Shown here: positions 1 to 64,000 of the stretch, piece after piece
Layout: each line of letters begins with the position of its first letter
Position numbering within the stretch: position 1 is the first letter of the stretch
Assembly: GCA_023634235.1 (NCBI GenBank)
Contig: JAMKCF010000001.1
Location: forward strand, 15,820,258-15,884,257
Length of the DNA: 64,000 bases
Direction: 5' to 3'
Origin: Pisaster brevispinus
Lineage: Eukaryota; Echinodermata; Asteroidea; Forcipulatida; Asteriidae
The notes under the pieces: generated by a model
The model's database searches: none
Told to the model about the DNA's origin: nothing
Seen by the model: only the letters and a program-made list of their open reading frames with translations
Translations under genes and position numbers: made by a program

Positions 1-2044
1 ACACAGTATCACATCCGGTGAAGGCTTGAAACATCGGAAGCGCAAGGCACTTATCTCGACCGATGGCAGCATAGATCCTATGTGCAGCAATCATTCCAAA
101 ATGTTTACCTATGCAAAAGGCTACCCACAACTCAGCTAATGATGCAAAGAGCTGTGCGAAGACATACACAGCCAGCACAACAACATCGCTGTCCACTGTG
201 CGGATGAGAATTTTGTTGTAGTGTTTGACTGCATCAGCGATGTGAACCATTATGCGGCTGTCTGCTTCCTCGTGTGAACAAGGGGCTAGTCCTTCCGTAC
301 ATCTTGGCTGCCTGCAAACAACATCATCATTCAGCATGCTGATGATTTGCTTGTCTGTTGGTATGGTTAAAACTTTCCTACTAAGAAATGTAAACAACTC
401 TTTCTTGTTTTCGGCAAGCCTCAAGAACTCCCCCAGTTTTTAGGGACTGCATTTTTGGGTTCTACCCGACGACGGACCCCCTTCCCTCTCTTTTCTCTTG
501 TTTGCTCTTTCAATGTGTCTGGCCTGTAGTCATCCCAGATGACATCTACTCTTTGCGCTTTGTCCAAATGCGACTTTACATACGGAAGGAATACATCCTG
601 AGCATATTCCTTAAAGGTATGTGCTGATCCAGGCTTCAACATATTTACAATAGCAGGTCCATCTAAGATGATCACGTCACCAACTGGACTTGGTTCCTGT
701 TCCTCTTCCTCATCCTCTTTCACTGCTTCTTCGAGGCATCGAACAATGTCAGATTTAGTACCAAGTCTAAGCTTTCCCCTGTCTGACAGTGATGGTGGGC
801 ATGTTTGATTCTCGTGACTGAGAGAAAAATTCCCCAAGATTACCATCACGAACTTGGCAAGCAATGTATAGTCTTGAGAAGAGATTCCGATCACTTTTCA
901 CTGATGTCATGAGCTCCTGAGCTTTTGTCTTTTTACGCATTTGTGGCGAACCAAAAAGACAAAGCTTATTTTTCTTTATGGTATCATCTAATGGCTTTGT
1001 CCTGTCGATACTGCGTTCTGTCACGAAAGTGTTGTACTGTTTGCAACCAACCTCCTCCATCTAATACAGAGTGTCCACAACAGTTTTATCTGCGATATCT
1101 CTTGTGTCCAGAACAAGCAGGTCGCCACTGGTTTCGAGGAAGGGATTACCATACTCGTCAAATGTAGATTTCAACAACTTGACGTCATAAACAAAGGACG
1201 TCTGTACACCCGGCCGTTGCTCGTGGTGGCGTATGTCAGGTGTGGACTGTGCATGATCAAGGGACGTTTCAAAGTCATTGAGGAGGCGTGCCATCTCTGG
1301 TCCACAGACCATCCACCTCTGGAGAGCAGCTTGGGACTCTGTCAGGCCAACAGCGCCACCGTCATCTTTAACCACTGCATTATTTTGTTCGTGGGCTTGG
1401 TCAATAGCCAGTCTTGAGAAAGAGTGGTTGGTCTTTTTGACTGTGAAATGTCCCTTAAGAAACTCTGCATAGATGAGGGGATGCAAGTGAGATAGAGTCA
1501 CCATATCACGGATGTAAACTGAAATCCACCTTGCATAGTGGAAGTGGTCAAGTGCAAAAAACCAGTCCACAAGCTTTGTCAGTGATTAAACATAAAGCTG
1601 GAAGTCGCTTGTCCGGATTGATCGCACAAATACGAGAAGGGTAAGCTGTAGCTGAAGAACAGTAAACTAGAACTTAAACATTGGCTGACTTTCCTGCTGA
1701 AATTTGCACCAATCTTCCAGGCTTTTGGTATCACTGTCTTGCTCTGAAGACTTAACATACTCTTGGTGTGCCTCTTCCAGGGCTTGGTAGAGGACACAAG
1801 CTGTCACCTGATGGGCACGTCTTGTGCGGGTGATATGGGCTGCTTTCAGGAAGGAGTCTGCCGTGCCAGATGTTGCAACCCCTGCATCAACCAGCGCTGC
1901 TGTCCACCCACTGCTTTGAAGATTTTCTAGTGACTTCAGAGCAGCTAGTTCAATGTGGAGTCCACCAAACATGATTACAAACTTTGACTCTCCTAGGCCA
2001 GGGGCCACTTCCACTGGATTAGCCAATGTACGAGCAATTTGAAA
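1..2044 (-). pseudogene. Decayed intronless ORF of an animal multicopy family (mobile-element-like)
   Basis: One reading path runs leftward from about 2044 and off the window edge. Conserved blocks in order are a GGLH.E-type block (about 1960), FALDHFHYARW (about 1560), AIDQAHEQNNAVVKDDGG (about 1400), RVDVIWDDYRPD (about 530), a CSHEEADSR block (about 260), VDSDVVVLAVY (about 200) and FTGCDT at the edge. I remember this order from large uncharacterised families in cnidarian and other invertebrate genomes; it is probably mobile-element derived, but I know no proven function. The copy is dead: in-frame stops at 1667-1669, 1586-1588 and 1061-1063, a frame change near 820-835, and another in the GGGGG run near 430. 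There are no introns, and homology continues directly across each break. The C-terminus lies outside the window. Confidence 0.75.
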
Positions 2045-2645
2045 TTAAAATGGCCGCCAAACAGTTTCACGAACTGACCCTAAAAACATATTTTTTTGTC
2101 ACCAGAATAAAGGCTCCATGCTGTTGAGTTCTTTACATACGGAAGTTTTGGCCAGTGAAGACCACCATTATGAAAAATAAGGACGCCATTTTGAAAATGG
2201 CGGACGCAATAGTCTGACACTCTATAATGCTTTTTTTGAACTCTTGGACTTGACAAACATCTAGATAGCCACTGGAATGAAGATTCTAGGCCTCTTACTT
2301 TCCGAGTTATGTAGTTTTATATCAGAATTGGCGGCCATTTTGGAAAATGGCCGCCAAGGCCACCACAGGCCAATTCAGAGATGGCACTATATCTAAAATT
2401 TCATGTTTTAGTATAAAGTACATGTGTGCCAAGTTTCATGCTTTTACTACAAAGTGCACGATTCTGTCAAATTATAGCACTTATCCGCTGGACTATGGGT
2501 ATTCTAAAAAGTAAACTGTAAACCAATGCCCCCCAACACTTTTCCCGATGCGCATACATCGATGCGTATAGGCCTCACACACAGTCCGCCGCCGTGTACG
2601 TAGAACGCCACAGACGTGTAGACCTGTGAGTGCATACCAACAGAC

Positions 2646-2812
2646 GGACACAGTTCAGCCAATCAGACGTATGATGCGTATTCATGATAAATATATTAGT
2701 ATTGTAGAACCGTGTTCTACATTACAGACAGCATTCATTTTCCTCACCCAAGGACACAGTTCAACCAATCATTCGTAAGATGCATATTCATGATTAAATA
2801 TTATGTCATTTG
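2646..2812 (+). repeat. Diverged direct repeat with CCAAT and octamer-like motifs
   Basis: A block of about 52 bp starts at 2646 and recurs, diverged, at 2752 (offset 106 bp). Both copies start GGACACAGTTCA, carry CCAATCA/CCAATCAG, then an ATGCGTATTCATGAT or ATGCATATTCATGAT element. The pairing of CCAAT box and octamer-like sequence suggests a promoter or enhancer module. Function is inference. Confidence 0.5.
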
Positions 2813-3530
2813 CCACCGTTCTACACGAAGCAGCATGGATAGATTCCTGTCCAATTTTGCAACCGAAGAATTTGCATCTCGATCATAAGAACTACTGTAC
2901 TCATGTATAACAAAGATTAGACAACAGTTATTTCAATTTTGTCGTTCTTTGTTAAACATGTATTTCATTCGACTTCATAGCTAAATGTAGCCGAGAATAG
3001 GGGATATATATTACTATTCGTTAAAAGTGATTTACAGTTTTGCATGTTTTATAAAATAACCGCTTTGTACACGTCGAGTCCTAATGATTGTGTACTAGCA
3101 CAGGGAAAGGTAAAAACTAATTACTTTCATTTCTTCGGTCTGTTCAATGAACTTGAATGAAGTCCAAATATAAATGTATCTTCAAACAGGCACGTTGGGA
3201 AATTGTTCCAGCGATCTACCGTGTAGAAGGTATACGATTTATTACACCATATTTTACATTGAAGCCTATGCAAGCAGATGCCTGGAGCATGCTCAAATAA
3301 CAATCTCTCTTGGTAAAGAAAACAAATATTGACATCTACGTTTTGTTTACAGAAATGGGACGATACAACCATAAAAAAGAGAGGTTTTGAATTAATAGTC
3401 GTTCTTGTGTTGAACCTCAAATGCAGTTTCCTCGAGTCAAACCTCATGGCAACTGCTCATTATAAGAACCACAATAGACTAATTTAATCAGAGGGCGGTC
3501 CTACTGGTCAGATTTAAAAGAACACAGCTC

Positions 3531-3602
3531 ATGTTGCAAGGGAAGAGTTTGATTACGCAGACGCTGCAATCTTGCGTAAGAGGGATGACCTGTCTTGGCA
3601 CG
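3531..3602 (+). other. Possible 5' exon of the HECT gene
   Basis: A 72-nt open stretch beginning with ATG ends at a good donor (GTAAGT at 3603). It lies upstream of the HECT gene in the same direction. No acceptor joins it cleanly to the 5448 exon, so it may be an untranslated first exon or chance. Confidence 0.2.
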
Positions 3603-4598
3603 GTAAGTTGTTATACGGTTTTATTCTGCATTATAAACAACAAACAACTTGTTGAAGCATTAGCGTTATCTTTACATTATGTTTAAGTCACATTGTGATT
3701 TCATTTATGCAGCTAAGAGGCCTAAATTATAGTGGGCATTTTAGGTGGTTTCTCAAAGCTTTTGATAAGCATTCAGAAGTGTGCTTGGCTTAAACAGCAA
3801 CTCTTTCCATTTCATAAACACTTGGAATTTTTTTAATCGGACGTGTGGTTGCCGAGATATGCCTGATTTTATATTGACAATTATTGCAATTTTTGGGCCC
3901 GAGGTCAAAGGTCATTCTTAAGTCTTTCTTTGTTTTACTGACGGTACGGTAAATTTGAGGACAAAGCAATGTATGCATATCAAACTTGGCACAAAGGTTG
4001 GTGATAGTTAATACTTAAATAATTTGCATATTGCTGAGATGAACTACCTATAATTATGAAAATATAAACAATAAATCATAAAACAGCATATTTTCAGATA
4101 TTTGCTTGAATAAGCATCGTACAAGCAATTTATTCAGCTATTTTGTGTCTAAAAAGTCTTCAAACAAGACAGTGTGATTATTCCACTTTAAAAAATACAA
4201 AATATTAAGTAATTAATTATTCTTATGAAATTATGATTAATGATAATTAATATGAAATTATGATATTAAAATATTTTCAAATTTTTGGAAAAACTTTTGT
4301 GTCTTGATTTTTATTGATAGTTCTTGACAAACACCAGTATGCAGGAAACTTTTGATTGGCATTAAACTGCTTAAAGTGTTCTTCTTTGATAAACACTTTT
4401 CTGCCTCACCTGATAATAACGCATAACACATAGTGGTGCTTTCAAAAATGGCCAGACCCTCCAAAACCTTTATAAAGAAAATGAAAGGTGGAGCTATTGC
4501 TCAACTAATATCAGCTCAAATGCTTGTAAAACACTTTAAACAAGATTTTGAAAGGTAAAGTTACTCCTCAGAACACTACATATAGCATTTTCTTTTTA

Positions 4599-4703
4599 GG
4601 AAAGGCTCAGTCTTACAATCATTGCCTTTGTTTTTTGGTTTTTTTCCCCCTGTGTTTTTAAATTTGTTTAAGGAAAGGCTCAGTCTTACAATCATTGCCT
4701 TTG
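4599..4703. repeat. Short tandem duplication
   Basis: A block of about 31 bp containing GGCTCAGTCTTACAATCATT occurs at about 4599 and again at about 4672, 73 bp apart, separated by T-rich sequence. Confidence 0.7.
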
Positions 4704-5447
4704 GGATTTTCTTCTTTTTCAATAAAGACGAGGAAGAGGAGTACTCCAGGGGAATGCTTGATGATTGGCGGGGGTTCTGGTGGCTCTGCTGAACCATGGA
4801 CGTATACACACTTGGCTCCCATTGTGTCAGCTTATGTAACACATTACCATAATACTACTATATGTCTTTCACATAAAGCAGGCGCACAATTATTATAACA
4901 ACATCCATGAATTTGTATGTATCTAAATATTGAATCGTATTCTTTCATATTCTAAATACATTTGTCAACTTAAAATCCTATGACATTTCCCCAGCAACGT
5001 TTGAGCGTTTGGTGTCAATCTTCATAATTGATTGATGACTTCTAGTACTGTACCAAGCAAGGCCCACTGATATAAACCTCTTGCTAAAAAAAAACATTTT
5101 ACGTCTGCATACTTCTTGTCTCTAGTTGTTATTGCTTTTAAATTCGCTAGTCAGCTCACAATTATCATTTATCGCTTTTATTCACTTGTGAAATACTGTA
5201 GCCATAGTTGTTTCATTTAATAAGATGTTACTGTAAGACCAGCACATTTTTTTTTATTATTCTGTATTATTTCATCATCCAACACTTAAATATGTACGTG
5301 TCCATGTAATATTGCGTCGAGGGATGGCGTACTTTTTGTTTGTAAAAAAAAATCATATACAGATACAGATCACACTTTCTTAAAATACTCACACATTTTT
5401 GTAATGCGCATACTTTCCAATTCTTCTTTTTTTCAAAATGGACTAAC

Positions 5448-6598
5448 ATGGAACAAATTAGAGAAATTCTGGAGGGTAGTAACATACCGAACATTGACGC
5501 TGTAGTATTGAACTTCCGCAGGGAAAGTGTAAGTGTCATTTTGTTCTCATATAAGAATCATAAATCATACCCTGAATGTTTCATCTCAAAAAAAAAAAAA
5601 CACCCCAAACTTATTTCTTTACAAAAGGGGATTAGCTGAATGTTAGTGGTGCTGACACGGTTTTCCGTGCAATTTGGCGAGTGGGTTGTAGGTCGCAACT
5701 TAGTGTCAAGAATGACTAGAATATTTTGTTGTTCAAATGTGGCTAACATCATTTGAAAATTGTGCTGAACCATGTTGCTTTCCTTATAACAACAACAATA
5801 CGTTTTGTGTACATTGTTAGGTTTGTTTTTTATTATAAAAGTAACCAACTGGGTATTTCCTTTTAAACGTTGATGCCATTTTGTCAACAACAAAAACCAA
5901 CCCAACAATCCCCATATTTAAAAACTCTGGGTGGCATAGAGTAGGCGAGGTATGTGTGGTGTGTGTGTGTGTGGGGGAGGGGGGGGGGGGGGGGTCCTTT
6001 CCCGTTCCAATTGTTTATTTTAGCGCGCAACAATTACTTCCTACCAATTAAGAATGACTGCTCCTTTGTTACAGTGATGGGTCTTTTTAAAACCTTTGGA
6101 TTAAAGACATCTGTTAAAGGGATGGCGATAAAACCAATTCGGCCTATTAATATGCCAAAGGCCATCATTGTGTTCAAATAAAAAGAAAGAATAAAACAAA
6201 GACTAAAACAAAACCACATTTTTGGAAGATGTATATAAAATGTCAAAATATCATTCATTGAAGATGACAATTCGTCGTGAAATTGTTCAACCTTGAAACG
6301 CGCACGCCTTCAGAATTGTTTGTACCCAATCCCTATTGGGGAAAGTCACAAATTTAACGTACCGACCGGTATATTCCGCAAAACAATGAACGTCCGTATG
6401 AAAAAGAGACTTTCAAAGCATTCTTGTTTGTTTACAAAGAAATTGTTTTCTCTTCATTTTTCTGGTTTTAGATAACAGTTGCTGCTGTTGCAGCACTTAA
6501 TAATGATGAGCTCAGTCGATTTGGTGTAACCCGTTTGGGTGACCAGGTTATACTTAAACAGAGATGTCGTCGAGTCAATGTCGCCACTGAGCAACCCA
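5448..6598 (+). other. SAM-like N-terminal exons of the HECT gene
   Basis: Exons 5448-5528 (phase 0) and 6472-6598 encode a helical segment with REILEGSNI, DAVVLNF, NDELSRFGV and LGDQVILKQRC. The alternation of 'L..GV...GD...L' resembles SAM-like oligomerisation domains seen at the N-terminus of this invertebrate ligase family. Assigned by pattern only. Confidence 0.55.
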
Positions 6599-8743
6599 GT
6601 AAGCTACAAAACCATGAGGTTTTGTTTTACTTATTGTTTTTAAATTATGATATCATATGAGTTCGATGATAAAATATGTTGTCAGTATTTCCAGTAATAT
6701 TTGCAATAGTGAAGTGTGTACTGATGAACGTGTCCATGAACGTGTCCATGCCCTAATAGTGTTCACCATATTAATAATTTGTTTGACGGGTAACTGTTTT
6801 TGAAAAAGGTGATATCAGGTTTTGTACTAATTATGTCAACAATATTTTAATGGCCTAACGTTTCGACACTACTAACGGAGTATTACTCAAAGGTTTCATA
6901 GAAATGCATATTTATTAATTGTATGCTCATTTCTGCGATTAATGTACGTTGACAATAGTCTATTTCTTAGTGCAGCATTTCCTTGATATTGTTTATTTTA
7001 CTTATTATGACAAAAGGCAGCTCCCAGAACTCAACAGTTAGTTCAGCAGGAGAGGGGTGGCCTGTTTAAATTTCTTAACAGCAGCACCCAAAGAGGCGGA
7101 AACCGGAAAAGGACAGCTCAACCACAAACAAGCAGAAAAACGTCTTTGAAAGTTGTCTGCTTGTCGGACCGGAGCCGGGTAAGTCGGGAATATTATGAGT
7201 CCTTGTTCTTGGTGTTGTAGCTGGACATTTTCATGTATATGTCCTTGCTAGAGCAGAAAGTAGCGACAATTTGTACACAAAGTTGATTAACTTAATCAAA
7301 GGTCTTGATCTGTGATAGAATATGTTATACATGTTCCTTTCGCTTATTTTTAAGTTATACTTTTTTAATACGCTGATATGAAAGAAATGGAAATTAATGT
7401 TAATTTCACTTTTAATTTCACGGTCGTCCCTCTACTCATTGAATCTATTTGTCAATTCTGACTTGGAATTTTATGTTTTTGATTGGTGGATTTATAGTTT
7501 TGGTTATTTGTTTGTTAAGTGTCAGGAGTGTCAGTTTTACAAAACGTTATTTAAGAGTCAAGAACTTGTCGGTGACATTTTACAGCTTGATTGTTCAATG
7601 TTTCATTTTGTTTAATATATGTTTTTTTATGTAAAATGTTTTCGTAATGTTTTAATACAAAATCATTGATAGGTTTCCGCACCATCGGCCACCCAAAATG
7701 AAGACCTGATGATGGCCGGACTTGGCGAGAAGCAGGTGGAAGTGCCTGTTTCTGCAGCTGGACAAGAAATAAAAGATATTTTGCTGGAAACATTCCCAAA
7801 ATTGTCAGAAGCAGGCGGGTTTAGTTTTTTACGCTTACCTGCAAATACAAAGACACTAGTTACCATCCCACTATCCTCGAAGGGTTACACGGCGGCCCAT
7901 TTGAAAGACATGGTGAAAACAGGTCGAGTGTTCCTTCGCCCAATACAACGTGACTTGAGTATGGACGCTGTGGTAAGTACGAGATACTTTAAATGTTTGT
8001 ATTTTTCCCCAGAAAAAAGAATATTTGCAAGGAGAAAGAAAATACATGGGGTAAAAAAAAAATTATTGGTATAATAATTTGCCTTATATGAATTTATGAA
8101 CGATTCGTTAATGGTATTGATTCGTTAATGCTTCACACCTTCTTTTACTCATTGAAATCTAAACGAAGACTAAAATGTATTGTTAAACTTTCTACAGGAA
8201 ATTCAGGTATCACCATCTGATGTCGTGCTTGAACGATGCATGACATGCGAGGCGATGGTGCCTATGACTAATCTCCAGGAACACATTGAAGAGCATGAAC
8301 TGTAAGTACGTCAATTTATTATTTTATGAGAGTTATATTATACTCAAATTTCTGGTCAGTGTCCTTATTTATTTTTGTTCAGGGTTGGTGATGACATGCC
8401 AGTAATGTTTCGAAGAATGCAGTCAACGGGTACCACAAACAGGTACGCCCTATATACTTCGTACATTCACGAAACAGTTTTCAACCGGGATAGAACAGTA
8501 AACCTTTTTCGAGTTTGTCCAACAGAATCATTCAGAGTTTGAGTTTACAATGTCTTTGTTATAGAGTTGAAAACAACTAGTAGTATGGTTCGATGGTTGA
8601 AAATAGAAAGTTGAAGAAAAATCATGAACATTGCTTTGGGGCTTCCTATCCAATTTGAAAGCAATCAAAAACTACAGACAAGAAAATTGTTAATTTGCTG
8701 TTTATCTAAGTGAAGAAAAGTCAAAATCGTAACTAGGTGTTGT

Positions 8744-8797
<54 letters not shown>

Positions 8798-11700
8798 CGT
8801 TGCCGCCGCCGTCGTCGTTGTGTGCACATTCTTGTCATTTTGAGTGGCAGTTTGCTGTGAACTTTAATAAACAGGGGGGGGGGGGGCTGTTACTGCTGTT
8901 GATCTTCATGTTGTCAGTCATACGCCGTTTTAGTATTCAATTAACTGTTGCTATTACATCTTCTTATTTCAAGTAACATCACCTGCAACCAGAGTACTGA
9001 ATTGCCTACCTCACAGACTCCAATAACGACATCTGCTTGTGGAACTCGGTAATGATTTGTGTTTAAAGGTGGTTAACTGATTCAATTGTAGCTAGTCAGA
9101 AGTTAACCACTGTTACCGAGGATTAGTCAAAGTGTTCCTGTGAATTATGCTTTCAAACTGATTAAAGTTAGAAGTAGAAATAAAAGAAATACAGAAATTT
9201 AGCTGCCATTGATTGGCACATAAGAGCCAATTCTTTTTATAGTTCAACACAATAATATATCGTACAGTTAGATTGACATCGTACAGTATTGTTAGACAGG
9301 TTAAAAGGAAAGACACTAGGATAAGAACAAAGTGCAAAGTTTTACAACAAACGGGAAAAAACCCAGTTAACAAATATACAAGTAAAATCGACCCGAAAAA
9401 AGTAACAGTAACATTGACTGCCATTTCTGCATTTTTACAAAAAGTATTGTTGGGAAATTTAAAGGACACAGTGTGGGAACAATGCAACAAACCGTTAAAC
9501 GGGCAGCAAGTTCTGTGTGTTGTAGTTTACGTCTTTTTGTGTAATGCTTAACATTTTACAGTTTGTATGGTGATGAAGAAACTACGTTAACATCAGCTGG
9601 TCACCGACAATACGACAGGTTAGTTAATTCAGTTTGATCCAGTATTTTAACCACAAACTGTTTTCTTTAGTTAATTTTTTTTATTTGATTGTTTATTATT
9701 TTTTTATTAATACAACATTTATTTCATTTTGTCTCAATGTTCAACATGCCCCATCGACATCGACTTGTCAGAGACAGAGTTACAGGTGCGTTCAGTGATG
9801 TAACTGCTCAGTAATTGTTTTCTGTGAACTTTCTGAGAATAATGAGGTGTTCACTTACTTTAATCCAATAAACAATCAGATAAGAGCAATTAGCAGCTGG
9901 GGTTAGATTTCCACTACATGTACCTCCATTAGGCAGAATACTAACATGCAGAGCAAGGGCTTCCTTAAAATCATATGTTTACAAAAGAACCACAGAGCCT
10001 AAAATTCCTTCTGGCATAATTTGTACACAACTCAAAAACTTAAGTCTTATAATTTGTGGAGATTGAACACTGATTTTTTTCAACTCTTGAAATGATGAAA
10101 GAGGCACATCTCAAAATTTTGAATTTATGTGGACATTGCGACTGAAATGTAAAACTTCTCAAGTGGCGTACGAGTGTAGTATTCTAGTTATATCACGCCT
10201 GACAGAAAGGCCCTGGACAAGATCACTATTTTTGTAAAACAAAGGTTATGTGGTCTAAAGGGAGGTTTACAAAATAAGTAACATGTGTGTTATGAGATTG
10301 ACAATAATTAGTATTTTAATATATTTACCGGTAGAGTGCTGTGCATCACAATTAAATAATACGATTTTAGCCCTTCTACAACTTTTAGGCAGTTCTGATG
10401 TACATATAATACTTGTACACGTAGAATGTTTCCTGATTTGGAGCCAATTGCATGTTTTCACGTTGTTACCTGATCAGGAAACATTCTATATAACATGTTT
10501 CCACAATTTTAGACAATTGTCATGCATCCTGTCCAACATGCATCCTGTCATGGAATGTGAATGTTTCCTGAACAGGATGCATGTTGCCAAAAAAGTAAAA
10601 CATGTTCCCTAATTAGGCATTGTACCGGACTGCTGAATCATTATTAATACTTTACGCATGGTAGCAAACATCACTAAATTGTAAAATCGATTTTGTAGAT
10701 CACAATACAGGAATGTCAATTATTTCAACGATTGTTTTTGTTTTCGATTCAATTAGGACCTACGTTGAAGAGTGCATCATCCCACATGATGATGATTGGG
10801 AGCAGGACTCCGTGGACTTGGATTTAAAAACAGCAATTGCTGCGAGTCTGGATTTGCCCCAAAATTCCAGGTACATACAAACAAATGAATATATTTTGCT
10901 CTTTGCGCTATCCTCCAGTCATTATTTTGGTGTGCTGGCATTTGTTTCTGATTCTTTCGTTTCAGTGCTCTTTTATTTCTTTTCTTTAAAGTGCTGGGAT
11001 ATGCACAGACCTATATTAATTTCAGTTTTGTTTAAATGTTTCATTGAGATCTATACAATCATAATTTTACACCAGGGGCCTTCCTCAAACCTCGGCTTGG
11101 GCTCCGTCTCCGGCTTGGGCTCCGTTATAAACTGTTGGTGCAGCGTGTATTTGTATCACACACAGCCGGCGCGGCACGGAGCCCCGGCACGGAGCCGGAG
11201 CCCAAGCCAAGGTTTGAGAAAGGCCCCAGTTGTCTTCATTTCAAATAGGTGTGACGACATTTCTCCACAAGCCGTTCTGCAGGAGCTTGCATTGAAAATC
11301 GACATGGACAGTTGTGCCAAATTCAACATAAATAGGCAAACTGTTTGGGAAAGTGCACTTCGCGGTTTCAAAAAGCCTTCATATATTGCAAGTAAACGAA
11401 TGTCTGTTAAATTTACTGATGATATTGAAACTTGTGAAGGAGCTGTTGATGAGGGTAGTCCACAACGTGAGCTTCTCAGGCTTCTCATGGCATATTTACA
11501 GGCAGGTCCTGTGTTTGATGGTCCGTTAAACAAACGTTTTTAGATCTATTTTACAAACATATTATGTTCAGCTGTAATTAAGTTCAGGTATTATACAATA
11601 GGTGGGCAAAGGTCTCACAATAATACCGTACTATCTTACATTATCACAGTGTTTGAACCTACATTATCGAACTGATTAACAAAAGAAAGGCGTTGCTGTC

Positions 11701-13722
11701 ATTTCTCGTTCCGTTTAAACGTAAAGCTTAATTTTCTCTTATTATGTTTTACTACAACAGGCTTGCATGCAGATACCTACTTCTTGGTGGGACGCATTAT
11801 CGCGGTCTCCCTGGTGCATGGTGGGCCGTCGCCTACATTTATGTCCAACACCTTTTACAACGCGTTATCCAAGGGTGTAGACAAAGCATCCCCTACGCTA
11901 GATGATGTAGGTGATCGAGATCTGAGAGAAAAACTCCAAGCTGTGAGTGATTTCAGTTGTGAACAGACAGTGAATTGTATTTTGGGTTATTGAATGTGGT
12001 AATTTTCTTTAAAAGATGCATCGCTGGGTTGGTTATGCTAAAATGATTGTTTATGAAGTTGTGCAAATAATGGTGTAATTTCCCTTTAGTCAATAAACTT
12101 ATTAAATTTCATTTAAACACGCACCACATAAGTTGTTAAATGGTTTTCCAAAAAAATTCAAAAGTTAAAAATGAAATGGCAATTGTACAGACCACGAAAG
12201 TAGTTTTGAGAATCTATGGTTCATTATCATTTCAGCTGCTAACTGCTGACGAGACGCAAAAGGAACGCATTCTGCACGACCTGGATGCACTTATACAACT
12301 GTCTGGCGTACTTGTGCTTCCAAATACCCAAAGCCTTAAGATCGTCGAAGATGTAACGAGATTCTATGTACTAGGGCGGTGCCACCAAGCACTAAACAGG
12401 TATCTGGAACTAAAAATGTTTATTGGTAGTTCGTACATTATGAATTTGAAGAGAATAATGCATTTTAACAATGTCAGCCTAACTTCCCTCCACTTGTCAA
12501 CAGAACGTGAAACTAGTGTTTTATGACAATTCCAAGCGATGAGGAACAGGCAACAATTCCGCTGCACAGAAAAACTGTGTACAAAGTATTTCAGAATTGG
12601 GGGAGACAAATTAAGTGGACAAAGAAAAAAATAATTCTTAATATTTATAAAAAATTCAGGGAAAAAACAACTCGACGCAAAAAGATGGCATTTTTGAACA
12701 GGACTTTCGCAAAAGCCGTAAAAAAAAACAACAAGCCACACAGAAACAACTAACGTGTCCGAAAATTTCTTGGGCAGGTTGAGAAAAGGATAGTGTTTGC
12801 GACATCATTTTTTTTCAACAGTGTAAACTGTAATGCCTAATGTCATGGTATCGGTGTATTTAAAAGGTCTCCTTTTTTATTTAGGTTATGCGCAGGGTTG
12901 TCAGAACTCGGCCTGCTGGATGCAGTAAAAACCAATCCAGACTTGTTTTCAACCCTCTTCGTTGCCCAGGAAGAGCCAAAACCAATGACAGCCGAAATGA
13001 TTGTTAGTTTATTTTGTGTTACAACGTTGAGTGAGGAGGGAAGGTCAGAGCTCAGGACAATCGGCTTTTGGAGGGACTTTGTTCAAGATGTCGAAGGTAG
13101 GTTAAAAAAATTACAAACTTAAAAATACGAACCTAAACCATGCTTAAAATTACACTCTTTCCCGTTTTATGATGCTACCGTAGGAGCAGCAGCAATGAGT
13201 TTTGGCGCAGATGCGTATGATCCTGTCGGGACCCCAAATTCTCGCTTACGCATCTAACTATATTAAAATGCATTTTAAGCGTGTAGAATATTGCGGGAAT
13301 GATGTGCTTGAACCCAGATCCATAATTGTTTGTTTCAAGAAAAACACAAAATATAAATTTCAAAATCGGTATTAAACAATAAATGTTGTAGTTGAATGAA
13401 ACTGCAAATGAGTGTTACATGACCTTTTTAGTTCTGCTTTTAAGTTTCCCCCTTTTTCATATTTGTTTTCTTCAGAAGAACCAACGGACCTCACCCTTGC
13501 AGACATCTTGATTTTTGCAACTGGCCTCCAAAACGAACCGGCTGTAGGGTTTCAGCCGGTCCGGTTCCATCAATCGAATTTGCAAGAGATAACACACAAT
13601 TTCCGCGCGGCAAAACTTGCGGCAATGTCTTGGAATTGCCAACAGTTCATGATAATTATGAATCCTTCAAAACCCAAATGAGCTTTGGCATTCTTAATAC
13701 AGTGGGGTTTGGCATGGCCTGA
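5448..13722 (+). CDS. HECT-type E3 ubiquitin ligase, G2E3-like, about 14 coding exons, C-lobe frameshifted
   Basis: Likely transfers ubiquitin to substrates through a HECT cysteine. Coding exons by GT/AG sites and matching phases: 5448-5528, 6472-6598, 7021-7178, 7673-7972, 8198-8301, 8383-8442, 8974-9048, 9562-9618, 10757-10870, 11249-11535, 11761-11942, 12236-12399, 12885-13096, 13476-13722; about 722 residues. Order: SAM-like helices (about 1-70), a conserved exon with the pattern F.RLPANTKTLVTIPL (about 123-222), a C2H2-like finger (about 225-252), an S/T-rich linker, a UIM-like helix (about 341-353), then HECT (about 360-722). The C-lobe needs one frame change in the last exon. The donor at 11535 is weak; 11520 is a phase-compatible alternative. 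The first exon and start are provisional, since the exon holding the 5448 ATG has no clear acceptor. A poly(A) signal AATAAA lies near 13859. The family is multicopy in invertebrates, so orthology to vertebrate G2E3 is not claimed. Confidence 0.85.
5955..5995. repeat. (GT)n/(G)n low-complexity tract
   Basis: A GT-rich run followed by about 17 G, in the first intron of the HECT gene. Confidence 0.9.
8198..8301 (+). other. C2H2-like zinc finger exon of the HECT gene
   Basis: This exon encodes CMTCEAMVPMTNLQEHIEEH, a C-x2-C-x12-H-x3/4-H arrangement like small ubiquitin-binding (UBZ4) or C2H2 fingers. Phase 0 in, phase 2 out, matching neighbours. A ubiquitin-binding role is inferred from the HECT context. 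Confidence 0.6.
8737..8820. repeat. (TTGCTG)n hexanucleotide microsatellite
   Basis: About 10 hexamer units grading into TTGCCG/CCGCCG/TCG triplets in a HECT gene intron. The poly-Leu frame over it is an artefact. A G-run lies shortly downstream (about 8874-8886). Confidence 0.9.
10424..10585. repeat. Cluster of short inverted repeats in a HECT intron
   Basis: GAATGTTTCCTGAT (10424-10437) is answered by its exact complement at 10473-10486. AACATGCATCCTGT (10535-10548) is answered at 10572-10585. A further GAATGTTTCCTG lies between. This looks like an eroded foldback or MITE-type insertion. Confidence 0.55.
10757..10870 (+). other. UIM-like exon of the HECT gene
   Basis: This exon encodes an acidic stretch then DLDLKTAIAASL, matching the UIM pattern of acidic residues, Ala and a terminal Ser. 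UIMs bind ubiquitin, and such a helix before HECT is common in G2E3-like invertebrate proteins as I remember them. Confidence 0.55.
11075..11227. repeat. Foldback (MITE-like) element in a HECT intron
   Basis: The two ends are imperfect inverted repeats of about 32 bp, starting GGGGCCTTCCTCAAACCT and ending in the near-complement of the same sequence. The centre is GC-rich with CGGCTTGGGCTCCG-type repeats. Much more GC-rich than the surrounding intron. No target duplication was established. Confidence 0.6.
11249..13722 (+). other. HECT domain exons of the G2E3-like gene
   Basis: The N-lobe begins with INRQTVWESALRGF and KRMSVKFTDDIETCEGAVDEG (11249-11535), continues with FLVGRIIAVSLVHGGPSPTF (11761-11942), then 12236-12399 and 12885-13096. 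The last exon (13476-13722) begins TDLTLADILIFATGLQ, as expected for the C-lobe. The catalytic segment KTCGNVLELP and the ending FGILNTVGFGMA appear only in the -1 frame, ending at TGA 13720-13722. The unshifted frame ends at a TGA at 13679-13681 and lacks the cysteine. Confidence 0.85.
13550..13563 (+). other. Single-base frame break in the HECT C-lobe
   Basis: Codons through GF (13547-13552) are in the splice-defined frame. From PVPSIEF (about 13561 onward) the homologous frame is shifted by -1, as if one base were missing. I see no obvious slippery heptamer. Assembly or sequencing error, a real null allele, or a recent pseudogene all fit. Confidence 0.8.
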
Positions 13723-15640
13723 TTTTGTTTTTCATGTACATTTGAATTGCCACATGACCCTAACTCAGCAATCACGCGTAACATTGTGTATGCTGACGTC
13801 AACAACTTGATAAAGATTTATACCATGCCCTGGTGATCTATACATCACCGTTCAGTCAATAAACTGCGCAGGTCTCGCGAATATTGAAAACATAAAATTA
13901 AACTTGAGCAAAAACCTTTTTCTATGAAACCAAAGATGAAATGTCAATTTTTATATAATACAATTGTTCAAATTAACATTGAAACCAATTTAAATCTTGG
14001 GACGAGGATGCTCATTTTCCAATCACCGTGCGACCATTAGATAGGTTGAATGATAACATTAATGCTGGGCAACAATCTTCATTTCTTGTAGGCCTGACCG
14101 GCAACGGAAGTCAAGTTTTATGATCGTTTTGTTGTTGTTGTTAATTTGTCGGAAAACTTTTTACTTTCATATATTTAATGGCTAAATTTTATTTTTCCCA
14201 ACAATAAAAAATTTACTTTTTAACCCCAAATCCGTTATATTTGAAAACATCTATTAAAGCGCACTCAGATTTCTCCGTTAAACACTAATTGTCTAAACAA
14301 ACAAACACGGAAATTGTGTTCCATCTCTTGCGAATTCTCTGAACGGTTTAAAACATAGTTTAAATTAACCAACTGTAACCTAAGTCGACACATCTTAATA
14401 ATATTGAAAGGAATTAGTGTTGGTATTACATTACTTTTGATTGTTTACTAATACGATGTACCAAGTTTGGGTTCATATGTTATTAGGCCCTAACGTATGA
14501 TATGAAAACGTATGATATATAAGTGTGTTTAAACACACGTTTTAATTGACGATTTAAAACCAAACAGTTAAATTTAACAGCGGATTTTAATTAATTTTAT
14601 TAGCTATAGATAAATTGTTTATTGCAAATGACATTGATTGTGTAGTTACGGCGCTTTTGAAAACGGACACATGGAAAAAATTCAAGTGCAAGTGTATATT
14701 GGCTTGACGCCACTCTTCTATCGAATGGCATTACATTATTAAGGAAGTGTCGATACAAAAATGTTTATTTCGGTGTCATTGATGTGCTTGTTTAGTTCAC
14801 TCGTTCCCACATGCACGATGGCTGCATTGGTAAATCAAAGAGCAGGGTGTTGAATATAAATATTGACCATTTTGGGACTTGAGTATGTCAATGAACTGAA
14901 AGGCGGCCCACCTGTTAATGATCAAAGTGTAACTGATAAGAACAATTAAATCAAGCTGTTGCCACAAGGCTGACTTGAGACTTACTTGATACAACTAAAA
15001 AAACATCCTTCCACTTTTGGAGAAGGGAAAATGCTGGTGGTAGCACTTTACGCGTCAAATAACAACAGTTACACATAGCTTCACAGTGAACCAAAGGCAA
15101 CCAGAGCTAAATAAACATAATCTGTGACAGAATTCTTGTGACCGAATTTGGTTAACGTAAACATCAAAGTTTTCAAAACTGTACTTGCTTGTAAATGGTT
15201 ATTTATTAATTAGCTCCGAAATGCCGTCCAATAAGTAGTTAAGTGTTATTTTATTTGGTGTACTTGTTATTTTTTTCAGCTAAAACTCAAACCTTTCACT
15301 GTTGAATAATTAAGGAGAACTAATAGTCATTGCCTGAATGGGTTAATTGTATTTATAATCAAAATTTAAAAAACAAAAACAAACAATCTTAAAAACACCA
15401 TAGTGCTTTCACATGTCTTTATTTTAAAATTAAATCAATGCAGTTTTTAAATGACACAGTGTCACTGTCATTTTCAACTTTAAAATTTGGCCAATTGCAG
15501 CACAAGATTATCACTATCGTTCAAAACATTCCTTCTGAAACAAGATTTTAAAGCCACAAAGGTGATACTTGCATTACTTTTGGCCTTTTGGGGTGACAGA
15601 GATGCTTATAAACAATTTAACTAACTTGAAATCAAGAAAA
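13723..15640. other. Gene-free interval downstream of the HECT gene
   Basis: 3' flank with AATAAA near 13859, otherwise AT-rich with no coding exon, RNA gene or clear repeat that I can support. Confidence 0.5.
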
Positions 15641-15689
15641 ATGTAATAATGATTGTATGACTTCCAAGATTCAATAATGTTCTACATGC

Positions 15690-15950
15690 CATGATGTACA
15701 CGTCCGAGAAGGTACTCCCTAACAGCCTTGTACATGTGCACATGGACATCAACTTCGGCACTTGTTTCAAGATTTGCAGGGACTCAATGAGTCGTCTCTC
15801 CTCGTCTGTGAGCGGGAGAGGGGTTTCAGGAACAGTAACAGAATCGTCATCACCGGCACGACCTTGACCTGCATTCAAGTCTATGCCGTATCCATCAATG
15901 TCAGACGAACCGGTGGGAGAGAGAGGTGGATAGAAAAATAAAAAAATTAC
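15690..15950 (-). pseudogene. Unidentified coding remnant or terminal exon
   Basis: On the minus strand an open, amino-acid-biased stretch reads SSDIDGYGIDLNAG, then DSVTVPETPLPLTDEE and RRLIESL. One base out of frame it continues as NLETSAEVDVHVHMYKAV and ends at a stop near 15690. The two halves read as one peptide only if a base is missing near 15770. I do not recognise the family. It could be the last exon of a minus-strand gene or a mobile-element fragment; no upstream exon was found before the LINE at 16.6 kb. Confidence 0.3.
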
Positions 15951-16555
15951 ATGCAAAACTTCAGCATCAAACTTAAGCCTATAGTTTATATGAGGCCCCG
16001 GGGGAGGGGGACACCATGTTTTTGCAAGGACATTTTTAATGCTGCAGCCGATCACCAACAAATGTTCTGGCTGTTCAAATTTTTAATCCACCGTAATATT
16101 GCAAACAAAAAAAGTTGTTGACAGGAGTCAACAGTTCCCCATGACAATGTGTTTGTTCGGGGCGGGGGAAGAGGTTAAAGAAAGTGAAGTGACAGTGATG
16201 TCTGAGGTTAAATACATTATGTTAAATTGAAATTGCCGCTAGTTTTTTATCCATGAAATATTTTTTACTATGCTCTTTCCAACTCTTTAGGCTAATAACA
16301 AGTATGGAATTATCAATCAGGCTTCACTGTACCAATGTTGTACACACCCTTTAATCTGTTATTTTCTTTGGCACTGTTTTTTTAATGGTTTCTTTACTTT
16401 TTAAATTGTTTCCATAGTTTGTTATCACTGTGTTCTGGGTTTAATTTCACAGTTTTCCTGTGTGTTGGCTTTGATTTAGGTTTCACTTTTGCTTTAGGTC
16501 ATTGATTTATAATTAATAAAGTTGTTTTTTATTTGTTTGCTTGTTGAGAAAAATA

Positions 16556-17425
16556 AGAATAATAATAATAATAACAATAATAATAATAATAATAATAACG
16601 AAGTCTTATAAAGCGCACAAATCTACCCCAAAAACTCAAGGCGCTGTAACAAGGAAGAGAAAAAACAAACCAAAACAAACGGACAAAAAGAAAAACAAAT
16701 AAATAAAAAATCAGTTAAGAGGAACTAAATGCTTTTTACATGAGGTGTGTTTTGAGAGACCTTTTGAATGAGTGGATATTATTTGAGGTTTTAATGTACA
16801 GGGGCAGCTGATTCCAGAGATTTGGTGCTGCAACAGAAAATGATCTGTCTCCCCAGGTGCAATTAGATTTTACTTCTTGAAGAAGACATTTATTTCCGGA
16901 CCGAAGGTTGCGGCATGGTTTATAGATGTTGAGCATGTCCAGGATGTACGCTGGTGCTTGCCCATTGAGTGCTTTGAAAACAATCTGCATCAGCTTGTAG
17001 TTGATTCTGGATGATATTGGGAGCCAGTGTAGATTTAGAAGGACAGGTGTTATATGAGAGTGTTTTTTCGTAAGAGTGACCACACGAGCAGTAGTATTTT
17101 GTAGGCGTTGAAGACGAGAAAGTTGGACATCTGGAAGACCAAATAAAAGTGAATTTCCCATGTCAAGACGAGAAGTAACGAATGAGTGGACAAGCTGTTC
17201 TGTAAAAGTGCGGTCAGGAAATTTTCGGATCTTTCCTATGTTGCGGATATGAAATGAGGCAGAACGAACTGTGTGGGAAATGTGATTCTTGAAAGACATT
17301 GAAGAGTCAAAAATTACACCAAGGTTACGGGCGTGGTTGACCGGCTGGATTCGAGAGCCACCTACAGTAATACACGGAATAGAGACTTTGGAAAGTTGCT
17401 GTGGAGAACCTACATTTTGAGTCAC
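16556..17425 (-). mobile_element. 5'-truncated non-LTR retrotransposon, CR1/L2-type 3' end
   Basis: The minus-strand ORF 17425-16736 (229 aa) is the C-terminal end of a LINE reverse transcriptase ORF: ARNLGVIFDSSMSF, then LDMGNSLLFGLPD, LQRLQNTTARVV, LHWLPISSRINYKLM, FKALNGQAPAYI and SVAAPNLWNQLP. These patterns follow the catalytic core in CR1/L2/jockey-like elements. The 3' UTR contains GCGCCTTGAGT and GTGCGCTTTATAAG and ends in an (ATT)n tail (16556-16602), as in CR1/L2-type elements. The endonuclease and RT catalytic parts are missing, so this is a typical dead-on-arrival insertion. The ORF itself is open. Confidence 0.85.
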
Positions 17426-17548
17426 TGTCCCACTTCTTGCATTTCCTCACGTCTTTACCCTAGTCGATCGTTAGATTAATTTAGTTGTTCTTAAGTGAGT
17501 TTCCCCAGCGTTTAGTTTTATTTAGTTTATATTCAAGCAGTCCATTTT

Positions 17549-17766
17549 TACAGGTTACTTATGCAAAAGCTGTCTATGAAAAGTTGTATGCTGTAAAGTA
17601 TTGTGAAGACCATGGAATTGGGCCCCCCTTTTTAATTTTTGATAACCCCTTTTCTTTGTTTTGGTATCAACTTGTAAGAAGGAATGGAATAACCCAAATG
17701 CCACATCAGCAAGTGCATCTTAGAATTACAGGAAGTGGCATTGTCTCATTGTTATACCAGCAATGA
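17549..17766 (+). other. Possible exon remnant, unidentified
   Basis: After a pyrimidine-rich tract and CAG there is an open stretch with TYAKAVYEKLYAVKYCEDH, ending at a stop at about 17764. I do not recognise it. It lies next to the LINE insertion and has no partner exon, so chance is quite possible. Confidence 0.2.
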
Positions 17767-17769
17767 CCC

Positions 17770-18751
17770 TGTCTACATGCGTTATAATAGTTCTCCTGTA
17801 TTCTTACATCTTTGACTGATGAAACAACTTATTATTTCTTATAACAGAGTCATTGACTACATATTAATGCGCCTCGTACAGGTTGTCATTTTTTATAGTC
17901 GTACGTGCGCAACAGTATGTCTTTTTTTTGGGGGGGTGGGGCAGGTAATGCCAATGTGTACGAATCAATATCCCAAAGGGTTTCCTTCACAAAGGGACGA
18001 AATACAAATGTAGATGAAAACTTCAATTTAATGCATATTGCACATACTGCATATTTTTCATATTGGAAGTTGCAAATCTAAAATTCATACAGACAAGCCC
18101 CTCGCTGGATACACCACTGCTTGTTAATATGCCACCTCTATAGGGTCTGCGAGACTTGGATCAGGTTGTTGACTTTTCAGGGATTTGCCAAAAGAAAGTA
18201 AAATTTAGTTTAAAGCAGTAGTATGCCAATTTGGTCTTTATTTCATTTACTCATGGATTTAAATGCCATTCACTATTTACTTCTATATGCCCTTCATATC
18301 TTTGAAGTAAGTACAATCATTTCATCTCGTTACATCTCGTTACATCTCACGACTTAACATCATTCAATTACAAGTACAAGGCGCCCCAACTTCACAAGAG
18401 GTGTTATAATGAACATAATACAAGCTGTCTTGTGATTGATCGATTGTGCGTCACATGATGTGTATAATTAATATGTACATGGGATTGTATGATGCAGGTA
18501 CACTTCGAAGTTATGACTGCGCCTCCGCGAAGACAGAGTCGCGGTCACACTATAATCACACTCACAGTAATGTACACAGCATACACGTACACCGCCGAGT
18601 CGGAGGCTCCGTTGCTTATTCATAAATATTTGGCAACCTAGGGGGCACTCGTAGTTAGTAGAAGGAAGATGCACAACAGCGCCCTCTTTAATCTCAAAAA
18701 TGCACAACTGCGTTGGACAATGACTTCTAATATGCAACTTGGGGTGTTTTT
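17770..18751. other. Gene-free interval
   Basis: No coding, RNA or repeat feature that I can support, apart from short G-runs near 17930 and an isolated AGCGCCCTCT motif near 18680. Confidence 0.45.
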
Positions 18752-19045
18752 AGCTGTTTCGTTGCGCAGCGCAGCGAAACAGCTCTTGTTTTCGTTAAAG
18801 TTTTTTTTAGCTGTTTCGTAGCGCAGCGCTGCGAAACAGCTCTTGTTTTCGTTAAAGTTTTTATTATTATTATTAGCTGTTTCGCAGCATAGCGCAGCGG
18901 AACAGCTCTTGTTTTCGTTAAAGTTTTTTTTTTAGCTGTTTCGTAGCGCAGCGCTGCGAAACAGCTCTTGTTTTCGTTAAAGTTTTTTTTAATAGCTGTT
19001 TCGCAGCGCAGCGAAACAGCTCTTGTTTTCGTTAAAGTTTTTTTT
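18752..19045 (+). repeat. Five tandem 5' ends of a Helitron-like repeat
   Basis: Five copies of a ~60-bp end start at 18752, 18809, 18875, 18934 and 18994. Each has an AGCTGTTTCG(C/T) arm, a short loop, a GCGAAACAGCT arm (one GCGGAACAGCT), then CTTGTTTTCGTTAAAG and a T-run. The arms can form a hairpin. The following T-run is where the next copy begins, which suggests repeated insertion into the T-run of an earlier copy's 5' end. Confidence 0.8.
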
Positions 19046-19780
19046 ATTATTTTGTTTTATTTGTCAGTTTCAGTAAAAAAGGCTATTGACATAACGCACG
19101 TTCGGTCAAAGCGGCTTTTTGCATAGTTCCTAAAGAGCAATTGCAATGAAACTTTCAGTGATGAAAGGCATTGGTGCAATAATGATCTCAAAACAATGAG
19201 GTCATGATGACGTCATCACCTGTCACGTGACGTCATCTTAAAGGTTTCTAACTTAAATATTTGAAAATCCGTAACAAATCAGCCACAAAAGACCGTAGGT
19301 TTCCGTTTGCGGGATTGTATAGGGATAAATAAGGTCTTCATTTTATTCAGTGTGCGTGACCTCACATGACCTCTACTTCCGGTCGAAACAGGAAGCGCCT
19401 CGTTATTCAAAAGTGGAAATAGTTATGAAGTTGCTTTCAACGTTGTTATTGTCTGGCAAGGGTGGGTAATTAAAAAAAAACGATGACGTCACAACACAAA
19501 AGAGCGCCCTCTAGCGGCAGGTTGAAAACTGATCAAAATGGACTTTTGAAGATGTGTGTGGTGAAGTTTTGTGTAATCACTTCAAAACTTACACACATGT
19601 TGATCGTCAAGCAGCCATCATGTGTGAAATTTCAGATCGATGACGTCATCGGGGTCACGTGACGCGGCATTAAAGTTCTTGTAAATTCTGAAATGACGTC
19701 ATGATGACGTCATCACATGATTTTTTGAAAAAGTTATGGCGAAACAGCTCGGCATTTGTGCACAAATGCAATATGTCTAG
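19046..19780 (+). repeat. Helitron-like non-autonomous repeat, body 1 with 3' end
   Basis: The body carries several TGACGTCA sites, a GCGCCCTCTAGCGG motif (19504) and, near its 3' end, GGCGAAACAGCTCGG then the perfect palindrome GCATTTGTGCACAAATGC, 7 nt, and terminal CTAG (19777-19780). A hairpin a few nt before CTRR is the 3' signature of Helitrons. The 5' TC of canonical Helitrons is not evident, and inverted AGCTGTTTCG/CGAAACAGCT near both ends is more like Helentron-type asymmetric repeats. No coding capacity. Confidence 0.65.
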
Positions 19781-20597
19781 TTATTTTTTTTATTTGTCTG
19801 TTTCAGTAAAAAAGGCTATTGACATAACGCACGTTCGGTCAAAGCGGCTTTTTGCATAGTTCCTAATGAGCAATTGCAATGAAACTTTCAGTGATGAAAG
19901 GCATTGGTGCAATAATGATCTCAAAACAATGAGGTCATGATGACGTCATCACATGTCACGTGACGTCATCTTAAAGGTTTCTAACTTAAATATTTGAAAA
20001 TCCGTAACAAATCAGCCACAAAAGACCGTAGGTTTCTGTTTGCGGGATTGTATTGGGATAAATAAGGTCTTCATTTTATTCAGTGTGCGTGACCTCACAT
20101 GACCTCTACTTCCGGTCGAAACAGGAAGCGCCTCGTTATTCAAAAGTGGAAATAGTTATGAAGTTGCTTTCAACGATGTTATTGTCTGGCAAGGGTGGGT
20201 AATTAAAAAAAAATACCGATGACGTCACAACACAGAAGAGCGCCCTCTAGCGGCAGGTTGAAAACTGATCAAAATGGACTTTTTGAAGATGTGTGTGGTG
20301 AAGTTTTGTGTAATCACTTAAAAATTTACACACATGTTGATCGTCGAGCAGCCATCATATGTGTAAAATTTCAGATCGATGACGTCATCGGGGGTCACGT
20401 GACGCGGCATTAAAGGTGCCTTTTTTAATAAGTGTTAGTGCGATCATGTTGAAACTTGGTAGGTTGTTGGATATTGGCAAGTTCTTGTAAATTCTGAAAT
20501 GACGTCATGATGACGTCATCACATGATTTTTTATGATTTTTTGAAAAAGTTATGGCGAAACAGCTCGGCATTTGTGCACAAATGCAATATGTCTAGT
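19781..20597 (+). repeat. Helitron-like repeat, body 2, interrupted at its 3' terminus
   Basis: A second body follows directly and lacks its own 5' hairpin, as expected if it is the outer remainder of a copy that received an insertion in its 5' T-run. It ends in the palindrome and CTAG at 20596. The giant TIR element begins at 20598, and the same terminal bases resume at 39207. Confidence 0.7.
20587..20597. repeat. Left target-site duplication of the giant element
   Basis: ATATGTCTAGT immediately left of the TIR is identical to 39207-39217 immediately right of the element. Joining the flanks gives the uninterrupted 3' end seen in sister repeats (for example 19770-19785). If the TIR is read one base longer (T...A), the duplication is 9 bp. 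Confidence 0.85.
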
Positions 20598-20743
20598 AGT
20601 CTTGGTGCAAGACGTTCTCACTACACACACTCAACACTACACACGACGCGACTCAACACTACACACGACGCGACTATTCCACCGATAGAGGGCGTTCTGT
20701 GGAAGCCGCAAACCCGTCAGTAAGAACGTCTTGGCAAACTCGT
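20598..20743. repeat. Left terminal region of the giant element
   Basis: The outer motif AGTCTTGGTGCAAGACGTT (20598-20616) contains a GTCTTG/CAAGAC hairpin. The inner motif AACGTCTTGGCAAACTCGT lies at 20725-20743. CAAGACGTTCT (outer) and AGAACGTCTTG (inner) are complementary, so the whole end can fold back. Between them are two tandem copies of an ACTCAACACTACACACGACG unit and a CCGATAGAGGGCG (CTCF-like) motif. Confidence 0.8.
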
Positions 20744-21047
20744 TCAATCTGCCCGGAAAATTCCGGGCAAATGCCTGGCATACCTGTGACGTACTTCATT
20801 TGCATAAACAGTTTATGCACGTAGAACACGTGATGAGTCTTGTACCCCAACGACTTTGACTCTGACCATTGATGATCTCTGTGTCTCTGATTATGTGTGT
20901 AGAGCTAGAGTAGTTAATGTGTACAGTACATGTAGTATGTAATAAACATTGGACTAGATAGAGCTGAGAGACGTAGACACGGGGCGGCACGGTGGAAAAT
21001 TGCGGTATGCTCGATGAATCGAAATCGAGGAGAGTAATAACAATAAC

Positions 21048-23967
21048 ATGGCGAAGAGTGTTGAAGAGGCGCTAGATTTCGCAGCCCAAAAGTTAGGATT
21101 CGGGAAGTTTAAAGATCATCAAACTTCAGCTCTCCGACAATTTGTACAGGGACACGACTTACTAATAAATTTACCAACAGGCTTTGGTAAAAGCGGTATA
21201 TTCCAGGCTGCACCAGTTGTGTTAGACTTTGTAAATAACGCCAGTGAAGACGACAAAGCTGTTGTCGTCGTAATTCTGCCTTTGAAAGCTCTCGCAGCAG
21301 ACCAAATACATCGGGTTAATCAACTTGGTCTGGAGGCTGTTGACATCACCTCAACTGATATTCCCGATGTTGTTTTGGAGGACTCACATAAATATTCGAT
21401 TTTATTTGCAAGTCCAGAGTCACTATTTACAACAAAGGGAAAGGAGCTGCTGAAGTTGGTGCGGTCAAGATGCCGTGGTATATTTGTTGACGAAAGCCAT
21501 TGTGTAGCAAAGTGGTGAGTACTGTGTCAAAATAGTAACTAATACAGGATTATGATTATATTATTATTTAACACTGACTTACACAGTTCATTTGTTGGGG
21601 AGATTGTTGACTTTTATGATATTTCCAACCCATGTTGAATGCCACAGTTTTCAACAGATTTTAATGAGGTTTTGTGTTATACGAGTTTGACTATTTTTAT
21701 TATCAAAAATAGTTAATGTGCCGATGTTTCGAACCTAGGGAAATCAGGTCAACTCGTACCAAAGTCAACTCCTACCCGAAATATTATACCCAAGTCAACT
21801 CGTACTCATGTCAACTCGTACCGTCTAACGTACGCTAATGCTGCTACATAACTTTTTCCCACCAATACTAATGTAATGCAGGAATTTAATGTGTGCAGGG
21901 AATTGATGTCGTCCTCAGCTTTCCTGGTTAACTATAAAAACTGTTTGGATGAGCGTGTGCCAAGCGGAGGGCGAGTGTGGACGTCGTTGAACAATATAAA
22001 TTATTGCACAGGAAACAAACGTTTCGGCCAAACTTCAATAATAATTTATTTGACGGATAAAACGATTGCAAATACACAGGTACAACAAATCTGGCTGGTA
22101 GATATATGAGAGGCGAGTCTTTGATGTATGGAGCCAGTCGGAACATTCAAGAATGAGAGTCCGAATAAGAACACTTTAAAAAGAGAATTTGGGGGATGTT
22201 ATATAGGGTTTCTGGAGGTGGGGTGTATCTAGATTTAGCAATGATGTCACAGAGAAAATACATCAGATCAGTGACATCATTTGAATATAATAAGTTTGGA
22301 TGAGGTAATGGTCAGCAGGGGAGTAATGGTCAGTGCCTTGGGGAACCTTGGGGTTATAGCCTAGGAATGTGTGTGGTGTGTTTTACAAGATAAGGGAGTG
22401 AGCTTTGAAGTGAAATGGACCACCTGTCGACAATGTTATAATTACAGGGGATAGGGGGGATGGTGAATTTAGTTCCAGAAAATGAGCCTTACACTAATAT
22501 AAATATTTTGCGTAATTTATAATTATTATAAGGAGAAAAAACATACACACAATACAGCAAATAATGAAATTACAGCAATCAATGCAAGGTTTTCCTCTAT
22601 TTGAAAATTTGGAAACCCAATAAATTGTGAAAAGTACATGTATGATTATTGTGGTAGTCAATGCAATAAATTATTGAAATAATTGATAAATTCATTTTTT
22701 GGTTTTCAAAATCCACAGGGGCCATTCATCTGGACAAAGTTCGGCTTTCCGCAAAGTGTATGGTCAACTAGGTGAATTGCGTTCAACACTTCACTCATCA
22801 ACATGTATGGTGGCAAAGACAGCTACAGCTACTCTGAAAGTAAGACAGGTGATCATCAACAGCCTAGGAATGAGAAACTTTGGACTCATTGAGGAAAGCC
22901 CGGAACGTGTAAACATTAAATACACTGTTCTAAAGTCACCAAGCAAAAACTTGGATTTCATGTTCTCCTGGCTGGCAAACAACATTGCTGAAAAGGGTGT
23001 TTTGGCTGACAGAACCATTATTTACTGTCATTCAAGGAAGAATGTGAGCAAGCTGTATACTTTGTTTGCTTCGCTGTTAAGTAAAGAAAATTACTGCCAT
23101 TTTAACATGTACCATACCAACACAGAAAAAGATGTGCAGAAAAGAATAGTCGACAGCTTCTCAGAGAGAGACGGTGAAATTCGTGTTCTCTTTGCAACAA
23201 TTGCTTTCGGACTAGGCATCAATGTACAGAATGTGCAAACCATAGTTATTGTTGGACACCCAACTGAGCTGGATGATGTCATACAACTAAGTGGACGAGC
23301 TGGGAGGGATGTAACACAGAGCGTTTCCATTTTGATAGACTATCCTGGTGCTAGTGCTGGGTTAAAAACCAGTGATGATATGAAGGAATTCTTGAAGGGG
23401 GATGTCTGCAGACGCGAGGTGATCAGAGCAAGCTTCCCAGCCAACAAGGAAAGCACTGTCATTGGACACAATTGTTGTGACATTTGTGCAGAATTATGCA
23501 CTTGTCAGGAAGGAGAATGTAAAGTGCCATCTCCTTTTTCTGAGCAGCAGTTTAGGGACACTCTGATTCATGGTCTGTCCATGTCATCAGAGATGAGAGT
23601 TGTGTCCATCTCAGACAGTAAGATCCAGGAGGTAACAGAGCAGCTCGACAGTCTGAGGGTGAGCCTCTTTTCAGACAGCAGTAGTCATGTTTACACTGGT
23701 GAAGACATAGCATACGGCTTTTCTTTGAATACAATGAAAGAAATCATCAGAGAATGTAACATTGTATTTCCCTTTGACAAGTTTTATGAAAGATATACTT
23801 TCTCGCGCAAAGATATATCTTTGGCAGCATGGAACATTGTAAAATTGTGTGTATATAGAAATGTTGACAGTGTTGACACTATCTCCGAAACTGATACAAA
23901 TTCTAGTATTTCAGATGAGGAAGATGTGTTTTGTGGCGAGTATGGGGAACTGGCCTACAGTAGTTAG
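21048..23967 (+). CDS. RecQ-family ATP-dependent DNA helicase, element-borne
   Basis: Two coding exons, 21048-21514 and 22719-23967, join TG|G to restore a Trp codon and give 571 aa. The start is the first ATG after the left end. The helicase core is complete: Walker A LPTGFGKS (Lys48), motif II as DESH (148-151) followed by CVAKWGH, motif III TATAT (about 190), motif IV IIYCHSRKN, motif V ATIAFGLGIN (about 315-324) and motif VI QLSGRAGRD (345-353). A RecQ-type zinc-binding segment follows with CRRE (386) and CCDIC (408-412). I see no HRDC domain. RecQ helicases unwind DNA 3'-5'. Within this element a role in excision intermediates, end processing or repair is inferred. AATAAA lies at 24137, just inside the 7.4-kb repeat unit. 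It converges with the DUF6589-like gene. Confidence 0.93.
21515..22718 (+). other. Intron of the RecQ gene
   Basis: GTGAGT donor at 21515, CAG acceptor before 22719. It holds a short minisatellite of GTCAACTCGTACC-type units (about 21748-21823), preceded by a GATGTTTCGAACCTAG block. A similar GACGTTTCGAACCTAGC occurs near 30614 and, with a C, near 38056. Confidence 0.8.
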
Positions 23968-24330
23968 AGTGACTGAATAACTTATGGGAATGCTCAGTGC
24001 AGGTACAATTTGTATTAAAAGAACCAAACCCATTTCAACCTCTTGAATATTGACTTGAGTGATACCCGTTTTAATGAAACATTTTCTGGGACTACTTATT
24101 TTCATTTATTAATATTCTTTAACATGAAAAGATTGAAATAAACATACTCTTCAAAAGCAATGCAGTAACTTTTTATTATCCCTTTATTAACATGAAAGAG
24201 AACCTTGGTGTTAGGGGAAAAGTTCTGTTGCAGTATATTGTTTGTAACTTTATGATGGAATGGGCAATTAAAGTTATTTATAGGAGTTTACTCCTCATTC
24301 TGTCCACCGATGACTAGTATTCGACCCACC

Positions 24331-25764
24331 ACTTGATAATTAATAGACCCAGACAGCCAGTCTGGACACAAGTGTCTAGGTGAGCATTAGATTAATTAGG
24401 ATGGGGTGCTTGTGAGATTGGGGGAAGTGCCTGGGGTAAAACAAAATAACCAGATAACAATAACAACAGCCCTCCAGTGCTCTTTACCAAGTAACTTTGT
24501 ATGGTCATTAACTTGTGGAGTAAATGCCAAAAGTATACCCTGCCGTTAACCAGTTGACTCCAAAATATGAACATCACATACATTTACATGTACATGTAAC
24601 TCTAACTTTAAAATAAATTGACAGTTAAGGCTTCTAAGCTAGTAAACTAAATACATCCTGAATTGATCTAACACAAAATGAGGTTTGATACATTTTGTGA
24701 GTTTGCTATTTTTGTAAAAGATGTTACTACACTTATGAAGCTTCCACTTCAATTGTATCACAGGAAGTGATTATATGAAACATTAGTTTACCCCCCCCCC
24801 CCACAAAACAAAACAAAATTAAAGAAGAGAAAAAAAAAGGAATATAAGAGGGTTGACACATTTTAAAAATACAGCACAGTCGCCAACCAAATTAGATGGA
24901 TTTCAATGGGATAATCACTGATGTACAGACAGTAAATGGAATAATCTCATGTAATTAATTGTTGAATCAGGTTGTTAAGGATGCCCCTTAAGCTCATGTT
25001 TTATACAATAGGTGTGTTAATGCCAAGCACAGATAATATAAGCATTTCACTTGATAATTAATAGACCCAGACAGCTAGTCTGGACACTAGTGTCTAGGTG
25101 AGCATTAGATTAATTAGGATGGGGTGCTTGTGAGATTGGGAGAAGTGCCTGGGGTAAAACAAAATAACCAGCTTACAATAACAACAGCCCTCCAGTGCTC
25201 TTTACCAAGTAACTTTGTATGGTCATTAACTTGTGGAGTAAATGCCAAAAGTATACCCTGCCTTTAACCAGTTGACTCCAAAATATGAACATTACATACA
25301 TTTACATGTACATGTAACTCTAACTTTAAAATAAATAGACAGTTAAGGCTTCTAAGCTAGTAAACTAAATACATCCTGAATTGATCTAACACAAAATGAG
25401 GTTTGATACATTTTGTGAGTTTGCTATTTTTGTAAAAGATGTTACTACACTTATGAAGCTTCCACTTCAATTGTATCACAGGAAGTGATTATATGAAACA
25501 TTAGTTTACCCCCCCCCCACAAAAAAAAAATATTAAAGAAGAGAAACAAAATGGAATATAAGAGGGTTGTCACATTTTAAAAATACAGCACAGTCGCCAA
25601 CCAAATTAGATGGATTTTAATGGGATAATCGCTGATGTACAGACAGTAAATGGAATAATCTCATGTAATTAATTGTTGAATCAGGTTGTTAAGGATGCCC
25701 CTTAAGCTCATTTTTTTATACAATAGGTGTGTTAATGCCAAGCACAGATAATATAAGCATTTCA
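24331..25764. repeat. Nested ~717-bp tandem duplication inside copy A
   Basis: Units 24331-25048 and 25049-25764 both begin ACTTGATAATTAATAGACCC and end AGCATTTCA. They differ at scattered sites and in the C-run, so they are older than the 7.4-kb duplication. No coding function is apparent. Confidence 0.85.
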
Positions 25765-26068
25765 AAAGCCCTGGTACTAATAAGTAATCTAATGTTAAGC
25801 CTTTTTTGATCAAGTTCAGGATATTTACATTTAGGGTTGTTTTTGTATATACATGTGTATTACGTATGAGTTTCAGAGTCTTTTCATAACTTAAGTGAAA
25901 CCTGTTTTTGTGAAACATTTCCTGGGATTACTGAAAGTATTTTCATTTGTCAATATTGTTGAACATGAGAAGATTGAAATAAACATGCTCTCAAAAGCAA
26001 TGCAGTAACCAGTATCATCCCTTCATTAATATTGAGTGTTTAAAGAGAACCATGGTAAGGGGGAAAAG

Positions 26069-29000
26069 TCACATTTCACCTCTTGCCATCTGCTTCGTGG
26101 AAGATTTAATCCATTTATGAAGTTCAGGAACATTCAGTGTAGAAAGCACTGAGCATGGGAAGTCAGGGAATTTGAAATGTTTCCTACCAGGTTGTATATC
26201 AAAAACCTTATTGTGATGCAGTTCCATAGCTAATTCTATTTGGTCTTTGGTGTTTTTATTGGTGTGTTTTCCAGACGGCCTCTTTACAAGTGTTTGCTGG
26301 TTGATTGAGGCAAGTAACTCATCACAGGCTTGTGCTGAATGACTTATTCTATCAATACTCTTACTCGTGACTTTCCCCCTCAAACCGGCACAGTTCTCTT
26401 TAAACACTCTGTTTTGGTGTTCAATTTCACGATCGACTTCAATGTTATGTTTGGCTTTGCCTGCTTTATTGATGAATCTGTTCCATTTCAGTTCGTAGGC
26501 TAACCTTGGGGTAAGGAAACACTGAACTTGTGCCAGCAAGCGCAACACCTGGTAACTGTATTTCGGTTTCTTTGCGGCTTTAAAGTGCAGTAAAAGAAAT
26601 TTGTACAGCCTGATGACTCTTTCCCCATCGCCCATTTGCCGTGCATCATTAAAGTTCATGGCCAAGAGACAAAGGCTTAGTGCTGCTCGTGTGTAATTAA
26701 ATAGTGCATCTTTACTTGGAGGTCGTCCTTCCTTCTGCTGTGTAGGCGGTTGAATTCCAGAGTGTTTTTGCTTCATGTGATTTTTGAGGCCTCTCTGTGT
26801 CTGATATTTTTTCTTGCAACTTGGACAAGACAACACCGGGGAATCTTTCCTCACTTCATCATTACTGGGAATAGCATAATTATTCACAATTTCTTCTAAC
26901 ACATTATAGACATACGGAGTTCTGTCTTTGTGTTTGTCATACACAAAATCATTGCGTGTAGGATGATCTGATACTGCATCCAGTCCAAAGTACTCCATAG
27001 CAGCAGCAATAACAAGAGCAACAGTGTACTGTGAAATCAGATCAGCAGCCGCATTGATGTTTCTCATCGAGTCACTTGTTACCTTTCGTGCTTCGAGAAA
27101 GTTCCTGGCTGCATACAATGTGCCTTTGTCTCCACTTGATGTGGTGTCATACAAGTGTAACCAGATCACCTGTTGAAAATATGAAAACACAAAATTAATT
27201 TTAACAATCACAACCTATATTGGTTTCATGAGGATGGGACATTTTTTAACAATTGTGTGACATTTGCCCTCATTATTTAAAGCTTTCTTTAACATTTGAC
27301 TAAATTATTTCTGATTGCTTTTAAATTGGATGGTCAGCCCCAAAGCAATGTTTATTAGTTTTCTTCATCACTCTATTTCCAAACATCGAACCAGAAACAT
27401 GTCTCTAACCTTCCTCTGATAAAATACTGTGCTGTACTACTAGTTGTTTTCGACTCTACAATAAAGTCAATGTAAAATCAACGTTTGTGTAATTCTTAAT
27501 TATTCTATTGGGAAAAACACCCAAACCTTATAAGTTGAAATGAAACACTGTGTCCAAAGTTCATGTCACAGTAAATAAACTGACACTGGTTTCAATCAAT
27601 TATTTGGTTATTGTGTGATGAAGAAGGAAAAAATGGAAAGAAGTCTCCTTGAGATGCATTTCTTCATATTATTACATACCTGATAAAAATTTGCCAATGC
27701 GTGGAAATCTGCTATGACAGGTACCAATCCTTCCAAACGTTGACTGGGTGTTGTTGAGTTACACTGCTCCCTCTTGCAGGAGCTCTCTCTTTCACAACTC
27801 AACAGATCACCAGCACTGATTATTGGAGTAGGTGTGTCGGTGCCATGGCCGGGTACATACTTGTGTAAGTGATGCATGATGTTATAAATTCCTTGTGCAG
27901 TATTCTCACTCTCCATGAGCACACCAAGGTTCACCTAATGCATTAAAATTTTAAATGCAAAGATTTAAAAAACAAATTAAAGATCCAAATTATCTTTTTT
28001 CATTTGTATTTCCTCCTTCAATTTAATACTATTGGTTTTAGGATTTAACTAAAAACTATTAAGATCTTGTCAATAAAAGAGAAATTAACACTTATTTTCA
28101 GCAGTCAAAGAAAAACAGAAAACAAATGGAATTAAAAAGGAAAATTGTGTTTGAATCAAGCTGGAAACATTTCTGTGGAGAATTAGTACTGGTATGAACT
28201 TCTAAATCAGTGAAGTAATCAAATCAACTGATCTGATCATTTCTTTTTCGTTGATTACGAATACCTGTATGTTATTTTTAAGTGCACTTGTTAATATTGA
28301 AAACCAGTTTTTAAATTTATTTTTATTATTTTCTAAATTTTAAGTCATAAACAGAACCACACATTTTTCAAATGGAGTGCACTTTTTATGAATGGAAAAT
28401 CACTACAAATTTTTTTCAGAGATTTTGACTTCAGTAGTACAGTAATTTTATTTATACATTAAGTATTTAATCAAGTAAAAAAGCTCTTACAATTTGTGAC
28501 TTCTTGCACATATCTGACATGTGGTCATGATGAGGTTGTGCTGGGACATGTCCACTGATCCACTTGAGGGCTGGAATGTGACTGGAAATGATGTTCCCAA
28601 TGAGCAGCATCCACTCATGCTTCAGAGTTTTGTTGTCACTTAAAGTAGGCAGGAAATCTTCAACATTGATGGACGATACTGTTGAAATGGGTGCATCATT
28701 GGGCAAGTGATAACCCTCTACTCTGTTCTTGACTGCTATTGCATGAGCCATATGAAGATCTGATCCATGCTTTTCACGAGAGGTGTGCCGAGGATGTATG
28801 ACAAGATCAACATTGTCCATGATTACTTGAAACCCATGATCTGTCCTCTTTTCCTGAAAATGTCTCCACTCCTCATCTGTTGATATGGATTTGATAAGTC
28901 TTTCTTCGGCATCTGCTTTGGACTTCTCCTCTGCCCACTTCTTTGTTTCATTATCAAAGTCTGATCCAAAATCAACTTGCCGTTGCAAGGTTGTGGGGTA

Positions 29001-31279
29001 GCTAGAGCAAACAAATCTGGCACAAAGGTGGCTAAAGGCAGACTTTTTGGCACCACTCTGTTTTAATATTAAAGATGTCAGGACTTGGTGAGTGTTCATG
29101 GTTTGTGAACGACACTTGAGGAGAATTCCTGCTGCCGTTGTGATTCCTGGGATGAGCGTTTCCTGTGTTTTTCTGACATTTCTTTGCAATCCCTGACTTT
29201 CTGCAGCTGCATGCAAGACTGCAGACAACAGAGGGGACTTGTCTTGGAGTTCCTGATGTTGTTCAGCATAGCTGAATTTCTGGAGATCTTTAAGATTTGC
29301 TCCGCGGAACAGAGACGGGTTGTTAGGACTGCACAAATTTGTCACTTCCTTGACTACAGTGTTGACCAATGCAAATCTAAATTCCTCTTCAGCTTCTTCC
29401 GATTTTAGAACAATGCTTAGTGCTCGCCGTCTGTCTCCAGCACAAAGTGCAGCAGCAACATCAATCCACATTCCCGACAGATCCCTCCTTTCTACTTGAT
29501 GTTCATAGTGCATTGTCACCTAGTGAAGATAAAGAAATTTAAGACACACTTAAGCTTCACTACACTATGAGACATTAAACCACGGAATGAGGAAAATAAT
29601 ATGTTGATAAGCAAACTCAATGTGCACAAGCTGTAGTTGCCACAGATGAAACAAATACACCTGTACTTAAAAGTTTTTCTTTGAATGTTACTGTTTTTAA
29701 AAGCACAACAGATGGAAAAATAGAGATGAGAGAATATATAATTACCTCAGCTTTAACTGTTGAGGTTTCCTCGAAACTGATTCTTTTCCTTGATGGCTGT
29801 GGGTAAAATAAAGTGTACATTAACCCTTACATAAAACTATAGGCTGTCCTGAATCATTCACCTTGGAAATTGGATATTTATTTTAAAGAATTATTTTGAA
29901 ACAAATTAATGAAATGTCATTTTGGGTATGGTGCATAAAATCTGTAATGAATTGGCCACCTAACTGAAAAGTAACAAACAGTTCACCAAGTCACACATTT
30001 TTCTAAAAAAAAAGTTGTACATTAAGTTTGTTGGCCTGAAATAAGTTGGTGTTCATGGCTCATTTTTCTCTAAAGTACAAAAACGAAAACAATGAACACA
30101 ATTAGATAAAGGTTTTGATTTCACATGATAAAACATTTGTTTACTTACAATTATACAAAACTGCAATGTACAACAGCCCAGTTACTTTTCATAATTTATT
30201 TAATTAAAATTTAAAGGCATTTCCTTCTTGTAATTAGTGCTATTTGCTGTAATTTTTTGTTTCTGATTGCAGGAATTTATACCTTTCGGAATATGAAACT
30301 GCTAAATTGCAAACTTAGAAAAGCAGATGACGAGAAAAAAAGCCCATTTCATTTGCTATAGTTTGTAGACTAAAAACCAATCAACAAAATAATATGGGAC
30401 TTTAATTGTTATTGTTTATTTTAATTTGGCAAAACTCAGACATGTCAGAACTTGCACTTCTCTAGTTCTACAAATTTTATTCTTGTTTGAACTTGACATC
30501 CTCTATCCATTTCAAACTCAAGATAAAAAAAACAAAAAAACTTGTTTAGTGAGTGCAAATTGTTTCAGAGTGTGTTGTCACTATACATTTTCAAAAATTA
30601 GTTTGTGGCCTGACGTTTCGAACCTAGCAGAGTCTTTCATGACACAATAGATAGAGATGGATTGTTCGAAAGAGAATTTGTGCCAAAGCGGCCTTTTACT
30701 CGCTCATATTTATATTGAGTTTTTCAAGAAAGTAAAGAAAAGCCCTTGACATTTTTTGGAACCCCCCCCCCCCCCCCCGTAATGAATGAAAACGAAATAT
30801 TCACACAATTTGCATTTGGTAGCGTAAGCTAACAAATTATGAATCAATACGTGTCAAGAAATGCTCTTACTTACTTTTCGTGTTGTCGGGGTTCCTGGAG
30901 AACCCACTGCCTTTCTTTTCTGTCGATCCAGCAGTTTCTGCGGACTTGCTTGGGGTGTTTGAGCCGGGGGGAGATCGCTGCTGCCCAGACGAGTTGCTTT
31001 GGTTTTCTGGTAACTTCGTTTTATTTCATTTCGTTTGTCGTTACTCTTTTGCACGTTTACCACCTTGGTAAAACAACCGTCACACATAAATGTCGTATTA
31101 GAATGTACGACTGCATCATCAACGATGTCATTTAACTGGGCTGGAAATAATGGGCTTTTCTTGGCCAAGGTGCTCAATGTGGAATATCTCTTACAAGTGA
31201 TCAACTCTCTGTTACATATCACACACCAGCGAGATTTTCTTGCTCGAATACCGACAGCAGTTGCCTCTGCTGCGGCCAT
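26069..31279 (-). CDS. DUF6589-like protein, candidate transposase, copy A
   Basis: Five exons on the minus strand, all introns phase 0: 31279-30875, 29796-29746, 29519-28491, 27934-27680 and 27169-26069, totalling 946 aa. The N-terminus has paired cysteines at 19/22 and 66/69 (CVIC...CDGC), a likely zinc ribbon. A basic linker follows. The large central exon (153-495) contains IMDNVD (Asp387/390) and HPRHTSREKHG. The next exon has AGDLLSCERE (Asp538) and VPVIADFHALANFY (Asp571). The last exon carries DHPTRNDFVYDKHKDRTPYV and a C2H2 finger at Cys695/Cys698/His711/His716. This layout resembles animal DUF6589 proteins, which I remember as multicopy and uncharacterised. Spaced acidic residues could form a DDE-type nuclease centre, but this is inference. 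Differs from copy B at residue 731 (Arg here). Confidence 0.75.
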
Positions 31280-31778
31280 TTTTACACTATTATTACCACA
31301 AAGTTACTCAACAGTAGTAAAAAGTACACTGTAAAAAGAGTTGGCGAAACTATAACAAACTCTCTACGTACTATAAATACAACCCCTACAGTACAGTCTG
31401 ACAGCACATGGACATACGCGCAAAACAGTCCACACGGATACAAAGTACACAAACTCCAAACTAAGTTAGTTGATAAGCTCCATGGTTGTTGTACGTATAT
31501 ACTGCACTGTACCAGTCTGTCAGCTCTGCTTTTCTGGGACTACTTATTTTCATTTATTAATATTCTTTAACATGAAAAGATTGAAATAAACATACTCTTC
31601 AAAAGCAATGCAGTAACTTTTTATTATCCCTTTATTAACATGAAAGAGAACCTTGGTGTTAGGGGAAAAGTTCTGTTGCAGTATATTGTTTGTAACTTTA
31701 TGATGGAATGGGCAATTAAAGTTATTTATAGGAGTTTACTCCTCATTCTGTCCACCGATGACTAGTATTCGACCCACC

Positions 31779-33208
31779 ACTTGATAATTAATAGACCCAG
31801 ACAGCCAGTCTGGACACAAGTGTCTAGGTGAGCATTAGATTAATTAGGATGGGGTGCTTGTGAGATTGGGGGAAGTGCCTGGGGTAAAACAAAATAACCA
31901 GATAACAATAACAACAGCCCTCCAGTGCTCTTTACCAAGTAACTTTGTATGGTCATTAACTTGTGGAGTAAATGCCAAAAGTATACCCTGCCGTTAACCA
32001 GTTGACTCCAAAATATGAACATCACATACATTTACATGTACATGTAACTCTAACTTTAAAATAAATAGACAGTTAAGGCTTCTAAGCTAGTAAACTAAAT
32101 ACATCCTGAATTGATCTAACACAAAATGAGGTTTGATACATTTTGTGAGTTTGCTATTTTTGTAAAAGATGTTACTACACTTATGAAGCTTCCACTTCAA
32201 TTGTATCACAGGAAGTGATTATATGAAACATTAGTTTACCCCCCCCCACAAAACAAAACAAAATTAAAGAAGAGAAAAAAAAAGGAATATAAGAGGGTTG
32301 ACACATTTTAAAAATACAGCACAGTCGCCAACCAAATTAGATGGATTTCAATGGGATAATCACTGATGTACAGACAGTAAATGGAATAATCTCATGTAAT
32401 TAATTGTTGAATCAGGTTGTTAAGGATGCCCCTTAAGCTCATGTTTTATACAATAGGTGTGTTAATGCCAAGCACAGATAATATAAGCATTTCACTTGAT
32501 AATTAATAGACCCAGACAGCTAGTCTGGACACTAGTGTCTAGGTGAGCATTAGATTAATTAGGATGGGGTGCTTGTGAGATTGGGAGAAGTGCCTGGGGT
32601 AAAACAAAATAACCAGCTTACAATAACAACAGCCCTCCAGTGCTCTTTACCAAGTAACTTTGTATGGTCATTAACTTGTGGAGTAAATGCCAAAAGTATA
32701 CCCTGCCTTTAACCAGTTGACTCCAAAATATGAACATTACATACATTTACATGTACATGTAACTCTAACTTTAAAATAAATAGACAGTTAAGGCTTCTAA
32801 GCTAGTAAACTAAATACATCCTGAATTGATCTAACACAAAATGAGGTTTGATACATTTTGTGAGTTTGCTATTTTTGTAAAAGATGTTACTACACTTATG
32901 AAGCTTCCACTTCAATTGTATCACAGGAAGTGATTATATGAAACATTAGTTAACCCCCCCCACAAAAAAAAAAATATTAAAGAAGAGAAACAAAATGGAA
33001 TATAAGAGGGTTGTCACATTTTAAAAATACAGCACAGTCGCCAACCAAATTAGATGGATTTTAATGGGATAATCGCTGATGTACAGACAGTAAATGGAAT
33101 AATCTCATGTAATTAATTGTTGAATCAGGTTGTTAAGGATGCCCCTTAAGCTCATTTTTTTATACAATAGGTGTGTTAATGCCAAGCACAGATAATATAA
33201 GCATTTCA
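31779..33208. repeat. Nested ~717-bp tandem duplication inside copy B
   Basis: Same pair as in copy A: units 31779-32493 and 32494-33208. Confidence 0.85.
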
Positions 33209-33512
33209 AAAGCCCTGGTACTAATAAGTAATCTAATGTTAAGCCTTTTTTGATCAAGTTCAGGATATTTACATTTAGGGTTGTTTTTGTATATACATGT
33301 GTATTACGTATGAGTTTCAGAGTCTTTTCATAACTTAAGTGAAACCTGTTTTTGTGAAACATTTCCTGGGATTACTGAAAGTATTTTCATTTGTCAATAT
33401 TGTTGAACATGAGAAGATTGAAATAAACATGCTCTCAAAAGCAATGCAGTAACCAGTATCATCCCTTCATTAATATTGAGTGTTTAAAGAGAACCATGGT
33501 AAGGGGGAAAAG

Positions 33513-36500
33513 TCACATTTCACCTCTTGCCATCTGCTTCGTGGAAGATTTAATCCATTTATGAAGTTCAGGAACATTCAGTGTAGAAAGCACTGAGCAT
33601 GGGAAGTCAGGGAATTTGAAATGTTTCCTACCAGGTTGTATATCAAAAACCTTATTGTGATGCAGTTCCATAGCTAATTCTATTTGGTCTTTGGTGTTTT
33701 TATTGGTGTGTTTTCCAGACGGCCTCTTTACAAGTGTTTGCTGGTTGATTGAGGCAAGTAACTCATCACAGGCTTGTGCTGAATGACTTATTCTATCAAT
33801 ACTCTTACTCGTGACTTTCCCCCTCAAACCGGCACAGTTCTCTTTAAACACTCTGTTTTGGTGTTCAATTTCACGATCGACTTCAATGTTATGTTTGGCT
33901 TTGCCTGCTTTATTGATGAATCTGTTCCATTTCAGTTCGTAGGCTAACCTTGGGGTAAGGAAACACTGAACTTGTGCCAGCAAGCGCAACACCTGGTAAC
34001 TGTATTTCGGTTTCTTTGCGGCTTTAAAGTGCAGTAAAAGAAATTTGTACAGCCTGATGACTCTTTCCCCATCGCCCATTTGCCGTGCATCATTAAAGTT
34101 CATGGCCAAGAGACAAAGGCTTAGTGCTGCTCGTGTGTAATTAAATAGTGCATCTTTACTTGGAGGTAGTCCTTCCTTCTGCTGTGTAGGCGGTTGAATT
34201 CCAGAGTGTTTTTGCTTCATGTGATTTTTGAGGCCTCTCTGTGTCTGATATTTTTTCTTGCAACTTGGACAAGACAACACCGGGGAATCTTTCCTCACTT
34301 CATCATTACTGGGAATAGCATAATTATTCACAATTTCTTCTAACACATTATAGACATACGGAGTTCTGTCTTTGTGTTTGTCATACACAAAATCATTGCG
34401 TGTAGGATGATCTGATACTGCATCCAGTCCAAAGTACTCCATAGCAGCAGCAATAACAAGAGCAACAGTGTACTGTGAAATCAGATCAGCAGCCGCATTG
34501 ATGTTTCTCATCGAGTCACTTGTTACCTTTCGTGCTTCGAGAAAGTTCCTGGCTGCATACAATGTGCCTTTGTCTCCACTTGATGTGGTGTCATACAAGT
34601 GTAACCAGATCACCTGTTGAAAATATGAAAACACAAAATTAATTTTAACAATCACAACCTATATTGGTTTCATGAGGATGGGACATTTTTTAACAATTGT
34701 GTGACATTTGCCCTCATTATTTAAAGCTTTCTTTAACATTTGACTAAATTATTTCTGATTGCTTTTAAATTGGATGGTCAGCCCCAAAGCAATGTTTATT
34801 AGTTTTCTTCATCACTCTATTTCCAAACATCGAACCAGAAACATGTCTCTAACCTTCCTCTGATAAAATACTGTGCTGTACTACTAGTTGTTTTCGACTC
34901 TACAATAAAGTCAATGTAAAATCAACGTTTGTGTAATTCTTAATTATTCTATTGGGAAAAACACCCAAACCTTATAAGTTGAAATGAAACACTGTGTCCA
35001 AAGTTCATGTCACAGTAAATAAACTGACACTGGTTTCAATCAATTATTTGGTTATTGTGTGATGAAGAAGGAAAAAATGGAAAGAAGTCTCCTTGAGATG
35101 CATTTCTTCATATTATTACATACCTGATAAAAATTTGCCAATGCGTGGAAATCTGCTATGACAGGTACCAATCCTTCCAAACGTTGACTGGGTGTTGTTG
35201 AGTTACACTGCTCCCTCTTGCAGGAGCTCTCTCTTTCACAACTCAACAGATCACCAGCACTGATTATTGGAGTAGGTGTGTCGGTGCCATGGCCGGGTAC
35301 ATACTTGTGTAAGTGATGCATGATGTTATAAATTCCTTGTGCAGTATTCTCACTCTCCATGAGCACACCAAGGTTCACCTAATGCATTAAAATTTTAAAT
35401 GCAAAGATTTAAAAAACAAATTAAAGATCCAAATTATCTTTTTTCATTTGTATTTCCTCCTTCAATTTAATACTATGGGTTTTAGGATTTAACTAAAAAC
35501 TATTAAGATCTTGTCAATAAAAGAGAAATTAACACTTATTTTCAGCAGTCAAAGAAAAACAGAAAACAAATGGAATTAAAAAGGAAAATTGTGTTTGAAT
35601 CAAGCTGGAAACATTTCTGTGGAGAATTAGTACTGGTATGAACTTCTAAATCAGTGAAGTAATCAAATCAACTGATCTGATCATTTCTTTTTCGTTGATT
35701 ACGAATACCTGTATGTTATTTTTAAGTGCACTTGTTAATATTGAAAACCAGTTTTTAAATTTATTTTTATTATTTTCTAAATTTTAAGTCATAAACAGAA
35801 CCACACATTTTTCAAATGGAGTGCACTTTTTATGAATGGAAAATCACTACAAATTTTTTTCAGAGATTTTGACTTCAGTAGTACAGTAATTTTATTTATA
35901 CATTAAGTATTTAATCAAGTAAAAAAGCTCTTACAATTTGTGACTTCTTGCACATATCTGACATGTGGTCATGATGAGGTTGTGCTGGGACATGTCCACT
36001 GATCCACTTGAGGGCTGGAATGTGACTGGAAATGATGTTCCCAATGAGCAGCATCCACTCATGCTTCAGAGTTTTGTTGTCACTTAAAGTAGGCAGGAAA
36101 TCTTCAACATTGATGGACGATACTGTTGAAATGGGTGCATCATTGGGCAAGTGATAACCCTCTACTCTGTTCTTGACTGCTATTGCATGAGCCATATGAA
36201 GATCTGATCCATGCTTTTCACGAGAGGTGTGCCGAGGATGTATGACAAGATCAACATTGTCCATGATTACTTGAAACCCATGATCTGTCCTCTTTTCCTG
36301 AAAATGTCTCCACTCCTCATCTGTTGATATGGATTTGATAAGTCTTTCTTCGGCATCTGCTTTGGACTTCTCCTCTGCCCACTTCTTTGTTTCATTATCA
36401 AAGTCTGATCCAAAATCAACTTGCCGTTGCAAGGTTGTGGGGTAGCTAGAGCAAACAAATCTGGCACAAAGGTGGCTAAAGGCAGACTTTTTGGCACCAC

Positions 36501-38717
36501 TCTGTTTTAATATTAAAGATGTCAGGACTTGGTGAGTGTTCATGGTTTGTGAACGACACTTGAGGAGAATTCCTGCTGCCGTTGTGATTCCTGGGATGAG
36601 CGTTTCCTGTGTTTTTCTGACATTTCTTTGCAATCCCTGACTTTCTGCAGCTGCATGCAAGACTGCAGACAACAGAGGGGACTTGTCTTGGAGTTCCTGA
36701 TGTTGTTCAGCATAGCTGAATTTCTGGAGATCTTTAAGATTTGCTCCGCGGAACAGAGACGGGTTGTTAGGACTGCACAAATTTGTCACTTCCTTGACTA
36801 CAGTGTTGACCAATGCAAATCTAAATTCCTCTTCAGCTTCTTCCGATTTTAGAACAATGCTTAGTGCTCGCCGTCTGTCTCCAGCACAAAGTGCAGCAGC
36901 AACATCAATCCACATTCCCGACAGATCCCTCCTTTCTACTTGATGTTCATAGTGCATTGTCACCTAGTGAAGATAAAGAAATTTAAGACACACTTAAGCT
37001 TCACTACACTATGAGACATTAAACCACGGAATGAGGAAAATAATATGTTGATAAGCAAACTCAATGTGCACAAGCTGTAGTTGCCACAGATGAAACAAAT
37101 ACACCTGTACTTAAAAGTTTTTCTTTGAATGTTACTGTTTTTAAAAGCACAACAGATGGAAAAATAGAGATGAGAGAATATATAATTACCTCAGCTTTAA
37201 CTGTTGAGGTTTCCTCGAAACTGATTCTTTTCCTTGATGGCTGTGGGTAAAATAAAGTGTACATTAACCCTTACATAAAACTATAGGCTGTCCTGAATCA
37301 TTCACCTTGGAAATTGGATATTTATTTTAAAGAATTATTTTGAAACAAATTAATGAAATGTCATTTTGGGTATGGTGCATAAAATCTGTAATGAATTGGC
37401 CACCTAACTGAAAAGTAACAAACAGTTCACCAAGTCACACATTTTTCTAAAAAAAAAGTTGTACATTAAGTTTGTTGGCCTGAAATAAGTTGGTGTTCAT
37501 GGCTCATTTTTCTCTAAAGTACAAAAACGAAAACAATGAACACAATTAGATAAAGGTTTTGATTTCACATGATAAAACATTTGTTTACTTACAATTATAC
37601 AAAACTGCAATGTACAACAGCCCAGTTACTTTTCATAATTTATTTAATTAAAATTTAAAGGCATTTCCTTCTTGTAATTAGTGCTATTTGCTGTAATTTT
37701 TTGTTTCTGATTGCAGGAATTTATACCTTTCGGAATATGAAACTGCTAAATTGCAAACTTAGAAAAGCAGATGACGAGAAAAAAAGCCCATTTCATTTGC
37801 TATAGTTTGTAGACTAAAAACCAATCAACAAAATAATATGGGACTTTAATTGTTATTGTTTATTTTAATTTGGCAAAACTCAGACATGTCAGAACTTGCA
37901 CTTCTCTAGTTCTACAAATTTTATTCTTGTTTGAACTTGACATCCTCTATCCATTTCAAACTCAAGATAAAAAAAACAAAAAAACTTGTTTAGTGAGTGC
38001 AAATTGTTTCAGAGTGTGTTGTCACTATACATTTTCAAAAATTAGTTTGTGGCCTGACGTTTCGACCCTAGCAGAGTCTTTCATGACACAATAGATAGAG
38101 ATGGATTGTTCGAAAGAGAATTTGTGCCAAAGCGGCCTTTTACTCGCTCATATTTATATTGAGTTTTTCAAGAAAGTAAAGAAAAGCCCTTGACATTTTT
38201 TGGAACCCCCCCCCCCGTAATGAATGAAAACGAAATATTCACACAATTTGCATTTGGTAGCGTAAGCTAACAAATTATGAATCAATACGTGTCAAGAAAT
38301 GCTCTTACTTACTTTTCGTGTTGTCGGGGTTCCTGGAGAACCCACTGCCTTTCTTTTCTGTCGATCCAGCAGTTTCTGCGGACTTGCTTGGGGTGTTTGA
38401 GCCGGGGGGAGATCGCTGCTGCCCAGACGAGTTGCTTTGGTTTTCTGGTAACTTCGTTTTATTTCATTTCGTTTGTCGTTACTCTTTTGCACGTTTACCA
38501 CCTTGGTAAAACAACCGTCACACATAAATGTCGTATTAGAATGTACGACTGCATCATCAACGATGTCATTTAACTGGGCTGGAAATAATGGGCTTTTCTT
38601 GGCCAAGGTGCTCAATGTGGAATATCTCTTACAAGTGATCAACTCTCTGTTACATATCACACACCAGCGAGATTTTCTTGCTCGAATACCGACAGCAGTT
38701 GCCTCTGCTGCGGCCAT
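33513..38717 (-). CDS. DUF6589-like protein, candidate transposase, copy B
   Basis: Same five-exon gene in the second tandem unit: 38717-38313, 37240-37190, 36963-35935, 35378-35124 and 34613-33513, all phase 0, 946 aa. The only protein difference I see from copy A is Leu for Arg at residue 731, shortly after the C2H2 finger. All splice sites and the reading frame are intact in both copies. This copy lies next to the element's right end, so its promoter is presumably in 38718-39047; copy A has only the first ~250 bp of that region. Family reasoning as for copy A. Confidence 0.75.
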
Positions 38718-39047
38718 TTTTACACTATTATTACCACAAAGTTACTCAACAGTAGTAAAAAGTACACTGTAAAAAGAGTTGGCGAAACTATAACAAACTC
38801 TCTACGTACTATAAATACAACCCCTACAGTACAGTCTGACAGCACATGGACATACGCGAAAAACAGTCCACACGGATACAAAGTACACAAACTCCAAACT
38901 AAGTTAGTTGATAAGCTCCATGGTTGTTGTACGTATATACTGCACTGTACCAGTCTGTCAGCTCTGCTTGTGCGCTTGCGTATTTTCGTTGTGACCTTTG
39001 TTGAATATGCAATAGAGGTCACATTTGTTTATGTCACGTGAGACGAG
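38718..39047. promoter_or_regulatory. Likely promoter region of DUF6589-like copy B
   Basis: Intergenic sequence between the copy B start codon and the right terminal motifs. It contains an AT-rich TTTATAG-type motif on the minus strand near 38813 and a GTCACGTGA E-box near 39033. The part up to 38968 is shared with copy A; the remainder is unique to the right end. Promoter function is inferred from position. Confidence 0.4.
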
Positions 39048-39206
39048 ACGAGTTTGCCAAGACGTTGTTTTGAGTGCGATGTGTGGTGGTGATCTGGAAG
39101 TTTCCCAACAGCGCCCGCTATTGTACGATAGTCATGCGGGCCGCGGATGGCGCGCTAAATCGCGATAGTTGCGTGATAATGAACAACAACGTCTTGCACC
39201 AAGACT
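39048..39206. repeat. Right terminal region of the giant element
   Basis: Mirror of the left end. The complement of the inner 19-bp motif is at 39048-39066 and that of the outer motif at 39188-39206, both perfect. CAAGACGTTGTT and AACAACGTCTTG can pair. The sequence between the motifs is unrelated to the left end apart from a CAGCGCCCGCTA motif, so selection seems to act on the motifs. Confidence 0.8.
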
Positions 39207-39217
39207 ATATGTCTAGT
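39207..39217. repeat. Right target-site duplication of the giant element
   Basis: The second ATATGTCTAGT copy, followed by TTGTTATT as expected for the interrupted repeat's 3' flank. Confidence 0.85.
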
Positions 39218-39224
39218 TGTTATT

Positions 39225-40243
39225 AGCTGTTTCGCAGCATAGCGCAGCGGAACAGCTCTTGTTTTCGTTAAAGTTTTTTTTTTTATTATTTTTTTTTTTT
39301 TATTTTTTTTTTTAATTTGTATTTTTCAGACAAAATTCGTTCTAAGCGGCTTTTTGCATAGTTCCTAAAGAGCAATTGCAATGAAACTTTCAGTGATGAA
39401 AGGCATTGGTGCAAAGATGATTTTAAAACAATTATGTCATGATGACGTCATCACCTGTCACGTGACGTCATCTTAAAGTTTCCTTTTTTTTAATATTTGA
39501 AAATCTATATCAAATCAACCACAAGAGACCGTAGGTTTCTGTTTGCGGGATTGGGTGGGGATAAATTAGGTCTTCATTTTATTCAGTGTGCGTGACCTCA
39601 CATGACCTCTACTTCCGGTCTAAACAGGAAGTGCTTTGTAATTCAAAAGTGTAAATAGTTATGAAGTTGCTTTCAACGATGTTATTGTCTGGCAAGGGTG
39701 TGCATTTAAAAAAAAATACCGATGACGTCACGATACACAAGAGCGCCCTCTAGCGGCAGGTTGAAAACTGTTCAAAATGGACTTTTTGAAGATGTGTGTG
39801 GAGAACTTTTGTGTAATCACTTCAAAACTTACACACATGTTGACCGTCAGGCAGCCATCATATGTGTGAAGTTTCAGATTGATGACGTCATCGGGGGTCA
39901 CGTGACGCGGCATTAAAGGTGCCTTTTTTGAAGTCGTATATCTCCCGAAGTATAAGTGCGATCATGTTGAAACTTGGTAGGTCGTTAGATATTGGCAAGT
40001 TCTTGTGAATTCTTAAATGACGTCGTGATGACGTTATCACATGATTTTTAATGATTTTTTTCGTTTTTTGCCCCTTTAAGTCATAAATTGCTAACAAAAC
40101 GTGGTATAATCCAAATTCTTTTTAAAACAGGCTTGATACATCATTACTGCTTTGAATACAAACAACTTTCATATTCAATTGAGTAATTTGAAAAAGTTAT
40201 GGCGAAACAGCTCGGCATTTGTGCACAAATGCAATATGTCTAG
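39225..40243 (+). repeat. Helitron-like repeat, copy 3, complete with both ends
   Basis: Begins with the AGCTGTTTCGC hairpin end at 39225 and ends with the 18-bp palindrome and CTAG at 40240-40243. Contains CRE-like palindromes and GCGCCCTCTAGCGG at 39743. It also has an extra ~130-bp segment before the 3' end that copies 1 and 2 lack. Confidence 0.75.
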
Positions 40244-41120
40244 TTATTTTTGTTTTCCTTTTTTTATTTGTCTGTTTCAGTAAAAAGAGCCATTGACATA
40301 ACACACGTTCGTTCTAAGCGGCCTTTGCATAGTTCCTAATGGGCAATTGCAATGAAACTTTCAGTGATGAAAGGCATTGGTGCAATAATGATCCTAAAAC
40401 AATGATGTCATGATGACGTCATCACCTGTCACGTGACGTCATTTTAAAGGTTTATATTTTAAATATTTGAAAATCTGTAACAAATCAGCCACAAATCAGC
40501 CACAAGAGACCGTACGTTTCTGTTTGCGGGATTGTATAGGGATAAATTAGGTCCTCATTTTATTCAGTGTGCGTGACCTCGCATGAACTCTACTTCCGGT
40601 CGAAACCGGAAGTGCCTCGTAATTCAAAAGTGCTAAAAGTTATGAAAATGCTTTCAACGATGTTAGTGTCTGGCAAGGGTGTGTATTTAAAAAAAATACC
40701 GATGACGTCACGATACACACGAGCGCCCTCTAGCGGCAGGTTGAAAACTGTTCAAAATGGACTTTTTGAAGATGTGTGTGGAGAAGTTTTGTGTAATCAC
40801 TTCAAAATGTACACACATGTTAAACGTCAGGCAGCCATTATATGTGTGAAGTTTCAGATCGATGACATCATCGGGAGTCACGTGACGTGGCATTAAAGGT
40901 GCACTTTTTGAAGTCGTATAACTCCCGAAGTAATGTTGCGATCATGATGAAACTTGGTAGGTTGTTGGATAATGGGAAGTTCCTGTAAATTGTAAAATGA
41001 CGTCATGATGACGTCATCACATGATTTTTTATGATTTTAATTTTTGTTTACCCCTTTTACTCATGAAATGCTAACGAAACATGTTATAATCAGTATTCGA
41101 ATTTAAACAGGCTCGATAGG
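40244..41120 (+). repeat. Helitron-like repeat, copy 4, lacking 5' hairpin and 3' end
   Basis: Same body including GCGCCCTCTAGCGG at 40723, followed by the longer 3' segment resembling copy 3 (CTCATGAAATGCTAACGAAAC). Homology fades near 41120 before any palindrome or CTAG. Confidence 0.65.
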
Positions 41121-41343
41121 TTGTGCAAGCTTCGAAAAGGAATTGACGATTTCATTTGTCAGGCTTGAATATAAATGATATGTCATTTAATTCGAAAACA
41201 AACTGATTCGGACGTTTTCACTTGTCAAGTCTTAAGTATAGAGTTTTACCAGATCTATCGTACATAATCAATTCAATGTCACGGCCTTCATTTTTCTATT
41301 GTAAAATTGACAATGATGTAGATGAACGTCAACTCATTCGCCT

Positions 41344-41528
41344 ATACTTTACATTTTTTAAGAATCATCTTGTAGAACATTTTTATAAATAAATGCACCA
41401 ATATTGACGCCTTCATTAAATAGCGCCCTCTCGCGCCCATACTTTACATTTTTAAAGAATCATCTTGTAGAACATTTTTATAAATAAATGCACCAATATT
41501 GACGCCTTCATTAAATAGCGCCCTCTCG
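41344..41528. repeat. 95-bp tandem duplication with CTCF-like motifs
   Basis: The unit starting ATACTTTACATTTTT at 41344 recurs at 41439, and both end TTAAATAGCGCCCTCTCG. Differences are few. Confidence 0.85.
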
Positions 41529-42535
41529 TGACCGAGTTGCAAGAATGCATTTGGAGTTCCGTTTTGGCATTGAAAAAAAATGTTATTTTTAGTAAATTAA
41601 CCAAATTGATTGGAGTTGCCCAGTTTGACGGAGTTACATTGATTTGTCGTTATCATTTTAAGTGATCTAAACAACTTTTAAAACATTAACAGGGAGGTTT
41701 GTGGATAGACTCATTTTGGAAACATCCATTATGTAATAAGACCTACCTGCTTTCATCATAGGGTGTTTTGTGTTTCTTCAACGACCACCTTTGTTTCATT
41801 ATTTTACTACATTGTTTTTTACAACAGTATACATTTTAGGTACCTACTACCGGTATACATATTAATGCAAAGTTGCTATAATGTGTACGACCGAGAGCTA
41901 AGGCTGTATGTTCCTCATTTTGGCAAGATCCATTTAGTTGATAATGAACCCCTACTGAAACTTTACTAATTTTAACATTTTGTTCACCAACTTCATGGTG
42001 CAATCTTCTCTCCAACTCTATTAAACATTTAATCTTCTAACTTGGGTAAAATGAAGTTAAAAGCTAAACATACTTCAGTTGCTATATCAAGTGAAATTTT
42101 TTTCGTTTATAGTTATTAAACTCATATCAATGTAGAAGCAATAACTTAATGAAGTCTACACATTTTCTTAATTCTTTTATTTTTTATTTCGTATTTGTAA
42201 TCATTTGATTGTTTACATTTCCTTATATCAAGTGAAATATTCTTTTTAATTTAAATATAATTTATTCAAATCATTTCAAAGTACAAGCAATAAGGCAATA
42301 AAGTCTACATATTTTCTCAATTTGTTAGTTTTGAAATTGTTGATTAAAGAGACCCATTATGTAGGCTTTTATAATGGTGTTCAAGGTGGTTCAGCGGCCA
42401 CTCTGATCCCAGGAGCCAAATCTGTCTCTAGACATAGTAACCGTTGCTGTGATCTTGAACGTGCATTATTCAACACACGAGACATACGAGACATACAGCT
42501 GTATGTCCCATACAAAGGACGAAGTAATAATGGTC

Positions 42536-42880
42536 AAGTGTCCTGCTTAAGGACACAAGGATCACGAGTGGGGTCACACCCTGACACCCTGCTGAACACT
42601 AGACAGATCTATACTGACTTGGCAGTTAAGTGACTTGTCTAAACCATTATACCGGTAATCAAAGATATGGATACTGGTAGGACCTACATGTAGTGTTTTC
42701 AGAGAATTTGTGAATGCCGTTTTCAGGAACGCTAGAAAGTTGGCTTTGTTTTTACAAATCACCTTTATATCAAAATTTTAAGTGTCCTGCTTAAGGTCAC
42801 AAGTGTCACGAGTGGGGCCCACACCGACACCCTGCTGAACACCAGACAGAACTATACTGACTTGGCAGTTAAGTGACTTG
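42536..42880. repeat. Two ~102-bp direct repeats, SINE-like
   Basis: AAGTGTCCTGCTTAAGG starts at 42536 and again at 42780; each runs to GGCAGTTAAGTGACTTG (42637 and 42880) with scattered differences. The 'GTCCTGCTTAAGGACACAAG' style is familiar from dispersed repeats of marine invertebrates. I cannot assign a family. Confidence 0.65.
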
Positions 42881-44103
42881 ATCAGTGTTGTTTTGTCCCA
42901 TCGGTTAAACATTTTTTATAAATAAGGTGATGCATACTACATGAAGATCAAAACATTCTCGAAAACCAAGGGTCATTTTGTAAAGCTTTGTTCATTTCAT
43001 GGAAGGTTAATTCAAAGCACGATGCTTTCTTAAAAGAAGGGGCTTTATCAAATTCCAAGCAGGAAAGCTGCTTTTTAAAATACATTACTCAAAGAGTGTA
43101 CCGCAAAGTCTGTGGCAGGATACTGCACTTAGCACTCTAAAATGTCTGCTAATATCTTAACACTGATTGAATGGGTACAAGAAGTATTAATACAATGAAC
43201 TTTATTCTGTATCATGTTATCTTACGAGTGTATTTTTGTCAAAAACAAAGTCTTTGTTGCAAAAGATAACATTTGAAGCCAAATATGATTTCTTTTTGAG
43301 TGTTATGTCTCAAATAACCCATTCAGACCATCTTGTGCTGCTTTCCAATATTGTGTATCAGTCAATCCGATGTGAGCAGGGTGTAGGTGATCTTGTACAA
43401 GTCATGAGGGAACATCAATCAGTCACTAATCCAGTGTGAAATGTTCTTTGCTGAAGATTCTGACTGAAATAACCAACAGAATAGTGTCGTTCACAGTCTG
43501 AAGACCTCTATTTGATTTCCTATAAAGAAAAGACAAAGATAAGGCACACAATAAATTAGTGAGCTAACAATTTATCAATTGGCAAACACAAGTTGAAGCA
43601 TTTACCTGTATATAGATGCAAAGCTATCAGTATTACACCCTCTTAGTGTCTCATTGCATTATTAAATTTTTATCACGCGTATACTCACTGCCTCAAAGAG
43701 CACCATATAGGCCTAGAGGTACATGGATAAAGGTTATTTAAGGTGATTCTCAATGCATTTCAGGTACCATCTTGTAATGTAAGGGTAAAAAGGGTTGTGA
43801 AAATTACTTCGTAAATTACTTCGCAACTCTTACTGTTAAAATGGCAATGTACTAATTTTTCTGATGTGACCTGTACAAATACATTTCACAATGTGCATCA
43901 TTCTTCTTCTTTTTTAAGAAAACAGGTGAAAATACAGTAAAAATACTTCTCAATTGTTAATCAGATGTCCTACAAAATGTTACATTTGTAGGCATGACAC
44001 CCACCTGTAGTGAGACTGGATTTTCTGTCACAGGACTCAAACACACACATTGCATAATGTTTATTATACATTGCGTTTAGTGTACAACGCAAATTTATCT
44101 ATT
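42881..44103. other. Gene-free interval
   Basis: AT-rich sequence with no coding or RNA feature I can support. It borders the truncated end of the Helitron coding region. Confidence 0.45.
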
Positions 44104-44228
44104 TCAGATATGACAATAAGAGATGGTCTTCTTGCTTAAGACATTGTTGGCCTTCTCAAATTCCTCTTGTGTAATACCAATATGCTCAAACAATTCACTA
44201 GTTGTCATGTGTTGGTTTTCTTCATCTT

Positions 44229-45647
44229 TTAATGCAACCCAAGTGACTTCAATACTTTTTTGGCATCATCACTTTCATTTTCATCATTTTCATCATTTTT
44301 ATCATTCTCTTTTTCATCATCTGTTGACTGTGGTTGTGAAACAAATGTCTGTTTAGATGGTGGTCTAGGGAAATTAAACCTGCACTCCGTACCTTTTTTC
44401 TTACACGACTTTGAATGCTTGCGACTATGAAGTTGTACCCGGCTGATAATCTCAAAAAGTTCATTATCTTCTTCCTTAGATGGCAACTCACAACTGACAT
44501 ATCTATCAATAAATGTAACAACATCCTTGTCCTGATCATGTCCTAATCTTGGTGCATTTCCAATCCAGAAAAGACAATGTGTATGAGGAGATCCTCTCTG
44601 TTGAAATTCTACTCTGTAAAAATAATCCTTCACTTTTCCTATTGGTTTAGCCTTTGACATAATTACATCTCTTAAAAAAGTATGAAATCGTTTGTCAAAC
44701 ATTCTAGCTGCAGTAACAAGATTACTTCTTGAATCACCTTGCTGTCTCAGTATTGTGTTGATAACTTCAGGCCATCTCATATCTGCTGCTGAAAATGAGC
44801 AAAACCAAGTTGGGATTCCTAACTGTCTTATCATAGCTAAAACATCTTTCTGTGTTGCTTGCCAATATGGAGGTGTTCCTCTGATTGGTTTCAGAAATTT
44901 GTATCCACTATCAGACTTTAGAATATCCCTCAAATGTTCCTTGTCATTTATAATTCTTGCTTCTACTTTCTCATCATTGTACATTCTGCTAGAGTTTTTA
45001 CGCAATGCAATAGAAACACATGACATTACTTTTTGAATTTCCAACAAATATTGTGCATAAAAAATGTACTGAGTGTTTTTTGCAAACCTATTAGCATGCA
45101 TGAGTCTGTTATGCAGATATCTACACAGAGTTAGCTTCACATCACGCTTATCACTAAATATGGGAGTTCCTTGAGAAAATAATGTTGGGAAACATTTTGC
45201 TTCATTACCTTCTTCCATTAAAACTCTAACTGGATTATTTCCTTCACATGGTGCAACACAAAGTATATCATCAAAATACTGATCCAGATTTTCCTGACCT
45301 ATATCTGCTGGCTGTAAACATGTATCAAGTGGAATTCCACGCAAGCGATCTTCATCAGTTTCCTCATCACTGTCATTCTTATCAACTACTCCTTCACCAC
45401 TTTCTACACTTACTGCAACATCCTCTAATAATGGATCTTCCCAATCAGTGTTAATTTCAATATATTGATACCACACGTTATTATGTTTAAGATAGTGCAA
45501 TGCATTCTCTACATTTTTCTTGTTGACAAACTCATACTGATAATGTCCACGATAAGTCAGCTTTCTCTTTAATTTCACTCTAATCATCTGATCATCATTT
45601 CTACTTCTTGGTAATGACTTTACAGTTTCTGTTATATTGGATGGCAC
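44229..45647 (-). CDS. Helitron Rep (Helitron_like_N) fragment with HUH motif
   Basis: 472-residue open frame. Hallmarks are [60 protein letters not shown] and [17 protein letters not shown], where HTH is the HUH metal-binding motif of rolling-circle Reps, then [11 protein letters not shown] and [10 protein letters not shown]. In intact Helitrons this region nicks single-stranded DNA together with one or two downstream tyrosines, which this copy lacks. The apparent N-terminus (first ~72 residues) is the duplicated segment, so the ATG at 45647 is not a natural start. A frame change follows in the A-run at 44256-44261. Confidence 0.85.
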
Positions 45648-46234
45648 ACATACAACTGGTCCTCTAAATAATTAGTGCATGGTTTTGTTTTTGTTGCATG
45701 ACTTAAAGTCTAGCAAGTATTAATATTTTATTTATAATTATTCAACTATCTTTACAGTTACATACAAGCAAACAGCGCCACCAATAGTTTGTAAAAGTTA
45801 AACTGATAAACATAATTTTTCTGGGCCAAAAAGTTGGAGGAATATTTCGCCTATATCTCGAATTGCCCAAACTTCACAGGGTGTCATCATGCAGATTCTG
45901 TTTGTACAAGGTCTACTGAACATGGATCACTCAAAACCTGTTATATATCCTCCGCTGCAAGGTTCAGGTAAAAAGTGGCTTTTGGCTGCCGGACTATAGT
46001 GGATCTTCCCAATCAGTGTTAATTTCAATACCTTGATACCACACGTTATTATGTTTAAGGTAATGCAATGCATTCTCTACATTTTTCTTGTTGACAAACT
46101 CATACTGATAATGTCCACGATAAGTCAGCTTTCTCTTTAATTTTACTCTAATCATCTGATCATCATTTCTACTTCTTGGTAATGACTTCACAGTTTCTGT
46201 TACATTGGATGGCACACATACAACTGGTCCTCTG
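45432..46234 (-). repeat. 234-bp duplication flanking a 334-bp unrelated insert in the Helitron ORF
   Basis: 45432-45665 and 46000-46234 are near-identical and encode the same [15 protein letters not shown]...NTDWEDPL stretch. The intervening 45666-45999 has no matching coding sense and puts a stop after EDPL. This could be a tandem duplication with inserted filler, or a haplotype mis-join in the assembly. Confidence 0.8.
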
Positions 46235-46600
46235 ACACCATGCTGTCCTCCTTTAGGTAATGCTATCATCTTAATGAATGGGATATTTATTGCAATCAAA
46301 TGTTTTTCTAAACCATTTAAACAATCTAACTGCTGTGGAATATCTGTGAGTGTTAAATTATTGACATACGCCTCTGCTGGAAAGTCATTATTGAGTAGTT
46401 TCCTATGACATGTGTAACATATCCACAAGCATGATCTGCTGGACTTTAACACAGGACAACTTGATGGACAATTTCGACTACAAGTATGGACATAATTTGC
46501 AGATAAAATACTGGAGTCTCTGTATTTATCTTGTTTACATTTCAGAACCTGTTTTCGAAAGAGAAGTTTAAGACAAACAGCGCAAAATATTCAGGTCCTT
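45994..46600 (-). pseudogene. DUF6570-like cysteine-rich block of the Helitron protein
   Basis: From about 46592 the frame shifted by one base reads CAVCLKLLFRKQVLKC, then HTCSRNCPSSCPVL, CYTCHRKLLNNDFP and LIAINIPFIKMIALPKGG with [11 protein letters not shown]. This cysteine-rich region normally sits between the N-terminal repeat region and Rep. It ends at the artificial stop created by the 334-bp insert. Confidence 0.7.
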
Positions 46601-47810
46601 GTGAAATTTCTTTCCTAAACATCTTTGTCACGTGACTGATACTGGCTGTCTGTTCCTTTCTATTCAAGGCACGCTTGCGATTGTTATTAATCATATTTTC
46701 CCTATAAGCTTTATTCGTGTGATAATTTTGCTTTCCATACTGGATTAGGTTTTTCTTGTAAGAACAATTCAAGTGATACTTTCTTTTAATATTCTGAATA
46801 AGTGCATTTTTGTATATTTTGTTCTGATATTTAGCTTTATTGTATGTGAGTAGTCTTTCTTTGAATCTAGCATTGTTACAATATTTAAATTTGCCCTTAT
46901 CAATTAAGTTCTCTCTATATCTAGCATTGTTGCAATATTTAGATTCGCCCTTATCAATTAAGCTCTCTCTATATCTACTATTGTTGCAATATTTAAATTT
47001 GCCCTTTTCAATTAAGTTCTCTCTATATCTAGCATTGTTGCAATATTTAGATTTGCCCTTATCAATTAAGCTCTCTCTATATCTAGCATTGTTACAATAT
47101 TTAAATTTGCCCTTATCAAGTAGGCTCTCTCTATATCTAGCATTGTTGCAATATTTAAATTTGCCCTTGTTAATTAGGCTCTCTCTATAGTTAGCATTGT
47201 TCGCGTACTTTGATTTTCCATCACTTATCAGCTTTTCTCTGTACTTTTTGTTACTATTGATCTTCACACTGTCTCTATATGAAGGACTGTCTTGGTACTT
47301 CTTTTTCTTACATACAGCTATTTCATCCTTGGATTTCTGATATCTTGCTTTTCCAACACTGAGTCTTCCAGATTTAAAGCATAAACTCTCCTGATATTTT
47401 GTTTTCACCTTTTGTTTTATAGTTTCAGCATTTTTATTGTAACATTTCTTATTGTACTTTGATTTGTCTTGTTTGTGTTCATCAATGCTACGTTTCATTC
47501 TGTATTTTTCTCTAGCTTTCTCCCTTGCTAATTTTTGCTTTAATTTCAAATTGACATGCTTTTTCCTTTTTGGTTTCACAGTTTTTGCTGTCACTTTGTT
47601 CACTTCAGTTTTTGCTGTCACTTTGTTCACTACAGGTTTCAGACTATCATTATGTTTAAATACTATGGATTCATCACACTGCACTGTCTGCTTCAAGGAT
47701 GTTTTTTGTTTTCTTTTCACCTCAGATAATTGCACAGTTATCTCAGCAACTGACAAAACAACATCATAATGGACTCTTCCTCTGTGATACACTAACAAGC
47801 AGATACTCAT
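46542..47810 (-). CDS. Helitron N-terminal basic repeat region (18-aa tandem repeats)
   Basis: 422-residue open frame, very rich in Lys, Asn and Tyr. Residues in the middle form tandem 18-aa units of the type KYCNNARYRESLIDKGKF, about six close copies plus diverged ones, seen as a 54-bp minisatellite at about 46860-47200. I remember KYxxNxxYRExx repeats before Rep in Helitron proteins of fishes and lancelets. It ends with FRKEISQGPEYF and then leaves frame at a T-run. A DNA-binding or nucleolar role is only a guess. Confidence 0.65.
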   Translation of the reverse strand: MSICLLVYHRGRVHYDVVLSVAEITVQLSEVKRKQKTSLKQTVQCDESIVFKHNDSLKPVVNKVTAKTEVNKVTAKTVKPKRKKHVNLKLKQKLAREKAREKYRMKRSIDEHKQDKSKYNKKCYNKNAETIKQKVKTKYQESLCFKSGRLSVGKARYQKSKDEIAVCKKKKYQDSPSYRDSVKINSNKKYREKLISDGKSKYANNANYRESLINKGKFKYCNNARYRESLLDKGKFKYCNNARYRESLIDKGKSKYCNNARYRENLIEKGKFKYCNNSRYRESLIDKGESKYCNNARYRENLIDKGKFKYCNNARFKERLLTYNKAKYQNKIYKNALIQNIKRKYHLNCSYKKNLIQYGKQNYHTNKAYRENMINNNRKRALNRKEQTASISHVTKMFRKEISQGPEYFALFVLNFSFENRF

Positions 47811-48060
47811 TACTCATGGTTGAACTTCTCTGTAAAAATCCATATAACTCATTACCAGTATTCAGCACATTGTCCATTTCATTCATTTGCCAATATTTCA
47901 AACATTTTGTCTGACTTCTCATAATAGCACTAAGGCTCATTGCCACACACTGCTTTCCACTGTTCCTTCCAAATCTAACATCACCTTGATGACAACTGCC
48001 TTGTACAACCAATGTTTGATCAATTACCTTATGGTTACTATTCACAGTTTCACATTTCAT
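47764..48060 (-). pseudogene. Cysteine-peptidase-like segment of the Helitron protein
   Basis: Open frame with VVQGSCHQGDVRFG, NSGKQCVAMSLSAI, EMDNVLNTGNELY and NEYLLV. The QC-VA-x-SLSA block resembles the catalytic cysteine region of OTU- or USP-like peptidase domains found in some Helitron and Helentron proteins. It is bounded by frame changes at both sides (about 48055 and 47810), and the histidine part was not identified. Confidence 0.5.
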
Positions 48061-48191
48061 TTTGGCAGGTTTTCAACTCACATGCATCTTTAAATGTCAT
48101 TTTGTGGCTCTCATTGTTTGTATTTGTATCGGCCTTTCTCTTTGAAGTGTGTATAGGACATCCTGTTTTATTTTTGTATCTTTCTCTATGA

Positions 48192-49725
48192 TTAACTGTT
48201 TCCATCTGCTTTCTTCTTTGCATCCATCTGATCCATAAACCCATCAGTGAAACACTGGTCCATTGCAATATGTGCCAAGTCAAAAATATTCTCATCTGTA
48301 GATATACCAAAATTATGAAACAAAGTGTCACTGTAATTACCATGTCCACATTTACGGCAAACCCAAGTGAATGTCTTACAAATCAAATGTTTCTCCATAT
48401 TCAAAAAACCTGAACAACTAGTATGAAACCAAACACAACATTTATCACATTGCATCTTCCTTGTGGCACATTTATCAATTTTATCACAAAGCCAACAGAT
48501 AGATGAATTGCCATGGTCTACAACTTTTAACTCCTGAAGTTTTTGTTTTCCAAATTCACAAGTCTTTCTCTTCTTACCAGCTTTTGACCTTATCTTGCCT
48601 TTCATTATATTTTTGACTTTCTTTGCTCTCCTATCTTGATCTGCATTTATGATTTTGTTGATAGTTCTTCTTGTATGACCAAATATGGTTTTCCTCAGCT
48701 CTTCATGTGTATGTCTATCTTCCGTTTTCATACGAACCTCTACAGATTTACCATATTTGCGATAATTATACATCATGCGTTTCTTGGACTTTTTGGTCAC
48801 TCTTGTGTGGCTTGGTACTCTGTATCCACTTGTTTTAATCTTCCTATTCTTTTTCTGGCGTTTGTGGCTCTTCTTACATGTACATATTTCAATTACTTTC
48901 CTTTTCAATGAACGAGGACACCTCTGCTTCAATGGTACTACAAACAGCACATTCATCTTTCTCATTATTTTCTTATATACATGCTGCTTGCCAGTATTCT
49001 CAAAAGTGCAATGACCTTTATGTCTCTCCATTTGGTAAACATTTTGATTACTTCGATTCTTATGTTTCCGAGGACCAGTGTTATGAATCTTACATTGACT
49101 GTTCTCTCTCTGCTTTTCATCACTTCTGTCATAGTTTCTACAATTTAGGAGACTTTTTCCTTGCCACTTAAGCTCAACATTGTCCTTACTCTTCTCAGGC
49201 CTCTCATTGTTTTCAACCTTATCATGTTCATAACTTTCCAACTTACCGTTTGCATGACTTTGATTCTCAAGCTTCTCATCAATCTGATACTTCATATGAT
49301 TTTCATGTTTCATATAACTTCTATCATCATTACAATGTTTATCAATCATATCATTACAACGTTCATCAATCATATCATTACAACGTTTATCAATCATCAT
49401 TACAACAATCATCAATCATATCATTACAACGTTCATCAATCATATCATTACAACTTTTTTGGCTGTCACTGATAGCCTGCACATCTGCAAGTTTCTCAGT
49501 AACGTCCTCAAGCATAGACACTTGAGTCATTTGTGGAAAGGAAGAATAAATCACAGAAGAACAAACACAAGTGGAAAAAAAAGTGGTAAAGTCAGAAAGA
49601 AACACACATCTGTCAGAGAACATCCTTCCAGTCCACCTCAGACATTGCAAAGCCACCTCCTCTTCTCTCAAAGCTACATGGTATTTCGGCATCTCGTTCT
49701 GAGAATAACAGAACAAAACAAACAC
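48192..49725 (-). pseudogene. PHD-finger N-terminal part of the Helitron protein
   Basis: The main open frame is 49415-48192. After a low-complexity basic region it has a C4HC3 PHD-type finger: CWLCDKIDKCATRKMQCDKC, then CVWFHTSCSGF and FTWVCRKCG, and STDENIFDLAHIA. The upstream part (from about 49600, MTQVSMLEDVTEKLADVQ) continues in another frame across a minisatellite encoding CNDMIDER repeats. PHD fingers usually read histone tails; here one could guide insertion, which is inference. Confidence 0.6.
49325..49455. repeat. ~24-bp minisatellite
   Basis: Repeated CAATCATATCATTACAACGTT-type units (about five) within the Helitron N-terminal region. A shorter unit near 49390-49415 changes the frame. 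Confidence 0.8.
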
Positions 49726-51630
49726 AACAATGTTAATGCATTGACTGTGTGTAAAAAAAACAATGTATACTTATGATGAAACAACTATGAGAACTCAATC
49801 ACTATGGGCACAGTAATTCCAAATTGAAATTGGTTGCACTTCCATTGCATTGTTTGTAATTTTTTAATGTTCTGTTTATGTTTGCTAGCAATGAAATGAA
49901 ATATAGCACATCCAATTACAGACCAACATGCTGCATGCATTTACCCTGCAAGTGATAAAATCACTATGCCAAACAATACCCAACAGAACAACAAAAATTA
50001 TACTTAGAAACAGGCAATTTGTAACCATTTCAACTGACTTGTCCAAACTGTGCTAAAAACCACTATGGACTTCGACTTATGTTTTATTCAGTTTCAGTTA
50101 AAAAGCTTTCTATTTAAAATTATACAAAAACAAATGAAGGCCTATACTACACCTCTTTATTTAAAAAAACATAAAAAGAAACGACAGCTATACGATCATC
50201 ACAAATAGCACAAACATTGCGAGTTCAGCACTCACAAGCCTACTACTATAAAATGAATTATTTTTCAAAATGTAACAAAAACAACATTTCTTAATAATTG
50301 TAAAAAAAAAGTAAAAGCTTCCATGAAAGCTTCACTTTTCAAGAAACACCTAAATGAAATATTGATAAATCCCCAACTTTTTCAAAGATAAAATGACTAT
50401 TGCACAAGTTTTCTAGAAAAAACTTGCTGCCTAATTATCAACAAAAAAATAACACTGACAAAGTCACAACGCACTGTCCATGCTGACTATCTAATCCAGA
50501 TTGAGTACTTTAAGTTTCTAAAATCTAATCATTATTTTAACTTGTGTCGGTATGTCCAACTCTCAACCTAAATAAAAGACTCAGACAACTGTTGGCGTTA
50601 CAAAATCACAACTAATAAATAAACAAAATACATCATATATGACCAATAAATGTAAAGTTTCCAGAAAATTTTACAATTATAAAGCTACATAAAAATTTGT
50701 CCCATTATTAGGCCAATCCACTTTGTATCCTTGGCCAGCCCAAACACTTGTAAATGCAATCAAACGTGTGATTGGATGTTTTTAAAACATTTGCCAGCAG
50801 ACGGGATATCTACATGACAAGTAGCATTCAATCAGTAAGTTTCAACTATTGGAGACCTGCCAGACCAAAAACCACAACAGGCAAAGCAATTTGACTAAGC
50901 ACAACCCTGTACATGTGTTCAATTTCAATGCATTCATATATATATACGGAGAAACCCTTCACTATGCCAGAAACACAAATAATGAAGATGATTTCCTACT
51001 CAGTCAACAATTTCTCTGAAAAGCTTATAGCCAGAGGTTATGACATTTGACAGATAAACAAAATCACACAAAAAGTATCACACAAAGAACGATCAAATTT
51101 GATTCACAAACAGCAGGAAAAAAACTGCATCATTGGACTTGGTTTTTAGATTTCTCAATTTTATGAGACTAAGCCTATGCTTTTCAGAGTTCATATTCAA
51201 GAAAACAAATTTGATTTCGTCTATCAATTACACGATTTACAAATACATTCACATCAACTATAATACACGACTAATATAGGTACTAATATATCCCTGATAT
51301 AAATAACATGAATACAAACAACAAGCTAACACATGAAAAACATTTCCTCTTCTCCAAAAGTGCTGTAACATTATTAACCTTCGATTGGCAACTCAATTAT
51401 GACTGTGTTTACACGAGGGATCGAGTAGATAGTTAATAACGAACATTACTATGCTACGCTACAAAATCTACGTACACGACAATCCAACCTCGTTTTCATT
51501 GATATACGACATCATCTTCGTTCCCAGTGGTGAACGCCAATTCCTTTTCGTCTTAAAATGCATTGGTCGATCATAGCCATCATAAACCAACCTCGTTCCC
51601 AGGTGATCGATCTCGCCGCGCCATTTTTCC
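49726..51630. other. Gene-free AT-rich interval
   Basis: Likely 5' flank of the Helitron gene on the minus strand. A less AT-rich patch near 51400-51620 may be a boundary or promoter, but I see no clear motif. Confidence 0.4.
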
Positions 51631-51639
51631 CAGCATGCC

Positions 51640-54600
51640 TTGTCAACCCCTTGACAAACTTTCCAATTTCACGAACTTTCGATTTTTTTTCAGAAACTTG
51701 TTCTAGAACTGTTTAAAATTACTTCAAAACCCAAATTTGTACCACTCCTTTTGGTAAACCTCCATCAAATGCACCACTCGCAAAGCTAATAAAATAACAA
51801 GTGAAAGAGAACTATGAAAATATAGTAAACATAACAAAAAAACAAAGATAAGTGAACTGACACATTCAAGCCAGCAAAACATCAATGATAGGTCATTACC
51901 CAAGTGAGCTGACACAGTTTGACTTGAGGGATGGAATGGTTGCAAACCAGACACTATTAAAGCCACAGCTGCGGCAAGACGTCAGACACTTGCTGCACAC
52001 TAAGAACAGACAGCTCCACTTATCAAAGGGTTAGATCTGGGGAGGTCTGTATTTGACATGGGATACTTATGTGCTAAGTGCAAAAAACTAAGTGCATGTA
52101 TGTGCAAATAGTTTTTTGCCCCTAAAAAAAACAAAAAAACAAATGGGACCAGACACCTCCCCTCCCCCATTCTTAGATATGTGGAATGATCCTATCTTGG
52201 ATGTTAGGAAATTTGAGTCCCACAGGTCATTACACTTTGGAGATATGCTAATTTTATCAATGTGTGGAAATGTTCTCTGGCCCGTCCACTCAGTGGCAAT
52301 TTGAGTACCAAACCAATTAAAGTTGCCAAACCGGAATCACGCAGACCATTGCACAGACCTAACGTGCCGTGTGCAACAAGGAGAATATGCTGTGACCTTT
52401 GAACTACTCAACTACTTCCAGATAGTGTTATTGCTTTATCCAAATAATAGTAGTGGTTTTTTTATATAAGCACACTTTTTTTCTGAATATCTAAAAACAA
52501 ATGTTAAATTTGTGACAATCTCTACAATTTCACGAACTTTCAAAAAAATTGCTCGTTGTATCAACTGTTTAAAATGACTTCTAAGACAACGGTACCAACT
52601 TTTGGTTACATAAATGGCAATTTCAGCACGTAATTTCACAGATATAATATGATTAATGCTGTCAAGACTTATAAATCATATATCTGTCATTATTTGCTTA
52701 GGTGCCAAGCCCTGATGAAGAATGATTTATAAAAACACACTTTAAAGCAATATCAAAAACAAAGAAACTCAAAAGTCATCTTTAAAACAACTTAGCGTGC
52801 CGTGTGCAACAAGAGAAGAAGGTACAGTTGCCTTTCGAGCTAGTTATTGTTTTATCTAAATTTTGTGATTTATTTTCGTATTAACACACCTTTTAGTTAA
52901 ATATTTGGACACATATGCCAAATCCATAACACTCCCTCGAATCTCACGATTTTTGCACAAAGTTGATCACAGTATCAACTGTTTAAAATGACTTATAAGA
53001 CCAAATTTGGTATAAAAATCTAATTTTCTATACGTTATTTCACAAATATGTTATTGGTAATGTCATAATCTTCGATCATCTACCTGTAATTATTTACTTA
53101 GGTGGCATATTCGAATATATCATCAAATTTATAAAAACACACTTTGAAAGTAATATCAGAAACAAACAAACTCAAATGCCGTCAAACCTGCTGCAAACCA
53201 AGCGCACCGATAACAAGGAGAAGATGTGACCTTTCGTACTACTAACCTATTTCTTGAAACTGTTATTTCTTTATCCATATTTCGTGATTTTCTTGTGTAT
53301 TAACAAACATTTTTACTGAATTTCTGTACACAAATATCAAATCCTTCACAGTCTCAATAATTTTACACACTTTAACAAACTTGCTCGATGTATCAAGAAT
53401 TTAAAATGACTCCTAAAGACCAAAAATGTGACTATTGGCTTAAGAAAGTAGCAATTTCAATGCAAAATTGTACAGATATGTTAATGGAAATACTGTCAAC
53501 CTCTAAATCATCAACCTGTTAATATTCACTAAACTGTCAAGTCCGAAATTATCACCAAATTTATAAAAACACATTTTTAAGGCAATTTGAGAAACACACA
53601 CTTAAAGTTGCTAATCTGAATCACACAGAGCTAACGTGCCGTGTGCAACAAGGAGAAGATGTTGTGACCTTTGAACTACTCATCTACTTACAGATAGTGT
53701 TTTAGCTTTATCCAAATTAGTGGTTTTTTTTTTCATAATAGCACACTTTTTTTCTGAATGTCTATAAACAAATGTTAAATTTGTGACAATCTTTTCAATT
53801 TCACGAACTTTCCAAAAACTTGCTCGGTGTATCAACTGTTTAAAATGACTTTTAAGACAACAGTACCAACTTTTGGTTACATAAATGGCAAATATAGCAC
53901 GTAATTTCACATAAATATTATGATTAATGCTGTCAAGACCTTTAAATCATCTATCTGTCATTATTTGCTTAGGTACCAAGCCCTAGTGAGACATATGTTT
54001 GATAGAAACACACTTTTAGAACAATTTAAAAAACAAATACCTCAAATGACATCCTCAATACATCTTAGCGTGCCGTGTGCAATTAAACAAAGGTACATGA
54101 GTTGCCATTCGAACTAGTTATTGTTTTATCTAAATTTTGTGATTTATTTTCGTGTTAACACACCTTTTTAATAAATTTTTTGGATACAAATGCCTAAACC
54201 ATACAATCTCTCTAATCTCACAATTTTTCACAAACTTGATCGCAGTATCAACTGTTTAAAATGACTTATAAGACCAAATGTACCAACTTTTGGTTTCAAA
54301 AATGGCAATTCCCATTCGTAATGGCAATTTCCATACGCAATTTCACAGAAGTATTAGTGGTAATGCTAATAATGTCATTGTTTTCTTAGATTGCATGTCT
54401 AAATAACTCATCAAATAAAAATAAACAACACTTTCAAGGTAATTTCAGAAACATAGAAACTCAATTGGCTAACCTACATCACACAAGCCTAACGTGTCGT
54501 GTGCAACAAGAAGAAATTAGTGTGCCCTTTAAATTACTTCTAGAAAGTGTTGATGTTTATCCCAATTTAGCGAGTTTGTTCGTATTAGCAAACCTTTGTC

Positions 54601-54780
54601 CTGAATGTCTAAAAAATAAAATTCATTCCTTGACAATCTCTCTAATATCACAACACAATAACAAATTTGACGTTCAGTGTGCCTATCCTAAAGTTTTCTG
54701 GCATAAAATTATTCATTTCACTGGAAAAAGTTTTTTATGTGTTACTAATACTAATTATATGACCTTTATTTAAAAATACT
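51640..54780. repeat. Satellite-like array, ~425-bp monomers with three-monomer higher-order period
   Basis: A core of AACGTGCCGTGTGCAACAAG recurs near 52358, 52793, 53190 (diverged), 53632, 54065 and 54489. Each is followed by AGAAGA...TGACCTTTGAACT-like text and later by CAACTGTTTAAAATGACTT. Spacing is about 400-440 bp. Monomers 1 and 4, and 2 and 5, are more alike than neighbours (offset about 1275 bp), giving a three-monomer higher-order unit. A partial monomer starts near 51640. Short ORFs inside are by-products. Confidence 0.8.
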
Positions 54781-55475
54781 GAAACCTTAACAAAACATTT
54801 ATCATACAGACCCAAAAATCTGAAATTACTGCACTCACACAAATTTTTTATAAACTCTAACAAATTTAAATCATTTTTCACAACAAATTACACAGATTTT
54901 AAACATAGAAAATTTGTATTTCAAAATAAACTTAATTTTTACTTTATTTATCACCATGTCCAATTTCTGTTTCACCTAATCTACTAAAATGTATAAATAT
55001 CTTCAGAATAAATGTTTAAGTATATTATTTCAAAAATATATGTTTTAAAAGTGTATACTGTTTCAAAAGTGAACATCATTGGTCATATACTAGTATCCAC
55101 ACTTCATGTGAACCAACATATACATGAAACAACAAACCTGTGAAAATTTAAGTAAAATCAATCTCCATCAAAATCATAAAATAACAGTTAAAAACATTTC
55201 AAGTTCCAATCTTTTCCTAACATCAGATTTAATCCAGCAGATTAAAAACTGTTGTTTTACACATTTCGCAAAAACTATCCAAACATTTCAAACAAACCTA
55301 TTTTAATGACAATTTATAACCATGACCATCTCCATACTATGTGAATTATGTACACATTTGTGAACATTGATATTTCCAACCTCAAAACTGTTGTACACAC
55401 CCTTTAAAACCCCCTTAAAATAAACAAACTCAACAACCCATTAAACAAGGTTCACCATATGACCATTTGCTTCTG

Positions 55476-55650
55476 ATTGGATAACATGTAATCCTCATCA
55501 CAATCCCACACATTATTGGTCAAGACAATCCATGAACAGTCATTGGTTGATACAAGTGTATTTTCATTGGATAACACTGGATCTCCATCATGATTGGATG
55601 AAATTACTTGGAACAGAAGCCTCGACTATACTTTTGGAAGCTATATAAAG
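55476..55650 (+). promoter_or_regulatory. TATA promoter with five inverted CCAAT boxes
   Basis: TATATAAAG at 55642-55650, with ATTGG (inverted CCAAT) at 55476, 55515, 55542, 55566 and 55593. The spacing and array resemble strong NF-Y-driven promoters. Transcription would start near 55670-55680. Confidence 0.7.
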
Positions 55651-55674
55651 GACACATTTTAATCAAACTTCAGT

Positions 55675-55780
55675 GTCGCCAATTCTGTATTACGAGAGCC
55701 AATTCTATGTTACAAGAGCCAATTCTGTGTTATAAGAGCACATTCACTACAACCTACGACTGTGCTGCCAAACTTGGCTG
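55675..55780 (+). other. 5' untranslated exon of the OB-fold gene with 20-bp repeats
   Basis: Runs from the predicted start to a strong donor GTAAGT at 55781. It contains three 20-bp units of the type GCCAATTCTGTATTACGAGA at 55678-55737. The matching acceptor CAACAG ends at 56382, 5 nt before the ATG. Confidence 0.6.
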
Positions 55781-56387
55781 GTAAGTATATCATCCCCACA
55801 AAACCAAGCACTGATCCGCCGAACTGTTCAATACTAACTTGGATACGGCGTCCGAGGATCAGAGATCACATCTACATGCTCAACAAAATCAGGAATATTC
55901 TGGCACCAGCCTAACTGATTTGAGAGTTTTTAAGTACAGATATTTAGTTCACTACATACTCAACATACATTTTACTAATGATTACAAAACTATATTGAAT
56001 ATTTGATGTACTACCACTGTCATTCCACTTCTATGCAATCATATCAGCTACAACACAACTGTTGAAATAACACAGATTATATTCAATTAAATAATATACC
56101 AATTTCAACCTGTATATGTTAATAAGTTTAGAAACTAAAATAACTTAACAAAACCTTCCCCAGACATAACTTGTACAACATGTATTTTCTCTCCCTAGAA
56201 AAAAAACACGAAATGAAATACCCCTTTAAATAAACTACGTGTAGTCAAATAAACAAAGAATTCACACAAATAAGAAAAAATTGAAAAAATAGCTTCGCAA
56301 ATTATCCAGATAATGTTTGAAAAGACTCACCTAACCATAGTTACAATAAAGGCAATCAATTGATTCACTTTCATCTCAACAGACAAA

Positions 56388-57992
56388 ATGGACACCATGT
56401 ATAACATCAACAGGTCATCCTCAAGAAAGGGTCCATACCCAAGAGCTTTGAGAGCTAAAATTGTGAAGATTGTAAAGAATGAGAAAGCCCATGAGCTCAG
56501 CCTTGCTGATAATACAGGAGCAATAAAATGTGTTGCGTATGACAACATCTGCGAGCCTTTCCACTCTGGAGACGTAATCACAATGCGTCAGTTTGAGAAA
56601 GGATTCACTGGAATCCTGATGGCCAACAAAAACACACGTGTCCATCCTTGTCCTTCATTGAAGAGCCCGATCAGTGACGAGATAATGGCTGTTGCTCTAA
56701 ACCTAGTGGATCCACCAATGCCACCTGTTGCATCTATCTCATCTCTCCTTCAGGATGACAAGGAAGGTATTCCTGTAAGCATCGAGGGCATAATCACACA
56801 TGTAAGAACTTCCATACATTCATTAAAAAATTAAGTTTCAACAAACCTACGTTACAAATCATCTCTTTAACCCTAACAATTCACAATCCAACATGGTCTA
56901 AAAAAAACCATGCATAATTTGGATAGTGTGTTCAGCAATTACTTCTACAAAGCCATTACAGCTTACTTGAAAAATTAATTGTCAAAAAATCAGAGTAAAT
57001 GGTTTCACCATAGAGCAAGTTGTCTTTACATACAAAGAATGGGTATCACTGCCAGATTTAAATATAAAAGTATGTAATCAAACCATTACAAGTACCTACA
57101 GTTTTTGTGAAATTATCTTTCATACTGTATATAATAAAACAATGATGGTTTTACTTTTGTTTCCATCTAAGGATGAAGTACCAAGAGAGGTAGGTCCGAA
57201 GAGAGTGTTAGTCAGAAACAATGAAGTGCAAGACGAAACCGGAGCAATCCAACTGGCTCTTTGGAACGCACATTCAAGGAGCCCGATTAAGTCAGGAGAC
57301 AGGGTGAAAATCACCCACATGTCCCCTAAGAAGAATAACTACTTAAAGGCGATAACCCTGTCATCAACCCAGAACACAAAAATTAATGTACGTATTGAAT
57401 TTATAGTAACTTCTTTCCAAATATTATTATATAACAGGTTGCCATCTTTCAAATTAAATTTTATACACTCCAAGAACTTACCCATACAAAACTACCAAAA
57501 AAAAACACAAATATTTTATATGCATTGGTAAAAATGTTGTACTGAAATAATTTCAACACAATTTTACAGATTCTCCAAGAAGAACATAAAGAGAGGACAG
57601 TGGAGATTGTTACAGTAGAGGGGACCACTGCTTCCCACATCATTCTGCTATGTGAGGCAGACGACACTTTGATAAGTCTTCATATGCCGAAGGAACTTGC
57701 ACAACAAATATGGAACTCAACAACATCCTTGGGCATAACAACAGCGCTTGAGGGACAACAAGTCTACACATTTGTTGTCCAAGCAGCAAACATAATTCGC
57801 CTCAGCCATGATGATGATGTACCATCAACAAGCACCGGACCCACCACAAGTTCTAAACCCACAGCACCTACAGCACCCAGTACAGCCACAAGACCCAACC
57901 CTCATCAGCAAAAACCCACTACTGCTGGAATAGTGCCAAGACACCCCTCAACTGCTACTGCCAAACCAAAGGCAAAACTTTCCAAACAGTAA
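56388..57992 (+). CDS. OB-fold single-stranded-DNA-binding (RPA-like) protein
   Basis: Coding exons 56388-56801, 57172-57387 and 57570-57992, all phase 0, giving 350 aa. The first OB-like region (about 20-90) has HELSLADNTGAIKCVAYDN and SGDVITMRQF. The second (about 139-205) has RVLVRNNEVQDETGAIQLAL, then WNAHSRSPIKSGDRVKITHM. The LaDeTG-I-LvLW pattern is typical of RPA and SOSS-type OB folds that bind single-stranded DNA. Residues 211-290 may form a third OB fold; the tail is rich in Thr, Pro and Ser. The start sits just after the acceptor at 56382, and the upstream exon, TATA box and CCAAT array are in register. Helitrons and Helentrons often carry RPA-like genes, and this one is divergent from a Helitron remnant, so it may be its accessory gene; a free multicopy host gene is the alternative. 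Confidence 0.75.
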
Positions 57993-60900
57993 ACTTACAA
58001 AACCTATATGTTATCTCTCTAAACCAGTTCTATAATTAACACAGTATACCTCTTTTTTTCTTATCAGGCCAAATATAATAACGAACATATTGTGATGCGA
58101 TCACGCTAGATGAGTCGTATGTTGGCAATTTCATAACGGAGAACAAGGCAAAACAAGACAAACCACATGACAGGTCAGGAGTAACATTTTCGGGTTTTTT
58201 GTTGTTGATAATGATAGATTCAAGTTCTAAAATCTCACTTTTTTAACATTGTTCACTTCCTCTCTGATAAATAACAACACTAAAAGGTTAAAATTTGCAT
58301 GTCAATGAAGCTTGCTGATGTACACTTTGAGAAATAAAAAATATAAAAACATTGTTCACAGCTCAATAGTTAGTTACACGTAAAGTTGTGCACAAGTTCT
58401 CTCAACCATGAGCTATATAGTAATAGTATATAGCTCCATGTTTCAACCAAGTTGTTGTTTTTATCTCAAATGAATGGCAAAAAATACTTCAACAATGATT
58501 GAAAACATTCACATCATACCTTTGAAAATGAATACGAGTGTTTCTGTTACCAACAGATAACTTCTGCAACACAAAAACGTTGAAAAGTTCGATCACATCA
58601 CTGCATTCCATGTGTAAAACGCCAAAATGTTTATCAAAAAAAGCGAAGATCGCCATTATTGTGTGTACATTGCGCGATATATGGTACATTACTATCACGA
58701 TGTGTTACTAACCCTTGTACACACAGAGACAACCTCGTTCACAGTCAATATAATAAAGATCAGTGGGCGCTGCCCATGGCATGGTAACGAGGCTGACACA
58801 GGGGATTACAACAACTTCCGACCTTTCAACCCTTCTTGAACAAAAATTACGATTCGTCAAACTTCAGCGGCCTTCGGCGCAGTAACACTGGGCGCCTGTG
58901 GGCAGCTGTACTGTAGCTGCGCGCTTAATAAATTTTTAAGCCCCTTTTCTCTTCGTTTCAGTTACCCTTCTCATATCACTTAACTTTATGCTTCACCTTT
59001 CGCAACTTTTAACTAAAAGTTGTATAAACACGAAACTTTGAAAATAGTAAAGGGACAGCTTAATATGCTCTATCCAAATGTACACAAAAATTAGAAATGA
59101 CAAGGATCGACAAACGACTCATTTTGCTTGATCGCATCACATATTTCTCATCCAAACCTACACAATAAGAAGGAAACAGGGCGTCACTATTTACTATTTC
59201 CCATTTTTTGCTATTTCGTCCAAAATGGCCTACAAACTACATAAAAAATAGCTGACCAAGGTTAATAATTCACAGATATTGTGATACAATAAAATTATAC
59301 TAAAACAGTGTATTGCAGAAGTGATATGTATAATTTCAATCCAATTTTTCTGATGGGTTTGTTTTTTCACTCTTCCCGCAATTTTTCACAACATAATAGG
59401 GGGGGGGGGCCTAAAAACTAACTAAATGAAACAACAGCCAAAAAGAAGGCGAGCTTGGACAAAAATCATGTTTCTCATTTTACTTGGCCTAAATTTCAGT
59501 ATAATACAAAATTTACAAAAGACAAACTCCATGTAAATTTTCATGTAATAGACTTTACGTTACAAGCCTATACTTTCTATTTGTATTAATCAAAACCAGG
59601 GCCCCACTTCATAACGCAATCCAATCATCAGCAATACTCATCTATTGTCCATTGTATCTCTTAACCAATGGACTAAACACATTTTTAAGCACAAACATAA
59701 TTCATGTTTATACTTGTATCCATCATTACTATTAAGTATTGTACTTCTTAACTTATTTTCTACTTCGTTGGTATATGTTGTTTTTAGAAATTATATTGAA
59801 AAGAAAATTTATAAAACACAAATTATAACAAATATGTAAAAAGATGCTCCAAAATACACTGAAGGTGTTTATCATTTTTGATTGTCTCACAAGTTATTTC
59901 TGTAAGTTGATTTTCATCATATAAATTCCAATCAATAAACAATCATTTCAGTACGTTAATGCATTTGCTTTACTTGTGTGTTTGTTTGTTTGTTTAAATT
60001 TATTTTTCCTACATTAAGTCACATTAATAAAAAACTAATAATAAAAACACACATTTCCACACCTGACTGATACATGAAACCGACAATACCATATACCTCT
60101 GTTGCTCCCAGTCACTGTCTTGGTGCATCGTTACATTGGAAATGCCTTCAACCTCAGATAAACACCTTGGTGCCCAACCCTATACAACTGCCATACAATC
60201 ATTCTAATAACTTGCTAAATTACCTATGTCAAACACTTTCACAGAAACCCAATATCTCAACAATACAACAGTTCCAATCTGCAAACATGCCATTAATATA
60301 TTTACAATGTTTCCAGCAATTGAGCAAACAATCATCTAAATCAACACAGTTGTATACTCACTACCTATATCCTGACAATTATCAGTTTCTCTCCAAGCAT
60401 TTCCAAACATACTACATAATAATTAATGGCCAATGATGAAAACAACTGAAAGTGAAAACTTCCCAAGCTAAATGATGGAACTCAAAATCATTTCCACCTG
60501 GGAAAAAAAATTCTAAAGATGTTACTGAGGCCATTCATAACACCACATGATCATTCTATACTGCAAAAATAATTTCCATTTCAAAACGTTTAAAAATACT
60601 GATAGAACCACTTTTATATTTTACTCTAATTTGTTAGATTATTTTAGTATAACCATATGTTGTAGTCAAACCTCATAAATACAAACAAACACATTAACCA
60701 TCAATTATATAATATCTAACCTAACACCCATACCCTGGTAGATTGTCAGTCTCCGCCGTACTACTGACATCCTAGATGTAAAGGAAACGCTACATCAAAA
60801 GAAAATGTCAATACATTTTCCATAGTTTTACCTGATTAAATTATATGACACTTCCTAAATATATTCCTTGTGTTTAATACCTTTCAAATATGCAGCAATT

Positions 60901-61555
60901 TACAACCTCAAATGACATTTTCAGATATTTTAAATAATGGTGTACATAAATAACTAAAAAATTAATGGTCATGTAATTTTGTTCCTTTTTTAAGTTTAGC
61001 ATTTTCTTTTCTATGGATTTTGTCCGCGAAAAAAATTGCATAGTTGCGGACCTCTGATGAACTTCAAACTTTGATTAATTAAACTGGATAACAGACCACC
61101 AAAGGAACAATGCAAATAAAATCACTTGGTTATTTTGTATTAATACCATTCTTTTTTATCCATTATTTAATTGCAAAAGAAGACAACAGCACACAGCTTT
61201 CACTGTATAACCCTTGTCTAAATTTGTTTAAACAAACCTTTGTGTAACATCCGTTGGATTGCTTTTAGCAACCTAATAGAAAAACAATTACATTGTCACG
61301 ATTAACAAAAGGTTTAATACTATTAATTTGATTCTAAAGTGATTTGTATAAGTTCCATTGTTGAATTTTTTTATTTTACCATGTTTAAATCTTTCCAAAG
61401 CACCCAAACCCGAACATACACGCATCGTTGGCCGCAAACTTTGACATCTTTCCAAAACTCGCACGGTCATAAACTTGGCAACAATCATCTGATGAAAAGA
61501 TGAAACAAAAATATCGACAACATAATAACGTCACCCATTCAAAATAAGATCGATG
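57993..61555. other. Gene-free AT-rich interval
   Basis: 3' flank of the OB-fold gene (AATAAA near 58335), a CpG-containing patch at 58750-58920, a G-run at about 59400, and otherwise no feature I can support. Open frames at 60074-60436 and 61288-61488 lack coding character. Confidence 0.4.
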
Positions 61556-61559
61556 AACG

Positions 61560-61830
61560 CCCAATACAAAATACAGCGCCCTCTAGCGAAAGGTTGAAAA
61601 CTTTTAAAATGTACTTTTTGAACATGTGTGTAATGAATTTTTGAGTAATCACTTCAAAATGTACACACAAATTACTGTAAGGCTGGCTTCATGTGTTAAG
61701 TTACAGATCAATGACGATCAATGACGTTATCGGGAGTCACGTGACGCGGCATTAAAAGTGCCTTTTTAAAAGTCGTAAAACTCCCGAAGTATAAGTTCGA
61801 TCATGTTGGTACTTGGAACACCGTCACATT
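61560..61830 (+). repeat. Degraded fragment of the Helitron-like repeat
   Basis: Matches the second half of the repeat body from AGCGCCCTCTAGCGAAAGG through GTCACGTGACGCGGC and CTCCCGAAGTATAAG, more diverged than the other copies and with a short ATCAATGACG duplication. No ends present. Confidence 0.7.
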
Positions 61831-62574
61831 TAATTGCAAACTTTCACATGTGGCCATTTTTCATTTTTTTGTGCATTAAATATAAACTTTTCATAATATA
61901 TTCCAAGAAAGTACGAAATATATGCTTGGAAAAAAAATTTCCTTAGGAAGAGTCTATAAACTGTGAAATTTTTGCATAAATATTAAGTTGCATGGTTTAA
62001 AAAAACAACATTTATTCGGAACTCTTCCAATTTCAAGTCAAATTACACATTTTTTATGCAAACCTTTTCATCTTGCCAAAGACATGTCGACTGCGCCATA
62101 ATATTTGTACACTACGAAGCCCCCAAATACATAAAGCATAACTTTTACCCCAAAACATAACAAAACAAACACAATATTCATACAATAGCAACTGTTTACC
62201 AACTTGTTATTTATTATAATATTTACATGCATCATGTTCAAAAAAATAATCAGTATTTGTCACAAGTTAAATACCTTAGCATTGTTATTAAATTACAGAT
62301 AAATAATTTTTGTAACAACGAATGAGGGTCATCTATTTTGTACTGGCCCACACAAATTATGTTTTAGGTGTACACTTTTTATGTTGGGATGAAAATAGTG
62401 TAATCCTTAAGCGACAGTGTAAGCATTTCCCGGTAGGGATAGAATATTCAAAACCTTTAGAGATGTTGTGTGCATTTTCCGGTGGGGATAGAATATTCTA
62501 AACCTTTAAAGATTTGTTTTCATTGACTCAAATTAGAGCAGATGTAACATTTTCAAGATTCCGCGTACATTTTT
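61831..62574. other. Gene-free AT-rich interval
   Basis: Nothing coding. There is a small diverged pair of blocks around ATTTCCCGGTAGGGATAGAA (about 62427) and CATTTTCCGGTGGGGATAG (about 62472). Confidence 0.4.
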
Positions 62575-63521
62575 AGCTGTTTCGCAGCAAAGCGCAGCGA
62601 AACAGCTCTTGTTTTCGTTAAAGTTTTTTTAGCTGTTTCGCAGCAAAGCGCAGCGAAACAGCTCTTGTTTTTGTTAAAGTTTTTGTTTTTATTGTTTTTT
62701 TTATTTTTATTTTTCAGACAGGAAGTCATTGACACAACGCACAATTCTTTCTAGGCAGCCTTTCGCATAGTTCCTAAAGAGCAATTGCAATGAAACTTTC
62801 AGTGATGAAAGGCATTGGTGCAATAATGATCCCAAATTAATGAGGTCGTGATGACGTCATCACCTGTCACGTGACGTCATCTTAAAGGTTTCTAACTTAA
62901 ATATTTGAAAATCCGTAATAAATCAGCCACAAGAGACCGTAGGTTTCTGTTTGCGGGATTGTATAGGGATTAATTAGGTCTTCATTTTATTCAGTGTGCG
63001 TGACCTCACATGACCTCTACTTCCGGTCGAAACCGGAAGCGCCTCGTTATTCAAAAGTGGAAATAGTTATGAAGTTGCTTTTAACGATGTTATTGTCTGG
63101 CAAGGGTGTGTAATTAAAAAAAAATACCGATGACGTCACAACACACAAGAGCGCCCTCTAGCGGCAGGTTGAAAACTTATCAAAATGGACTTTTTGAAGA
63201 TGTGTGTGGTGAAATTTTGTGTAATCACTTCAAAATTTACACACATGTTGATCGTCAGGCAGCCATCATATGTGTGAAATTTCAGATCGATGACGTCATC
63301 GGGGGTCACGTGACGCGGCATTAAAGATGCCTTTTTAATGTCGTATATCTCCCTAAGTGTTAGTGCGATCATGTTGAAACTTGGTAGTTTGTTGGATATT
63401 GGCAAGTTCTTGTAAATTCTGAAATGACGTCATGATGACGTCATCACATGATTTTTTATGATTTTTTGAAAAAGTTATGACGAAACAGCTTGGCATTTGT
63501 GCACAAATGCAATATGTCTAG
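62575..63521 (+). repeat. Helitron-like repeat with two 5' ends and one 3' end
   Basis: 5' hairpin ends at 62575 and 62631, then one full body with GCGCCCTCTAGCGG at 63151 and the palindrome plus CTAG at 63518-63521. The doubled 5' end followed by a second body (next entry) fits one copy inserted in the T-run of another. Confidence 0.75.
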
Positions 63522-64000
63522 TTTATTATTATTTTTGTATTTTTTTATTTTTTTAAATTTTTTTATTTGTATGTTTCAGCCAAAAACATTTGTATGCGTT
63601 ATTTTGCAATGTTCCCAATGAGCGATTGCAATGAAACTTTCAGTGATGAAAGGTATTGGTGCAATAATGATCCTAAAACAGTGATGTCATGATGACGTCA
63701 TCACCTGTCACGTGACGTCATCTTAAAGTTTCCTTTTTTTAAATATTTGAAAATCTATATCAAATCAACCACAAAAGACCGTAGGTTTCTGTTTGTGGGA
63801 TTGGGTGGGGATAAACTAGGTCTTCATTTTATTCAATGTGCGTGACCTCACATGACCTCTACTTCCGGTCGAAACAGGAAGTGCCTTGTACTTCAAAAGT
63901 GGAAATTTTTATGAAGTTGCTTTCAACGATGTTATTGATTGGCAAGTGTGGGCATTACAAAAAAATACCGATGACGTCACAACACACAAGAGCGCCCTCT
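63522..64000 (+). repeat. Helitron-like repeat body, cut by the window edge
   Basis: Begins in T-rich sequence without a 5' hairpin and continues with the standard body to the GCGCCCTCT motif at the window end. This is the expected outer remainder of the nested pair. Confidence 0.75.

What the first reader, a model, noticed from the sequence alone, without database searches (positions are those of the whole stretch)
20598..39206. Undescribed-looking large DNA transposon encoding a RecQ helicase and a DUF6589-like protein
Seen: perfect 19-bp TIRs, a 9-11 bp target duplication, a clean empty-site sequence in sister repeats, and two intact gene types. Known: RecQ helicases and DUF6589 proteins are often multicopy in invertebrates without explanation. 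Inference: both are parts of one mobile element, DUF6589-like being the transposase and RecQ the replication or repair helper. This would explain the multicopy genes.
Basis: partly seen in the sequence, partly recalled or inferred. Interest (0 to 1): 0.92.

Follow-up and report, generated by a model that had tools for sequence, protein, structure and literature searches.

The report
AcademH-type transposon carrying RecQ helicase
An 18.6-kb transposon with matching 20-base ends and a 9-base target duplication carries a predicted RecQ-type helicase gene and two copies of a predicted gene whose protein is likely its transposase; it is likely a new member of the already described AcademH group, and it gives the unexplained protein family DUF6589 a likely function.

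Summary
The element spans 20597-39207 with a perfect 20-bp TIR and a 9-bp TSD (TATGTCTAG); sister repeats in the window show the empty site. It carries one predicted RecQ gene and, through an internal 7.4-kb tandem duplication, two DUF6589 genes convergent with it.

Of six further RecQ+DUF6589 loci read, four have related TIRs and perfect, different 9-bp TSDs; two of these are 99.3-99.5% identical exactly between their TIRs in unrelated flanks. Of 31 RecQ-like loci, 18 lie within 12 kb of DUF6589, all convergent. A DUF6589 model resembles P-element, Hermes and RAG1 enzymes at moderate scores and places conserved D, D and E as in DDE transposases.

It is probably not undescribed. A paper states that AcademH transposons use a helicase and make 9-10 bp TSDs, AcademX a nuclease and 3-4 bp TSDs. 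Both combinations occur here with DUF6589: a second type has an EXO1/FEN1-like fold (in a homologue) and 3- and 4-bp TSDs. DUF6589 is therefore most likely the Academ transposase.

The parts
20597..39207 (.). Whole element, 18,611 bp (about 11.2 kb without one tandem unit)
   Evidence: TIRs, 9-bp TSD, empty site in sister repeats
20597..20616 (+). Left TIR TAGTCTTGGTGCAAGACGTT
   Evidence: 20/20 match to the other end
39188..39207 (-). Right TIR, same 20 bp inverted
20588..20596 (.). TSD TATGTCTAG, left copy
39208..39216 (.). TSD TATGTCTAG, right copy
21048..21514 (+). RecQ-like helicase, predicted exon 1
   Evidence: PF00270 E 1.6e-15; splice site read from the sequence
22719..23967 (+). RecQ-like helicase, predicted exon 2
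   Evidence: PF00271 E 1.1e-17; spliced protein matches RecQ 1oyw, E 2.8e-31
30875..31279 (-). DUF6589 gene copy a, predicted exon 1 (Cys/His-rich N terminus)
28491..29519 (-). DUF6589 gene copy a, predicted exon 2 (holds the first conserved Asp, motif DNVD)
27680..27934 (-). DUF6589 gene copy a, predicted exon 3 (second conserved Asp, GD)
   Evidence: PF20231 E 5.9e-7
26069..27169 (-). DUF6589 gene copy a, predicted exon 4 (C2H2 finger; conserved Glu of EH)
   Evidence: PF20231 E 9.6e-27
33513..38717 (-). DUF6589 gene copy b (exons 38717-38313, 36963-35935, 35378-35124, 34613-33513), one residue different
24082..31529 (.). Tandem duplication, unit 1
   Evidence: 99.77% to unit 2
31530..38969 (.). 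Tandem duplication, unit 2

Best explanation
This is a DNA transposon that duplicates 9 bp of its target and carries a predicted RecQ-type helicase gene and two predicted DUF6589 genes; it is likely an AcademH element, in which the DUF6589 protein would be the DDD/E transposase that cuts and joins the ends and the helicase would likely assist transposition. Shown: boundaries, 9-bp TSD, empty site in sister repeats, short derivatives with the same ends, and the same convergent gene pair between related TIRs at other loci with different TSDs. Inferred: catalysis by DUF6589 (fold model and conserved D, D, E only), the helicase's role, splicing, and the AcademH name. The name rests on a published description (helicase, 9 or 10 bp TSD) and on the sister type in the same genome (DUF6589 plus an XPG-like nuclease fold, 3 and 4 bp TSDs, as published for AcademX), not on comparison with published AcademH sequences. 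The internal tandem duplication is likely a secondary rearrangement of this copy.
Confidence: 0.82

Rival explanations
1. A new, undescribed superfamily: DUF6589+RecQ elements share a helicase and TSD length with AcademH only by convergence.
For: No held paper contains the word DUF6589; published AcademH sequences could not be compared.
Against: Two independent published pairings, helicase with 9 or 10 bp and nuclease with 3 or 4 bp, are both reproduced with the same domain in this genome.
Confidence: 0.1
2. RecQ and DUF6589 are captured passenger genes, and the ends are moved in trans by an unrelated transposase coded elsewhere.
For: The same ends bound short non-coding derivatives (14 of 17 pairs are 114-528 bp), so movement in trans must happen. 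9-bp TSDs are also typical of MULEs (recalled).
Against: The convergent pair persists in 18 loci, with 25-45% protein identity to the window's in the diverged families. DUF6589 itself models as a DDE enzyme. The six window exons hit no other transposase family.
Confidence: 0.04
3. A member of another superfamily with RecQ or long TSDs, such as KolobokH or MuDR.
For: KolobokH encodes a RecQ helicase; MuDR makes 4-10 bp TSDs.
Against: Kolobok makes TTAA 4-bp TSDs, here 9 bp of varied sequence. No MULE domain hit in the exons.
Confidence: 0.03

Closest known systems
AcademH lineage of the Academ superfamily (Kojima 2020, Mob DNA 11:15; not held, known here only from passages of PMC10045372, PMC10799480 and PMC8290104 and their reference lists)
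   Same: Encodes a helicase, makes 9 or 10 bp TSDs (here 9), found in animals.
   Different: Transposase sequence, termini and helicase type could not be compared; the two-gene convergent layout and the DUF6589 label are not in the passages seen.
AcademX lineage
   Same: Shares the DUF6589 domain with the X-type elements of this genome (3 and 4 bp TSDs, EXO1/FEN1/XPG fold).
   Different: Window element has RecQ instead of a nuclease, different TIR, 9-bp TSD.
KolobokH
   Same: DDE transposon with a RecQ helicase.
   Different: TTAA 4-bp TSD, found only in fungi according to the passage, RecQ downstream of the transposase domain.
P element, Hermes (hAT), ISCth4, RAG1 and Transib transposases
   Same: Fold of the DUF6589 model over residues about 250-860, large insertion before the last catalytic residue.
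   Different: About 10% identity; moderate Z; other TSD lengths (recalled) and no RecQ partner (recalled).

Membership tests
AcademH | Encodes a helicase | tested here: met
   RecQ-like gene inside the TIRs and in four other TIR-bounded elements
AcademH | 9 or 10 bp TSD | tested here: met
   Window 9 bp; 12 of 17 TIR pairs within one mismatch; four other coding elements perfect
AcademH | DDD/E transposase | tested here: inconclusive
   Model matches DDE transposases at moderate Z and D, D, E are conserved; catalysis not tested
AcademH | Transposase related by sequence to published Academ transposases | not testable with these tools
   Paper and Repbase sequences not held
AcademX (the second DUF6589 type, not the window element) | Nuclease encoded; 3 or 4 bp TSD | tested here: met
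   [not shown]
KolobokH | TTAA 4-bp TSD | tested here: not met
   9-bp TSDs of varied sequence
MuDR/MULE | MULE transposase domain (PF10551 as named in PMC8290104) | tested here: not met
   No such hit at E <= 1 in the six window exons
P / hAT superfamilies | 8-bp TSD (recalled) | tested here: not met
   Length 8 gives 0 of 17 pairs; only the fold resembles them

The most novel reading that the evidence does not exclude
The element tips carry a conserved structural signal: in the RecQ+DUF6589 families whose ends were read, the TIR is TA plus a 15-16 bp near-palindrome whose stem changes are compensated between families (GTC..GAC, GAC..GTC, GCC..GGC). This DDE transposon would use hairpin tips that its RecQ helicase opens or extrudes, and the partner enzyme (helicase or nuclease) on one shared transposase domain would set the spacing of target cleavage (9 bp or 3-4 bp).
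Probability: 0.12. Interest if true: 0.75.

Novelty: new member of a known kind. Interest (0 to 1): 0.42.

Why it matters
It gives Pfam's 'unknown function' family DUF6589 a likely job, the transposase of Academ elements, with model evidence linking it to P, hAT and RAG1-type enzymes. In this genome it accounts for many RecQ-like and DUF6589 gene copies as mobile-element genes, which should be kept out of host gene-family counts. Because helicase-partnered and nuclease-partnered versions of one transposase domain coexist in one genome with different TSD lengths, it also offers a natural test of how a partner enzyme changes transposition.

Tried and rejected
Viral contigs: one scan with the DUF6589 alignment, 91 pattern matches, no relative. 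The protein database searched with the alignment gave 7 proteins, close relatives and fragments. Pfam at E up to 10 and a PDB sequence search at E up to 10 found no nuclease in the X-type protein; the model of a homologue did. That fold search lists only the nuclease part, so it says nothing on its DUF6589 part. The word DUF6589 was found in no held paper; four papers hold the string PF20231 and are unrelated by title (listing only). The 9.4-kb TIR pair L039 was first taken for a coding copy; it has no RecQ or DUF6589 match and the motif sits inside a longer inverted repeat. L055 (4.9 kb) holds frames that I read as a DIRS-type retrotransposon (not searched). The C33 copy at 1.34 Mb aligns with the other C33 copy beyond both element ends, so it is counted as a segmental duplicate. 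The left end of the C50 element was not found; a right-end candidate was. KolobokH and MULE were set aside. My boundary script printed no TSD for the C1 X-type copy because of its own filter; CTAC was read from the flanks it printed.

Papers: only passages were seen of PMC9587614, PMC10045372, PMC10799480, PMC8290104, PMC9004415 and PMC10742642. Of Kojima 2020 only reference-list entries were seen.

Full report
What was checked. The 19-bp inverted ends are exact at 20598-20616 and 39188-39206. The window lies in an assembly of 549.7 Mb in 512 contigs (C1:15820258-15884257). The exact 19-mer occurs there 106 times forward and 98 reverse, with 0 for the reversed control; only the first 100 places were listed. 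From those I fetched 17 facing pairs. They show that one more base at each end belongs to the element: T on the left in 16 of 17, A on the right in 17 of 17. With that boundary 12 of 17 pairs have a 9-bp duplication with at most one mismatch, 9 of them perfect; one has 2 mismatches and four have 3 or more. Of the lengths 5 to 13 only length 6 gives another match (1 of 17); mismatched left and right flanks reach two mismatches or fewer in 2 of 272. The window element is therefore 20597-39207 with TSD TATGTCTAG. It lies in host repeats of 0.7-1.0 kb; three sister repeats carry the uninterrupted site, and joined flanks aligned across the junction to one of them.

Contents. On the + strand two predicted exons encode a 571-aa RecQ-like helicase (PF00270 E 1.6e-15, PF00271 E 1.1e-17; RecQ 1oyw E 2.8e-31). 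On the - strand four predicted exons encode a 929-aa DUF6589 protein. The segment 24082-31529 is repeated head to tail at 31530-38969 with 7 mismatches and 3 gaps, so the DUF6589 gene is present twice with one residue different. Without one unit the element is about 11.2 kb, close to the 10.7-kb relative on C98.

Is it mobile? A DUF6589 search gave 47 matches that cluster into 31 loci, a RecQ search 41 matches in 31 loci; the tool calls its counts lower bounds. In 18 of 31 RecQ loci a DUF6589 locus lies within 12 kb, 18 of 18 convergent, against 0.0014 expected per locus; 13 RecQ and 13 DUF6589 loci are unpaired, one of the latter being the window's second copy. Six other such neighbourhoods were read over 15 kb each, besides a segmental duplicate on C33. 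Four have complete TIRs and perfect 9-bp TSDs: C98:270531-281209 (TGAAGAAAG), C33:776114-784826 (ATCACATAT), C20:10916359-10923965 (TAGTTTGCA) and C13:8762418-8772700 (AGTAATCAC). Their TIRs range from near-identical to the window's (C98, two changes in 20) to clearly diverged (C13). Two did not give a complete pair: C1:8.55 Mb, a 99.4% relative of the C13 copy, has lost its left end, and C50 shows only a right-end candidate. An unbiased scan for a 9-bp TSD plus at least 12 of 15 inverted bases found ends in 5 of 7 loci, window included, and in 0 of 140 shuffles of the flanks; in the window it also gave four further hits, the two shown being 12 of 15 in host repeats. The C33 and C20 copies align at 99.3-99.5% from the first to the last base of the element and not beyond, C20 having an internal deletion. 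The RecQ+DUF6589 unit has thus moved as a unit.

Copy make-up. Of the 17 pairs fetched, 14 are 114-528 bp long, several sharing the window element's subterminal sequence; its left 123 bp also occurs at 100% at two other places among 41 matches. The best RecQ match elsewhere is 67% identical, so no second coding copy close to the window element was found. At C1:6.98 Mb an exact TIR of a sister type has a DUF6589 first-exon relative about 550 bp inside, but no RecQ or further DUF6589 exon in the 10 kb read.

Palindromic tips. In the six end sequences compared (two are the two ends of the C33/C20 family), TA is followed by a 15-16 bp stretch with 6 of 7, once 8 of 8, complementary pairs, taking the best of a few offsets and lengths. 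The second stem base is T, A or C with its partner changed to match. By arithmetic a random 15-mer reaches 6 of 7 with probability about 0.0013 at one fixed position. The families are related, so the compensated changes are the stronger point. It may mean a hairpin or a two-fold protein site; neither was tested, and the X-type ends were not examined for it.

Verdict. Real, mobile and correctly read as one element; probably AcademH and so not a new kind. A link between DUF6589 and Academ was not found in the held library under that word.

Noticed in passing
20597-20616 and ends of the C98, C33, C20, C13 and C50 elements: Element tips are TA plus a 15-16 bp near-palindrome with compensated stem changes between families.
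   Followed up: partly
L059 (C7:15799404-15800336): A 37-bp minisatellite, 25 copies, whose repeat unit contains the TIR motif.
   Followed up: no
L039 (C4:19460200-19469850), also L003-L005: The TIR motif lies inside a longer inverted repeat, flanks inverted rather than duplicated, in several copies; perhaps another mobile element that absorbed the ends.
   Followed up: partly
L026 and L028 with flanks (C1:7.28 Mb, C21:11.21 Mb): Second DUF6589 element type with OTU-like stretch and XPG-like nuclease fold in a homologue, 3 and 4 bp TSDs.
   Followed up: yes
44229-46452 (-): Helitron_like_N (E 2e-35) and DUF6570 matches: remains of a Helitron-type element.
   Followed up: no
46542-47810 (-): 422-aa frame with an in-frame 54-bp tandem repeat (6.2 copies at 46865-47201) and no Pfam match at E <= 0.01.
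   Followed up: no
18747-20597, 39215-41118 and 61536-64000: Host repeats of about 0.7-1.0 kb with a 57-bp minisatellite at 18747-19046; the insertion target of the element.
   Followed up: no
[not shown]
   Followed up: no
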